A stretch of DNA of 64,000 nucleotides from Pyropia yezoensis (Eukaryota; Rhodophyta; Bangiophyceae; Bangiales; Bangiaceae). Of this stretch, positions 1 to 64,000 are shown piece after piece (position 1 is the stretch's first letter; each line of letters starts with the position of its first letter). The notes below the pieces were generated by a model, which saw only the letters and a program-made list of their open reading frames with translations, ran no database searches and was not told where the DNA came from. The stretch covers positions 5,224,083 to 5,288,082 of the forward strand of contig CM020619.1 of NCBI GenBank assembly GCA_009829735.1, in the 5' to 3' direction. The translations under genes were made by a program, and so were the position numbers.

Positions 1-78
1 CACCACCCCCACCACCACCACCACCACCGCCGCCGTCACCGCCACCGCCACCGCCACCGCCACCGCCACCAGCGCCAA
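1..78. repeat. CCACCG-type simple repeat
   Basis: Triplet and hexamer repeat (CCA, then CCACCG/CACCGC units) at the left window edge. The same hexamer recurs at 9.0 kb and inside the Fanzor 3' coding region near 54.23-54.28 kb. It has no gene call of its own. Confidence 0.8.
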
Positions 79-296
79 CCCCAACCCCCCCCCCCCCCCC
101 GCCCACCACGGGGGGCGGCCGCGGCGGCGGCCGCGGCGGCCGCCGCCGCCGACTTTGCCGCCGACTTGCCCCCCTGGTCGGCGGGCGCGCCGCCAGATGC
201 GCCCCGACGGCCGCCGCCGCGGCGGCCGGCACGGCCGCTGCCGCGGCCACCCTCCCCGGCGGGGCTGCTGGCGGTGGCGGCGGCGGCGGGGGGGGG

Positions 297-351
297 GTGC
301 GGGGTGGGGCGCCCGCCACCCGCGGGGGGGGGGGGGGGGGAGGGCGCCGCC

Positions 352-383
<32 letters not shown>

Positions 384-1691
384 TCCCCCACCGGCGCTGG
401 CTGCCGCCTGGGACGCTGCGGGCGCTGCGGGCGGCGCCCCCACGGCGGCCGCCGCCGTCGGGGCGGGCCGGCCGGCGGTGGGGGTGGCCGCCGCGACGCC
501 GGCGTCCCCGGCCGCCGCTGCCGCCGTCGCCGTCCCCCCCCCGCCTGCCGACGTCCGCCGCCGTGGGATGGTCGCCGCCGCCCCCCGCGCCCGCCCCCGT
601 CGTCCGCCCCCGTCGGGGCTGTCCTCCCCTGCACTGCTGGGCACCGCCGCCGCCACCGCCGGGGGAGGGCCCGCCACGGCGGCAGCGGCGGGGGGGCGGT
701 GGGACGACGGCGGCCACGGCCACCCCACCGGCGGCCACGCGCACGCCCACCCCGACGACGACCGGCGGCTGGACTGGGGGGGGGGGGTGGCGGCGGCGGC
801 GGCGGCGGCTGTCCCCGCCAGGCGTCTGCGGTGGACGCCCCAGACTTTGGCGACGCCCCCGCCTCGCCCGTTGCCCGCCGCACCGCCAGCGCCTATGCGG
901 CGTCGTCGGGGGGGGGGGGGCGCCCCGCGGGGCGCCCGTCCGTGCGCCGGCCCGCCATGCGGGGGGGGGGGGCTGCTGCTGCTGCTGCTGCTGCTGCTGC
1001 CGCCGCCGCCGCCGCAGCGGATGCGGCGGGTGGGGGGGGCGGGCCCACCGCGCGGCGGTGTGCGAGCGCCCACGTCGGGGGGGGCGGCGCGCTGGGCGGG
1101 CGCATCGGGTCGGGCGTGTTTGGGGGCGGGGGGGGGGGTCCCGGCGGCGGAGGCGGCGGCGGCGGCGGCGGCGGCTGGCCCCCCCGGTCGGCGTCGTCGG
1201 CGGCGACACGCCAGCTGAGCAGCCTGTCGCTGGCGTCGTTTGCGTCGTTTGCGTCGTACGCGTCGGGCGCCAGCCTCCGCTCCCTCAGCAGCTGGCGCTC
1301 CTCCTCCTCGGCGTGGTCTGACGGCGGCGGCGGCGGCGGCGGCGGCGACGGGGACGGCGGTGGCGCCCCGGTGGTGGGGGCGGGGGGCCCCCGCCTGACC
1401 GCCGACGCGGCGGACGTCCCCGGCCTGTACCTCATCCGCGACGCGATTGACGCCGCCACCGAGGCGGCGCTGCTGGCGGCGGTCGATGACGACACGGCGG
1501 CGGGGGTGCCGTGGGTGGACCGCCTGTCGCGGGAGTCGAAAAACTACGGGCCCCACTACCGCTACGCGGTGGAGGCGGCGGTGCGGCCGCGGCGGGCCCG
1601 CCCGCCGGGCAGCGACGGCGGGGCCACTGGCGGGGGGGGTGGGGGTGGCCGAAAGCCTACCCCACGGGGGGCGTCGGTAGGTGGTGGCGCC

Positions 1692-1724
<33 letters not shown>

Positions 1725-3203
1725 ACGCCCGCGGTGGCGCCCGGCCACAAGGTGCGCGTCTTTGACCCCGCCGTCCACGTGACGCCGCTCCCCCCCTATG
1801 TGGCGTCGACGCTGCTGCCGCGCCTGCAGGCGGGCATCCCCCTGCTCGCGTCCTTTGCGCCCAACCAGCTGCACGTTGCCCGCTACGACGCCCGCGCCCG
1901 CGGCCGCACCGCCCGCATTGGCGCCCACAATGACAACCGGATGGGGGAGCTGGGCGACCAGATTGTGGGGGTGTGTCTGGGCGCGCCGACGGTCATGGTG
2001 TTTGCGCCGCCCCGGGGGGGCACCGCGGCGGCGGCCGCATCGGCGGCGGCGGCGGGGGAGAGTGCGCTGGGGGAAAAGACGCTGGCCGTCGGCGGCGGCG
2101 GCGGCGGCGGCGGCCGCCCACCGCGCATCCGCGTGCGGCTGCCCCGCCGGGCAGTGTACGTCATGACGGGCGCGGCGCACCGGGAGTGGACGCACGCCAT
2201 CCCCGGTGGCGCCACCCGCGGCCTGCGCGTCAGCCTCACCCTCCGCACCGTCCTGTCGCTGACGCCCCACAATACGCCCACCACACGGGGGGAAGGGGGG
2301 AGGGGGGGAGGGGAGCCCCGCCGCCGCCGGCCACGCCAGCGGCCCGCGGTGGCGACGGCGGCGGCGCCGCCGCCGCCGCCGCCACCGTCGCCACCACCAC
2401 CACCGCCTCCGCCCGCGGTGGTGGCGCCGCCGCCACCGCCGCCGCTGCCCGCGGTGGCGCCGCGCGCCGTGTCGGCCGTCGATGCGCCGCGGCCTGCGCC
2501 CGTGGCGGCGGCGGGCCGCGCGCCCCCCGCGCCGGCGGCGCGCGCCGTGTCGGCGGCCGACGGGTGGCGCAGCGGGGGGGTGCCGGGCGGGGCGGCGTGC
2601 AAGGCGTCCCCCCCCCCGCCGCTGCCGCTGCCGCTGCCGCTGCCGCTGCCGCTGCGGTGTAGTCCGCCGGTGGGGGGGGGGGGGTGGAGGAGCGGGAGCG
2701 GGAGCGGGGTGGCCGCCTGCGGTCCCCACCGCTGCGGCCGCTGCTGCCCGCGGCGGTGGCGCCACCGGTGCGATGAGGCTGTTGAGTTTTTTTGGGGGGG
2801 CGGGGGGAAGGAGGGCGTGGCGGGGGGAGGTGGGTGGGATGTGCCTGGCTGCCCTGCTGGCGCGAGGTGGCCCGGCGGGGAGACGCCGCCGCCGCCGCCG
2901 CAGACAGTGGGCGTCGCGGACAATGGGCGCGCGGCGTTGTGCTGCCCAGCGGGGATGCGGGGGGGGAAGTACCTACCCCGTCTGCGACAGAGGGAATGGT
3001 GGGGGGGGGCAGTGGCGGGCGGCGGCGCGCGGCGGTGGGGTAGCAACGGGGCGCCACCCCGCCCGCCCGAGGCGGCCGTGGCCGCCGACGCTGACACGGG
3101 GCAGACCGCTCCGCAGAGGCGGGGACAGACCGATAGACCCGTTTCGCAACTACGATGCACCCTCTGCCCGCTCTCTCGCTGTGGCCCCCTCCCTTGGTGC
3201 TGA
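297..3203 (+). CDS. AlkB-family Fe(II)/2-oxoglutarate dioxygenase (ALKBH4-like)
   Basis: The core, about residues 375-655, is an AlkB dioxygenase that would oxidatively demethylate nucleic acid or protein using iron and 2-oxoglutarate. The metal triad is visible: IGAHNDNR gives H544 and D546, and EWTHAIPG gives H633. It is followed by RGLRVSLTLR, whose R644 and R650 fit the family's 2OG-binding RxxxxxR. The sequence PRRAVYVMTGAAHREWTHAI resembles ALKBH4 more than ALKBH1 or ALKBH2, and no nucleotide-recognition lid is obvious. The ~370 residues before the core are Gly/Ala/Ser-rich and disordered, and the tail after residue 655 is Pro-rich. Both ends are uncertain: the leader contains G runs that could hide a frame slip, and a shorter tail in another frame (stop near 2662) is possible. 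The next gene is convergent. The family is confident; the boundaries are not. Confidence 0.72.
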
Positions 3204-3314
3204 CCAGGCCAAGGAGGGGTGGGCCACGCCACCACGACCCCCCCCCCCCATCCAATACCTAGCCCCCCGCTCTTGACGACTCGGGACGCTCCCCAACGCC
3301 GTGGACGTCTGCCC

Positions 3315-4139
3315 TCACGCCGCCGGCTTGTGCGCCAGCGTCACCAGCGCGGTGGCCGGAATACGGATGAGCCCGTCGTCCCCCACGAGGCGCTCCAGCG
3401 CGGCCTGCAGGGGCGGGTGGAGACGCGACCGCTCCTCGGCGGAGAGGGCCCTGTAAAAGGGGGCGCGCGAGAAGAGGGGCATCAGCTCCTCCACCGCCCC
3501 CGCCGCGGGGGGCCCCACCCACGTCTGCTCCACGGGCGTGACGGAGATGCGCTCTGCGCCCGCGGCGGTGAGCGCGGCGGTGACCTTGGCGGGGGTGGCC
3601 AGGGCGGCCACGCCCGGACCCAGCACCGGCGATGGCTTGTCCGGGAAGGTCTGCCGGTAGGTGGCCATGAGGGTGGTGAAAAAGGCCGCCCCGTCGGGGG
3701 ACGTCCACGTGGCCAGGACGAGCCGCCCCCCCGGGGCGGTGACGCGGAGCGCCTCGGCCAGGCCCGCCTCCCACGCTGGAAACGTCATGACCCCAAACGT
3801 GGACAACACCACGTCGTGCGCGCCGTCGGGTACGTCCAGCGCCGTGCCATCCATCACCTTGACGGTAGCTGCGGGGTAGGGCGCCAGCGCGGCGGCCGCA
3901 ACGTCCACCATCCCTGGGGACAGGTCGGTGGCGAGGACGGTGGCGCCGGTCGCGGCCGCCGCCACCGCCGCCACCCCCGTGCCCGCGGCAATGTCCAGCA
4001 CGCGGGTGCCGAGCCCGACGGGGGCGGCCGCGTCCAGGACGGCGGGCACAAACTGGGCGGTAAAGGGCGCCGCCCACCGCGCGTACGCGGCGGCCGCCCG
4101 CGCCGCCTCCTCCGCAGAGGGCGGGACCCAGCAGGCCAT
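3315..4139 (-). CDS. Class I SAM-dependent methyltransferase, copy A
   Basis: A 274-residue small-molecule-type Rossmann methyltransferase. Motif I is VLDIAAGTGVAAVA, followed by the acidic strand VLATDLSPGMVD, the motif II region HDVVLSTFGVMTF and motif III APGGRLVLATW. Its substrate cannot be told. The start at MACWVPP was chosen because copy B has an ATG at exactly the same place and gives the same 274-residue length; the open frame continues upstream to 4646, but that part is Pro/Arg-rich and not conserved with copy B in this frame. It has a paralogue at 10.3-11.2 kb in the same orientation. The C-terminal ALVTLAHKPAA is identical in both copies. It is convergent with the AlkB gene. Confidence 0.85.
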   Translation of the reverse strand: MACWVPPSAEEAARAAAAYARWAAPFTAQFVPAVLDAAAPVGLGTRVLDIAAGTGVAAVAAAATGATVLATDLSPGMVDVAAAALAPYPAATVKVMDGTALDVPDGAHDVVLSTFGVMTFPAWEAGLAEALRVTAPGGRLVLATWTSPDGAAFFTTLMATYRQTFPDKPSPVLGPGVAALATPAKVTAALTAAGAERISVTPVEQTWVGPPAAGAVEELMPLFSRAPFYRALSAEERSRLHPPLQAALERLVGDDGLIRIPATALVTLAHKPAA

Positions 4140-5368
4140 GACGGGCGGCGCCGCAGACGGGACGGATTGGGGGTTGGTGCACCCGCGTGGCGGTAGCAGA
4201 CCCGCAAGGTGGACGGGCGCGGAGGGAACGAGGCGGGAGGGGAGTGGGGAAACGGGGGACGCCGGGGGAGCAGACGGAAAGGCGCCAGTGATCCGACGTT
4301 GGCGCGCGCCCCGTGACCGCAGCGGCGGCGGCCTCGGGGCCGTTGATGTACCAGCCGCTCGCCGCAGGCAGGCGTCGCACGGCCACGTGGGGGGGGGGGC
4401 GGGACGGCCGCCCGTCTGTTGGGCAGGCGCCAGAGGGCAGTGGCAGGGGGGGTCGGCACCATGGGTGTGGGCGTCCCGGGCCTCCCCACCAGCCACGCAG
4501 GGGATGGAGGCGGTGGCGGCGATGGAAGGCGTGGTGCTGGGCGCAAAACGCTGCCTAGATTGCAAGGGGAGTCCCCGTTCGATGTGGCGCGGCGAGGGCG
4601 GCCGCGCCGTCTTCACGATGATGATGCATCCCGCGAGCGCCAGCACAAGTCAAAAGACGCGTCGGTCGGGAGGCAGCGAGGGAGACGGGGGGGAGCGCAC
4701 CCCGCACTTCGCTGCCGAGCCGGATGGCACAGGCCTGTGCCATCCACCCGCCCGCCCATGGATCTAACGAGCCGCGCGCACGACCGTGGTTGGCTGACCT
4801 CGAGGGGTGACCGTGGCAATGTTTGCGTGGCCCGGAGGAGAATAGGCTCACTTCCCTCTTGCGAACATGTAGATTCAGGGGGCATGAAAATCACGACAAT
4901 TTTCAGAGACGGTGACCGTAATTGGCGAGCTTATTTTTGTCGCACGCGTGGCGTCGGGCAACGGGCCGCCGTGCCGCGCGCTGGCAGCGGTGCCGTTTTA
5001 GCCCATTGCGCCGCGCCGCCCGCCGCTTGGAGCAGCCGGCCCCTCGACCACCTCCGCCCAGTAGATACGCTCCTCTTTCTCGCAGGCAGCCGGCGCGCGA
5101 CGACCGACGGGCGCGCGTGGCCCACGTGGGCAGCAGGAGCTGTGCAGGAGCTGTGGTCGCCGCGCCCTACCTTGGCGTTAGGGCGGCATGGGCACCCCCG
5201 TCGGACGCGGCCGCGGTGCTCGCTCGGTGGGGGGGGGGGGGGGGGTGGGGGGGCGCAAGCCCCCACACGGGGGCGGGGGGGGGGGACGATTCGGTGGGGG
5301 GCGGCGGGGGGAGCGGCGGGGGGGGGGAAGCGCGGTCGCTAACTGCAACAGTCGCGTGAGGTCCCCGG
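4140..5368. other. Divergent intergenic region, copy A promoter
   Basis: Lies between the methyltransferase (-) and the ankyrin gene (+). The part from 4140 to about 4780 is similar to the region upstream of methyltransferase copy B, so the duplication includes promoter DNA. The segment around 4885-4945 is AT-richer and is a likely core promoter zone. From 5230 on it becomes runs of G. I see no further gene. Confidence 0.5.
4722..4745. promoter_or_regulatory. Perfect 24-bp palindrome upstream of methyltransferase A
   Basis: The half-site ggatggcacagg is followed directly by its exact reverse complement. It lies about 580 bp upstream of the methyltransferase start. The same palindrome with a single central-arm mismatch occurs at 11793-11816 at the corresponding place upstream of copy B, while surrounding bases differ more. 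The symmetry and retention suggest a dimeric-protein binding site, but no factor is identified. Confidence 0.45.
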
Positions 5369-7837
5369 GTGGCCCCGGCGGCGGGGTGTGGTGTGGTCGG
5401 GCGCGACATGTTCCGTCGTAGACTTGGTGGTGGTGGTGGTGGTGGAGGCGGTGATGACGGGCGTGCCTCTTTTGCTGCCGCGGTGCGCGCCGGGGACGTG
5501 GCGGCCGTGAGGGTGGCTTTGGCCGCCAACACCACGCTGGGGCGGGTACCCCTCGACGGAACTACCCCGCCGCTCCACGAGGCATCGAAACTGGGCCACC
5601 ATGTTGTCGTTGAGGAGCTTCTGCGAGCGGGCGCGGCTGTTGACGTGGCGGACAAGTACGGAATGACGCCTCTGCGTGTGGCGGCCGCTGAGGGGCACGA
5701 GGACGTGGTGGAGCAGCTGCTGCGCGCGGGCGCGGCTGTGGACGCGGCGGACAAGGACGGAATGACGCCGCTGCAAATGGCGGCCGGCGGGGGCGACACC
5801 GACGTGGCGGATCAGCTGCTGCGCGCGGGTGCGACTGTGGACGCAGCGGACAAGGAAGGAATAACGCCGCTGCATATGGCGGCCGGCGGGGGCGACACCG
5901 ACGTGGCGGATCAGCTGCTGCGCGCGGGTGCGATTGTGGACGCGGCGGACAAGAACGGAATGACGCCTCTGTATGTGGCGGCCGGCGGGGGCCACGCGGA
6001 CGTGGCGGAGCAGCTGCTGCGCGCGGGCGCGGCTGTGGACGCGGCGGACAAGGATGGAATAACGCCGCTGCATATGGCGGCCAACGTGGGCCACACCGCC
6101 GACAGCGAGACGCCGCTGCATATGGCGGCCAACGGGGGCCACACCGACGTGGCGGAGCAGCTACTGCGCGCGGGCGCGGCTGTGGACGCAGCGGACAACA
6201 ACGGAATGACCCCTCTGTATGTGGCGTCCGGCCTGGGCCACAAGGACGTGGCGGAGCAGCTGCTGCGCGCGGGCGCGGCTGTGGACGCGGCGGACAAGGA
6301 CGGACGGACGCCGCTGCATATGGTGGCCTACGGGGGCCACGCGGACGTGGCGGAGCAGCTGCTGCGCGCGGGCGCGGCTGTGAACGCGGCGGACAAGGAC
6401 GGACGGACGCCGCTGCATGTGGCGGGCGGCGGGGGCCACGCGGACGTGGCGGAGCAGCTGCTGCGCGCGGGCGCGGCTGTGGACGTGGCGGACAAGGACG
6501 GATTGACGCCGCTGCATGCAGCAGCAGAGATGGCGCTGATTCGAGCAGATGATGACGTTCCCTCTCGCGCTTTGGAAGCCGTGCGCGTTCTTGTGGCTTG
6601 GGGGGCGGTCGTTTCTGATGATGTGCGGCCCAGCGCAGTGAGCGCTTCCAGGACCCGCGGCAAGCGGCTTCGCACGGTGCTGAGCACAACGCGCGTTTTG
6701 TCGCCAGAGGAGGTCAGGGACGCCAAGGCTGAGTGGAGCGCCGCGGCAGCAACGGCCAAAGACGAGGTGACCGCGGTGAGTGCAGCTGCGACAGCCCTAG
6801 CAGAGCTGCGCAAGGTGCACGACGGGTTTTTAGCGGCGCCTGAGACATTGACGCTGGCGGACATCAAGGAGGAGCTGCTGCGGGGCCGCATCCGTGACGT
6901 GCGGTGCCTGCGGCTGGCGCACCGGATGCTGCTGTTTGCAGATCGGGTGGGTGTTTTTGTGTGTGAGGACAGAGCAGTCACGACTCAGCGGCGCCACGAC
7001 TTGTTTGAGCAGGTCTACCAACCCGCAGTGGGATGGCTGGACACAGGCGACCGTGGCCTTGTGGCCGCCATTGTGCGTCACGCTGCCGACCAGGGCTTGG
7101 TTGAAAGAGTCCACTTGTCCATAATGGGCGTGGCGCTTGAGCTGGACCACAAGTTCTCGACGCAGCTGAAGGCGGTGGTGGAGCGGCTCAACCGTCTGGA
7201 GTCGGCGATGACAACCGCGGGCCAGCTCTTGTGCGACACCATGCAGGAGCTGCGCGACCTGAAGGAGCACCTCATCGAAAAGGAGGAGCTCGATCGGAGG
7301 GTGGCGCTGGCCAAGTCGGCGGTGAAGATTGGGGTAAGCCTCGCGCCCATTGTTGGCGCTGCGCTCAACGCTGGTGTGGACGTTGCGGCCGTGTTTGCCG
7401 ACGGTACGACGGAACTGGCGGTGGTTTGTCGGCACCTAGTGGACCCCGCGGACATTGGCGCGGCCCGGCAGATCCTGCAGCGCGTAAGTGACGCCTCCAG
7501 CACCCTGCCTGCGGCGAAACTGGAACAACTGCAGGCCGCTGTGCGCCCGTACGCGTCCCTCGAGGACGTCAACGTGGACCTTGAATTTGCGGAGCAGGCT
7601 CTGGTGGACGCAGGGGTGGAGGACGAGGGCGTCCTTGCCGACATGCCGCAGGCGGAGGATGGCAGCGTTCTCAAAGATCCGCCCTCGGACCAGGCGGAGG
7701 ACAGGTGTGTTAAGTTCAAGGATGTGGTCACCGATGTCGCTATCGACCATTGTGTGGAGGAGGCGGCAGCTCAGAAGCGTGGCCGCGCGCAGCCGGGCTC
7801 TATCAGGGACGCCAAGCGCTACGACGCGTTGTCGTGA
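5369..7837 (+). CDS. Ankyrin-repeat protein with unassigned C-terminal helical domain
   Basis: 822 residues. An alternative start 13 codons later, MFRRRLGGGG at 5408, is equally good. About residues 60-385 hold ten ankyrin repeats plus a degenerate cap. The unit is GMTPLHMAAGGGHADVAEQLL followed by RAGAAVDAADKD. One repeat is cut short (ANVGHTADS joins directly to ETPLHMAA), an internal deletion of about half a unit. After the repeats comes a roughly 430-residue mostly helical region: a probable coiled coil (AVVERLNRLESAMTTAGQLL, then ELRDLKEHLIEKEELDRRV), a hydrophobic small-residue helix (VKIGVSLAPIVGAALNAGVD) and an acidic tail. I do not recognise this domain. The layout of recognition repeats plus helical bundle plus hydrophobic helix is reminiscent of signalling or pore-forming immune proteins, but that is only an analogy. 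The gene lies between the two methyltransferase copies. Confidence 0.85.
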   Translation: MAPAAGCGVVGRDMFRRRLGGGGGGGGGDDGRASFAAAVRAGDVAAVRVALAANTTLGRVPLDGTTPPLHEASKLGHHVVVEELLRAGAAVDVADKYGMTPLRVAAAEGHEDVVEQLLRAGAAVDAADKDGMTPLQMAAGGGDTDVADQLLRAGATVDAADKEGITPLHMAAGGGDTDVADQLLRAGAIVDAADKNGMTPLYVAAGGGHADVAEQLLRAGAAVDAADKDGITPLHMAANVGHTADSETPLHMAANGGHTDVAEQLLRAGAAVDAADNNGMTPLYVASGLGHKDVAEQLLRAGAAVDAADKDGRTPLHMVAYGGHADVAEQLLRAGAAVNAADKDGRTPLHVAGGGGHADVAEQLLRAGAAVDVADKDGLTPLHAAAEMALIRADDDVPSRALEAVRVLVAWGAVVSDDVRPSAVSASRTRGKRLRTVLSTTRVLSPEEVRDAKAEWSAAAATAKDEVTAVSAAATALAELRKVHDGFLAAPETLTLADIKEELLRGRIRDVRCLRLAHRMLLFADRVGVFVCEDRAVTTQRRHDLFEQVYQPAVGWLDTGDRGLVAAIVRHAADQGLVERVHLSIMGVALELDHKFSTQLKAVVERLNRLESAMTTAGQLLCDTMQELRDLKEHLIEKEELDRRVALAKSAVKIGVSLAPIVGAALNAGVDVAAVFADGTTELAVVCRHLVDPADIGAARQILQRVSDASSTLPAAKLEQLQAAVRPYASLEDVNVDLEFAEQALVDAGVEDEGVLADMPQAEDGSVLKDPPSDQAEDRCVKFKDVVTDVAIDHCVEEAAAQKRGRAQPGSIRDAKRYDALS
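5557..6519 (+). repeat. 99-bp tandem coding repeat (ankyrin array)
   Basis: About ten units of 99 bp encode the ankyrin repeats. Neighbouring units share long identical stretches at the DNA level, such as gcgcgggcgcggctgtgga, and not only at the protein level. This indicates recent unit duplication or gene conversion. One unit, near 6060-6115, is partly deleted while keeping frame. Confidence 0.85.
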
Positions 7838-9043
7838 TGCGTGTACGATGCCGCCTCGCCGGGTGCGGCGGCGTCGGCGACAGCCGCTGCGCCGACGGCG
7901 GGAGTGGCCGTTGGCAGTGCCTATGCCACGCCTGTGGCACCCGCTCTTGTCTCGTTACCGTCTTGTTGAGGGTACAGCACTAAAGTTGGAAACCCTCTTA
8001 GAAGCCGAGCGCACCGTCCCACTATGGCGCCTGTGAGTCCATGGCCTGCCACTAGTTTGCACAGAACAGGTCGGCCTCGGGGACGACTGCACTCGCAGTC
8101 GAGGTGGCAGTGTGGACTGGTCGCCGGCCCACGTGCTGAGCGCGCTGGTGGTGGTGATGGAGGCGAGCGTGCCGTGGCAGGCGGTGGCACCCGCCGACGC
8201 GGCCCATTCCACAGGAGCTCGGGCATCGGCAGCGTGGGGGTGGGGGGGGGGGGGGGGGGGGCAGCACCAGGTTGACGTGCACCTGCGGCCGGCCGAGGCC
8301 GCCACCACGGACAGGGGGGCAAGCCTGCGGAGTGTGGGACCTTGGCGTCGTGCTGTGGTGGGAACCTCGCTCGCCGGCCGGTCGGCGGGCGAGCCTCGAC
8401 ACGTCGGCGGCCGAGTGGTCTGTCGCCGCCCTGGGGGGGGGGGGCGCGGGGGGGGGGGGGGGGGGGTGGCGCAGGAAGCAGTCGCTACCGCCTGACACCG
8501 CCCCCACGACTAGCCGCCGCCGGCCGGCCGCCAGTGGGTGGGGCGGCCGCCTCGTCTAGGGCGTGCCGCCCAGTGCGCGGCGACACTGCTGCGCGCGCGG
8601 CGCGCAGGGGCAGTCGCCACCGACCGCCCGCCGCCCCCGCAGTCGCCGCTGCGGCTGCACCCGCTTCCCACCGCAACACACCCTCACGCCGCTGCCGTCG
8701 CCAGCCGGGCCCGCCCTTTCTCCCCCCCCTCCCCCGCCTTCCCCAGCCTCCCCCCCCCCCCCCCCCGCTCTCCCCTCCAGCTCTTGCCCCGGGGCGCGGG
8801 GTGTAGAGAGGGGGGGGGTTGGGAGCGGATGGTTGCCATGCGTCTTTGCACGGAGCTCCGCAACACGCAAGATGGTGGACAGGGCATGCGGGAGTGGCGG
8901 CACATCACACGAGATTGAGCCATTTTCTGGTAGGTACACGGCGCGGCGCTCAAGGCGCTGAGTTGAGTGGCCTCTGCCGACGGGTGAGCGGGGCTGCCGG
9001 CGGTGGCGGTGGCGGTGGCGGTGGCGGTGGCGGTGGCGGTGGC

Positions 9044-9075
<32 letters not shown>

Positions 9076-10344
9076 GGGTCGGTGGCGGGGGTCGGTGGCG
9101 GGGGTCAGTGGTGGCGGCGCGCGATGGCGGCGACGCTGATCACAGTGCGGCAGCGGCTGCCACGCGACGGCGCCAAATGCCCGCCGCGGCGGCGGTTGTC
9201 GCGAGTGGGGGGGGGGGGGCGGGGCGCGGGCGGCGGGACTTTGGCAGCGGCGGGCAATGCGTTTGGGTGGGGGGAGTGCAGAGTGCACCGCGGCGGCCAC
9301 GGCGGCGGGAGGGCGGGCGGGGGGGGGGGGGGGGGGGAGGACGGCGGTGGCCATTGACCACGAGGGGGCGCCGGCGGGGTCCAGCGCCGGCGGCGGCGGT
9401 GGGGACGGGGACGGTGGTCCAGGCAATGGGGGGGGGGTGGGGAACGACAGTGGCAACTGTTTTTTTTTTGGCTGAAAGGGCGTTCACGTGGTGGTGGCGG
9501 CGGCGGCGACGGCGGCGGCGGCGGCGACGGCCGCCCGCTCTTGGATCGTCCTCACCACCCCCACCTGTCGGCTTCCCAACCGGCGGCGGTGGCGGCACAG
9601 GCCACCCGCCCCTCCCCGCTATGAGCGTGCGGCGTGCGTCACGGGGAGCTGCCCTTCTTCTTTGGCGGTGCGCTGGGCGACCCTCGGTGGCGCCTGTCCC
9701 GGGGGGAGGAGGGGGGCGGAGGGGGTGCGCGGGGGGAGAAAGGGCGTCGAAGAGGACCCGCTGCCGTCGTCTGGGGCTTGCGCCAGTTGGGGGGAGGGGG
9801 GGGGAGTGGGCGGATGCCCAAAAAGCGGGTCCCCCCAGCCGCCGGTGGGGGGGGCGTTCGCTCCCGCCATGACCGTGGCCGCACCCCACCGGCGGCGCCC
9901 GCCCCCTTTCGGGCTGCTGCCTGGCGGTGTGCGTGCGTGGGTGGCTGGCCTGCTGGCGAGCGGGCGACTGGGGTGTGTCTGCCGGCTCGGGCTGGGTGGC
10001 CGCCGGTGGGCGCCGCCCGGGGGGGTGGGCCGCCGACGTGGTCGGCGTGCGCGTGGCCAAGTCTGGCGCCTCCACGGCAGCTGCGGTCGCCAGTGGCGTC
10101 GCGCCCCTGTCGATAACGAAAGTGCCCCCTTTTTGTCACGGGGCCCACCGCCACGCGCGGGTGGTGGTAGGGACGAACCTGTACAGGATAGACCTGTTCT
10201 TGAAAGTAAGATGCAGTCTTTACGCTGTACTCTTGTTGCCCCTCTGGTCATGACGACGAAAGGAAGGGGGGGTGGGCCTCCACCGCCCCCCCCGACCACT
10301 GTCCCCTTGGTGTCCCTGCCAAACCGTGCACTACGCGTCTGCTC
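7838..10344. other. Gene-free stretch
   Basis: About 2.5 kb with many overlapping open frames in all phases, none showing a domain or consistent composition. It holds G runs near 8240, 8440 and 9310, a C run near 8750 and the hexamer array at 9001. The last 200 bases are the 3' flank of methyltransferase copy B. I see no gene here that I can defend. Confidence 0.4.
9001..9072. repeat. (CGGTGG)n hexamer microsatellite
   Basis: Twelve nearly perfect CGGTGG units in a row. The array is G-rich on the plus strand, so it could form G-quadruplex structures. Confidence 0.9.
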
Positions 10345-11169
10345 TTACGCGGCCGGCTTGTGTGCCAGCGTCACCAGAGCCGTGGAAGGAATACGGAGGA
10401 TGCCGTCGTCCCCAGCGTAGCGCTCCAGCGCGGCCTGCAGGGACAGGTGGAAGCGCGCCAGCTCCTCCTTAGACAGGGACGCGCAAAAGGGGGCCCGCGC
10501 AAAGATGGGCGCCAGCACCTCCACCGCCCCCGCCGCGGGGGGTCCCACCCACGACTGCTCCACGGGCGTGACGGAGATGCGCTCTGCGCCCGCGGCGGTG
10601 AGCGCGGCGGTGACCTTGGCGGGGGTGGACAGGGCGGCAACGCCCGCACCCAGCACCGGCGATGGCTTGTCCGGGAAGGTCTCCCGGTAGGTGGCCATGA
10701 CGGTGGGGAAGTACCCGGCCCCATCCGGGGACGTCCACGTGGCCAGGACGAGCCGCCCCCCCGGGGCGGTGACGCGGAGCGCCTCGGCTAGGCCGGCCTG
10801 CCACTCTGGAAACGTCACGACCCCAAAAATAGACAGCACCACGTCGTACGCGCCGTCCGGCACGTCCAGTGCCGTGCCATCCATCACCTTGACGGTAGCT
10901 GCGGGGTAGGGCGCCAGCGCGGCAGCGGCGGCGTCCACCATCCCGGGGGAGAAGTCGGTGGCAAGGACGGTGGCGCCGGCCGCGGCCGCCGCAACCGCCG
11001 CCACCCCCGTGCCAGTGGCAATGTCCAGCACGCGGGTGCCGAGCCCGACGGGGGCGGCCGCGTCCAGGACGGCGGGCACAAACAGGCCGGTCAAGGGCGC
11101 AGACCACTGCGCGTACACGGCGGCCGCCCGCGCCGACGCTTCCTGCGAGGAGGGGGAATCCCCGGCCAT
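10345..11169 (-). CDS. Class I SAM-dependent methyltransferase, copy B
   Basis: A 274-residue paralogue of copy A, with the same length and start position and high similarity over the whole protein. Motif I is VLDIATGTGVAAVA, the acidic strand is VLATDFSPGMVD, and APGGRLVLATWTSPDG is identical to copy A apart from following residues. Differences concentrate in the N-terminal 25 residues and around residues 225-255 (VLAPIFARAPFCASLSKEEL here, a more basic version in copy A), where substrate specificity might differ. The start is MAGDSPSSQ. The flanking duplication also includes about 700 bp of upstream DNA. Both copies are intact, so neither looks like a pseudogene. The substrate is unknown. 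Confidence 0.85.
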   Translation of the reverse strand: MAGDSPSSQEASARAAAVYAQWSAPLTGLFVPAVLDAAAPVGLGTRVLDIATGTGVAAVAAAAAGATVLATDFSPGMVDAAAAALAPYPAATVKVMDGTALDVPDGAYDVVLSIFGVVTFPEWQAGLAEALRVTAPGGRLVLATWTSPDGAGYFPTVMATYRETFPDKPSPVLGAGVAALSTPAKVTAALTAAGAERISVTPVEQSWVGPPAAGAVEVLAPIFARAPFCASLSKEELARFHLSLQAALERYAGDDGILRIPSTALVTLAHKPAA

Positions 11170-12282
11170 GACGACCGCCGCCGTCGCGGGGGAGGGGAGG
11201 GGTGGCGGGTGCACCCGCGCCGCCGCCGCCGATCGGGGGGTGGGGCGGGCGTGGAAGTGCCGCTGAGGGGGCGGTGGCTTGCCAGACAGCGGTGGATGGG
11301 GAGTTGGGAAGAGGGGCACGCCGGGAGAGGAGAAGGCAAGGCGGCGGGGACAAGGCGTTGCCCCGCGGCGCATGACCGCAGCGGCGGCGGCCTCGGCGCC
11401 TTTGAAAAACCAGCCGCTCGGCGCGAGCAGCCGACGCATGACCACGCGGGGGGGGGGCGGCCGCCCGCCCGTTGGCAGGCGCCGGGGAGGAACGCCGAGG
11501 GGGTCGGGCAGCCTGCGCGTACACCCCCAGCCACCCGCAAGAGGATGGAGGCGATGGAAGGCGCCGCGCGCCAAGCTGGCAGCGCCAACACACGCCTCTA
11601 CGAGTGGGTGAGGGGCGCTCCCGTCGCTGCCGCCACGACGCGCCGAGGGCGGCCGTGCCCATTGGCACGATGATGATGACACATCCCGCGGGCTGCGACG
11701 GCAAGACGACGCGTCAACGCATCCCGCGTGTGCCAGCTGGCAGCGAGGGAGGGGGGGGAGGAAGAGGGGAGCGCCCACCCCTGCCGCATGCTGGATGGCG
11801 CAGGCCCGCGCCATCCACCAGCACGACCAGCTGGTCCGCAGGGATCAACGAGCCGCACGTGCGCGGCCCCTCCTTGGCCTCGATGGGTGCCCGCCGGTCC
11901 AATGGTTGAGATATTCAGTGGGCAGTGGGCAACAAGGGCGTAACACAACTATCACTATACTTCAGGGATCAATTCCAGGAGAATTCTGACAATTTTATGG
12001 GCCAACCGCAAGAGATATGGCCACGGCACACGGGGACCGTGATTGGCCGCGCTGGCCGCAGCCGCGACGTCAACCAAGGGGTCCAAAACGGCCGGCCAGC
12101 TCGAGCCCGTGCGCTCTGCGCGCACCCCCTCCCCAGATACATAGCCAGCTGGTTTTCCTCGTTCGTCGCCATTGTCGTCGTTGCCCTGGTGACGGCAACC
12201 TCCCCCCCTCGTCTTCCCTTTTTGTCACACACCTTCACCGTCGCCAGACGTGCCTTCTTCCCCCCCTTCAACCTCCCTCGAC
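11170..12282. other. Divergent promoter region between methyltransferase B and the isopropylmalate dehydratase gene
   Basis: The left part (11170 to about 11880) is duplicated from the copy A upstream region. The right part, about 11900-12030, is AT-richer with short palindromic stretches such as ccaggagaattctgac, and probably holds the core promoters of one or both divergent genes. I see no additional gene. Confidence 0.45.
11793..11816. promoter_or_regulatory. Near-perfect 24-bp palindrome upstream of methyltransferase B
   Basis: ggatggcgcagg is followed by cccgcgccatcc. It matches the palindrome at 4722-4745 except for compensating changes in the arms (A to G on the left, matching T to C on the right) and one uncompensated base. 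The paired changes preserve symmetry, which argues that the dyad itself is under selection. Confidence 0.45.
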
Positions 12283-14113
12283 ATGGCATTTGTCGCTGGC
12301 CTGGGCCCGGTGGCCTCCTCTGCCTTTACCGGCCAGCGGGTGGGCGCCGCCGCCACCTGCCCCGCCCCTGCGGGCGCATGTGGGCTGCCGTCCCGTCGGG
12401 CGGCCGGCACTGGCGCGGGGGCGACCAAGGCGGTCATCTCCACGCCCCGGCCGGCCAGCACGGCGCCCGGCGTGAAAATTGCGACGCCAATGACGCTGAC
12501 GGAGAAAATCCTGGCCAAGGCGGCGGAGCGCGGCTCGGTGCGGCCGGGGGACAACATTTGGGTCAACACGGACGTGCTCATGACGCACGACGTGTGCGGG
12601 CCGGGGACGATTGGGGTGTTTAAGCGCGAGTTTGGGGAGGACGCCAAGGTGTGGGACACGGAGAAGGTGGTCATCATCCCGGACCACTACATTTTCACCG
12701 AGGACGTGCGGGCCAACCGTAACGTGGACATCCTGCGGGATTTTGTCAACGAGCAGGGCATCAAGTATTTTTATGATATCACCGATCGCTCGGACTACAA
12801 GGCTGTACGTTTCTGTGTTTGCCTGTGCGGTCGTGCTTCTGCTGCATCTTGTGGGATGGTGGGTGTTTTCTTTTCTTTGGCCTTGTGTCTTTGTCTGTAT
12901 GCAGCATTGACAATGTTTGTGCGCTGCTATGGTTTGGTCCCTCCGCCCGCTGCTTCGTATGCTGACCGGTTGACGCATTGTCTTTTGCCCTGGCTCTTTG
13001 GCCGCGGCTTTTTCTGTCCTCTCTTGCACTCTCCCCACCTTGTCAATGTTGTTCCCGCGATTGCAGAACCCTGACTACAAGGGTGTCTGCCACGTTGCGC
13101 TGGCACAGGAGGGCCACACCCGCCCCGGGGAGGTGCTGTTTGGCACCGACTCCCACACTTGCAACGCGGGTGCGTTTGGCCAGTTTGCCACGGGCATTGG
13201 CAACTCGGATGCAGGCTTTGTGATGGGCACAGGCAAGCTGCTGCTGAAGGTGCCTGCGACGATGCGCTTTGTTCTGAACGGCGTGCTGCCAGACTACATC
13301 ATGGCCAAGGACCTGATCCTGCAGATCATTGGGGACATTGGCACCGCCGGCGCAACGTACCGCGCCATGGAATTTTCTGGTGACGTGATTGATGCGCTGT
13401 CCATGGAGGAGCGCCAGACGCTGTGCAACATGGCCATTGAGGCGGGCGGCAAGAACGGGCTGATCGCGGCGGACGCTACCACCGAGGCCTTCCTGTCTGG
13501 CCGCACCGACCGTCCGTATGAGATTTTCCACACGGACGGCAAGGCCGCTACGTATGCGGATTACACCTATGACGCCGCGACGTTGGAGCCGGTGGTCGCG
13601 AAGCCCCACTCGCCTGACAACAAGGACCTGGCGCGCAACTGCGCGGAGACGCGCATCGACCGGGTATACATTGGCTCGTGCACGGGAGGGAAGACGGAGG
13701 ACTTTCTGGCGGCGGCGCGTATCTTGCAAGGACGCAAGGTGTGCGTGCCGACCTTTCTGGTCCCTGCCACCGCCAAGGTCGCGGAGGACCTGCAGACCGT
13801 CACAATGAATGGCGAGACGCTCGCCAGCATCTTCCGGTCAGCTGGCTGCATTGACCCTGCCGCTCCGTCTTGCGCGGCCTGCCTGGGCGGGCCTAAGGAC
13901 ACGTTTGCGCGTATCAACGAGCCGCTGGTGTGCGTGTCGACGACCAACCGCAACTATCCGGGCCGCCAGGGCCACTCGGAGGGCCAGATCTTCCTTGCCA
14001 GCCCGTACACCGCGGCGGCTTCGGCCATCACTGGCAAGGTAACAGACCCCCGCAAGGTGTACGACTTCAATGATGTACGCCGGCCGTCTGAGACGTTGGC
14101 CGACAGGGTCTAG
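12283..14113 (+). CDS. 3-isopropylmalate dehydratase large subunit, plastid-type
   Basis: Exons 12283-12804 and 13067-14113 join in phase 0 to give 522 residues. The enzyme isomerises 2- to 3-isopropylmalate in leucine synthesis with a separate small subunit. The mature part begins at MTLTEKILAKAAERG and carries the family signatures WVNTDVLMTHDVCGPGTIG, FGTDSHTCNAGAFGQFATG and QGHSEGQIFLASP. The 4Fe-4S cysteines are C379 in IGSCTGG and C443/C446 in CAACLGG. About 65 Ala/Ser/Arg-rich residues precede the core and look like a plastid transit peptide. The splice junction restores the plant-like sequence DYKA-NPDYKGVCHVALAQEG. The start ATG is in a good context (ACATGG); another in-frame ATG lies 11 codons upstream. 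Confidence 0.93.
12805..13066 (+). other. Spliceosomal intron in the isopropylmalate dehydratase gene
   Basis: 262 bp, phase 0. Donor gtacgt follows ggct; acceptor cgcgattgcag precedes aaccctgac. The intron is T-rich compared with its exons and contains in-frame stops in at least two frames. The donor hexamer is the same as in the PRMT1-type gene. Confidence 0.92.
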
Positions 14114-14626
14114 GGCGTGCCCTGAGGCACGAACGTGCGCGTTTCTGTTTTTTCCTCTCATGCAAGTGGTGTAGGTCTGCTCGGGTGTTTCCTTTTTGTC
14201 TGGCTATTTTTGCGGAGGGGCGCCTGTCGTTGCAGCCACCGCTTGTATTCCACCATTCCTGTTTCGCACTGGAAGGGCCTGGGCCCTGGATGAGACCCTC
14301 GTGGCTCCATTGCTCGCTTGAGAGCACCCCTGCCATGCTACGCTACGCCGCTCGCACTCCGAGGTCCTCCGGAAAACATTACAACTTGGTGCAGGACACG
14401 AAACAGAACACAAAAGGCGCACGCCGAGCTCTCCCATGAGCGACATACACCCGCGATACCGAGGAGCTCAAAGCCTCTCCGGCACAACACGAACCTAAAG
14501 GACAAGCGCACGGTACACCTTCCCGGCAAAAGAGAAGGGATCACGCAGGAGCGTGGAAGGGAGCGACGCGGCAAAAGCAGCCGGGGTGGTTGCCGTAGCA
14601 ACCGCGAGAAACAGACCCGACGCCGC
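14114..14626. other. Convergent 3' region
   Basis: Lies between the stops of the dehydratase (+) and the carrier (-). It has lower GC than the surroundings and no recognisable gene. It most likely holds both 3' untranslated regions. Confidence 0.5.
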
Positions 14627-15904
14627 TCACTCCTTTGCTGCGAGTAACCGCCGCTGGGCCTCGTAAAACAGCAGCGTGATGCCAAACAGCGGCGAGATGA
14701 TCATGACGCGCGCCTCGACGCCCTTGAAGAGCGCACGCACCCCCTCCTCCGTCACCACCCGCCGTGCACAGTCGGCAATTCCGCGGTAGGGCTCCCGCAG
14801 CGCCGCGGCCGCAGCACCGCCGGCGGCTGGCGCCACCGCCGCCGGCCGCGGCGGCCGCGGCACCACACCCTGGGCACCTCCCCTCGTCGGCGGCGGTGGC
14901 GGCGGCGGGCGGGCCCCCCCCGCGCCGACGTCAGCCTGCAGCCGCGTCTTGATCACGTCCATGGGGGTGGACATGGCCGCCGCGGTACTTCCCGCGGTGA
15001 TGCCCGCCAGGAAGACGCGGCCAATGGAGACCTTGCCCTGCTCGTCCGCCAGCCGGTCTTTGACCGCCGCGTTCATCGAGAAAAAGACCATGGAGAAGGG
15101 CACGTCCCGCGCGAGCGTGGCAAGCGTCCCCCGGTACAGGCCCGGCAGGCCCAGCTCCCGCACCAGGTGGGTGAGGCTCTTTGGCTTGCGCCCGTCCTCA
15201 GTCGCGCGGGTCATCATGGTGATCATGAGCATTTCCATTGGGCACGTTGCAACAACCTGGCACAGCCCCGCGCCGGCACCAGCCAGCACCGACGACGCGA
15301 GCGACACGACGCCCGTGTCGGGGTCAGCCAGGCGAGAGCGGAAAAAGTCATTCATCGACAGCTTGATGGCCTTTTCCGGCGCCACCCCGACCAGCGCGGG
15401 AGGGAGGCCGCGGTACAGGCCGCGGAGGCCCTGCTTGCGCACCACCTTGCGGGCGGCCGCGACGATGGTCGTCGGCCGCGCCGCGTTTTGGACCGCCGTC
15501 TTGAGCACGTACATGGGGAAGACGGTGGACTGGCCAACGACGCCGGCGACGGCGCCGGTGAGGATGTTGGTGAGCAGCTGGTTGCCAGGCCGCGCCGCCG
15601 CAGCCGCCGCCGGGGGGGTCGGGTGGGGAACAGAGGAGGGGGGAGCGCCTGCCGCTGCTGGCGTCGCCGCCACTCCGGGCGACGCCGCCCCCGTGGCGGG
15701 TGCGACCGTCACCGGCACCGCCTCCTTCGCCCGCGCCGCCGCTGGCGCCCCGGCAGCCTCTGTCGTCGCGGCGGCGGCGGGCGCCACCAGGGCAGCAGCG
15801 CCTCCGTCGCCACCCCCGTTGGCCTCGGCACTACCACCGGCGCCATCCCGCCCGACGGCCAGGTCGGCGCTCCCGTCCTGGCTGCCCGCCTCGCCGCTAC
15901 TCAT
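14627..15904 (-). CDS. Mitochondrial carrier family protein (glutamate-carrier-like, SLC25A22 type)
   Basis: 425 residues. A low-complexity Ala-rich leader of about 105 residues precedes three carrier repeats of the inner mitochondrial membrane family. The signature Px[D/E]xx[K/R] appears as PMYVLK (130-135), PMEMLM (222-227) and PMDVIK (314-319). PEKAIKLSMNDFFR (176-189) is typical of the glutamate and aspartate/glutamate carrier subgroup. The acidic residue of repeat 1 is a tyrosine and the basic residue of repeat 2 is a methionine, so the matrix salt-bridge network is incomplete. Repeat 3 holds a roughly 45-residue Pro/Ala insertion (326-370) in a matrix loop. The start at MSSGEAG was chosen as the first ATG after a non-coding-looking leader; the frame is open further upstream to 16312. 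The substrate is an inference from subgroup motifs. Confidence 0.88.
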   Translation of the reverse strand: MSSGEAGSQDGSADLAVGRDGAGGSAEANGGGDGGAAALVAPAAAATTEAAGAPAAARAKEAVPVTVAPATGAASPGVAATPAAAGAPPSSVPHPTPPAAAAAARPGNQLLTNILTGAVAGVVGQSTVFPMYVLKTAVQNAARPTTIVAAARKVVRKQGLRGLYRGLPPALVGVAPEKAIKLSMNDFFRSRLADPDTGVVSLASSVLAGAGAGLCQVVATCPMEMLMITMMTRATEDGRKPKSLTHLVRELGLPGLYRGTLATLARDVPFSMVFFSMNAAVKDRLADEQGKVSIGRVFLAGITAGSTAAAMSTPMDVIKTRLQADVGAGGARPPPPPPPTRGGAQGVVPRPPRPAAVAPAAGGAAAAALREPYRGIADCARRVVTEEGVRALFKGVEARVMIISPLFGITLLFYEAQRRLLAAKE

Positions 15905-18579
15905 CGCAGGTTCTCGCGGCGCCCGGAGGCCCGGCGGCAATGGCCAACGGGGCCGCAAAAAATTGGGAGGGTGGCTGCGGGGGGAAGGGGGGGGGGGGGG
16001 GGGGGGAGTGGGCGGGGAAGGGGGGGGGAGGGCGGTGTGGGGTGATTGGGGGTCAGGGGGGACGTTGTGGTGCGCTGGACGGGGTGCGTCGCTCAGAATG
16101 GGGCGGTGCGCGGCAGCCGAAGTCGGCCCGCAGTTGACCGCAGGCCGACGAGTCGCGGCCGCGGGAGAGGTGGGGGGGGCTAGGGACTTCTTCGTATGTA
16201 ACGCGACCGCTGCCAGGACCCCCCTCCTGCGATACGGTGGAGCCACTGTCGGGCTGATCCCTCCCTGCAGTCGAGAGCCGGGGATAGCGTCGTATTGCCA
16301 ATCATATGCCATTAACGAATATAATTGGAATATTAATCCTAGTTAGGAAGTACTTTCTTGTCTCTTTCTTAAAGACTTGTACGTAAGAGTGCGGACACCT
16401 CACAAAAATCTTGTCGCTGAGCGTGGCAGACACGTCGACGGGGACCGCGGCGGCCAGCCCCCTCCCCGCGCCCTCCCGCGGTCGGGCCGTCAAGCGTGCT
16501 CTGCAGGCTGTCCCAGCCACGTGGGTGGCCGCACTCAACGGGTGGACAGCAGCCCCGCGACCGCCGCCGCGGATCGGTCTAATCCGGATAGTTCTCCTGG
16601 GCAGGTCCTGGCACACGAGCCGGGCGACCGAGACCCCCCCACCCCCCTCCCGCCCCCCCTCCCCTCGCGCGGCGCCGGGAGATCAATGGAAAACAGACGC
16701 CGCGGGAGCCACTTGGATTTCTCTCTTGCGCTACACTTCATCCGTCGCCTGTCGGACGTGGTCAGCCAAGAGCCCGTTCCCCCTCGCGCCACCCCGGCTG
16801 CCGCGCGAGCACTCTCGGGATGCAGTTTGGTGCTCGAGGGAGAAGGGGACCTCCCGCCGCTCCCAAGAACCGAGTCTGGATGAAGGGGGCAAGCGGCGCG
16901 GGCGAGAAATGGTATGTAAAAAGCAGCCCACAAAGCCTTCGACCCGTCGTCGCCGGCACGAGCCCCGTTGGGCCGGCGGGCCAACCGTTTGGCCCCCAAC
17001 CTCCTCCCCGACGGGGCCCGCCGGCAGCGTCCGCTTCCACGCCGGGGGTGTGGTGTGCCAGCGCGTGCGAGGGGCGAGGGAGGGGGGGAAAGGGAAGGGC
17101 GCGGGTTGGGCGGCCTCGCCCCGCCACCGGCCGCCTGTCTCGCAAACCGGGGTGGTGGTCGCCCACGTCATTCACCGCAGGTACGCTGGGCGGCAGCGTT
17201 GTGCGCAAGAGTGCGTCGTGGGCAGGACAGCCGCAGCGGAATGGCCCAGACGGTGACCCGCTGGCCCTTTTCTGTGGACTGTCCTCTGCCCTCAAACGGC
17301 GACTCCCCTCGGCGGGTGTGTCTGTGCGACGCGTGCCGCTTTGGTTGCCTGGCGAGGTCCCCCACCAGGATGGGGTGGGAGGGGAAAGCCAGCACCGTGG
17401 GGGGGGCTGGTGGGCGGGGGGATGGACATGGGATGTGTATCCAAGCAGGAGCTCGGGCAGCTCAACATGTAGGAGGTGCGGCGTGAGGAGAACCTCCCCC
17501 TTCCCAGGCCCGACGCGGTGGTCTGGGGCGTGGGGGAAGGTTTGGGACCCTCCCTCCCCTCCAGCCCCCTCTCCCAGAGATGAGTCAACTCTCTCCGCAC
17601 GGGCTTTTTGTAGCCTTCCAGACGACACACCGTCCCGCTTCGCGAGCTGAGGGGGGGGAGGCGGGCAACCGACCTCTCCCCGCCCGGTCGGCGCCGCCGG
17701 TGCGCGCGTGCGCGGCGCGGCGGTGCGTCGCGAGCCCCCCCCTCGTTCCGCCTGTATCCGTTCGGGACCCGTGTCTGCACGTGCCCCTCCCTCCTTACCG
17801 ATCCCGTGTGGACCCGCCCCCGCCTCTGTTTCACTCGCTGCCATGTCGGCAACAGGCCTACTTCCCATATCTTGGTCAGGTTGGAGCTTGACACTGTTGG
17901 CCGGGGGGAGGGGGTCGGCATGGCGGCGAGCCACCGTGACAGCCGCCAGTCGCGCCCCCGAGCTCGCGGTCCAACCCGGCGCGCTCTCTGTGGCCAACGC
18001 CCACCAGCCCCCCCCCCCCTAACGTGCTCTCCCTCGGTCTCTCCCCCCTTCCCCCCGCCCCGCGCTCGCCCCGGCTCCCTGCACGCACCGCGGCTGCCTG
18101 TGCTCGCTGGGCACCGCGCCGGGGCGAGGGCGGCTGCAAGCTGCCCAGGCTGGTTGCCACCCCCACCGCCAGACCTCCCCCCCTCCACGCCTTCCCCGCT
18201 CCGTGCAGGAAGGGGTGGAAGCCGTCCTTGCACGTGCACAGCAGAGGACCCCACGCGGGTGGGGAGAGAGAGCGCGCACAACCAAGACGTCCCCTCCCCG
18301 CCTGGGCTGCCATCCCCGCCGTGGTGGGAGGTGCTGACAAAAGGGAGGGCGTGCGCTGGGCAGAGGTGGAGAGGGGATGTGAAGAACGTGTGCGTTTCCC
18401 GTCGCGGCCGCTCAAACCCCTCAACCCCGCCCCTTATCTGCGCCTTCCCCCACGAAGGATTCTTCCTACCATCATCCCCCCCTGACCTCTCCATCCCTGC
18501 TTCCCCCCCCCCCCTTCCTTCACTCCCCTTCCTGCAGCCCGCGACCCCCCCGCATGCGCAGCCAGCGGCCTCCGCCGTC
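15905..18579. other. Gene-free stretch with AT-rich island
   Basis: Large intergenic interval. Around 16285-16400 the composition drops sharply to AT-rich (catatgccattaacgaatat and following), unlike everything near it; this may be the promoter of the carrier gene or a small insertion remnant. From 16900 to 18570 overlapping open frames occur on both strands, but none shows a domain or a stable amino-acid pattern. The last part is the upstream region of the next gene. Confidence 0.4.
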
Positions 18580-19403
18580 ATGGTCATGGCCAGTGTGCTC
18601 CCCACCTCCATGCCCGACGACGCCACCGACGTCGCTGGCTTCCCCCACGAGCCTGGCGGCGACTATGGCGGCGGCGGCGGGCAGGCGTCCCCCCCCACGG
18701 GCGGGGCGCCCCCCCCGCCCCCCCCGCGGTCGCCGCCCTCCCCCGGCGAGCACCCCTACTCGGCGCCCGACGACTGGCTGATGCGGCACCACTCAGAGGG
18801 CGCCGCCCCGTCGGCGGCCGTCGCAACGGTGCTGGCGCTCGCCTCCCCCGCCCCGTCCCCGCCCGGTAGCGTGACGTGTGCGGCGGCGGCGGTGCCCGCC
18901 GACGGCGGCAGCGGCGGCGGCTACGGTGGCGGCGGCGGGGTGCCGCTGCTGGTGCTCCTCGGTGGCCTGCGCGTCGCCGAGCCTCCCACGCCCCCGCCGT
19001 CACCGCCCGTGCCGTGGCGGGGTGCCGCTGCGGGGGGGGGGGGGGGGGCGGCCGCGCCGTCGGCGGCGGTGGCGGCGGCGGTGGCGGCAGCGGTGGCGGC
19101 CGCGACGGCGACGGCGCCAGCGACGGCGCCATGGGCGGCGGCGACGGTGGCGGCGGCGGCGGTGGTGACGGTGGCGGCGGCGGCGGTGGCGGCGGCGGCA
19201 CCCCCGCCCACAGCCGCCGCCGCCGCCGCGCGCGGTCGTGGGGCGGCTGGGGCGGAGCAGCGGCAGAGGCGGCGGCAGCAGCAGCGCACGCCGCCACCGC
19301 CGCCACTGCCGCCACCGCCGTCCGCGCGCGGGGTCGCGGGGGCGTGCCGGCCGACCTGGACGCCGACGACGACGGGCTGGACACGGGGGGGTGGGCGTCG
19401 TAA
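18580..19403 (+). CDS. Hypothetical Ala/Gly/Pro-rich protein, frame break in G run
   Basis: I do not recognise this protein. It begins MVMASVLPTSMPDDATDVAG, a protein-like start with a second ATG two codons on. It continues through DDWLMRHHSEGAAPSAAV and VPLLVLLGGLRVAEPP. At the 17-base G run 19032-19048 the plausible frame changes. After the run the original frame gives only poly-Ala then a Thr/Pro/Arg tail. The frame one step away gives Gly/Asp-rich sequence ending GVPADLDADDDGLDTGGWAS with a stop at 19403. I therefore read it as one gene of about 270 residues with a homopolymer length problem, or a slippage site. No function is proposed. Confidence 0.45.
19032..19048. repeat. G17 run at the frame change of the 18.6-kb gene
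   Basis: Seventeen consecutive G. The best coding frame before it and after it differ by one base. Confidence 0.8.
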
Positions 19404-21039
19404 GGAGACGCACCACGCCCGCCCTTCCCCTCCGCGCGGGCCGCGGATGGTGGGAAGGCCACCACCACAGCGCACCACCACCGTCTGTGGTGGCTGGGCG
19501 CATTCGCGCAGGCGGCGGCGGTGGCGGGGGGGCGGAGGGGGGAGGGGTGGGGGGGGACACCACCACCTGGGGGGGGTCTGAATTTGCAATCTCGGGTGGG
19601 GGGCGGGGAGGGGAGGTGGGGTGCGGACGGTCGCGCCGCCACGCCAGCGTGCGCCGCAGCGGCGCGACAGGGGAGCGGGTCACGGGCGCGTCGGGCGGCA
19701 GCAGCGGCGGGTGGTGTCGTCGGTGGGCCGGGCGGACCACGGGGACAACGGACCGTGCCAGCTGGCGCCAGCCATAGCGGGTGTGTGTGAAGAGCGGGGG
19801 GTTTGGAAGAGCAGGGGGGGGGGGGGGGGGGGGCGGGCCAAGGAGGGGAGGAAAGCGGGGGCGCAGGGCGGGGGGGGAGGAGAGCGTGACGGAGCAAGCC
19901 ACAAGACGCGGTGAGGCAACGGGCGACGCGCCACCCGCGGGGTCGCGGGCGGGCCGCCCCACCGTGGCTGCGGTGACCAGCCCACCACGGCCACGGCCGC
20001 CGCGCCGGGGCTAACAAGCATAAAAACGATCCGCTCTGCGTGGTGGCCGCCACCCCGTCGCCCCCCGCTGCCCCCGTCAGGCCCGTGCGCCACCGCCGCC
20101 GACACTGCCCGCGGGTGGGGGACGGCCGCCGCGACGTGGCGTTCGGCGGGGGGGGGGGGAAGGTGCGTAGGCCGCCACGGAGCGGGTGTCTCGGCGCACC
20201 CGCGGCGTGCCCCTTCATGCAGCAGGGGCGTGGCGGGGGGGGGGGCACGAAGGGGGCACGGCAGAGAACAGGGGGGGGTGCGCGGGACGGGGACGAAGGC
20301 CGTGACGATGCCGGCCGCGGGTGTACCCCCACTGCCACACGTGCCCGCGCACGACCCCAGCCATAAGGGTGTGTAGGGAGCGGCAGTGGGGGTGGAGAGG
20401 GGAGCGATGGCGTCGCCGGCGCCCGTGCGCTAACACAGCCCGCCGGCACGCCAAGCGACGTCGCGCGTGGGCGGCGCGTCGGTCACACAACACTCAAAAA
20501 AATAACAGCCTGCGGTTTGGGGCGCCCCGCCGTCGCCGCGCGGGGCCAGCCGGCGCGTACCAGCACAGGGTGAGCCGTCACGCGGACCGCCATACACCAG
20601 CGCCGGTCGGGGGAGGGGGGAGAAGTGGTGTAGGCGCCCGCACACAGCGCCGGCCCAACAAGGACAGAAAGGGCAACAGGGTGGAGAGAGAGAGAGAAAA
20701 AGAAAATGCAGCAGGGGGGGCCCGGATGGCCGGCCCCAGGAGCGCGAGCGGCAACAACCCCCGCCTCGTTGCCGCGGGTGTGCTCGAACGGATGCCGGGT
20801 GGCGTCGTGCAGACGCTGTGGGGTCTCAACACCAAAACGGGCACACCAGGGGGGCCCACGTGCCTCGGAGAGGCTCTATCCCCGTCCTCCCCCGCCCCCC
20901 CCCCCACCCGCTCCACAACCCACGACCTCCACCCCCCCCCCCCAAGTCCCATTACCAGTGTACCTCTGACGTGGGACACGCAACGTACACGACGGTACGA
21001 AGCCCACCCACCCACTGCCCCAGCCCCGCCGCCCCCCCA
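19404..21039. other. Gene-free stretch, convergent 3' flanks
   Basis: Lies between the hypothetical gene (+) and the PRMT1-type gene (-). It contains a long G run at about 19817-19834 and C-rich DNA at 20880-20945 in the 3' flank of the methyltransferase. A large minus-strand open frame covers much of the interval but is Pro/Arg-rich without any motif. I see nothing more specific. Confidence 0.4.
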
Positions 21040-23233
21040 CTACCTCAACCGATAGCGAAGGAGGTTCGAGAAGGTCCCGTTGCGGCCGCGGAAGTTGTAC
21101 GACGCCGCCACATCCAGGTCCCGGGGGTTCTTGGCGTTGGGCCGGCACGCGAGCGTGCCCGACATGGTCTCGCCAACCTCCATGGCCAGCGCCCGGTCCA
21201 GGTACAGGACCGTCTGCTTCCAATGGGTGGCGTGCGTGTAGGGCCCCGTGGACAGCACTACCGGCTTGTGGCAGTGGGTAAAGGAGACGTCAAAGAAGGA
21301 GACAATGGCGTGCACGAAGTCGGTCCGCGCGGCTGTGAGCGTGAAGGGTGCCGCAAAGCAGAGCTGCTCCTTGGTGACCGTCGCCACGTCGACCTGCAAC
21401 ACAGGCACAATGTCCGACATAACCTGTTCGGCGTCTACCTCGTCCACGAGCGGCTCGGTCAGCGCCAGGTTCTTGATGCAGCTCATGTCAAAACCGTAGA
21501 CGTTCTCCCAAAAGTCAATCTTGTCCTTCTTGTACACCGCGTCCTCAATCGCACACACGTAGAGGGTGGCCTTGTCGGGGAAGATGAGACCGCCCGGCGC
21601 CAGCCACTTGTCCCGCGCGTACAGCACCGAGTCAAGCATCGACTCGTAAAAGAGGAAGTATCCCATCCACTCAGAAATGATGATGTCGACCGGCCCCGGG
21701 AGCGTCACCTCCTCCATCTTGCCCTCAATGATTTCAATTACGTCGTCATAGTGGTTGCGCTTGACAATTTCCCGCGCCTGGTCCACAATCTTGGAACACT
21801 CCACGGCGTACACTTTCTTGGCACCCGCCTTGCACGCAAACATGGACAGCACACCGGTGCCGCAGCCCACGTCCAGTACCGTCTTGCCGGCAAACAGGTG
21901 GGGGTTCTCCATAATAGCGCGCATGTAGGCCAGCGTCCGGGTGCGGTCCTTGAGCATTTGCTCTGTAGAAGGGGTGACCAGGAGGACCAACAACCAAAAA
22001 GGGTGACAGCGCCGGCACACAGAAGACGACTACCCCAAGACAGGTTGAACCGTAGGAATTCCAATGTCAAGTCAGTATGCAGAACACATACCACAGCCAG
22101 AGGCTTCTCGAAAGGCAGCAGGGCTACCTCGAACGGGGAGGACAAACACAGTCAAAGTGTCACGCACGGCTCTGGCAGCTTGACCGGACAAGGAGAACGA
22201 CAGCGGAGTAAAAGCAACAACGTACCGTCTGTGAAAGATGAGAGTCAAAGGAAGCAAGGGGCGACGCGAGACGGAAGCAACAGCCACAGCACACAGGACG
22301 AAAGCACCACATGAACAGCTCCCACCACAACCAGCGGGTGTTAGCAGTCCAAAGTGCCGCGTCGCACCCGAGCAGGCATTACGCCGCTCCTCCGCAACCC
22401 CCACTCGCCTCAATGAAACAGCTCGCCACGTGTGGGGGCGCCCTCAAAAAAAAAAAGCCCATAACGCGGAAAACGGGATGTCTCTCAAAACGCACGACTG
22501 CGACGCATCACAACAGACAAACACACACACACAAACAACCGACACACGCCAGTGTGCCGCACAAGAAAACAGGACGAAACCACCCCCACGACCGAATCGT
22601 GTCAGTTGGTGCGCCGGTGCAGGGCGTCGCGTCCAAGCGCCTAGGGGTGGCACCGGCTGGGGAGCGGTCGCCTTCTGCGGCGGCCGCCGCATTGGACGCC
22701 TCCTCGCCAACCCCACCGCCACGCCCCCCTCTCCCATCCCCACCCCATCACAAGACCCCAACTGCACTAGCGTCACCCCCACCCCACGCCCCCCACCTCC
22801 TGGCAAACCCACGGCGCGGGAGCCCCCCCCCCCCCCCCCCCACCAGAAACCACCTCGCCGAAGCCCTCTCCCTCTTTCACCGCCCCCCAAACTACAACAG
22901 CACCCACTGCCAACCCCCCCGTTCAACGTACATGCCAAAGTGGGCGTAGGAGTTGAAGTAGTAGTCGGCCGACGTCGAGTCATAGTCACACTCGCCAATC
23001 ACGCCCGGCGAGCACCCCTCTGGCAGCATCTTGTTGAGCTTGGCCGCCGTCTCGGCGGGGGGCCCCCCATTCACCTCGAGCGGCGGCGCGCTGCCAGAGG
23101 CGTCCATGGCGCCGCCGCCGCCGCCACCCCCACCACTGCCGCCGTCCCCGCGGCGGCCGCCCGTGTGGGCACTGCTGCCGCCGCCGCCGCCGCCAGACCG
23201 GGATGCGGGCGCGCGGCCGCCAGTCGACGCCAT
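21040..23233 (-). CDS. Type I protein arginine N-methyltransferase (PRMT1-like)
   Basis: Exon 1 is 23233-22932 and the main exon is 21962-21040. The enzyme makes asymmetric dimethylarginine on histones and RNA-binding proteins. Exon 1 has a Gly-rich leader and ends SADYYFNSYAHFGM, the first helix of the family core. The main exon starts EQMLKDRTRTLAYMRAIM and carries motif I VLDVGCGTGVLSMF, post-I YAVECS, the double-E loop SEWMGYFLFYESM and the THWKQTVLYL loop, ending LLRYRLR. Exon 1 ends in phase 2 at a strong GTACGT donor, whereas the downstream acceptor (CTTCTACAG) needs one preceding base. About two residues (His-Glu in PRMT1) are unaccounted for, so a micro-exon of a few bases probably lies in the intron, or one splice site is wrong. 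The catalytic domain is complete otherwise. Confidence 0.9.
21963..22931 (-). other. Intron region of the PRMT1-like gene
   Basis: About 970 bp with donor GTACGTTG and acceptor cccttctacag. It is AT-richer than the exons and includes CA-rich simple sequence near 22521-22550. The phases of the two flanking exons do not match, so this interval probably contains a very small unrecognised exon. No 5- or 7-base candidate encoding the missing His-Glu with AG/GT flanks was found by eye. Confidence 0.7.
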
Positions 23234-24733
23234 CGTCAGTCGGCGCTGCCCGTAAAAAGGCCTACAGCACCACCCCTTGCGCGGCGCGCGGGGGGGGGGG
23301 GAGGGGAAGCGGGAGGGGGGCGGCCGGCGCGCGTTGGGAGACGGTCGGGGAAGGGGGGATGGGGGACTGGGGATGATGCGACCGGGCAGACAAGGAGGAC
23401 AACGATGACGACGGCGGCGGCGACGGCGGTGCTCGTAACTACCTGTGCTGGCGCTGCCGTTGTGGGGGGTTGCAGGGCCCGTGCCAGCGAGCGTGTGTGC
23501 CCGTACGACCCCCCTGCGAGGGGGGGGGAGGGGGGGGAGTGCTCAGACCACCGCCGGCTCACCGGCGGCGGCAAAGGGGAAAGGGGGAGCCGCCGGCGGT
23601 TTCATGGGCCCCAGCGGGGGGGGACTTTGGCAGGACTGCGGACTTGTTCGCTCTTGAGGTCGCGAATTCAAATTGACGGCGCCCCGCGGATCACCGACGA
23701 AGCGCCGAACGGTTCTCTTTTTTGAATGAAAGGGGACCGCGCAGACGAAAGCACCAAGCATCGCCGCCGCAGTGGCGGTGGCGGTGGCGGTGGGGGTGAG
23801 GGGGTGAGATGGACGGGGTGGGGGTGAGGAGCCCCAAAGCGCTGGCCATTGCGCTGCGGACGGGCACTCCTGCAAAGTACCGCGCGCCGCGGTAGGGCCT
23901 ACCGGCGCGAGGGAGGGGCGGCGCCCGGGACCACGCCAGCCGTCGCCGCTGCACGGCTCTGAGGAAAGAAGAGAGTGCAGAGGGGGCGCGGTTCACAAAC
24001 GGGCGCGGGAATGGGCTTCTGGAGGGGGTCCGGAGGGGAGCGGCGGTGCGGCGGCACCGAGGGGTTGGCCACCACGCTGCGCAGCGCTGCCCGGCCGCTG
24101 CGGGACACCCCCGCGCACACGACGCGCTGACGCTGTGCCAGAAAAGAAAGGGGGCTGCGGAGGGGGGAGGACGCGTGTTGCCGGCGGCCTGGCTCCTACT
24201 ACCACAAGAGGCGCGTGTTTTTTTTTGTTCGCTTTTCGGAGGGGGGGGGGGGGGGGGGCGGAGGAAGCGACGGCCGCCGCAGTGGCAGAGACTGCCGCCC
24301 CCCCACCGCCGTGGGCGGCCGCTTCCACAGGCCCCACTGCTCCCCCGCCCTGGGAGGCCAAGAGCCGCGCCCGCCGGCCGCGCCCGCCGGCCGCGCCCGC
24401 TTCCACAGGCCTCACTGCTCCCCCGCCCTGGGAGGCCAAGAGCCGCGCCCGCCGGCCGCGCCGCGCCGCGGTACCACCGCGCGGAGGAAGGCAACCGCGG
24501 TGCGGTAACCCCCCCGGCCCGCCTTACCGGAAACCCTCCCCGGGGCACCCTCCACATCCCCCTTCCCACCTCCCGCCCAGGGGTCCGTCGGGGGGCTGGC
24601 AGCCACCCCCGCCCGCCCCCGGCGTGCTGATGTGTCGACCCCCCCACTCCCCCGCCGCATGGCCGTCCCCCACCACCCCTTGCGCCACCCCTTCTCCCCC
24701 ACTCACCCTCAACCCCCCGACGGCATTCTTTCG
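23234..24733. other. Gene-free stretch
   Basis: Upstream region of the PRMT1-like gene and 3' flank of the G-patch gene. It contains G runs near 23290 and 24238 and a 78-bp tandem duplication. The minus-strand open frame across it is Arg/Pro-rich and contains the tandem duplication; no domain is visible. Confidence 0.4.
24322..24461. repeat. 78-bp tandem duplication
   Basis: The sequence starting cttccacaggcc is repeated 78 bp later with one or two differences over about 60 bases. Both copies carry ctgggaggccaagagccgcg. It is non-coding as far as can be seen. Confidence 0.85.
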
Positions 24734-27700
24734 TTACTCGGTGGACGGGGTGGACGGGGTGGACGCGTCGCCGTCACGCCGCGCCGTCGCGGACGGCGGC
24801 GGGGAGGGCAGGCCGGGGCCCCAACGGTCGCCCCCGCTGCCGCCGCTGCCGGGAAGAAGGGGGGCGTCAAGGCACGCTGCCGCCGCGGCAGGGTCCACCG
24901 GCGCCCCCGCCGTGGCGGCATACGTCGCTGCCGCCTCTGCCGCCGCCTCCTCCTCCGCCTTATCCATTGTCACCGGCGCCGACGTTGTCACTGCCGCCAC
25001 CGCCGTTGCCGCGGCCGTCGACATTTGGGTCGCCGCCGGGGGTTTCACGGACGGTGGTGGCGGGGGGGGCTTGACCGGCGGCACCAACCCCCCCGGCTTG
25101 CTCGCTGCCGCTGCGGCTGCCGCCACCGCCGCCGCCGCGACCGCTGCCGCCCTTGCGCCCGCCGCTGCGGCTGGTGGTGGCGGAGGCGGTGGTGGCGGCG
25201 GTAATGGCGCTGACGTGGGCGCCGGTACCGGCGGTGCAGGGAGTGCGTCGGTGGGGGCGCCCGCCCGCATTTCCCCTTTAGGGGAGGGGGCGTCCACTGC
25301 GGCCGCGGGGACCCACTCGAACGCGCCCCCCGCCCCCAGGTAGCGGACCAGCAGCCACGACGGGGCGGCCGCCGCGCCGCCGCTAGCCGACCCGGGGGAA
25401 GGCACCACCACCGTCGCCTGCCGGCGGGCGTCCCGCCCCCCGCCCCCGCCGCCGCCAACGACGGTAACGGTGCGGGGCGGCGGCGGCGGCGGCGCGACGC
25501 CCCCCACCAGGTGGTTGATCGGCAGCCGTGACACCAGCGACCCGCGGACGACGCGGGTGGCGTCCCGTCGCCAGGCGGCCCAGTCGGCGGCGACGGCCGC
25601 GGCGTTGACGGGGGCGGCGGAGTCGGCGGGGGCGGCGGCGACGGCGGGGGCAGCGGCGACGGCAGCGGCCGCGGCGGTGGCGTAGGGGGTGCCGCCGTCC
25701 TTGCCGGAGGTGGCGGTTACCTTGGCAACCGCCGCGGGCCCCGCCGCCGCCACCACCGCGGCCGGCGTTGCGTGGGCGGGAAAGTCGGTCGCGTCCACCA
25801 CCACCACCGCGCGGCCGCCGAGGGCGGCGGCCGCCGCCACGGCAGCGGGCGTCCCCTGCCCGCCCACCCCCGCCGCGGCCGGCACGCACGCCGCGGCGGT
25901 TGTGAGAAAGAGGGCCAGCCGGGGGGGGACGCCCAGCCGCGTCAGTACCTCCCGGTAGGCAGGCACGTAGGGCGGCTCGGCAGGCGGCGCACCTGCCGCC
26001 GCCGCTGCCGCGCCGGCGCCGACGCGACCGTCGCCACTGCCGCTGCCGCCGCCGCCGCCACGACCATCAAGGTAGGCGATGAGGGTGGCGCCACCAAGGG
26101 CGGGCGAGCCCAGCCGCAGGGCCGCCGTCTCGGCTGACGCCCTGCGGGCGGAGCCCCGGTGGACGAGCGCGATACGGAGGGAGCGGGCAGTGGCGGCGGC
26201 TGCCGCCACCGCGTTGCCGCCGCCGCCGCCGCCGCCGCCGAGCCCGCCACCCGCGGCGACGGCCGCCGCGGACTGAGCGGTCACGTCGGTGAGGCGGGTG
26301 AGCTTGGCAACCAACCCCGGCGTGGGTGTCGGCGGCGGCAGCGCTGCATAGGCTGCGTCGAGGGCGGGAAGCCACGCCACCACAGCCGCGGCGTCTGGGG
26401 GCGGCGTACCACTCGCAGAGGCGGCGGCGGACGTGCCGGCGGAGGCGGCGGCGGAGGCGCGCGCCCACACCCGCAGCGCGGCGGTGGCGTCGGTGACACC
26501 CTGCACCAACACCGCAAGCGCCCGGTCGTCGACGACCAGTGCCGCCGCCGCACCGGCCGTTGCCGCCGGGGTGCCGGCGGGGGGGGGGGAGGACCGGAGG
26601 GCGGCGGAGAAGGCGGCCACGCGGCGGGACTCTGCACCCGCAATGAGCACGTCCATATCAACAACAATCGCCCGGCGGGTGTCGCGGGTGGTGGGGGGCA
26701 AGGGGGCCGCCCCCGCCCCCGGCGCTGCCTTGCCTGCCGACGCTGCTCCCACCACCGTCGCCGCAGAAGCCACGGACGCCGCCGACGCCACGCGACGGCG
26801 TTTGACCTGCCGAACGGGCGACGCGCTCGGGGCGGCAGTGGTGGCCGCCGCCAGCCGAGGTACCCGCGGCAGCAGCGGCGGCGGCGGCGGCTGCACCCGC
26901 CCCGTGCGGACGAGGGAGCCGAGCCCCGCCGGCCGGGTCATGGGCCGGCAGTGCTCGGGCAGCGTCCCCGCGGGGGTGATAACACCCTGGTTGGCCGCCC
27001 CCAGCCCGCCGCCGTCCCAGCCATGCCGCCGCATCAGCCGGCTGGCCACCCCCCGGGAGCTCGCCTCAATGCCCGCGCCGGGCGCCCACGGATCCACGAC
27101 GCCGCGGCGTGACGCGGCGGCTGCCGCGGCAGCTGCGGCCGCGGCGGCGGCCGCGGCGTCCGCGGCGGCGACCGACAGGGGTGGGGGGGGGGCCGCCGAG
27201 GCGGCACCATAGAACGCCGCCGCCACCGCCTGGGACTGCGCCCACGTCAGCTCGCGGGGGGGGGGCGGGGGGGCGGGGGGGCGGGGGGGGCGGGGGGGGC
27301 GGGTGGCGTCTGCGTTGGGCGCCGAGCCCCCCGCTGCCGCCGTACCGCCTGACGCCGCCGCGCCGCCCGCTGCCGTCGCGCCGCTGACGCTACAACCACC
27401 GCTGTCGCCGCCACCATTGGCACTACCGCTGCCGCCGCCATTGCCAGCCGCCGTCCCTGACGGGCCGCCCACGTCAGCGGGCGTAGCGGCGGCCGGCGGG
27501 GCGGCGGCCGCCTCCTCCGCACTCCTGTCGCTGTCAAAGGCGCCCTCGAGGAGCCTGCGCGTCAGCAACGACGCTTCAAAGTGGAGGGGAGCAGGCGACG
27601 GCACAGCGGCTGAGGGTTCGGAAGGGGGGGGCGTACCGGCCGGCGGAGGCCGAGGGGGGTTGGGGGCCGCGCCCGCAGCCGCTGGGGTGGCAGCAGTAGC

Positions 27701-27770
27701 CGGGGCCGCAGCGGTGGCACGGCCATTCATGGACGCACCCCGACCGCTGCTGCTGCCGCCGCCGCTGCCG

Positions 27771-27819
<49 letters not shown>

Positions 27820-29892
27820 TGCTGCCACCACCGCGAGCTGCCGCCCCTGACGGGCCGGCCGCGCCAGCGGGCGTGCCTGCAGTCGGGGCCTCCTCGCTCT
27901 CGCTGCTGTCAAATGCGCCCTCGAGGAGGCTTCGCGTCAGCAGCGAGGCGTCATAGCGGCGGGGTGGGGGGGGGGGTTGGACCTGTGGGGGTGCGGAACG
28001 GAGGGGGGACACGGCCGAGGAGGGGGGGGGGGCGGGTGCTGTGCCCGCGGCCGCAGCAGCGGTCGGGCCATTAACGGCCGCACCACCGCCACCACCGCCA
28101 CCACCGCCACCACCACCACCGCCGCCGCTGCCGTCGCCGCCTGCCGCCAAAGCACCGCCGCTGCCGCCGTCACCACTGCGGTCAGCGCACCCGCCCACCA
28201 CCGCGGCGGGCACGCCCAGGCTGATATCCCGCAACGACGGCCAGCCCAGCGTACCGTGGAGGCCGCCCCCCCAGGGGCGCCCCTCCGTCACCCCCCCCCG
28301 CCCACTACGGGCGCCCACACACGAGCACGAGGACGGACACGACGATGCGGACGAGCGCGAGGACGTGTCAGACGTGGCCGCCGTCAACGACCCAGACGAC
28401 GGCGCGGGGGACGCCGCCCCCGCACCTGCGGCGCCGCCGTCCTGGTGACCCCCTGCGCGGGGGCGCTTGGGCGGGCCGCCGCCGACCCCCGCCCCGACCC
28501 CCCCCCCCTGGAACCGCCACCACCAGCGCGCCCACCACCGGCGCTCGGAACGCGGGCGGGTGGCCCCTCCCCCCCCTCTGCCGGCTCCCCCACCTGCCGC
28601 CACCGCCGCCGCGGCCGCGGCACCCGCACCGCCTCGACATTGACCCGCCGCCGCCGCGGGCGGGCGGCCGCCAGCGCCCCCGGCGGGGGCGCCACCGCCA
28701 CGCCCCGCCGTCGCGCCAGCTGTGACGGCGTCAGCGCGTCCACGGCGGCGGCCTCGGCGGCAGCCGCCGCGGCCGCCTTGGCCGTCGCACCCACCGCCGC
28801 CGCCTTGGCCGCCGCCGCCGCCCGTGCCGCCGCCGCCCCCCCACCAGGCGCCCCCCCCGGCGCGGCGCGCCCCCCACCGGCCGTCGTCCCCCCCTCTGGG
28901 AGGAAAGTAGGCGGGGCCGCCGGAGGGGGTGGCGCCACGGGCACGTCGCCAAGCCCCCACGGGGCGGCGAGCAACGCCGCCCAATCGGCGGCGGTCATCT
29001 CGCCCATGCGCTCCACGTCCGCCACGTCCCGGCGCATGTGGTCGAGGAAGAGGGCGGCGTCCAGCGTCGCCCGTCCGTACCGCCGCGCCGCGGGACCCGC
29101 CGGCGGGGACGCCGCCCACCCGGCCCTTCCGTCTGCGACGGCGGCAGCAGCAGCTGCAGCGGCCGCTGCGGCGCCAGCTGCACTAGCGACCGTGGCGGCG
29201 GGTGCCGCCGCCGCCGCAGCCGCCGCCGCCGCCGCCGCTGCCGCCTCTGCCGCTGCCGCCGCCACCGCTGCCTCCCCCGCGGCGGCCGCCACCCCGTGGT
29301 CGGGATCCGCGTCGGCGGGGTAGGGCACGACCCGTCCCGGCCGCGCCGCGGCCGCCGCCTCGTCCGCCGACGCCACCCCGTGACGATCCGCAGCGGCGGC
29401 CGCGGCGGCCGCGTACCGCCGCTGCGCGACCGCCGCGTCCACGTCCGCCACGCCCAGGTGGGTGGTCGCCGCGGCAGCGGCGGTGGGGCAGCCGCGGCCG
29501 CCGCCGCGGCGGCGGCGGCGGCCCCGCCCGCGGGCACGGTCGCGGGTGCGCCCGCCGGCGGCGGCCGACGATGGGTCGGCCGCGGTGGCGGCGGCGGCCG
29601 CCGCCGCACCAACAGCGGCGGTCCCCTTGGCGACGGCCGCCACCGCCGCCGCCGCCACTGACGCCGCGGTGGCAGCGGTGGCAGCGGTGGCAGCGGTGGC
29701 GGCGGTGGCGGCGGCAGCCGAAGGTGGCAGCGGCGGCGTCGGCGCCTCGCCGTCGCCCCCCGACGGTGGGTACGGCGAGTCGGCCCGCCCCGGCGACAGC
29801 GGCGACTCGGCCGCCACGGGGGAGAGGGGTACCCACTTGCCGCCGCCGCCGCCGCCGCCAGCGTCAGACGCGGAGCCGGCGGGGGCAGACAT
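24734..29892 (-). CDS. Large G-patch domain protein, frame break in G run
   Basis: Read as one gene of about 1,700 codons. The first part (29892 to about 28500) starts MSAPAGSASDAGGGG and is Ala-rich, with DAALFLDHMRRDVADVERMG as its most ordered segment. At the 11-base C run 28498-28508 the plausible frame shifts by one and continues to the stop at 24734. The second part has two related motifs, ASLLTRSLLEGAFDSSESEE and ASLLTRRLLEGAFDSDRSAE. A G-patch follows near 27060-26930: SRLMRRHG then WDGGGLGAANQG and, after a spacer, RPAGLGSLV. G-patches activate DEAH helicases in splicing or ribosome assembly. Next comes a possible degenerate HAD-like fold (AIVVDMDVLI; VLTRLGVPPRLALFL) and a C-terminal strand-rich piece, SWLLVRYLGAGGAFEWVPA, that may be SH3- or Tudor-like. 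Only the G-patch is firm. The frame break may be a sequence error. Confidence 0.6.
27767..27826. repeat. (CCG)n trinucleotide run in the G-patch gene
   Basis: About twenty CCG-type units encode a poly-Gly tract on the minus strand. A similar tract near 28078-28140 (CCACCG) encodes the equivalent poly-Gly in the neighbouring module, matching the internal protein duplication. Confidence 0.8.
28498..28508. repeat. C11 run at the frame change of the G-patch gene
   Basis: Eleven C on the plus strand (G on the coding strand). Upstream the coding frame reads GGGRAGGGGSRG; downstream the frame shifted by one reads GGGPPKRPRAGGHQDGG. Confidence 0.7.
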
Positions 29893-30852
29893 GAAGGGGG
29901 ACGGCCGGGTTGGGGATGGACGGAGAGGAAAACAGCGGGCGGCCAGAGGGACAAAAAAAAAAAAAAACGCAGACAAAAAGCCAGCAGCAGCAAGAGAGAA
30001 GAAGCAAGAGGGGACGGACGGCAAAAGGGGCAGAGGCAGAGGGGTGCGGGCAAGTGGGGGAGGTGAATGGGAGACGTGAAAAGCGGCAACCACCGCCGCC
30101 AGCACGCCTCGCGGGCGCGGCGCCCTCACCGCGGCGGCCGCGCCGATCACCCGCTCCGACGGCCACCACCGCGCGGCAGCGGCGCCGCGCATGGGGGGGG
30201 GGAGGGGGGGGGGGGGGGCGGCGGCGTGTGTAGGGTGTCGTCGACCCCGGCTGCCTGCCATGTGCCCCGTCCCCGATGGTGACTGGCGCCAAGCGTGGTA
30301 TTTGTTTTGGAATGGCGAGTACTTACAATACATATCGGGTCAGCCTCAGCCGATGCGTGCGAGCGGGGTGAGAGATCTGGGCAACGGGTGACGACCAACT
30401 GTGGGCATTGCCATCTAGTGACGCGTCACCGTGGTCGTTGCCGGGACGTCACGTGGAGCCACCCCCGGTTCGCCCCTGACGTCCAAGTCCGCTATCTGCA
30501 CCTCCCCCGCTCAGTGCCTGTGCGCAGCGGCATGTGCATGTCTACTCTGCTCTGGGAGGGAAGACCGTTGTGGCAACGGCATGCATTGCGGCTCACGTAC
30601 GGACGTGCCCACGGAACTGCACGTTCGTGGCCCATGTCGATCAAAGAGAAATCGGGCGGCGGCATGCCGCCAACACGGAGCCGAAGAGGCGAGCAGGGCA
30701 CCGGGGTGAGTACATTGGGAGGATCGCATGCGTATGGGTCAACGGAGGGCGCGGCCAAACGGGCCGAGCGTCCAGTATGATGCAAGTGAGAAGGAACGCC
30801 ACAGGGATGCGGTGACCGCCGTCGGAAAAAGGTACTCTGACACAATCTATCT
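29893..30852. other. Promoter-type intergenic region
   Basis: Upstream of the G-patch gene. It includes an A15 tract at about 29951 (T-rich on the coding strand), a G run near 30190-30218 and an AT-richer segment at 30295-30345 that could be a core promoter. No gene is seen. Confidence 0.4.
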
Positions 30853-31668
30853 TTGCCGTACCGCCACCGCCGCTGTCCACCTTTCTCGCCGCCACGCGCG
30901 CCGCCGACGACGCTGCTGCCGCTGCTTTTTCACTCTGCCGCCGTCGCCGCCGGCACCGTCGCCGCCGTCGCCGCCGTCGACAGCGCCACCATGGCCACCA
31001 TGGCCACCATTGCCGCACTGGTCGCTGCCGCTGCCGCTGCCACCGCGGTCGCCTCCCTGCACGGGCAATCCCCCGGCAACCGTCTTGGCCAGGCGCTCCA
31101 AGCCCGCCAAGGACGGGCGGAGGCATGTTCGACACCGCTCGCCAGCCCGTCCATGCGAGGCGGCTCGGGGACACCACCCGTGCGGGCGGCGGGCCCCCCG
31201 CTGGGGCCCGCGGCCGCCGCCAACACCGCGGCGCCCGCAGAGCGCCGTCAGCGCGTGGCCGCCGCCACCAGCGGGTGGCGCCCCTGGGGGGCTCCCGACG
31301 GGGAGCCCGTCGGCTCTGTGGAGGGGACGGAAGGGCAGCGGGGGGGTGCCGCGCGGCCGGCCGCCGCCCCGCCCAAGGGGGAGCCCGCCTCGGCAACGCG
31401 CCCCCGCCGCCCGCCGCCTCCATCGGCGCACGGGGCCGCGCCGGCGGTGGCCGTCGACGGGCGCAGACGAGGCGGCGCCCCGCGTGTGGCGTGGCCGCCA
31501 GCACCCGTATCCCTTGGGTCAACCGGTCGATCCCGGGCAACGTGCGCCCCCGTCAAGGGCCCCGCGGGGGGGGGGAGAGGGGCGGGGGGCCCCTGCCAGT
31601 TCTGCGCCGTGGGGACCTACCTGCCTCCCTGCTCACAATCAAGACGCCTTGTCCACCCACTTCGCTAG
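30853..31668 (+). CDS. Possible small hypothetical protein with N-terminal hydrophobic segment
   Basis: Weak call. The 271-residue frame has a hydrophobic stretch (ATIAALVAAAAAATAVASL, about residues 51-69) that could be a signal anchor. An Ala/Pro/Arg-rich low-complexity body follows, with a single Cys pair, PCQFCAVG, near the end. There is no domain. It is listed because the hydrophobic segment and orientation downstream of an AT-richer promoter-like zone are at least consistent with a gene. The alternative is chance open frame in GC-rich DNA, which is common here. Confidence 0.22.
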   Translation: MPYRHRRCPPFSPPRAPPTTLLPLLFHSAAVAAGTVAAVAAVDSATMATMATIAALVAAAAAATAVASLHGQSPGNRLGQALQARQGRAEACSTPLASPSMRGGSGTPPVRAAGPPLGPAAAANTAAPAERRQRVAAATSGWRPWGAPDGEPVGSVEGTEGQRGGAARPAAAPPKGEPASATRPRRPPPPSAHGAAPAVAVDGRRRGGAPRVAWPPAPVSLGSTGRSRATCAPVKGPAGGGRGAGGPCQFCAVGTYLPPCSQSRRLVHPLR

Positions 31669-31748
31669 GACGGCTGCGTCCCGCTCTCCCAGACGCCCCA
31701 CGAAAAGGTATCGTGCGCTTCCAGTGACGTGCCCACCCCCCCTCGCGT

Positions 31749-31775
31749 CCCCCCCCCCCCCCCCCCCCCCCCCCC
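31749..31775. repeat. C27 homopolymer
   Basis: Twenty-seven consecutive C, the longest single-base run I counted in the window. Similar runs include C24 at 34725-34748 and C24 at 62135-62158. Confidence 0.9.
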
Positions 31776-32367
31776 GACAGGAAGGGAATTCCATGCCAGC
31801 GGGCCTGACCCCACAGAGCACAACGGCCGCCCCCCGCCCCCCCTTTTGCCCCGTCTTCCGGCTGCCCCCGGCGGGCGGCGGTGCACGGCGGCGTTGTGGG
31901 AGCGCAGCCGCCGCCCCCCCCCGCGGCCACGGTGGCAGTGCCGCCGCTGCCGGCCGGCGGGGGCGGCGGTCGCCTTTTTGGGCCCCGCCCTCGGGCGGTG
32001 GTGGCTCCTTGGTACTCTCCTGCCTGGCCTTGCCAATGGCCTTGTGCCGCCATGACCGGCTGGGATAGAACCCCCCGCCCCCCGCTGTCCCTGCGGCAGC
32101 AGAACCCGCCTGCCGCGCCGCCCAGCCCCACCCCCCCCCCCCCCCCTGGTGTCTGGCCGCCACCCACTGTCTGATCCCCCCTCCCCCCCCCCGGCGCGTG
32201 GGGGGGAGACGCTGCCCCCCGCCGAGAGCCAAAACGGCAGCGCCCGTTCCTCCTCATGATCCACGTGCGCGCGGGGGGGTTGGCGCCCAGCGACGCGGGG
32301 CACACGGCAGACGCGGTGGGGAGGGGGGGGCGGGGGGGGGAGAGTTGGAGCGAGGCAACGCGCGCCC

Positions 32368-32513
32368 AGCGCAGCACTGCTTGTCGCCTGTCAAAAATTT
32401 CTTGCTTTTTTGGGAAATTCTCGAGCAAAAACCTGCATAAAACCCGCATCGACCCCCCCTCAAGGCATCATAGACACCGCTTTTCCCCCCGTTTCTTGCT
32501 TTCTGCCTATAAC
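32368..32513 (+). repeat. 146-bp inverted repeat, left copy
   Basis: Matches the reverse complement of 39285-39430 over the full 146 bp with about seven substitutions and no gap (about 95 percent). It begins agcgcagcactgctt and ends tctgcctataac. The sequence is AT-richer than its flanks and not coding. Confidence 0.9.
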
Positions 32514-32592
32514 TGTCTGTGGGCGCTGGCGCCCCCCGGGCGGCACCCGTGCCCAAAACCGTGGCGCTCCCCCCCTCGGTCCTTGCCACCCC

Positions 32593-32685
32593 CGCCCCCC
32601 TCCCCCTCTCCCCCACCGCCCCCCTCCCCCTCTCCCCCACCGCCCCCCTCCCCCTCTCCCCCACCGCCCCCCTCCCCCTCTCCCT
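32593..32685. repeat. 24-bp C-rich minisatellite, four units
   Basis: The unit starts cgcccccctccccctctccc at 32593, 32617, 32641 and 32665, so the period is exactly 24. Units are essentially identical. It is polypyrimidine on the plus strand, so triplex or quadruplex structure is possible. Confidence 0.9.
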
Positions 32686-33195
32686 CCCTGCGTCCCGCTC
32701 CCCCGCTTCCCTCTCCCGCTCTTGTCTCTCCCCCCGCTTCCCCCGCCCACCCTTCCGCCGCTCCCAATTGAAAAAAAGACGGCGGGGGCGACGCCAGCTG
32801 GGGTGTGCACCGGCCTTGCGGCCGCGTGGGGGGGGGTGCGCCGGCACCCCCGACCGCCACGTCATGACACGCGGTGGCGTCATGACGTGTACAGTACAGT
32901 ACTATACTTGCTGACGGTACCTCCCCCCCCCCCCCCCCCCCCCCCACCGGGCAACGGTGGGGCCGGCCTGCCGGCCGGCACCCACCCACCCACCCACCCA
33001 CCCGCCCGCCCGCCCACCAAAAACCTACCCGTGGCGTAGGGCGGATGAGCAGGGACGGGTGCCTCCCCCCGGCGGGGCGGCGGGGTGTGGCCGACCGCCG
33101 TCGGCGCGGCACCCCGCCGGCGGCACCGCCGTGGCCTGCGCGGCCGCCGCCGCCGCGCAGGGGAAAAAAAAAAAAAAAGGGGGCCGGCACCCACG

Positions 33196-33236
33196 GCGCG
33201 GTGGGTCTTGACCCATGTACCTAGAATTCCGCGCAT
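33196..33236 (+). repeat. Left TIR of element 1
   Basis: Starts gcgcggtgggtcttgaccc and ends ttccgcgcat. Confidence 0.75.
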
Positions 33237-34077
33237 CGGGCCCGCATCTACGAAACACGTTTTTGCATGGTGGCCCCTGTGGCCTCTGGAGGGCGAAAAC
33301 CGCGCATAAAAGGTGCGCGAGCACCACTACGAGCTGGGAGGTTCTTTTTTCCTCTTCGTTTCTTGCCTACGACGACCAGGACGTGAAGGGCTACGTCCTC
33401 ATGTAAGAAGTGAAGCTTGTTGTTCAGTACCGGCTGAGATAGCCCAAAACCAACACGTACTTGCAGTGGATTCTCGCATGGAACAATCCGAAATGCACAT
33501 GTCCCGTGAGAGTCCAAACATCAGTGCGGAGCAATGTTCTGCAAACGCGCATCAACAATGCAGAATCAAACGAACACTCGATGCAAATTGGTGACCGTCA
33601 GCGCATCCTTTCACAAAGGGCGTGTCGTTTCAGACACGTTTCGCTGCGCACTGTCCGCAAACTGTGCCACAACGGCGCTGACTAAGTGCACCAGGTCGAC
33701 TACGCGGTGACCGCGCACACCCCGCGGCGACGCGGGCGAGGTCAAGCAGCGCTTCCCGCACGAACTGTGCAGACACGTGTATGCCTTGCGCCGACGGCCG
33801 GTGCAAGAGGTTGTGGAACGATGTAATCAGGTGGCCCACGGGTCATCAATGTGCATGCTTCCGGCAAGGGGCCGAAAAAAAAAACATGCATATGCACTCA
33901 GGGTGTTTTTTTCTGCTGGATGTGTGGCAGAATGCGCGCAGAATGTGGGGGAGTGTGCAATGCAAGTGTTTTTTATCGTCTCATGCGTGATCGTTCTCGA
34001 ACTTGAAGCAGGGGTTCGCAGAGGGAACCGAGGTCGACGGAGACCCAAAACACGCTCTGGCACGTGCTCGCATTCGC

Positions 34078-34118
34078 ATGCGCGAAATTCTAGGTACATG
34101 GATTAAGATCCACTGTGC
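34078..34118 (-). repeat. Right TIR of element 1
   Basis: Its reverse complement starts gcacagtggatcttaatcc and ends tttcgcgcat. It aligns without gaps to the left TIR. Confidence 0.75.
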
Positions 34119-34453
34119 GGGTGGCCACACCGCGTGCACCGTGCAGGCTGGGCAGGGTGTGGGGGGGAGGGGGGGGGGGGGGCGGGGCTGCCGGTGGGGG
34201 GCGGCCGGCTGGCAGCGGGGCCACACCGCTCGGACGCTGGGGGCGGCGGCGGGCGCCACTTCTCCAACTCCCCCCCCCCCCCCCCCCCCGGCCATACCCC
34301 CCCCCCCGCCCCCCCGCCATACCCCCCCCACACACACCCCCGTCACACCCCCGCCCGCCAGCGGGGTGGGGTGGGGTGGGTGGGTGGGCGTCCCGGTGTG
34401 TGGAGCGCCGTCGGTGGACACGTCGTCCTCCCCCGCATCTCCCGCGCGCCGCT

Positions 34454-34521
34454 GCTGCCACCCTCCTCCGTCACTCTCTCTCCCTCTGCTGCCACCCTCC
34501 TCCGTCACTCTCTCTCCCTCT
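34454..34521. repeat. 34-bp tandem duplication
   Basis: Two identical 34-bp units starting gctgccaccctcctccg, at 34454 and 34488. Non-coding. Confidence 0.85.
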
Positions 34522-35063
34522 CCCCTCCCCCCCTCTGGGGGGACACCGTTCCCGGGTGACCCTCCCCCCTGTGGTGGGCTGTCGGCCCGGCATGTCAAGC
34601 CAACGGTGGCAAGGGCGTGAGTGCTTCCACCACCGGCGCGACGGGACGAGGGCGGGGGGCTTGCAGGGGAGAGCGTCTTCTTGAGGGGGGGTGGGGCCAC
34701 TCTCCTCCCTCCCCCCCCTTTCCTCCCCCCCCCCCCCCCCCCCCCCCCGTTAATGCTGTCACTGACGGTGGGTGGCAGACACCAGTTTGCTTGCGAGGGG
34801 AGAGGGGGTGATGGTGATGGGAGGGAGGGAAGGCCCGGGGGGGGGAAGGGCGGCCGCCCACCCGCCATCCCCCTCCCCCGCCGGTGGAGGGGGGGGGGGG
34901 ATGTGGGCCGACGCGCGTCCCTACCTCTGGGCCCGACCGGCGGCGGCGACGGCGGCGGCGGCGGCGGCGGCGGCGGCGCACGGGCGCGTCGACGGCGGGG
35001 GAGGGGAGGGGGAGGTGGCGTGCACCGCCCCGCGCCGGGCGGGGGGAGGCGGGGGGTGGAGGG

Positions 35064-35071
35064 GTATATAG
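35064..35071 (+). promoter_or_regulatory. TATA-like box
   Basis: gtatatag sits in an otherwise G-rich stretch about 200 bp upstream of the ATG at 35265. It is a plausible TATA element for that gene. Confidence 0.5.
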
Positions 35072-35264
35072 GGCGCCAGCGGGGGGGCGGTGGGGGCTGG
35101 GTGGCCGCCCCAACCTCCGCCCCCATCCCTCCCCGTGCCCGCCACCGCCACAGCCGCCACCCCCCAACGCCGGCCGCCACCCGCCGCCCACCGTCGACCA
35201 GCGTGCCAGCCGTGGCCCTCCCGCCCTCCCGCCCGCCCCCCCCCCCCCCCTTCGCCACCCAACC

Positions 35265-36041
35265 ATGGCAGCCGCCACCGCCGCCCCCGCCATCCACCGC
35301 CTCTGCGCGGCCGACCACTACCCCCGCCCGTCGGCCGGCTGGTACGCCGCCGCCGCCACCGCCACCACCACCACCGCCACCGCCACCACCGCCTCTGCCA
35401 CCGCCTCTGCCGCCGCCTCTGCCGCCTCTGCCGCCGCCGCCCCCCGGCGCCGCAGCCGCCGCGTCGCTGCTGCTGCCGCCGCCGCCGGCGGGGCCGCCCG
35501 GTGCTCGGGGCGGTCCGCCGCGGCGGGGGGGGTGGCGGCGCCGCCGCGGCCGCGGCGGCGGCGCCCCCGGGCGGTGACGCTCTCCAAGGTCACCATCCTC
35601 AGCGCCAGCTCCCCGTGCACCTCCTTTGACAGCCTCCTCCCCGCCACAGAGGGCGGGGGGGGCGGGCACAAGGACGCTGCCGCTGCCGCCGTTGCCAGCT
35701 ACCCGCCGCCACCCGCTGCGGCCGCCGCCGCCGCAGACGCTGCCACCGCCGCCGCCGCCACTGCAACGGCCACGGCGGCGACGGCAAGGGCGACCGTGAC
35801 GGGGACGACAGGGACCCGCGGGGCCGCCCTGCCATGGTCGCGGCCGCTGCCGCCACCGACGGCGGCCGTGGCCGCCGCCACCTGCATGCCGGTGGCGGCG
35901 GCGGCGGCGCTCGACGCGGCGACGGACGAGGAGCTGGACGCGCTCGACGCGCGGGGCTGGCTCGCCGCCCCCCCACCGCCCGCCGCGCTGGTGCGGGCGG
36001 CGAGCGAGGACAGCAGCGCGGACGAGGCGTTGGAGTTTTAA
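35265..36041 (+). CDS. Hypothetical low-complexity protein
   Basis: 258 residues, not recognised. The start MAAATAAPAIHRLCAADHYP has a good context (aaccATGgc) and a TATA-like box upstream. The open frame extends further upstream but is Arg/Pro-rich. The body is Ala/Thr-rich with one more ordered segment, AVTLSKVTILSASSPCTSFD, a basic patch before it (RPRRRRPRAVTLSK) and an acidic C-terminus (DEELDALDARGWLAAPP, then SEDSSADEALEF). The basic-then-acidic layout suggests a nuclear or regulatory protein, which is only inference. It converges with the hydrolase gene. Confidence 0.5.
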   Translation: MAAATAAPAIHRLCAADHYPRPSAGWYAAAATATTTTATATTASATASAAASAASAAAAPRRRSRRVAAAAAAAGGAARCSGRSAAAGGVAAPPRPRRRRPRAVTLSKVTILSASSPCTSFDSLLPATEGGGGGHKDAAAAAVASYPPPPAAAAAAADAATAAAATATATAATARATVTGTTGTRGAALPWSRPLPPPTAAVAAATCMPVAAAAALDAATDEELDALDARGWLAAPPPPAALVRAASEDSSADEALEF

Positions 36042-36266
36042 GCGGCGCGTGGAGGGGGGTGAGGGGGGGGGGGAAGGGGTGGGGGGTGGCAGGAGGGGTG
36101 GCGGGCGGAAGGGGGGGGCCAGCCGTCTCAACCGCGTCCCAACGGAGAGCATCTGATGGGGGTATATGTATATGACCAAAGCAAGCAGGCCATGCCACGA
36201 AAGTGTCACCAGAGGTAGACACAAGACAGAAAGGGAGCACGCGCCTCACACGGGGGCGCCCCCCCC

Positions 36267-38934
36267 TCATCCTCCGTGCCCCCCCCCACCTCGCCCCCAG
36301 TCCCCCTCCCGCCGGACCTTTTCCACCAGCAGCCCGAGGAGGACGGCGGTGAGCTCACCCGGGCGCCCGCCCGCCCCCCCCCCCCCCCGGGGGCGTCGAG
36401 CGCCGGCGCGCTGTGGTACACCCCCCCCGCGGCGACCCAGTCGGCGCCCGGCAGCCGCCCGTCCACAGCCGTCACCAGGCCGTCGGTGTAAAAGCCGGTG
36501 GCGCGCGTCACCGCCGCCGCGGGGACGGCCATGGACGCCACGGCCGCCGCGGCGGCCGCCGACCGCACCGCCCGGCGGAGGGAAAAGGGGGCAGTGGAGG
36601 AGAAGGAGACGGTGGGGACGGGGACGAGCGCGCGGGCGGGGGGGGGGGGGGGGGGGGGGTGGGGCCCCTCGTGGGGGCGGGAGTGGGGGGCACGGCGGCG
36701 GCCGCTGTCGCCACCGCGGCGGGCGGGGTGGCGGCGGCGGCGGCGGCGGCGTCAGGGGCGGCGGCGGGCGGTGGGTGCCACCCCCTCGCCGCCCCCGCCC
36801 GCAGGGCGGCCGCCCAGGTGGCCGCCCGGGCCGGGTAGCCCATGTCGCCAATGGCGGTGCGGGCGTCGCCCCCCCACAGCCGCCGGAGGGCGGCGGTCAG
36901 CGCCGCCGACGCTGCCGGGTGGGCGCCAATCAGCCAGTCCACCACCGGCGTGCCCCCGTACGGCGCCTGCATCGTGATGAGGCCATAGACGACGCCGCCG
37001 AGCGGCGGCGGGGGGGGCGCCGCCGCCGCCACGGGCCCAGCCGGCCGGCCGCCGCCGTCACCGTCGGCGAGCGTCAGCGCCGCGAGCGCGTCAATGCCCC
37101 CTTTGGAGTGCCCAATGAGGACCACCCGCCGGCCCGTCGACGCGGCCAGCGCCCGCACCTGCCCGCGGAGGGCGCGGGCGTTGGCCGCCACCCCCGCCTC
37201 TGTGTCGAGCGCCGCAACGGCCACGACGGGCAGGCGGAGGGTGTTGGTGAGGAACGCCACATTGTGGGCAAAGTAGCCGTGGTAGTGCTTGGTAAACAGG
37301 CCGGGCACGAGGAGGATGGCCAGCGTCGCGGCGGCCTCGGGGTAGGCGGCGGCAAACGCGCCGGCGGTGGTGGCGGGGTGCGCGATGCGGGCAACAAAGG
37401 CGGGCGTCACGTTGCGGCCGCCCGTCGCCGCCGCGGGGGGGGGGTGCACGGCGTACGTGGCGGTGGCGGTCACCGTCATGCCGTCGGGGGTGGACACGCT
37501 GCGGGTGAGGGTGCGGGTGGTCGCCGCGTCGGTGCCCCCACCAGCCACGGACGGGGCGTCCCCCACCGTCTGCCACCCCCCCGCCCCCGCGGCGTCGCGG
37601 TCGTCAGCGTCTGCGGCGGTCCACCCCCACGGCGGCAGCGGGACGTCCACCCTCGCCACCACCGCCGGGGCGGGCGGCGGGAGCACCCGCCGCCGCAGCG
37701 CCCCCGACGGTGGCACCGCCGCGCGGCGCACCACCAGCCGCACCGACGGCGGGGGGTGGTCGTGGAAGAGCGCAAACGTGAGGGGCTGAAAGGGGGTGGC
37801 GCCGGCGGCGGCCGCCGCCGCGGTCGCCGCTGCTGCGGCCGCTGCATCTGCACCCGCCGCGGCGGCGGCAGCGGCGGCGGCGGCGGCTGTGCCCGCAGGG
37901 GGGCCCCCCCACACGGTGGTGAAGCCGCCCCCCCGTGACGCCGCCGCCGTCGCCGCCGCCGTCGTTGCCGCTGCGCCTCCCCCGCCCCCCCCCCCCACGG
38001 CCGACGCTACAGCAGAGGTAATGGCCGCAACGGCGCCGGCGCCGGTGCCGGCGCCGCCGCCGCCGCGGCCCGGCGGTGCTGCCGCCGCATTCGCGGCGGT
38101 GGCGGCCGCCGAGGCGGCCGCCGCCGACGCGTCGCGGACTGTGGCGCCCACCCGCGCCGCCGCCGACCGGAGGCCGCCCAGCCGCCCGTGGCCCCGCACG
38201 CCCCTGATATCACCACTGCCGGCGCTGCTGCCGCTGCTTCCGATGCTGCTGCTGCTGCTGCCGCCGCCGGCCGCCGCCTCGCTGCCGCCACGGGCGAGGG
38301 GCGGCGACGTGGCGGCGCGGGGGGGGGGGGTGTAACCCGCCCTCTCCCCCCTACCCCCGGACCCCTCGGCTTCCCCCCCAGAAGCGACAAAGGGAAGCCC
38401 AAAGAGGCGCTGCTCGGGGGTGGAGGCGGCGAGGTAGAGGCCGCCACCGCCGCCCCGCGGCAGGCCCGCCACGGCCACACGGAGGGTGAGGGTGCCCACG
38501 CGGAAGAGGGCGCCGGGGGCAGCCGAGACGGTCGTCGCACCGCCACCGGCGCGGCGCACCGCGGCGGCGGCCGCCGCGTCGGCCGCGTCGACGGCGGGAG
38601 CCGCCGGCGGGCTGCTGCCCGCCGCTGCAGCAGCCGAAGGAGGAGCAGCAGGGGTGGCAGCAGCGGCGGCAGCGGCGGCCGCTGCGGCGGTCACCGCCTC
38701 CGCCGCCGCCTCGATGGCAGCGCCGTCGGGGGCGGCCACCTCGACGGCCATTGCCGCCGGGCCGTCAGTGACAATGGGTTCAGGGGAGAGGGAGGTGGGG
38801 AGCAGAGAGGGAGGTCCAGTAGCTACAGGCAGCGGGGAGAAGGAGCGGACAGAGCACGACACCCCCGCTCGCACGAAAATGAACGGCTCGAGCAGAATTT
38901 TCCTCTTCTGATCGAGGGGCTGGGCTGAGGCCAA
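36267..38934 (-). CDS. Alpha/beta-hydrolase (lipase-like), two frame breaks in C/G runs
   Basis: The nucleophile elbow is IGHSKGGIDALAALTL with Ser610 in GHSKG (codon 37107-37105), preceded by the oxyanion-side strand LLVPGLFTKHYHGYFAHNVA and LPVVAVAALDTEAG. In the starting frame the protein degenerates after the G22 run at 36638-36659. One frame over, clear sequence resumes (VPTVSFSSTAPFSL), including TGFYTDGLVTAVDGRLPGAD with the expected acid Asp (36484-36482) and VYHSAPALD with the expected His (36415-36413). After the C15 run at 36374-36388 the third frame gives a helical end, TAVLLGLLVEKVRRE, and a stop at 36267. So the triad is complete only if both runs are mis-sized or slipped. The first start, MASAQPLDQ, or M62, MAVEVAAPD (38751), could be used. 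An Ala-rich leader of about 130 residues and the size suggest a secreted or ER lipase; the substrate is unknown. Confidence 0.7.
36374..36388. repeat. C15 run, second frame change of the hydrolase gene
   Basis: Fifteen C followed by five G. The coding frame that carries the catalytic His runs into it; the frame with a helical C-terminus leaves it. Confidence 0.7.
36638..36659. repeat. G22 run, first frame change of the hydrolase gene
   Basis: Twenty-two G, encoding poly-Pro on the minus strand. The frame carrying GHSKG ends here in sense and the frame carrying TDGLV begins. Confidence 0.8.
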
Positions 38935-41900
38935 AGAATCTCCCCGAGGATGACCGACACGACGGCCGCTGTCGGTGTTCTGTCAACCAATGACAGCGGT
39001 GGCGCTGCTGTTTGCTGGATGGAGCGTTCCATTGGCCAGAATTCACGTTGTAGATATCGGGCAAGGCGGAGAGATTTTTCCTTGCCAACCCTCGAAAGCT
39101 GTCGTCGCGCAGGTTTTTGCTTAACCAGTGCGAGGGATTTCGCGGTTTTTAAACGCGTTCATATAAACATTGCTCCCAAGCGTAGCGATGGTCGGTCGCT
39201 TCTTTACGCTTCACGAGAGTGCTCTCCTGCCCCGCGCGCTTCCGTTCATACCAAGGGAGGTAGCGACCACCAATCGCCCGAGCTGTTATAGGCAGAGAGC
39301 AAGAAACGGGGGGAAAAGCGATGTCTATGATGCCTTGAGGGGGGGTCGATGCGAGTTTTATGCAGGTTTTTGCTCGAGAATGTCCCCAAAAAGCAAGAAA
39401 TGTTTGACAGGCGATAAGCAGTGCTGCGCTGCAGTGGTCCACCCCTCGCGGCCGAGGCGCGAGTCACCGGCCACGACGGAGCGCCCATCCGGCGTCGCTG
39501 CCGTCGCTTAGCCGCCAGCCATATAACATGGTTGTCCCAGCTGCAAGGCGTCTTGCCTGTTGCCTCGCAGAGTGCCGCCATCGCTGGCCAGGCGGCACCT
39601 CGCGGCTCCCCGACTGGAGACGCTGGTGGGGATAGCTCTGCGGTGGTGGAGCACAGCTGCACGCAGCCGCGGTCGCCGCCATCAGTGAAGGTGAAGGCCG
39701 CGCCCATCCCAAGCGCCGGCCGTGCGGGGGGTGCACCCGCCGCGCGGCCGTCGCTTGGCACACACCTGCCCTGGCCGCGCCTATCCCACGTCCGCGACTG
39801 GGAGGCCCCTCTGGTGGCACCACCGCCAAGGATGAATTTACTGTGAACGCCGTGCTGGCGGCATGGCCGTGGGTAATGTCAATGGGGGAAGAGTGGTGAT
39901 ACGGGGGGGCTCACAGCGGGGGGCGCGACCAAATTGGGCGGTTTCTCTTCGGTCGCGGCCGCCTCTCCCACCGCCCGCCTATTCCAGAGGGCGTTTCGCC
40001 GCTGACGCCGCTGGCGCCACCACTATTGACTGTCGGCACCATCTCCACCGTCGCCGCCGTGGCCGCGGCCTCCCTTCCCACCACCGCAAGCGGCGACACG
40101 GCAGTGGCGGCGGCGCGGTCCCGGCGAGGTCCGCCTTCCGATCGGCTCTGTACTCGCAGTGCGTTGCGCCTGCGCTGTGTATTGGAGGCAGACGCAGTCT
40201 CACTTTTGTACTGGGCTTCCCAGAGCGGACTGGTGCTACTTTTCAAAGAGATCCAGGGCATCACGTAAGCGCTGACATACGAAACATCAAAAATTCACAT
40301 TGTCAGCTTTCGCCAGGCCAACTCGTTCTCCGCTGGGGACCACACTCTAGGTGGCAGGATGCGGTACTTGGGACCTGTTAGGGAATTTGGTGCTGACGCG
40401 CCATCAGTGCCGTGTCTCTGGCGAGCCTCTCGCAGACTGGGACCTTCGTGGCCGTGGCCAACGCCCTCAGCCACCCGTCCGTTTGAGGGCGCCTCCACGC
40501 TCGCACGTTGACTGCTCCGGCCAGGCGCTCTGTGGCACCCATCAATTTGGGAATCTGGAGATAACCATCTCCAGCATCGCACCTCACAGGTGTGGTTCCA
40601 CTCTGGAGGATGCTCGTCACGGGTCGGCGTTTCTCTGTGTCTCCCAGATGGGTCTCGTGTCTGCCGCTTCAACCACTGGGGAGTGATGAGAGACCGCCCT
40701 GCCAACCGTGACTCAACGCCAAGCTTAATCAATCAAGAAGAATTACAGGAAGACCTCAGAAGCTTCGCCTTCTCTGCCAATGACCGCTGAGCACGGTGGA
40801 CAGTACTGGAACACGACGATCTGGTTGGCTGGTGGTGGCGTGTGGAAAATTCTGGTCCCGTTTGGGAGGCGTGCCGCCTGCAGACCAGAATCGCCGCGAC
40901 TCGTGAGCGCGTGAGTGGACGTGGGCTGGGCCCGACTGGGCGGTTTCTTTGTCTCTTTTCCCCTCCGAGACGGGCCGCGAGCACCTCCATGAGCCCAGCA
41001 ACGAGGCCACGGTCGCCCCCGCGCGGGGCCGCCCCCTTTTTGGCCCGACCGCTCCCAGCCAGCAAGCGTCGGACAACACACAGCGTGGCTAGCCACGATC
41101 ACTGGTGTTGTTGTGGTTGGCTGGCGGCTTGACGGCGTGCGGCAGCACGCCCGCGCGGGGTCCGTTGAGGGCAGGGAGCGTTGCCGCGGCCCCGCGCACG
41201 CAGTGTGCGGGTCGAGGCTGTTTCGGGCCGGCGGTTAGGCGCCGCCTGGCCCTTCTGGCCGCCACCGGCCCCACCAGCTCCCGCCCCCCCTCTGCACGCC
41301 TGCTGTCGCCTCGCTTTCGCGACCCCGCCTGGCAGCGGGTTGGAGAGCCCCTGGCACAGCGTGCCGCTCGCGCCGACACTGCCACCAGCTCGGCGCGGGG
41401 GTGTGTGGCGGGAGGCCCGCCGGCCACAGCGGGGCCGTGGTGGTGGCGGCGCATGCCCGAGTGCCCCCCCAGCCCCGACCTGCCGATTGTCGGGCGTCAT
41501 TGGATTGCGGTCCCTGGTGGGTGGGAGCAGCGCGCGATTCGCGTGTTGCGCCCCATCTCCCCTCACGACCAGCGCAACTCCGCTGTGACGCGGCAGCGCT
41601 GTGAGGTGGGCTGAAGCGCACGCACACCCAGGCAGCGGGGTGGAAGGCTTTGTCTTGCTGTCTCGGTGGGGCGTATTATTTTTTTTTGTCGTCCCTGTCT
41701 CGCCGCTTGTGGCGTGAACGCGTCGGCCGACGTTGGCGCTTCCATCCGTTGATTTGTTGTTTCTCTGTAGTGTCGAGGTGGCGGGTACTGCCCTCCCGAG
41801 CCGCCCCCCCGGTTGTCGGGCTGAGCTTGGGAGCGGAGTGGACGAAGATCCGTGGTGCTGTCTAGCCCGCGGCCGGGACGTGGCCCTACTTTTGAGCCGC

Positions 41901-42312
41901 CATCTCCAGCGCTCGCGTTGTTCTCCCTCTCTCGCTGATACACCGACCGTGTCGCGGTGACGTTTTGTCGGCGCGCTGTGGCCCTCGTCGGCACCGGGTG
42001 GACGCACTGGACCCCTGCAGTGCGCTGGTATAGCACCCCCGTGCGGTGAGGCTGAGCCGTCGCTTCTGCGTCGGTCGAGGAGGCCTCCCCGCTCTCACTT
42101 CGACCGTATCCACCTGCGGTCTTCTTCCTGCTCCGGCTGGGTGTTTTGTGTCGGTGTGGCCCGGGCCACGTGTACGTCTACTGCTCGCGGTTGGAACCCT
42201 TCCGCGGATCACCGCCTTACCATGAGCATTTAGGCGGTACCGCCAAACCCGCTACACCGCTTCGGCGGTGCGGCACGTGTTGCGGGCGAGAAGGACTGGC
42301 TTTTGACGCTCC
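38935..42312. other. Gene-free stretch between hydrolase and kinase
   Basis: A divergent region about 3.4 kb long. Around 39000-39180 it is AT-richer (promoter of the hydrolase), then comes the right copy of the 146-bp inverted repeat, then unique DNA. A 172-codon plus-strand frame at 39863-40381 has no domain and mixed composition; I do not call it. The 41640-42310 part is upstream of the kinase. Confidence 0.4.
39285..39430 (-). repeat. 146-bp inverted repeat, right copy
   Basis: Reverse-complement partner of 32368-32513, identical in length. It lies upstream of the hydrolase gene. The two copies enclose about 6.8 kb including TIR element 1, the 35.3-kb gene and the hydrolase. Confidence 0.9.
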
Positions 42313-44700
42313 ATGCTGCTGTCGACCCGAATGCACCCACCCACCACGAGGCGTGTTCGCTCGGCCTCGTCGCCCGCCCCCACATCCGCCACCGCGATCA
42401 GTGGTGGCCACCCCGCTACCAAGAGTACCCGTCGTAGGCCCCGCACGTCGCTCCCACCGTCATTTGTGGCCGCACCCCCCCCGCTGATGTCTTCTGCCAC
42501 GATGACCTCTGCTGCCGTCGCGGTGCCCATCTGTGTGCCCAACCGCGTCTCGACCACCGCGTTGGGCCTCGCGGCGGTGGGTGCTTCATCGGGACGGCTT
42601 CCGTCGGTGCAGTCCGTGGCTTCTTCCGTTCCTGGCGGCCATGAACTCCTTCGCCATTCTGCGTCAGCCGCTATTCCGATGACCCCACTGAGCCCGGCGT
42701 CGCCGCTCACTGCCTCGTCATGGTCCCCGCCGTCATCGATGCCGAATGGGCATAGGCGGTTGAACGACGGCCGCCGCCGTCGAGGGACACCGTGCTCTCC
42801 GACGCCCTCTGTGCAGCTCCTGTCTTCGGCGTTGCGCTGGCAATCGTCTGCGCTCGCGAGGTCCCCGCCGTCTGAGCTAACGCTGCAGGTGAGCAACACT
42901 ACATCGTCGCCGCTACCATCACCTGTGCTGTCGCCGTTGCCGTCACAATCTGTCGCGGGAACCGCGAACGCATCTGTGACGGTTGGAGAAGCGCTAGATC
43001 AACGGCGCCTGCGGCGCCTGTACTTTGACGCCGACGACGTGAACTTCACTGAGCTGGCATCGGTGGCCGACGACGCATCGGTCGGTACGGTGCAAACGGA
43101 GCGGCCAGCAAGGGCAGGCGTCAGCGGCACATACCTCATTCGGGGCGCCCGCTCTGGAGCTGTGGTGGGGGTCTTCAAGCCCACAGACGAGGAGCCGTCG
43201 GACGTGGCGGGCGTGTCTGGAGATGTACCTCTGGAGGAGGTTGATCCATCGCTGCCACTGCTCTCACCGGTCACGTACGAGTCCGAGCATCATGGGTCGT
43301 GGCCGGAGGACCTCTCCCTGGGCCTCGCGTCCGTGCCTCGTGCGCGTGTCAGTCACCGCAAGGGTCTATTTGTCAAGGGTGAAGGTGCCGCCAAGGAGGT
43401 GGCGGCCTACTTGTTGGACCACGGGCGCTTTGCGGGAGTGCCGCAGACAGCCCTGGCCCGCTGCTGCTTCTTTTGTGACGATGCCACACCGACGAGGGAG
43501 CACCGGCGCTTTGACGGGCAGGTTCATCAGCATTGCCGGGGAGCCAACATTGTAGAGCACGAGACCGGTTGCCTGAGTCGGATTGCGTCGCGGAACGTGT
43601 TGTCCAACCTGCCAGGCCTGGTGGGCCCCAGCGACCTGGGCAAGTCCCTGCCGTCGGCCGCTCCCCTATCTTTTGGTACCCCCTCCTGGGCCACCCTCGA
43701 TGTACCCTATGACGATGGTGACGGCTACAGCTCTGACGGCAGCTTTGGCACGGACAGCTCCTCGTCGCAGGTGCGCAACGAGGTCGGCGCCCTGCAGGTG
43801 TTTGTGCCCAACGTGGGCGATGCGGACGACTACGGGCCGAGCGTGCTGAATACGGAAGGTGTGCACCGTGTCGCGTTGTTTGACCTGCGGACGCTCAACT
43901 TTGATCGTCACGGCGGCAACCTGCTGGTCACCAAGGCTCCGAGCGGCTCTCGTTCCAAGATGGGAGTTGCCCCCATTGATCATGGCTACATCCTGCCAGC
44001 GGGTGTGCGTGCTGCACCGTGGCCGGTGTGGATGGACTGGCCGCTGGCCTCCGAGCCCGTTAGTTCCGCGGTTGCTGCGTATGCATCCCGCCTGGATGGA
44101 AGCCGCGACGCCGCCATGCTTCAACGCGAGACTGACAATGGGCTGCGTGAAGGCTCCCTGCGCGCCCTGCGGTATGGCACGCTGCTCGTGAAGCTTGGTA
44201 TTGGCGCTGGGCTGACGCTTCGGGAGATTGGTGAGATGGTTTTTTCTCGGCAGCCGGAGAATGAGCGCTCTCCCTTGGAGGTCATTGCGATGGAGGCGGA
44301 GGCGGTGGCCCAACAGCGGCGAGATCGCCTTCTTGGGTCCCTGCTGGATGATGACGCAGATGATGAATACGCGAGCAGCATGCCACCCACTCGGATAGAC
44401 GCGACGCAGAGCGGCCACGAGGGCATATTCTTGATGGAGGATGCGGGGGCGGAGCCGTTTGGAGTAATGTCGGAGGCAGTGCAGGCGCCTCCGTCGCCTC
44501 CGTCGCTACCTGGGTCCACCGCGGAAGACTCCCTCAAGCCGAGCGCAGACAAGATTCTGACTGCGTCTGAGGTGGCTTACGAGATGAAGGTGGCCCAGCG
44601 ACTCATGCACGCCCGCATTCTGCGCGTTCTTGACCGTCGGGAGCGCCGCCGTAAGGCGGCATCGTCTGACCGCCGCAGCCTGGTCACCGCTGCTGCCTGA
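42313..44700 (+). CDS. Phosphatidylinositol 4-kinase type II/gamma-like protein
   Basis: 795 residues. A Ser/Pro-rich N-terminal third (to about residue 230) is followed by a type II PI4-kinase-like catalytic domain as in plant PI4K-gamma proteins. GTYLIRGARSGAVVGVFKPT carries the ATP-binding Lys289. FVKGEGAAKEVAAYLLDH is the family helix. ALFDLRTLNFDRHGGNLLV has the catalytic Asp531 and Asn536, and the metal Asp is D556 in APIDHGY. A Cys/His-containing insertion (CCFFCDDATPTREHRR, then HQHC) sits after the helix. There is no ubiquitin-like domain at the N-terminus, unlike several plant members. Some plant gamma kinases phosphorylate proteins rather than lipid, so the substrate is open. Other ATGs in the Ser-rich part could be the true start. 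Confidence 0.85.
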   Translation: MLLSTRMHPPTTRRVRSASSPAPTSATAISGGHPATKSTRRRPRTSLPPSFVAAPPPLMSSATMTSAAVAVPICVPNRVSTTALGLAAVGASSGRLPSVQSVASSVPGGHELLRHSASAAIPMTPLSPASPLTASSWSPPSSMPNGHRRLNDGRRRRGTPCSPTPSVQLLSSALRWQSSALARSPPSELTLQVSNTTSSPLPSPVLSPLPSQSVAGTANASVTVGEALDQRRLRRLYFDADDVNFTELASVADDASVGTVQTERPARAGVSGTYLIRGARSGAVVGVFKPTDEEPSDVAGVSGDVPLEEVDPSLPLLSPVTYESEHHGSWPEDLSLGLASVPRARVSHRKGLFVKGEGAAKEVAAYLLDHGRFAGVPQTALARCCFFCDDATPTREHRRFDGQVHQHCRGANIVEHETGCLSRIASRNVLSNLPGLVGPSDLGKSLPSAAPLSFGTPSWATLDVPYDDGDGYSSDGSFGTDSSSSQVRNEVGALQVFVPNVGDADDYGPSVLNTEGVHRVALFDLRTLNFDRHGGNLLVTKAPSGSRSKMGVAPIDHGYILPAGVRAAPWPVWMDWPLASEPVSSAVAAYASRLDGSRDAAMLQRETDNGLREGSLRALRYGTLLVKLGIGAGLTLREIGEMVFSRQPENERSPLEVIAMEAEAVAQQRRDRLLGSLLDDDADDEYASSMPPTRIDATQSGHEGIFLMEDAGAEPFGVMSEAVQAPPSPPSLPGSTAEDSLKPSADKILTASEVAYEMKVAQRLMHARILRVLDRRERRRKAASSDRRSLVTAAA

Positions 44701-46394
44701 TCCTTGCTGCCCTCCCTACCGGGCTGGGTCTTCCTGTCTGCCTGTCGTCTTCCATTTGTCTGAGCTGGGAGTGCCTTTCGTTTGTGCCGGTCGCCCACGT
44801 TGGGCAGCGCTGCTGCGAACGTTTGCTGTCTTGACGTGTTGCATGGGTGAGAGAAAGCCGACTGCTTTTGGTTGAGAGAGTGGGAAGTGGGGGGAGGGGA
44901 TTTGGTCGCCGCGCGACCGTTTTGCACATAGATTGGCGTGCCTTCCTCGTGTCGCGGCGACCGCATGTGGGTACTGGTGAGATCATGTAAAACAAAAAGA
45001 CAAAAAAAAGGGTGCGACAAACGACTTGTCCATGGAGCTCCTCTGTTGTGACTGAGAGAGAGCTCGATTGCCGTTCGTCTGAGAAGATGTACAGTAGGCC
45101 ACGGCTATTCTTACCAGTCGTGTGTGGACCTAAGTGGTGTTCTGCACGCGCCTTACCCCACCCATGTGGTGTGTTGTCTTCTGTCGTCCGCCATTCCCAA
45201 ACAGATAACCCCATGCACCAGGCGGGGATGGACAAATGAGTGTCCTCACTTCTCACACACATGCTGCTTCCTGACACTGCCGCTGCCGCGCTTTTCCTCG
45301 CGTGCGTGTCTTGTCTACATGTATGCCACAATCGGTCTGACGCGCGGCGCGGCACTGCTCCACCGTGGCCAGCATAGACGCCACAGCGGAACAGCTGTGG
45401 GCTGCACCACGGTCATGGGCCGTTAACACGACCCACTGCGCCGCGTTTGTTCGTAACACGCCTATGTCGCCCCGAGCACGCCTCCGTCGACGACCAACAC
45501 GGCCTCCTTCCTAGCGAGGGGATCCCGTCTCCTACGGGGCAACCGCTGTTGCCGCTGCCGCAACGGCCGGCGGCTGACCCAGGCGCACCTTTCACAGCAG
45601 ACCCAGACGCACCTTTCGCAGCCATGGGAGGTGCTTGTCCACGGAAGCTTGGTTACACGAGGGGATGGGGGACAGATGGGAAAGGGTCCCGTCCGTCTCA
45701 AACGCAAATGGTCTCATTGTGCGAACACCCAATGCGACTAATCCCTCGCGCCTTTCGGAACTTGAACCCCGGTTTTGTGCATGATGGACGACTGTGACAC
45801 AGATCAATTGGAACCCCCCCCACATGTGTGTGCAGAGAGCTCACGAGGGGCTCTTCCGCTTTGTTTTCTGAAGTATTTCAGAGCTTTGTCTAGTAAAATA
45901 CTAGACTTAATCCACGTGGCGGTTGGGGAGTACAGTCCCGCACCACTGGGAGCAGTCGCAGGGGGCTGTGCCGATACGGTGTGTGCGGGTTGCTCCCTCC
46001 GTGCCCGCCGTGGTGGCCAACTCTGCCGCGCCGCGCGACCTCCGTCAAACAACCGCCTTTCCTGCCCACCCAAGTGCCTGTACGCACACGGCGGCAGTGG
46101 CGGCGGCGGCGGCGGCGGCAGCGGCGGCAGCGGGTTGCGTCCCAGGTGACCGGGAAGCGAGCGTGGCTAGCGCAACTCGCATCAGTGGTCGTCCCCGCTC
46201 AAGGTCGACGGCGCTTGGCAGCCGACTTCCTGCTGTGGCGGGCGCGTACCCTGCCCGGGCGCTCGAGCCTGGCCGACCCCTTCCCCTTTTTCTTATCCTG
46301 CTGCCCCAACGCGCCGCCCGCACAAACGCTGCCGCGCTGTCTCGTTGCCGTCCAGCACCTGGGCTCCTGCCGGTGTCCTGGCGCCCGTCCCCTC
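44701..46394. other. Intergenic region
   Basis: 3' flank of the kinase and promoter region of the EHD gene. The frame of the EHD protein is open from 45981, but the sequence before 46395 is Arg/Pro-rich and does not resemble the family. No separate gene is seen. A short hairpin-like stretch, agtaaaatactaga, lies near 45892. Confidence 0.45.
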
Positions 46395-48095
46395 ATGTCC
46401 AACCGACACAGCCACCCCATGGGGCCCTCTTCTCCGTCTGGGGGCAGGGGCCCACCTCCCGCCTCCTCAACTGCCTTCTTTTCGGACCCCGCCGTCAAGG
46501 CGCGTCGCGAGCGGCATGCGGCCATGATGGACTCGCTCAAGGACATTTACATGGCCAAGATCAAACCCCTCGAGACGCAGTTTGCTTTTCCCTCCTTCTA
46601 CTCGTCAGAGATGTCGGCCGGGGACTTTGACTCGGCGCCACTGGTGGTTCTCATTGGCCAGTACTCAGTGGGCAAGACCTCCTTCATCCGGTACCTCCTT
46701 GAGCGAGACTTTCCCGGCCAGCGCGTGTCGGTGGAGCCGTCCACTGACAAGTTCCACGCCATTACCGCGGGGCGGGTGGAGCGGACCATCCCGGGCAACG
46801 CCGCGGCGGTGGACGCGGCGCGGCCGTTTACGGGGCTGACCAAGTTTGGCACCGCCTTCCTCAACCGTTTTGAGGTGGCCGAGCTGCCGTCCCCCATCCT
46901 GGACGCCATCAGCTTCGTCGACACACCCGGCATTCTGTCGGGCGAAAAGAACCGTATCGAGCGGGGGTACGACGTCGAGGCGGTCATCGAGTGGTTTGCT
47001 GGCCGCGCGGACCGCATTCTGGTTTTGTTCGATGCCCACAAGCTGGACATTTCGGACGAGCTGAAGCGCGTCCTGGAGGCCCTTAAGGGCCACGATGACA
47101 AGATCCGCATCATCCTCAACAAGGCGGACAGCATCGACCCCCAAAAGATGCTCCGCGTGTATGGGGCGCTCATGTGGTCGCTGGGCAAGGTCGTCCGCTC
47201 CCCCGAGGTCCTTCGCGTGTACATTGGGTCGTTCTGGGACCAGCCGCTAGCAGAGGCGGGCTCCTCCAACGCGAACCTCTTCAACGCCGAAAAGGCTGAC
47301 CTCCTCGCTGACCTCCGCTCCCTGCCCCGCAACGCGGCGGTCCGGCGGGTCAACGAGCTCGTCAAGCGCGCACGGCTGGTCAAGGTGCACGCGTTGCTGT
47401 GCTCACATCTGCGCGACCAGATGCCCTACTTTTACGGCCACAAGGAAAAGCAGGCCAAGCTCCTCGCGCGGTTGCCGCAAGAGTTTTCAAAGGTGCAGCG
47501 CGCCAACGGGCTGGCGGTGGGGGACTTTCCCAAGCCCGCCCGGTTCAGCGCGGGCGCCACCGCCCACGACCTGGCGTCCTTTCCCAAACTGTCCCGCCGG
47601 CTGGTGGAGGCCATGGACGGGGCGCTGTCGCGGGACATCCCCGCGCTGCTGGCGACAATGCAGGAGGACGCGTCGGGGGGGGCGCTCGACGCGGGGATGG
47701 CGCCGGTGGCGGTGGGCGCGAACCCGTTTGCGCCCGATGATGCGGCGCGGAACGGCAGCGGCGGTGACGGCGACGACGGCGTGCCATGGGTAGTGGACGC
47801 GGTGGAGAAGGCAAAGTGGGACAATGTGTTTATGGCGATTGGAGCGGCGGGCGAGCCGCCGCGAGTGTCGGGCGGCGCCGCACGGTCGACCATGCTGGAA
47901 AGCGGGCTGCCTATGGCCACTCTCAAGGCCGTGTGGGACTTGTCAGACATTGACGCCGATGGCGCGCTGGACGCGGAGGAGTTTGCGCTCGCCATGCACC
48001 TCATGTCATCAGCGCGCGTGCACGGCGCCACGTCTGTGCCCGACGTGCTGCCGCGGGCACTGGTGCCGCCAAGTAAGCGACCGCTGCTGTTTTGA
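46395..48095 (+). CDS. EHD-family dynamin-like ATPase
   Basis: 566 residues with full EHD architecture: a membrane-remodelling ATPase of the endocytic recycling pathway that oligomerises on tubules. The P-loop is GQYSVGKTS (88-96), switch II is DTPGILSGEK (from 176), and the base-specificity motif is NKAD (242-245). The region EPSTDKFHAI is characteristic of the family. An NPF motif lies in GANPFAPD, as in animal EHDs, where it docks on the neighbour's EH domain. The C-terminal EH domain has an EF-hand loop from D518 (DIDADGALDAEEFALAMHLM). The start MSNRHSHPMG gives the usual length; the open frame upstream is not conserved-looking. Single exon; stop TGA. Confidence 0.95.
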   Translation: MSNRHSHPMGPSSPSGGRGPPPASSTAFFSDPAVKARRERHAAMMDSLKDIYMAKIKPLETQFAFPSFYSSEMSAGDFDSAPLVVLIGQYSVGKTSFIRYLLERDFPGQRVSVEPSTDKFHAITAGRVERTIPGNAAAVDAARPFTGLTKFGTAFLNRFEVAELPSPILDAISFVDTPGILSGEKNRIERGYDVEAVIEWFAGRADRILVLFDAHKLDISDELKRVLEALKGHDDKIRIILNKADSIDPQKMLRVYGALMWSLGKVVRSPEVLRVYIGSFWDQPLAEAGSSNANLFNAEKADLLADLRSLPRNAAVRRVNELVKRARLVKVHALLCSHLRDQMPYFYGHKEKQAKLLARLPQEFSKVQRANGLAVGDFPKPARFSAGATAHDLASFPKLSRRLVEAMDGALSRDIPALLATMQEDASGGALDAGMAPVAVGANPFAPDDAARNGSGGDGDDGVPWVVDAVEKAKWDNVFMAIGAAGEPPRVSGGAARSTMLESGLPMATLKAVWDLSDIDADGALDAEEFALAMHLMSSARVHGATSVPDVLPRALVPPSKRPLLF

Positions 48096-48426
48096 CGCCG
48101 CCGCCGCTGCCGGCGACACGGGCGTGATAGGATAGGGTGGCATTGGGGAGGGGGGGGGCGGGGGTGGCGGAAAGGAGAAAGGTGGCGGGGGGGGGAGGGC
48201 GGTGGGACGCGCTTGGGGGCGCGGGAGAATCGCGTGCGCCACCCATGGGCCGCGCGGGTGTGGGCGCGCGGCGAGCACGCCCCTGCGGCGCCGGTGGTTG
48301 GGTGCCACGCCGTGGGCACGCTGCGGGTGCCCCACGCAATCGAGACTCGCCTTGTACAGGAAGAACGGCGTGTCCAGTCGTACGCGCCACGCCCAATGAC
48401 CCTCGACCCCGCCCCCTAACCGGTCC

Positions 48427-49841
48427 TCAACCCTCGGCCTCTGCTGTCGTCGCCACGGTGCTTCCCCTTCCCCCCCCCCCCCCCCCCCCGCCCCCCCCCC
48501 CCCCCCCTTCCCGCCAGCCGCCACCGTCATCGTCGTCGCCGCTTCCGCTCCCGCTCCCGCCGAAGCGGCCCCCGCTACCGCCGCTGCGCGCGCCGCTCGC
48601 GCCGCGCGCACGGCCGCCACGGCGCGGCGGCGGCGGTCGCGGCGCGCGGCCTTGCCTGCCGCCACCCGCCGCGCGGCGAGCAGCGCCGCCCACCGGCGGG
48701 CGACCGGCGGCGACGGGGGCGGCTCGCCGCCACAGAGGGCAGCAAGCTCCGCGGTGCGCCGGCCGCCGAGCCGCCCACGCGCCGCGGCGCCGAGCAGCAC
48801 CTCGACGCGGGAGCGGGTGCGCCACGCGCGGTCCACACTGCACCGGCCGCCGTGCCGGCCGCCGCGGCCGCCGTCGCGGCGGCTTCCGCCGCCCCGAGCG
48901 GGGCCAAGCGCAGTGGGGAGTGGCCGCGTCGACACCGCCGCAGCCGTCGCCAACGATGGCGACGGCAGAGGCGACGGCGGCAGCGACACTGGGGGCGGCA
49001 CTGGCGGCGGCGCACCCGGCACGGGCGCCGCGGCGAGCGCGGGAGGCAGCAGCCGCGCGCGGCGGCGGCGCTCGCGCTCAACGGCAACAACCCCGCCCTT
49101 GGCGCGCCGCGCGGTGGCGGGCCCCATCCGCGCCACGGTGGCAGCGTCCACGCCCAGGGCGGCGGCGACGGTGGCCACCCCCCCGCCCGGCCCCGCCGAC
49201 AGCAGCCAGCCGCCGCCACGGCGGATGAGCAGGCCCAGCACGCTCACCGCCGCGCTGACGCCCGCCCCGCCGCGGGCGGTCGTCACGCCCGCCGCCGCAA
49301 CGGCGGTCGCCCACGTGGACGGTCTCAGGCCGCCGTCGCGGCCGTACCCGTCGCCGCGCCGCCGCCGTGGCCTGGGCGGGGTCTCTGGGGCCAGCCCGCG
49401 AACGGCACCATCACCGCCACAGTCCGCCCTACCCTCCCCACCGTTGCTGCCGTTGCCGCCCGCGACGCTGCCGTCGTTGCCGTTGCCGCCGTCGCTGCCG
49501 CGTCGCCGGGCGGGAGGCGCTGCCGCCGCCGCGGCGGCGGCGCGCCCCCGCCGCGCCGCCGCCTCCCGCCGGGACAGGGCGCCCTTCCACACCTGCGCCT
49601 CGGACCGGGAGGCGGGGATGGCGCCAACGAGTGCCGCCGTCTCGGCGGCGGCGGCCGACCCCGCCCGCACCCGCGCCCCCCCCAACTGCGTGTAGTGGCC
49701 GAGCAGCTCAATCGCGCGGCGGGCGGCGGGGGTGGCGGGGGGGGGGGGGGCGGGCGGCAGCGGGAAGCCACCACGGTTGCGCAGCCGCGCGGTGGGCGGC
49801 GCCGGGCGGAAGGGAGTGACCCCGCCCCGACGGCAGCCGGT

Positions 49842-49880
<39 letters not shown>

Positions 49881-50426
49881 CCCGCCGCCGCCGACGCCGC
49901 CACCACCGCCTCTGCCGCCGCCGCCACGGCCGCGCGTACCGCTGCCGCCTGGGCGGGCGCCAACCACCGCGGCGGCGGCGGTGGCGCGCCGGCCGGGGAG
50001 GCGGGCGGAGCCTGCTGCCCACGGGCACCCCCACCGCGCCGCGCACGGCGGGCCGGCCGGCAGGGCAAACGCCACCGCCATCACCGCCGGCGCAACTGCT
50101 GACGCCGCCGCCGGGGGAGGGGCGCCGCTCTGGGGTGGGAGGGCGCTGCCGCCGCCGCCGCCACCGCCGCCCGCCCCCCCCGGTTCCCAGCCACGCATGC
50201 CCGGCGTCAACGCGGCACTGTCCGCCGCCGCCGCGCCCACTCCCAGCAGCCGCGACCGCGACCGCGACCACGGCAAAAGCCGGGGTTGAAGGGTCACGCC
50301 ACGCGCCGGCGGGGGTGCGGCCGAGGCCTCGGCCGCCCGCGGTAGGGGGAGGGCGGTGGGGGCTCGAGCGCCGCGCAGAGCAGAGTCTGGTGAGGGCGGG
50401 AGTAAGAGGGGGGGGCGGAGTGACAA
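48427..50426 (-). CDS. Hypothetical Ala/Arg/Gly-rich protein
   Basis: Not recognised. The minus-strand frame has three stretches that look like folded protein rather than low complexity: ARRAIELLGHYTQLGGARVR with AALVGAIPASRSEAQVWKGA; VSVLGLLIRRGGGWLLSAG with VAAALGVDAATVARMGPATA; and AWRTRSRVEVLLGAAARGRL with VARRWAALLAARRVAAG. It is interrupted by poly-Gly. The C-rich block 48470-48507 again seems to switch frame: after it the frame ending STVATTAEAEG at 48427 is a more natural end than the original, which would run into the EHD gene. The start is unclear; 50426 is the first ATG in the frame. It converges with the EHD gene. Confidence 0.35.
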
Positions 50427-51337
50427 TACGACTTACTCAACGATGGACGACGCCGCGGGGAGGGGAAAGGGGAGCGGACGCGTCGTGTCGGGCGCTGCCG
50501 CGGCGGCGCGCCGGTAGGCAGTGGGGCGGGGGACTGGGACGGAACGCTAAGGGGGGAGCTGCGAGCGGCTGCGAAGCGCCGAGCGCTCGAGCCCCATCCC
50601 GCCGCTCAGCTCAGCGCAACCGTGCCAAAGTACAGTCGCCCCGCACGCATGTAGTTACCCCAAGACTTGTTTACTGGATTTGTAGTGGGTCTTCTGGTAA
50701 GGAATGTTTGCCCCTCGTTGATGGATGTGCCGCAGTGGCATGCGTGTGTTCCTCCTGTTTTTCTTTTTCCGAGTGCCATTGACAGTGACGAGATTTCCAT
50801 CGGTACCTCGATCGCGTGCACCGCACCCCGCGCGCGGGGTCGCGCCACGCGCCGCGGCGGGCACGCCACGCGACGGCAGTCGAGAGGCGTGGTATTGGGA
50901 CTCCTGCCGCGGTTGCGCGGTTGTCCCCTTTTGACAGAGCGCCAGCCGTGGGCGTCCCACCCGCGGCAGAAATCGGAAACGCGAGCCCCTCCTCCCCAGC
51001 CAAACGCGCTCCTTCCCCCGCCGTCAGGGTTAGCGCCGTTCACGGTCGGCGGCAGCCACACAGCTTGGCAATTTAACCCCGCACACTGGCGGCGTGTGCA
51101 TGGAAATGTGGGGAGGGGGCGGGGGGGGAGGGGGGGAGGGTCGCCCAGTCCTTACCCACCCACGCCGGCGCCATCGAGCGCCCCTCTCAATGGACGGAGG
51201 CAGCAACCTGCTGGGCTCCCCGTCCACTGGGTGGGGTGTTTCCCGTCCACCGGGTGGGGTGTGTAGTTGCGCACGCGCTACTGCGTCTCCCCCCTCCCCT
51301 CCCCGTGTCTTCCTCGCCTCGTGCCCCCACCTGACCG
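50427..51337. other. Intergenic region
   Basis: Divergent promoter region between the hypothetical gene (-) and the glycosyltransferase (+). It has moderate GC with a T-rich segment near 50745-50775. No gene is seen. Confidence 0.4.
51217..51262. repeat. 23-bp tandem duplication
   Basis: tccccgtccactgggtgggg and ttcccgtccaccgggtgggg are the starts of two adjacent 23-bp units differing at two positions. It lies about 80-120 bp upstream of the glycosyltransferase start and could be a promoter element. Confidence 0.75.
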
Positions 51338-53476
51338 GTGGTACCCGGCATGGCGACGGCCCCGCCGTCATTGGCGTGGCGCCCGTCCCCGCTGGCAGAC
51401 CCGCCAGGCCGCGCCTCGCCGACGCCTCGCCGCCGATGGCTGCGTGCCCCCACGAGCAACCGCGTCGCTCGCACCGCCGCCGCTGCCGCGGTAGCTCTGG
51501 CGGCAGCCCTTGTTGGGGTGGCCGTCGTCGTCGTAGTCTTTAGGGGACTGGCGGGGGCGGCGGCCGCCCACGGCGGCGGCGATGGTGGCCGCGGGAGCTG
51601 GGCACGGTGGGGCGGGCGGGCGGCGGCCTCGGCCGGGGCCAGCCGCCTCGGCCCGCCCCCCCCCGCCCACGGGGTGGCCGCCCGGCTGGCAGAGCGGTCG
51701 GCACTGCTGGCCACCTACGCCCTCCCGTCCCCCTACCTCCTCGCCGCGTGCGCGGTCGCCCGTGACGCCGATGACGTGCTGCGCGAGTGGGTTTTGCGCA
51801 ACTTCCTAAGTGGCGTCGACCACATCTTCCTCTACGACGACACCCCGCGGGACGGCAACGACGCCCCGCCCAACGACGGCGGCGACGGTGGCAGCGGCGT
51901 TGCCGCCCTGCTGGGTCCCCTGGCGCCGCTGGTGACGGTGCTCCCGACCCCCCCACGGCAGCCATCCGCGTCCGCGGCGGTCACCGCCCACCCCGACCTC
52001 CAACGCCGCGCCTACTGGGACTGCGCCACCCGCCACGGCGCCTCTGCCGCCTACCTCACCCACCTCGACGCGGACGAGTTTTTCGAGCCCCGTTCCGCCG
52101 CGGCTGCCGCCGCTACCACCGGCGCGGCCACTCCCGGGGAGTATGCGGCGGCCCCCCCCGGGCAGGTGCCCTTCCTCCACGCCTCCCTGTGGGCGCTCGC
52201 CCGGCGTGCCGCGGCGGCACGGCGCCCCCCGCCGCCCGCCCTGTGGGGCCGCTGGGTGACCGTCCTGTCCAACGGGCGGACCGTGCCACCACCGGCGGGG
52301 ACGCCCCTCTCCGCCGCCTATCCGGCGGCGTGCACGGCGGCGGCAGCCGACCGGCGGGTGCGCCTGGCGCGGCTGGTCGACTGGAAGCCGGTCTACGCGC
52401 CCGCGACGCTAAACTACACCGCCATGTCCGCCGCGTTCTTTGTGCACGGCACCGACTCGGCAGGGGGGGAGTACCAGCTTGTCCACATTCCCCCGTGGGG
52501 GCCCCCACCGAGGCCCCCGCCGCCGCCGTCGCCGCCGCCACCGCCCCGCCCACGGCCGCCTGCCCACGGCCTCCCGCCATCCCCTGACGCCGTCGCGGCC
52601 GCGACGGCAGCTGCGGAAAGAGATGCGGCAGCGTACGCGGCGGCGGCAGCGGCAGCGTGGCGTGACCACGGGGGCGTGGCGGGCACGCCCACCACCGACT
52701 GGGAGGTGCGGCACTACTGGTCCCGCTCGCTCGTCGAGTACGCCCTAAAGGCGGCGCGGGGGCGGCCCAACGGGCACCCCCGCCGGTCGCTCGCCGACCT
52801 GTACGCCCGCGAGGCGGCGTGTGCGCCCGCCCGCACGGGCAGCGCCACCTCCCTGCCCGCCCTGCGCGCGCCGCTGGTGCGAGCGCTGCTCGACAGCTTG
52901 CCCCCGCCGCCGCCGCCGCGGCGTGCCACCGCTGCTGCCGTGGCTGCTGCCGCTGCCGCTGCGGCGGCCGCCCCCGTTGACGCCGGCCCCACCGCAGCCG
53001 CCGCTGCTGCCGCAGGCGCGGGGGGGGGCGTGGACGGGACAGCAGCCACCCCGCTCCGACATCGTGCGGCCATTGCCGCCGCCGCGGCGGCCGCGCGGTC
53101 AGTAGTGTTTGGCACCCGCTGGTGCGGGGGCGCCACCCGCTGCGCGGCGGTGCCGTCCCGGGGCGACCCCGGCGGTGGCCGCGGCAGTAGCAGGTTGCAC
53201 GACGGCGGCGCTGACGGCGGCGCCGGTGGCGGGGCGGCGTGGAAGATGGCGCACCTGCTGGGCGAGGCCGCCGCGGGGGTGGCGCTCAACGCCACCGCCC
53301 TGTGTTCCACTTGGGGGCTGTGCGATGGCCGGGACGATAACGTCAAAGCGACGGGGAGCGGCGGGGGGGGGGCGATCTTTCCCTATGCGTGGATGCGCTA
53401 CGTGGACGACCCGCGGCTGGGGCCCGAGGATGTGGAGTGGCTACCGCCCGGAGCGGGGGGGGGGGTTGGGGCGTGA
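51338..53476 (+). CDS. Type II membrane glycosyltransferase, family 92 (DUF23)-like
   Basis: 712 residues; the ATG five codons in (MATAPPSLAW, 51350) is an equally good start. A short basic cytoplasmic tail is followed by one membrane segment at about residues 46-68 (AAAAAVALAAALVGVAVVVV), giving Golgi-type topology. The catalytic region begins AACAVARDADDVLREWVLRN, then FLSGVDHIFLYDDT, the usual family opening in which a distant chain end is reached via a GT-A fold. The metal-binding DxD is D244-D246 in LTHLDADEFFEP. Further fitting segments are RLVDWKPVYAP and YQLVHIPP, followed by VRHYWSRSLVEYALKAARG. The C-terminal 200 residues are Ala/Pro-rich but end in ordered IFPYAWMRYVDDPRLGPEDV. Donor and acceptor sugars are not predictable. 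Confidence 0.82.
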   Translation: MVPGMATAPPSLAWRPSPLADPPGRASPTPRRRWLRAPTSNRVARTAAAAAVALAAALVGVAVVVVVFRGLAGAAAAHGGGDGGRGSWARWGGRAAASAGASRLGPPPPAHGVAARLAERSALLATYALPSPYLLAACAVARDADDVLREWVLRNFLSGVDHIFLYDDTPRDGNDAPPNDGGDGGSGVAALLGPLAPLVTVLPTPPRQPSASAAVTAHPDLQRRAYWDCATRHGASAAYLTHLDADEFFEPRSAAAAAATTGAATPGEYAAAPPGQVPFLHASLWALARRAAAARRPPPPALWGRWVTVLSNGRTVPPPAGTPLSAAYPAACTAAAADRRVRLARLVDWKPVYAPATLNYTAMSAAFFVHGTDSAGGEYQLVHIPPWGPPPRPPPPPSPPPPPRPRPPAHGLPPSPDAVAAATAAAERDAAAYAAAAAAAWRDHGGVAGTPTTDWEVRHYWSRSLVEYALKAARGRPNGHPRRSLADLYAREAACAPARTGSATSLPALRAPLVRALLDSLPPPPPPRRATAAAVAAAAAAAAAAPVDAGPTAAAAAAAGAGGGVDGTAATPLRHRAAIAAAAAAARSVVFGTRWCGGATRCAAVPSRGDPGGGRGSSRLHDGGADGGAGGGAAWKMAHLLGEAAAGVALNATALCSTWGLCDGRDDNVKATGSGGGGAIFPYAWMRYVDDPRLGPEDVEWLPPGAGGGVGA

Positions 53477-53693
53477 GCGCAGTCCCGGGACCAGCGACAG
53501 TCCGGGAGGAGAGAGCCGGAGGCGGGTAAGGAGACGGCCGTCTTCACCGCGGGGGGAAGCGCCCGTCGGGGATGCGCAAGGTCAGGGGAGGTTCTTCCAT
53601 TGGGGCCAGTGAAGCACCCGCGGTGATTCCGTTCGCGAATGTGAGAAGTAGGGGTGCGTGACACCGACGCGTAACAGGTCCCGTCTCTTCAAG

Positions 53694-53746
53694 GCCGCGT
53701 AATCGGCCCTGTAGCGTCACAAGTGAAGCGCCGCGTTATCGGCACT
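53694..53746. repeat. Imperfect 17-bp direct repeats
   Basis: gccgcgtaatcggccct (53694-53710) and gccgcgttatcggcact (53730-53746), 15 of 17 matching, are 36 bp apart. Confidence 0.6.
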
Positions 53747-53964
53747 ATCAAGAATGAACGTTTACAAGAAAAGACAAAGACACAGACGCAAAACGCCGGT
53801 CGGCCGCCTGCGGCGGCGACTAGCGTCCCTCAAATACCCCCCCCCCTCTCTCTTTTCCGAGAGCCAAGTGATGGAGAACTATCGGTTAAACCCCTCCGGG
53901 AAACATCCGACTCATCCTGGGAAAGGTCCCCGGGAAAAGCCGGCGTCTAACCTACTAGTGAACG

Positions 53965-53995
53965 GCCGACAATTACCCATAATTGGCTCGTCGGC
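53965..53995 (-). ncRNA. Hairpin 3' of Fanzor, candidate guide-RNA scaffold element
   Basis: gccgac pairs with gtcggc, and inside it aatta pairs with taatt around a cca loop, with a 5-base bulge (ggctc) on one side. It lies 64-94 bases past the Fanzor stop. The structure is visible in sequence; that it belongs to a guide RNA is inference from position alone. Confidence 0.3.
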
Positions 53996-54058
53996 GAAAA
54001 AGGGGGAGGCTGACGCACCCCGTGGTAGGTGAGGGTCACGGGCAAGATGTGCGCTGTC

Positions 54059-55153
54059 TTAGCGTCTTGCAGTGTCCACCAGACCACGGGGCGCGTCTGT
54101 CGCCCCCGTCTCCGCCCGACGTACCCCGTCCATGGCACTGCCGGCCGCCGCCACCTGTTCCCCACCAGGAGCACCGCGTCGCGTCGTACAGGACGCCGCC
54201 GTCGCGTCGCCGTCGACAACCCCCCTACCGCCACCGCCACCGCCACCGCCACCGCCACCGCCACCGCTACCACCACCGTCGACGACAGTGTCCACTGCAG
54301 CGAGTACGGGCCATACATCGACCCGCGTAGTCGCACGGGTGCGGCGTACAGGCGGGACGGGAACACCACTTGGAGGACGCTTGGTCGTCCAGGCCCACCT
54401 CATACCAAACGGGCGCTTGAAAGGCCACACGTTGGTACCCGTGAGACGTCGAGCGGCCACCCACGCAATGTTGCGGGCCGCAACGTCGTCCCGATTGCGA
54501 ATCACGGGCGGGTGTGGCGCTGGGTGACCGGGGCCTTGTGGGGCCGCGAGAGAGCACGTGTAGCAGCCCTTGGCCGCCCACTCGCTCAGCCGCCTCGGGT
54601 CGGCATAGACGGCGCGGTCCTCGACGGCACAGGCGGCCAGCGCGGCCGCGCGCCGCGCCACAGCAGCAGCACGGGCAGTGGCTCGGACGGCCTCCCGGTA
54701 GGCGTCGGGGTCTGGCCCTCGGCGCGTCACGTGGGTAGCAGAGGGGAGGGCCCGCTTTGGCCGCCCCCGACGCGACCCAGCCGCCATCCGCACACGCCGT
54801 GTCGACGGCAGAGGGCCGGCCGGCGGCCCGTACAGCTCTCTTGGAGTCTTGGGGGGGGAGTTGCCCGTCGAGTAGATGAGCACCATCTTGTCGTGACACT
54901 CGGAGCACGCCTGGCTGGTGTTGAACTCGTCCTGGTCGACAAACCAGCACAGCCGTCGGAGGTGGCGGCGGAGCCAGGCGTCCCCCCCGCGCACGTGCGC
55001 GGTGCCCATGGCCACGACGACCGCACCGCCGCCACGGACCTGGCGAAGGAGGCCGCCGGTCAGGTCCCGCGCCACCGAGGCAGCAAAGCGGCCGCGTTGG
55101 ATGGCCTTGCGCACACGCGCCGTCCGCAGGTGTCGCGTGGCTTGCGCGCCAAA
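54059..55153 (-). CDS. Fanzor (TnpB-like nuclease) C-terminal part: RuvC-II, zinc ribbon, RuvC-III
   Basis: Continues in the same frame as the gene to its right after a single TGA (55156-55154). First ATG at 55114; residues are numbered here from the 58264 start. GGGAVVVAMGTAH (1078-1090) matches the RuvC-II strand, where the usual acidic residue is replaced by Met/Gly. Next comes FVDQDEFNTSQACSECHDKM, the Fanzor zinc-ribbon signature, with E1113 and Cys 1120/1123, then the second Cys pair GCYTC (1234/1237). RuvC-III is RNRDDVAARNIAW with Asp1259. The missing RuvC-II acid plus a Glu before the ribbon fits the rearranged RuvC site described for Fanzors. The last ~80 residues are low complexity, including a poly-Gly run. 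Alone this fragment lacks RuvC-I and could not cut DNA. Confidence 0.8.
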   Translation of the reverse strand, partial: FGAQATRHLRTARVRKAIQRGRFAASVARDLTGGLLRQVRGGGAVVVAMGTAHVRGGDAWLRRHLRRLCWFVDQDEFNTSQACSECHDKMVLIYSTGNSPPKTPRELYGPPAGPLPSTRRVRMAAGSRRGRPKRALPSATHVTRRGPDPDAYREAVRATARAAAVARRAAALAACAVEDRAVYADPRRLSEWAAKGCYTCSLAAPQGPGHPAPHPPVIRNRDDVAARNIAWVAARRLTGTNVWPFKRPFGMRWAWTTKRPPSGVPVPPVRRTRATTRVDVWPVLAAVDTVVDGGGSGGGGGGGGGGGGGRGVVDGDATAASCTTRRGAPGGEQVAAAGSAMDGVRRAETGATDAPRGLVDTARR

Positions 55154-58100
55154 TCACTGGCCGTACGCGGCCGTGTCGCGACGGGCGGCCCACTCGAGCG
55201 TTTCCTGCAGGTGCTTGCCGTCGTCGCCGGTACGCATCGTGCCGTGTGCTGCTGCCAAGTCGACGGGTGGTAGGTGGCCAGCGACGCCGCCTCCGTCACC
55301 CGCCGCCGCCGCCACCAGTCCCGCCACCGCCACCGCCACCGGTCCCGCCTCAGTACCGCTGCGTGCCCGCCACTGCTTCCACGCACGGGCCAAAAAGTTA
55401 CCGCCGCTGGCCTCGCGAAAGTGGGCGGCACTCAGGTTGTAGCGAAGGCCGGGGACGGGTGCCAGTCGACGACACCGCTTGCGCCGGGGCAGCGCGTCCA
55501 CCCGGTCCAGCAGCGGCGCGTCTGGGGTGGTGCCGCTGGCACTGTTGCCCGCCGCGGCAGTGGGGTCCACCAGCCACCGTGCCACCTTTTCCGCCTCGTG
55601 ACGGGGCACAGTCCACCGGGACAGGCGCGTGCGTCGCAGCACACGCCGCACCGAGGTGGCGAGCTGGGTGCGGCGGGCCCGTCGGATGGACGCCTGCGGC
55701 CCACGCCGCACGCGCCCGTGGCCACCACCGGGGCTCGCCGTCTGGTAGGTCCTTGCCTCGGGGGGCGTCGTCCCACCCGCCGCCGCCGGAGCCACCGCCG
55801 CCGCATCATCGTCGCTCCCCTCGGGTGACGACCGCCGCGCTTGTCGCTTGGAACGGCCCCCCCCTGTCCCCGCCCCTGCAGCCGGGGCGCCCGCCGCCGC
55901 CCGCTTCCTAGACCCCCCCGGTGGGTGGCCCTCGGGCGTGGTTGCGGCTGCCGCCACCCCGTCTTGGACGCCCGCCCCACGCAGGAGCGCCACGGCCGCC
56001 CGGTTGGGCGCGTCCAAGCCCATGTGGCGGGACCACGCGGCGCGCATCGCGGCTACAGCGGGGCGGGCTGGGAGGTCTGCCGTCGCCACGCGCTCACCCG
56101 GTGCTGCCGACAGCACGGCAGACGGCCCCGGGTCTCCGCCGACCATCTGGAGCCACCGGACGCGCGCCAACGGCAGGCCAGCCCGATCGAGCTGCGTCAG
56201 TACCCCCGCCCGGGACGCAAAGCCTTTGCCGCCGCGGTCCCGCGCACGTTCACCGCCGTCCAGCTTCTTGGCCCAGGCCACCGCCCGCGCCTCGGCCTCT
56301 GCGGCCGTGTCGGGTCGAGACAGAAAAAACGTCACCGCCACGCCGTCGGTAGACAGCTGGGAGGCGGCCCGGTTGGCGCGGCCACCGACACCAGCCATGG
56401 CGGCCAGCACCGCTGCACCGCCCGTTCGCAGCTCTGGCCATGCCCGAAGACTGGGGTGGCCACGCACCCTCACGCCAGTGGCGACCGAAACTGCCAGCAA
56501 CAGGGCGAGCATCTTGTCCGGCACCAGCGTGCCGTGCCCGTGGAGCACCGCTCGGGCGCCAGGGATGAGGGCGTACGGGCTCCCCACACCCACATTCAGG
56601 ACGTGGAGGAGAAACGGCACGTACGCCCACCAGCGGCGCTTCTTCACAGGCGTTGCTGGAAAGAGGCCCGCCACAGAGGGTGGCATGGCCGCCCGCATGA
56701 CGGCTACCCGTTGCGCCAGCGCCTGGACCAGGTGCTGGGGGACGCCGTCGAGGCCCCGCCGGCCCGGCGTTGCCTTGTCCGCGGTACCCGCGCGGAAGCG
56801 CGCGGCCGCCCACCGCGTCAGCCGCCGCTCCGTGTCCCAGGCAGAGCCGCCCGCGGGAGCAGCCGCGGCAGCGGGGGGGGTGGCCAGCGCGTCCTTGGCC
56901 GCCTTGGCGCCCAGCTTGCGACACGCCGCGTCCACACACCGCCCGGCGTGGGTGGCCACGATGGTGGCGACGGGCTCCCATCGTGCCGTGTTGTTGCTCG
57001 CCGGAAGATACCGGTCGTACGCAGCTGCCGTGACGGCCATCACCTGCGTCAGGGCGTAGGAGAGCGCCTCTGTCAGCAGCGGGTGGCTCGTTGTCACCAC
57101 AGAGCGGGCGCGCGCCATCCGCGTGTTGGCCCGCCCCTTGCCACAGCCCGCACACACGGTGCCCGCCTGCAGGGGACTGCCAGACACACCCTCGCAGCCG
57201 CAGGCGTAGGCCAACCACAGCCAGACGGGCGCCCAGTTTGCGGGCACGGCCCCCGTCCAGTCGGCGTCGTCGGCGGCTGCGTCCGCGACGGTCGACACCA
57301 GGCGCCGCAATGCCACGTCGAGGACGCGGAGCATGAGGAAGCGGAGCTTGGTAGCCGCCCCAGAGAGGTCCTCCAGCTCTGCTTGCAGCGCCGTCTCCAC
57401 CGCCGCGCGCGTGCCGGCGTCGTCCTTGTCTTCCCCAAACACCGCCCTTGCCAGGACGCCCACCGGGACGGTACACGCCCGCGTCTGCCGTCCAGTGCTC
57501 TGAAGCGGGTCCTTGCAGTCGGGGTCGACGCCGCGGTCGTAGGCCGCTGGCACGCCCCCACAGTGCCGCTGCACCGGGCAGGCGGCGTCCCCGCTGCTGT
57601 GGCCCCCTCCCAGGCAGTCGCGACACTTGGACGCGGCCGCCGCCGCCGCCGCCGGGACGGCGGCGGCAGCGGCAGCGGCAGCGGCGGCGGCAGCGGCCGC
57701 CGGCTCTGCACCAGCCGGGGCCTTGCAAGAGGTGACCTTGTGCCCGGGCTCGCCACATCTGCTACACTTTTGCGTCCGCCCCTTGCGGGCGGGCGGTGCG
57801 TCAGTGGCAGCCTCGCGCCGGGGCAAGCCCGCGGCGGCCACGCCAATCAGCCCAGCGGCCGTCTTGGCGCGTGCGGCGAGCTCCACCTCGGCCTCGCTTG
57901 CCGCCGCCCGACCACCACAGTACACGCTGACCGCCTGTGCCGCGCCTGTGATGGCCGCGACGAGGTCCTCGCCGGCGCCGTCGAGGGGGCCCGCCGCCTC
58001 CTCATCCTTGGCCGCCTGCTGCAACTGCGCGACGGCGGCAGACCAGTCGGCCGACGAGGCCGCGTCGCCCCCGTGGGGTGCAGACACGCCCTGCAGGCGG

Positions 58101-58264
58101 CTCAGGTTGGCGGCGAGCACCGCCCGCTTGAGCGTCACCACGTTGCGTGCGTCTTGAACGTACGCCTGCTCTTGGGCCGGGTCCCACTCCTCGTCTGAGG
58201 TGGTGTCGCCGTCCAGCCCGTCGACGCCAATGTCTTGGTCGCTGCCGTCGTCATCATCGTTCAT
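55154..58264 (-). CDS. Fanzor (TnpB-like nuclease) N-terminal part with zinc knuckles and RuvC-I, ended by in-frame TGA
   Basis: 1,036 codons before the TGA. An acidic start (MNDDDDGSDQDIGVDG) is followed by two zinc-knuckle-like motifs: CSRCGEPGHKVTSC (167-180, exact CX2CX4HX4C) and CRDCLGGGHSSGDAAC (214-229). The middle contains VKKRRWWAYVPFLLHVLNVG, then RuvC-I as WLQMVGGDPGPSAVLSA with catalytic Asp711. After it come a low-complexity linker and a basic stretch, PRRKRCRRLAPVP. Reading on past the TGA gives one ~1,400-codon Fanzor, long for the family because of poly-Ala and linkers. CCHC knuckles are not a standard TnpB part, so they may be an acquired nucleic-acid-binding module. TGA ends other genes here, so it is a true stop unless the base is an error (CGA or TGG would restore sense). 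Identification rests on motif order, not on a search. Confidence 0.8.
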   Translation of the reverse strand: MNDDDDGSDQDIGVDGLDGDTTSDEEWDPAQEQAYVQDARNVVTLKRAVLAANLSRLQGVSAPHGGDAASSADWSAAVAQLQQAAKDEEAAGPLDGAGEDLVAAITGAAQAVSVYCGGRAAASEAEVELAARAKTAAGLIGVAAAGLPRREAATDAPPARKGRTQKCSRCGEPGHKVTSCKAPAGAEPAAAAAAAAAAAAAAVPAAAAAAASKCRDCLGGGHSSGDAACPVQRHCGGVPAAYDRGVDPDCKDPLQSTGRQTRACTVPVGVLARAVFGEDKDDAGTRAAVETALQAELEDLSGAATKLRFLMLRVLDVALRRLVSTVADAAADDADWTGAVPANWAPVWLWLAYACGCEGVSGSPLQAGTVCAGCGKGRANTRMARARSVVTTSHPLLTEALSYALTQVMAVTAAAYDRYLPASNNTARWEPVATIVATHAGRCVDAACRKLGAKAAKDALATPPAAAAAPAGGSAWDTERRLTRWAAARFRAGTADKATPGRRGLDGVPQHLVQALAQRVAVMRAAMPPSVAGLFPATPVKKRRWWAYVPFLLHVLNVGVGSPYALIPGARAVLHGHGTLVPDKMLALLLAVSVATGVRVRGHPSLRAWPELRTGGAAVLAAMAGVGGRANRAASQLSTDGVAVTFFLSRPDTAAEAEARAVAWAKKLDGGERARDRGGKGFASRAGVLTQLDRAGLPLARVRWLQMVGGDPGPSAVLSAAPGERVATADLPARPAVAAMRAAWSRHMGLDAPNRAAVALLRGAGVQDGVAAAATTPEGHPPGGSRKRAAAGAPAAGAGTGGGRSKRQARRSSPEGSDDDAAAVAPAAAGGTTPPEARTYQTASPGGGHGRVRRGPQASIRRARRTQLATSVRRVLRRTRLSRWTVPRHEAEKVARWLVDPTAAAGNSASGTTPDAPLLDRVDALPRRKRCRRLAPVPGLRYNLSAAHFREASGGNFLARAWKQWRARSGTEAGPVAVAVAGLVAAAAGDGGGVAGHLPPVDLAAAHGTMRTGDDGKHLQETLEWAARRDTAAYGQ

Positions 58265-58434
58265 CGTGAATCCGGGGCGGGGGGGGGGGAGGGGGGGGGG
58301 AGGGGGGGGGGGGCGGAGGCGGATGAGCGGGTTGTGTGTGTGGGAACGACTGTGAGGAGGGTGGGTGGGAGGGATTGTCGACGGTGGCTGACGGGGTTGA
58401 CAAAGATGGGGAACCTCGGGGCACCACCTACCGC

Positions 58435-58447
58435 CCTATTTATTGTC
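58435..58447 (-). promoter_or_regulatory. TATA-like element upstream of Fanzor
   Basis: On the minus strand it reads gacaataaatagg, about 170 bases before the ATG, in a GC-rich context. Plausible core promoter. Confidence 0.35.
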
Positions 58448-59835
58448 TGGCAAGGCACCATCCGGGCCGGGGTCCTCACTCGATGCCGTACCCGTGCTGT
58501 AGACGCTGGCGATGGGCTGCACGGGCCGTCAGGAGACCGGCGGTCCAGGTCCTCCCAACCCCCTCCCGCCCCCCCCCTCCCCCCCCCGCCGCCCTCCCCC
58601 CGCCACCCCCCAACCGACGCTACCTCTCGGGCAGGGGGCAGAGCGGAGGATGCTCGCACCGCCACGTGCCCCTGTGGGCTGTCTCGTGGCCTTAGCTCGC
58701 CGCCCCGGAAATGAAAGATCCTTCTCATCTCCGCGGCACCCGTGGCCGACGGTGGCTGTCGTGAGAGTGTCCTGTGGCGCGGCGGCGGCGGCGGTGGCGG
58801 TGGTGGGGCTGGCGGTGGTGGTGTGGCGGCGGCGGTGGTGGTGATGGGGTTGGCGGCCCAATTGCAGACCGCGCACAGACGCTGTGCTCATGGCAGCCGC
58901 CAGTAGCACGACGGTGGGTGCGGGACGGAGTGCACCGCATGCACTGCGGCATTTGAGCCGACTGACACGCCAGCATCCGTGCGGCTCGCCCAACCATGGC
59001 GAGCGAGCGCCCCCCCCCCCCCCCCCCTCCCCCCCCCCGCTCCCGACGGCACGTATTGGGAGAGTGACCGCCACCGTGCTGCGGGACAATAACAAAACTG
59101 TAATTGAACCCACATTCGGCACTGCCTGCTCGCCACGGTGCATGTGGGGCGGCGTGTTGGGACGCGGGCACCCAGCCTTTTGGTGCTTCCGGCAGGCCCC
59201 GTCCGTTTGCAATGCACTACGAGCACCGTTTGGGAAAAATGTCATCCTGGACGTCTTTGTGGGGGGGGGGAGGGGGGGCAGTCGTGTACCTCAAACCCAC
59301 CGCCACAGACGGCATCGCCATGCTGCGAGCTCACCGCGCGGTGCCTCCAAATGGCCTGTCACCAGCACACGACACCGCGCGGGCCGCGTGGACCTACGGC
59401 TCTCGTCAGACCCGGGGGGCGCCGAGGGAAGCGACTGACCGGACCTGCCTGTGGCTGAACGTGCGGCCGACGGATGAGAGCACCCATCCCCGGACACCCC
59501 CGTCACCGTCCAATTCAACATCATCTCGCGCCGCCGCCCAAATCCCCTCCCCTCCCGTTCGATCCGCGTCAGTGTCAGCCGGTGGTCGGGGATCTCAGTT
59601 ATCGAAATTCAATTCGCCCCCCCTCCCCCGCCCGTCGCCCTCTCTTTATGGTTTCCCCCCCCACCATGACGCAATCGGAAGACACTAATTCACGCGCCCA
59701 CACAATAGAACAACTATGTGACCGCCCAGCTCGTTCCGTTATGCACCAAACGCGAGACGTCAGCTCTAGGGAACAATGTCTACAAAGATCCGAAGAGCGT
59801 TACGTACAGTCGGTACCCAATATTATCTCAATATT

Positions 59836-59868
59836 ATCCGTACGGCGAAAAACGAGATTCGTACGGAT
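59836..59868. repeat. 9-bp perfect hairpin
   Basis: atccgtacg and cgtacggat separated by 15 bases, in AT-richer DNA about 80 bp outside TIR element 2. Unknown role. Confidence 0.5.
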
Positions 59869-59944
59869 CGATTTGACAACAGGCCACCCATCAAATCCAG
59901 GCCCTGGGCTGGACAATAGACAATACCTCGTGCTAGCACCCCCA

Positions 59945-59983
59945 GCGTAGCGGGTCTTAAACCGTGTATCTTATTTTCCGTGC
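59945..59983 (+). repeat. Left TIR of element 2
   Basis: Starts gcgtagcgggtcttaaacc, ends ttttccgtgc. Confidence 0.8.
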
Positions 59984-60098
59984 CGGCACGTGCGCGCACT
60001 TTCGAATGCCTGTTTGCAGGCCCCGCAGGCCCGGGCGTCGCCGCTTCTGCAAAGCCGTAAAATTTCACATTGTCAGCGGTGCACGCCTTGGCATCATG

Positions 60099-60152
60099 TA
60101 TGGTGCTTTTCCCAAAAATGGCCACCTCGGTGTGGGAACGCAACCTTCGATG
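60099..60152 (+). repeat. Internal inverted arm of element 2, left
   Basis: tatggtgcttttcccaaaaa and on to caaccttcgatg; pairs with 60796-60846 with a handful of substitutions and small gaps. Confidence 0.75.
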
Positions 60153-60795
60153 CAAACAGCAACAGTATCTGGCCCACTTGATCGCGGGACTGGTCCACAT
60201 CACCTGCAGCCAATAGTAGGGCACGGAGCGCGCAGATCGCACCGGCCACAGGCTGAGATGCATGTACCTCCAGAGAATGTGACGGTTGGGCACGTCATTT
60301 AGGCCATCTGCCCACGCATGCTGAGCAATCAAATCAGCACACGTTGCAAGACAAGCCTCGTGATTACATTGACCAATCGCATGCTCGACACGTTTTCGCA
60401 GGTTGCCGGAAGCGTCCGCAACCAGCACTCGCAGGCCGCAACCCGGACTGGAAGACCCGGCCTGGTTTCACGGAACGACTTGGGTCCGCCTCTGAGATTC
60501 AAACGGCCAATAACCATGAAGGCCTGAGGGGGTCGTGAGGCCACATAGTTAACAACCCGAGGCCCGCATTAGCACACCAGACTGGAACCACCTCGCCCAT
60601 TTCACCGGTCCACAGCAACCCACGGCAACCTGTGACACGGTTTGCGTAGTGGTCCCCGGAAGCCCGCAAACTGGCCATCGCCGAGCACGTGACCCCCACA
60701 ACCAGCACTACTTACCAACACAATCGAGCTCCCCGAAAGTCTGGCGGACGTGTGACACGCCTGGAAGACCATCCAGGGGCGGTGTCGAGGTCCCG

Positions 60796-60846
60796 TCAAA
60801 GGTTGCATTCCACACCGATGTGGCCATTTTTTGGAAAAGCACCATA
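60796..60846 (-). repeat. Internal inverted arm of element 2, right
   Basis: The reverse complement reads tatggtgcttttccaaaaaa and on to caacctttga, matching the left arm. Confidence 0.75.
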
Positions 60847-61311
60847 AAACGCTGCAGGGCATGCACAATTTGAAGTGCGGCCCTGGTCGCGCAAAGCACC
60901 GTGTGCCTGCAGCAACATTCACAAACACGTGAATGCCGTGCCCGTCGCATGCATTGCATTGCGCGGTCACGTGAGGAAGCCTGCACAGCAGTGCAGCAGT
61001 GCGGCACCAGCGACTGACACCATTCGGGCACGTCATGAAACGTGGATATTGCTGCATAGACACGTACTCTCGGGTCACGGTCGCCTTGTTGTGCGCCCCG
61101 CGGCACGCCCCTCTGGCGAGACGCACACAGGCCGTGGGAATGTAGGCCCTGCCGTCCTGATGACGGTCGTCGAGGAGAGAAATAAAAAAAAAAAAAGAGT
61201 AGGAAGCACGGTCACAACGCGGCCGTGTGCGCTCTTGCACGCGGAAATCGGGCTTTACGGGGGCCCCTGGGCGCCCCCCTGCAATCCACTGCCCGCCTGT
61301 TTGGGCCCGAT

Positions 61312-61350
61312 GCACGGAAAATAAGATACACGGTTTTAGATCCGCTGCGC
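61312..61350 (-). repeat. Right TIR of element 2
   Basis: The reverse complement starts gcgcagcggatctaaaacc. The taa within it is the stop codon reached by the adjacent transposase remnant. Confidence 0.8.
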
Positions 61351-62030
61351 AGCGGCTATCACACCCCCCACACGACAGGGCATCGACTCCACGAGAGACT
61401 TGAAAAACAAAGCAGGAATGGCGTCCCACCCGTCGCGCAGAGCCATCCAGCCGCGGTGCGCTGTGGCCCACACAAGGCGCTTGGCGACGTTCTTGGCAGG
61501 CAGGAAGGGTTTCTTGGCCGCTTCCCCCTGGAGTGAAAACCCAAGCTCCAGACGGCCCTGCGGACAGCGGAGACTGACACTGGTCCCTTCTCGGGCCCGC
61601 TGGTCGCTTGGGTGCGCGTGGTATTCACCATCTCCTTCAGGGATGCCACAGAGGAAAACCCGTCGGTGTCAAGCGCCCGCTTGACGTTAGAGAGCTCACG
61701 GTCCGTCAAAACCTTGGGGCGACCCCGCTTGTCCACCCTGGCGCGGGCGGACTCCGTGCGGATGGCCCATAGCTGCGTAGGCGATGGTGCTCTTGGAGCG
61801 CCCCGAATCCGTACCGATGGCCCGGAAGGACCTCTTCTGTTGGAGGAGGCCAGTGATGACCCCGCGCGCTCACCGTCGAACAGAGAGCGAGCGACGCGAT
61901 GAGCCCGCCATCGTGCCTGCCGACCACGGCGGAGTCCTGGGCGCTGAGCTGTGGGCTCACATACACGGACGGTGCTGTGGCACTTGGGCGCGACCTTGCC
62001 ATATGAGCCTTTGTCCAACTGGTCACGCAA
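61336..62030 (-). pseudogene. Tc1/mariner transposase, internally deleted
   Basis: The first part encodes the paired-type DNA-binding region: VDKRGRPKVLTDREL, a serine/valine helix, then VSVSAVRRAVWSLGFHS. After a frame change near the AGGGGG at about 61530 the text continues as KKPFLPAKNVAKRLVWATAH, the usual linker to the catalytic domain. It then jumps straight to DGWDAIPALFFKSLVESMPC-RVGGVI, which in intact Tc1 enzymes is the extreme C-terminus. About 150-170 residues with the DDE catalytic triad are missing. So it has one frameshift plus one large deletion and is inactive. The residual DNA-binding half might still bind TIRs if expressed. Confidence 0.75.
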
Positions 62031-62190
62031 CTCAAAACATCAACGACAGCAGTTGGGAACAACACTGGGGAACAACCGACCACCACATGAAAAGCGACAT
62101 CTTCAAAGCATAAAAAAGAGGGGGTGCCGTACAGCCCCCCCCCCCCCCCCCCCCCCCACTTTTCCCCCCAGAAACAAAATATACTCCCGA
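62031..62190. other. Spacer with C24 run
   Basis: Contains 24 C at 62135-62158 just downstream of the helicase stop. Nothing else is seen. Confidence 0.6.
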
Positions 62191-64000
62191 CTAGTACACC
62201 CTGTCGGGAGCCACAATGTTGATGTGCTCGCGGTCCCGTCGATCTGGACGGCTCCACCTACGGCGGACGTTGTCCCACCAGCTCTTCCACACACCCTCAG
62301 AGCTTGAAAGGTAGTCCATGTCACCAATCACGTGGAAATGGCTCTGTGCCCGCGACATCATGGCGTTCACGCGCCGCTCGTCGGACAAAAAGTCGGTGCT
62401 CCCGCCGGGTGGCGCCCCAGGCTCTGACCGCACGAGGGAGAGTATGACACAGTCCACAGAAGCGCCTTGGCAGCCATCCACGGTGGACACCCTGACGTCG
62501 GCACATGGTCTGCGGGGCAGCCGCCTGCTGTCTCTCATCGACTGCACCACCTCATTCAGCTTGTTCGGCTGCGCAGTGTACGGGGTGATGAGCATCACCT
62601 TGAGCTCGGTAGCCCCGCTGGACGTCGCCCACGCCCGCAGTAGATCCGTAAGAGCCATCTCGACCAACCGAAGCTCTGCAACGTTAATCAGGCTCTTGTT
62701 GTTGGGGGTGGTGGAACCCGTCTTGTGCGCCCGATCGTCGGCCGGCAGGCGGGAGGTGTCTGTCACTTGCAGCCCTCCAAAGCGAATAGGCTGTCCCGGA
62801 TGGTTTAGCCACGCGGGTGTTCCAAATCCCTCCTCATGGCGGGCCTTGGGCCCGCGCCCGTCCGACCATATGCCAATGTGCGGGTAAAAGACTTGTCGGA
62901 GGAGGGACCATAACAGCGGCCGCATGCGGTACTGCACGGAGAGGATGACGCAAGCGGACAGAAACCTGGCGAGCCGCTCAAAAACGCTGGATGCCATCGG
63001 CCGTGTCTCGCCTCTGTACTCCATGCCGGCGCTCGGCCTCAGCTGGGCATTGTCGCCAACAAGGACAATGCACTTGGTCCGCTCTGCCGGATGACCGTCC
63101 TCTTCTTCATCTGACGAGCCACCCGCACGCCCCGCCCGCTTGGCGCGAACAATGGCGGCGACGGACGCAGGGACGCTTGTTGCCGCACCCTCGTCAATGA
63201 TAATGGCGTCAAAGCCTTGACCCCCCACGAGCGCCCCCGTCGACGTTGACGTGGTTGTGACAATGACGGACGCGCCGCCCACGATGCGCTTGCGGAGCTC
63301 CCGTTCCGCACGCTGCTGGCGACGCAAGGCAGCCTCCAGGGCTTGCTCCGCATCGGCACATTCCTCGAGGAGGACTTGTGACCCACCCGCGCCCGGCTCT
63401 GCACCCTGGGCGCGGGACCGATCCACACGGCGGCCCACATCGGCCACCCGTGCCCTCGCCCGTTCCACCGCGGCTGTCACGGACGGGTAGGCGACAGGAA
63501 GGCGCTCGTCCACCACGGCGTCAATGTGCGTTGTCTTGGCACGGTGGCCATCCAGAGGGGGTTCACCCACACGGAGGAGCGTCACGGCATCGGGTTTCGC
63601 GACGCCGTGTCGACTTTCAGCCCCCGACGGACAGAACAACTCGTGAACTGCGTCCAACAGCTCGTCGCACGCCGTGTTGGTGCGCGACGTCAGCAGGACC
63701 CGCCCGTCTGGAAGGGTCCCAAGTACCATGTCCACCATGGAGACAATGGCGCGTGTCTTGCCCGTCCCGAGGGGGCCCGTCACCAGCTGCACGTCACACT
63801 CGTCCGACAACAGCCCCCGGCGCATGCAATCGACTGCGCGCCACTGGAACTCGTCCAGGTGGGCGTAGCGTCGAGGAGCACTCTGCAGGGGGGGAGGCCC
63901 CGGTGCCGGTACAGGTACCACCTGCTGTCCCCCGTGCGAAGGCGTTGCGTGGATGGCGAGCGCCCTCTGCATGACTGGCGGAAGAAGGTCCCAGTGGCCG
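62191..64000 (-). CDS. SF1 superfamily helicase, UPF1/AAA_12 type, 5'-truncated by the window
   Basis: The frame is open to the window edge, so the N-terminus lies outside; the first ATG inside is at 63972, but GHWDLLPPV precedes it in frame. Helicase motifs in order: I QLVTGPLGTGKTRAIVSM; Ia VLLTSRTNTACDELLDAV; II IIIDEGAATSVPA (DEGA instead of the usual DEAA/DEAQ); III CIVLVGDNAQLRPSAG; IV ILSVQYRMRPLLW; V VSTVDGCQGASVDCVILSLV; VI RRVNAMMSRAQSHFHVIGD. This is a complete ATP-dependent RNA/DNA helicase core of the UPF1/SMUBP2 group. The helical 1B insertion is between I and II. The C-terminus follows motif VI by only about 40 residues. Its cellular role is not predictable from the core alone. 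Confidence 0.9.
   Translation of the reverse strand, partial: GHWDLLPPVMQRALAIHATPSHGGQQVVPVPAPGPPPLQSAPRRYAHLDEFQWRAVDCMRRGLLSDECDVQLVTGPLGTGKTRAIVSMVDMVLGTLPDGRVLLTSRTNTACDELLDAVHELFCPSGAESRHGVAKPDAVTLLRVGEPPLDGHRAKTTHIDAVVDERLPVAYPSVTAAVERARARVADVGRRVDRSRAQGAEPGAGGSQVLLEECADAEQALEAALRRQQRAERELRKRIVGGASVIVTTTSTSTGALVGGQGFDAIIIDEGAATSVPASVAAIVRAKRAGRAGGSSDEEEDGHPAERTKCIVLVGDNAQLRPSAGMEYRGETRPMASSVFERLARFLSACVILSVQYRMRPLLWSLLRQVFYPHIGIWSDGRGPKARHEEGFGTPAWLNHPGQPIRFGGLQVTDTSRLPADDRAHKTGSTTPNNKSLINVAELRLVEMALTDLLRAWATSSGATELKVMLITPYTAQPNKLNEVVQSMRDSRRLPRRPCADVRVSTVDGCQGASVDCVILSLVRSEPGAPPGGSTDFLSDERRVNAMMSRAQSHFHVIGDMDYLSSSEGVWKSWWDNVRRRWSRPDRRDREHINIVAPDRVY

Follow-up and report, generated by a model that had tools for sequence, protein, structure and literature searches.

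Sequence evidence for a divergent, recently inactivated Fanzor1-type gene with zinc knuckles, probably an RNA-guided nuclease gene, at the right end of a large transposon present in many copies in Pyropia yezoensis

Does a minus-strand frame interrupted by a stop codon in the red alga Pyropia yezoensis (Rhodophyta) derive from an RNA-guided nuclease of the Fanzor family, and if so, what carries it? The frame lies within the window, by which we mean the entire 64,000-nucleotide stretch analyzed here (C2:5224083-5288082 of a 107.5-Mb assembly). A 1036-aa open reading frame (55154-58264, minus strand) begins at the ATG at 58264 and ends at a TGA, codon 1037 (55154-55156), which is the sole in-frame TGA; beyond it, the same frame runs for 364 further codons to the stop at 54059-54061.

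54059..58264, minus strand: Fanzor1-type gene, 1401 codons plus stop, interrupted by the single in-frame TGA at 55154-55156

The G+C content of the window is 73%, and an antisense open reading frame of 785 aa overlaps the Fanzor frame. Because long frames are common by chance at this composition, coding was judged by homology. A protein search recovered an intact homologue of 1347 aa (P0002; 60% identity, E 3.6e-264) over 100% of the searched region. The window frame is conserved in this alignment from the first to the last residues, including both zinc knuckles and all three catalytic residues, and the intact homologue thus bears out the preliminary description of one minus-strand frame read across a single TGA. 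A P. yezoensis protein, I4F81_002529 (P0001), matches at 95% identity over 76% of the region and is truncated early in the alignment, and a second search added 12 relatives: eight shorter hypothetical proteins from P. yezoensis and four from Logan assemblies.

The genome contains at least 44 scored copies of the gene, spread over three chromosomes, and this dispersal rules out a domesticated host gene. The matched N-terminal part is free of stops in 28 of the 44 (the TGA of the window copy sits just beyond this part). Full-length reading covered 21 copies, i.e., the window copy and 20 others, and 14 of these form a single frame of 1391 to 1417 aa ending in a conserved GLV[DN][TS]ARR tail; another has a long frame that terminates differently, and the remaining six, the window copy included, stop early. 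None of the 20 sister copies has a stop at codon 1037, which rules out selenocysteine or stop-codon reassignment at the TGA. Residue 714, beside RuvC-I, is likewise private to the window copy. Among the 14 intact copies (91 non-independent pairs), pN/pS is 0.50 overall, with regional values of 0.51 (residues 1 to 260), 0.39 (261 to 750), 0.88 (a disordered insert, 751 to 930), 0.56 (931 to 1066), 0.40 (RuvC-II to RuvC-III) and 0.54 (the tail). With a private TGA in the window and sister copies that are intact at this pN/pS, the window copy has recently been inactivated, in a multi-copy family that is young and looks functional.

The catalytic region contains five recognizable elements:

56309..56362, minus strand: TDG strand, residues 635-652; this block also lies upstream of RuvC-I in solved Fanzor1s
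56099..56152, minus strand: RuvC-I with DPG (residues 711-713); D711 is D in 21 of 21 copies
54875..55027, minus strand: RuvC-II strand lacking the canonical acid, with the relocated E1113 and the first CxxC of the ribbon
54554..54565, minus strand: second Cys pair, CYTC, residues 1234-1237; absent from P0002
54467..54502, minus strand: RuvC-III with NRD (NRDDVAARNI), D1259

The signature of Fanzors, as given in the available text of PMC10711439, is a DPG at RuvC-I together with a glutamate that has moved to a point six residues ahead of the zinc ribbon and takes the place of the canonical RuvC-II acid. The absence of an acid at RuvC-II is therefore expected of the family. Residues 1112-1123 of the Fanzor frame read DEFNTSQACSEC, within which the relocated glutamate (E1113-FNTSQA-C1120) stands six residues ahead of the ribbon's first CxxC in all 21 copies. 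All three catalytic residues, D711, E1113 and D1259, are present in every one of these copies and in P0002, so RuvC-I Asp711 and RuvC-III Asp1259 stand where the preliminary description had placed them. That description also reported a RuvC-II strand lacking its acid; the absence is real, but it is the Fanzor norm and not an oddity, the glutamate having moved to E1113. The RuvC-III motif is NRD in P0002 and NPE in P0129, a Logan-assembled relative. Of the two CxxC pairs expected of a C4 zinc finger before RuvC-III, the first is kept, and the second lies approximately 110 residues on in the P. yezoensis copies; the second CxxC previously noted holds for these copies but fails in P0002.

Of these elements, TDG, DP[GN] and E-x6-CxxC occur in that order in all three solved Fanzor1s. 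Like SpuFz1, PpFz1 and GtFz1, representatives of the Fanzor1s known from eukaryotes and eukaryotic viruses, the window protein has the TDG strand, the RuvC-I DPG (DPN in SpuFz1) and a glutamate six residues before the ribbon; it shares an RD at RuvC-III with SpuFz1 and PpFz1 (GtFz1 falls outside the alignment there) and an insertion within RuvC with PpFz1. By regular expression, the TDG strand was found in 120 of 120 Fanzor relatives, the comparison covering these relatives and the three solved Fanzor1s. The spacing of the Fanzor1 motif published in 2013, D-X(125,275)-[TS][TS] (PMC3627910, from the portion available), does not fit the window protein, in which it amounts to 404 residues. In 119 of 120 Fanzor relatives measured, the spacing from DPG to E ranges from 109 to 516, indicating that the 2013 range is not strict.

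Retention of the three acids bears on whether intact copies would cut DNA or whether the protein binds guide RNA but acts mainly as a regulator, being nuclease-dead or a weak binder. The latter is unlikely in our estimation. It would accommodate the split ribbon, the loss of the second Cys pair from P0002 and the residue before D711, which is Gly in 21 of 21 copies versus Val in P0002, but it does not readily explain why all three catalytic acids persist in the 21 copies and in P0002 or why pN/pS falls to 0.40 across RuvC-II to RuvC-III.

Assignment to the Fanzor family was also examined with profiles. A Fanzor1 profile of 41 sequences was built from 120 listed of the 853 relatives of one viral-contig Fanzor, by taking the 112 of these 120 that exceed 560 aa and thinning them by similarity. 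In the first profile comparison (hhalign), three blocks aligned in the correct order: the ribbon block scored 43.4 versus a shuffled maximum of 21.6 (30 column shuffles), the TDG block scored 25.1, slightly above the shuffled range, and the RuvC-III block scored 20.2, inside it. With a richer family profile, the block from RuvC-II to RuvC-III scored 41.6 versus a shuffled maximum of 21.9 (40 shuffles), and the joined TDG-DPG block scored 25.8, close to two senseless alternative alignments at 24.1 and 22.9. Global alignment of the family profile to the Fanzor1 profile failed. Given this failure and the proximity of the senseless alternatives to the TDG-DPG score, the ribbon block bears most of the weight.

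Searches of the PDB with the open reading frame, its homologue and the family profiles gave chance matches or none, with no direct link to solved Fanzors, and NCBIfam and a phage collection contained no match for the protein. The Pfam zinc-ribbon model remained below its cut-off in the window protein, and Pfam PF07282 had no matches in the P. yezoensis genome, the same model detecting 6 of 14 controls. No relative of the family turned up in scans of viral and prokaryotic contigs. That the protein is not a Fanzor, and is instead a zinc-ribbon protein of unrelated origin whose motifs arose by chance, is very improbable. The missing database link, the low hhalign probability between the family and Fanzor1 profiles (28-36%) and the fact that only the ribbon block clearly surpasses its shuffles would all be compatible with such an origin, but chance motifs would not be expected to fall in the correct order, to be conserved in an intact homologue and to include a ribbon block that by itself scores about twice the best shuffle. 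Together with the DPG and the relocated glutamate, this ribbon block and the weaker but ordered blocks support the original assignment to the Fanzor family, and the protein is, as judged by its sequence, a divergent Fanzor1-type protein. A divergent Fanzor can therefore evade the standard domain model, PF07282.

The divergence of the window family is apparent in several features. Unlike the listed Fanzor relatives, which range from 375 to 846 residues, the window protein has 1401 residues. Unlike Fanzor1s, the family has N-terminal knuckles, some 400 residues between the D and the E, and a ribbon split by approximately 110 residues, and it goes unrecognized by PF07282 in the P. yezoensis genome. 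The knuckles are as follows:

57725..57766, minus strand: zinc knuckle 1, residues 167-180, C-x2-C-x4-H-x4-C; zf-CCHC at E 0.014, short of the cut-off; present in P0001 and P0002
57578..57625, minus strand: zinc knuckle 2, residues 214-229, C-x2-C-x4-H-x6-C; kept in P0001 and P0002

Knuckle 1 (C167-C170-H175-C180) is an exact CCHC, and knuckle 2 (C214-C217-H222-C229) has a longer final spacing (x6). Pfam scores for the knuckles are below cut-off. Each of their ligands is retained by 20 or all 21 of the genomic copies, pN/pS over residues 160 to 235 is 0.37 (a value without a significance test), and the alanine-rich linker between the knuckles can hardly be aligned. The 12 other relatives have no complete knuckle, the region being either missing or skipped by gene models. 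Neither knuckle pattern occurs in any of 120 other Fanzor relatives, a set close to one viral-contig Fanzor and not a general survey of Fanzors. The two CCHC-like knuckles had been singled out as an unusual addition, and their conservation in both P0002 and the genomic copies, along with their absence from these 120 relatives, agrees with that view. N-terminal knuckles would probably add contacts to single-stranded nucleic acid, most likely to the guide RNA, and would be novel as an accessory domain of RNA-guided nucleases.

The carriage of the gene by a mobile element is evident from its dispersed copies and from the sharp right end that they have in common:

53877, minus strand: transposon right end (...GGTTTAACCGATAGTT); flanking DNA different in each of 21 copies
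53969..54141, minus strand: long hairpin across the stop codon, a candidate omega-RNA scaffold whose 5' arm codes for the conserved C-terminus
53878..53959, minus strand: second hairpin, one base short of the right terminus

In 21 of 21 copies, the element ends at the position corresponding to 53877 in the window, 182 bp past the stop codon, with an 8-base deletion nearby in one copy and a different last base in one copy. Among 797 minus-strand tiles of 260 nt across the 64 kb, each compared with 20 shuffles, the one over this end has the lowest fold z (-8.8); tiles of 160 nt over the right end miss the long hairpin and include no outlier. The 182 noncoding 3' bases are also less diverse than four-fold sites (0.0147 versus 0.0443; P = 3e-4), as they are when G+C sites alone are considered (0.0097 versus 0.0406; P = 4e-4), with four-fold diversity itself varying from 0.011 to 0.062 along the Fanzor gene. 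In the last 35 codons, four-fold diversity is 0.011, which is suggestive only (P = 0.09). No Rfam family matched positions 50000 to 64000 at gathering thresholds. Covariation was not seen in the hairpins, where none of 96 pairs changes on both sides and column shuffles do equally well, because the copies are too similar.

Omega RNAs of other Fanzors overlap the 3' end of the gene or lie beyond it (PMC10432273, in the text available), and the candidate omega RNA of the window resembles known Fanzor1 loci in lying at or over the 3' end of the gene. From its position and conserved predicted fold, the right end is a likely candidate for an omega RNA. A rival possibility, to which we attach lesser but real probability, is that the hairpins are cis-acting structures of the transposon end to which a transposase or helicase binds. 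That the second hairpin halts one base from the terminus fits this function, as does the lack of covariation, and terminal hairpins are also a feature of Helitron2 elements, a group in which some members carry Fanzor1 (PMC3627910, from the part accessible). The long hairpin, however, spans the Fanzor stop codon, as do some omega RNAs of other Fanzors (PMC10432273, same excerpt), and a dual role is possible.

Upstream of the Fanzor gene, the window contains part of a second gene and the rest of the visible element:

62191..63972, minus strand: UPF1/IGHMBP2-like SF1 helicase; frame open beyond the window to window-scale position 67833
53877..64000, minus strand: transposon part inside the window; homology with other copies extends to window-scale position 71546 (C2:5295628)

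The helicase contains AAA_11 and AAA_12 domains (E 1e-21 and 2e-32). Its closest solved relatives are UPF1; the IGHMBP2 family model matches at E 2e-38 but below its cut-off, and the PADLOC MkoA models match as well (E 4e-60). The frame remains open for another 1287 codons upstream, an extension that matched no Pfam family and no PDB chain. Unlike UPF1/IGHMBP2-like SF1 helicases, the window helicase is multi-copy and transposon-borne and has this long unmatched open frame upstream.

There are 79 helicase matches in the genome, some of which are pieces of one copy. The set used for pairing consisted of 69, leaving out two pieces and eight distant matches (41-43% identity), and these eight suggest a second family. 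A helicase on the same strand lies upstream of the Fanzor gene in 38 of 44 copies (35 at 2.5 to 4.6 kb and 3 at 12 to 13 kb; median, 3.2 kb), and within 20 kb downstream, there is none in any of the 44, which indicates that Fanzor and helicase belong to one large transposon. Alternatively, the two genes could come from unrelated transposons that inserted next to or into one another, an arrangement that we regard as quite unlikely. Six of the 44 Fanzor copies have no scored helicase within 20 kb, some helicase copies have no scored Fanzor, and the region directly upstream of the Fanzor gene exists in at least two versions among copies, all of which such an origin would explain. Independent insertions would not be expected to preserve the same strand and order in 38 copies with none downstream, nor to yield the DNA homology that is unbroken, base by base, from Fanzor to helicase between the window and L015/L032 (one copy pair).

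Repeats lie to the left of the helicase, as does an open frame that has weak PIN-like similarity (E 0.025). The longest left extent, common to two copies, reaches about 120 bp before a frame starting MGKRSRP, and the longest copy is 23.8 kb (its middle part compared by search only). The window copy and two others depart from the shared sequence at three other points. A search for terminal inverted repeats turned up, as the best matches between flanks, simple GC repeats that did not exceed controls, and no inverted counterpart of the right terminus was found in the upstream DNA examined. By eye, no duplication was seen at the two ends of the window copy, and no transposase was recognized in the few left-part frames scanned.

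Taken together, these features make it probable that the locus is a recently inactivated, divergent Fanzor1-type gene for an RNA-guided DNA endonuclease, located at the right end of a large P. yezoensis transposon that is present in many copies. Intact copies would make the nuclease along with an omega RNA whose transcription extends past the right end, and the guide would be the neighboring host DNA carried by this right-end RNA. If the flank is the guide, the 21 different flanks amount to 21 different guides. The complex would cut matching targets, e.g., an allele without the element, and cutting followed by repair would favor retention or copying of the element, as has been proposed for TnpB and Fanzor. 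The helicase would probably serve transposition, unwinding or the handling of R-loops. More tentatively, the family could define a new class of giant red-seaweed transposon whose mobility module, free of a conventional transposase, consists of a knuckle-bearing Fanzor, a right-end omega RNA and a UPF1-family helicase, with RNA-guided cutting and the helicase driving the copying of a 24-kb element. The family offers a way to learn what a Fanzor does for its transposon: it has many intact copies, exact right ends, differing flanks and a helicase partner in a cultivated and sequenced alga, making the guide RNA, the target and the effect on mobility directly testable.

A red-algal Fanzor1, CMe-1A of Cyanidioschyzon merolae, was reported in 2013 (PMC3627910, in the available text), such that the suggestion of a possibly undescribed member does not extend to red-algal Fanzors as such and applies only to the knuckles, which are apparently undescribed. 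As characterized in the same portion of PMC3627910, CMe-1A is, like the window element, a multi-copy red-algal Fanzor1 element that lacks terminal inverted repeats; it shares its 5' part with another element. It differs from the window element in being approximately 3 kb and older (80% to consensus), and neither a helicase nor knuckles are mentioned in that portion, the comparison being by description only. In the open-access literature, we found no Fanzor with a zinc knuckle, none from Pyropia and none with Upf1, and no UPF1-like helicase on such a transposon was evident from titles and the beginnings of abstracts. The knuckles and the giant helicase-bearing element appear to be undescribed, although larger Fanzor surveys could list proteins from Bangiales. 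Right ends also occur apart from the gene: among 103 candidates, 40 were scored, and 11 of these 40 have no scored Fanzor and may be non-autonomous copies.

The window copy of the Fanzor transposon contains a nested insertion, which is bounded by 52-bp inverted repeats (90%) and accompanied by an apparent TA duplication.

window 60100-60845: nested insertion, ~745 bp

This insertion is missing from seven sister copies of the transposon (L012, L014, L018, L023, L027, L029, and L030) and is also carried by an additional sister copy, L015. It looks like a non-autonomous element nested within the transposon, of what we take to be the mariner type. Among the 40 right-end copies scored (of 103 candidates), 11 had no scored Fanzor N-terminal part within 3.5 kb (e.g., chromosome C2, positions 3397744-3397927), and these may be non-autonomous or deleted copies.

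Two other open frames occur in the Fanzor transposon.

L040:2-5098, +: large left-end frame, very alanine-rich
L036:469-1689, -: 407-aa frame, in the opposite orientation

Near its C terminus, the first has a weak PIN-like match (E 0.025); the second had no match in Pfam.

Eight places on chromosomes C1, C2, and C3 of the P. yezoensis genome carry related SF1 helicases at 41-43% identity, each in a long open frame. They form a second set, possibly representing another transposon family.

The window also contains a neighboring gene and other repeats.

51338-53476, +: glycosyltransferase-like gene (sub-threshold match to Glyco_tranf_2_4, E 6e-5)
3306-4153 and 10336-11183: 850-bp duplication, 88%
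5606-6518: repeat array
32367-32513 with 39285-39431: 147-bp inverted pair, 95%

The glycosyltransferase-like gene, probably a host gene, is convergent toward the right end of the Fanzor transposon.
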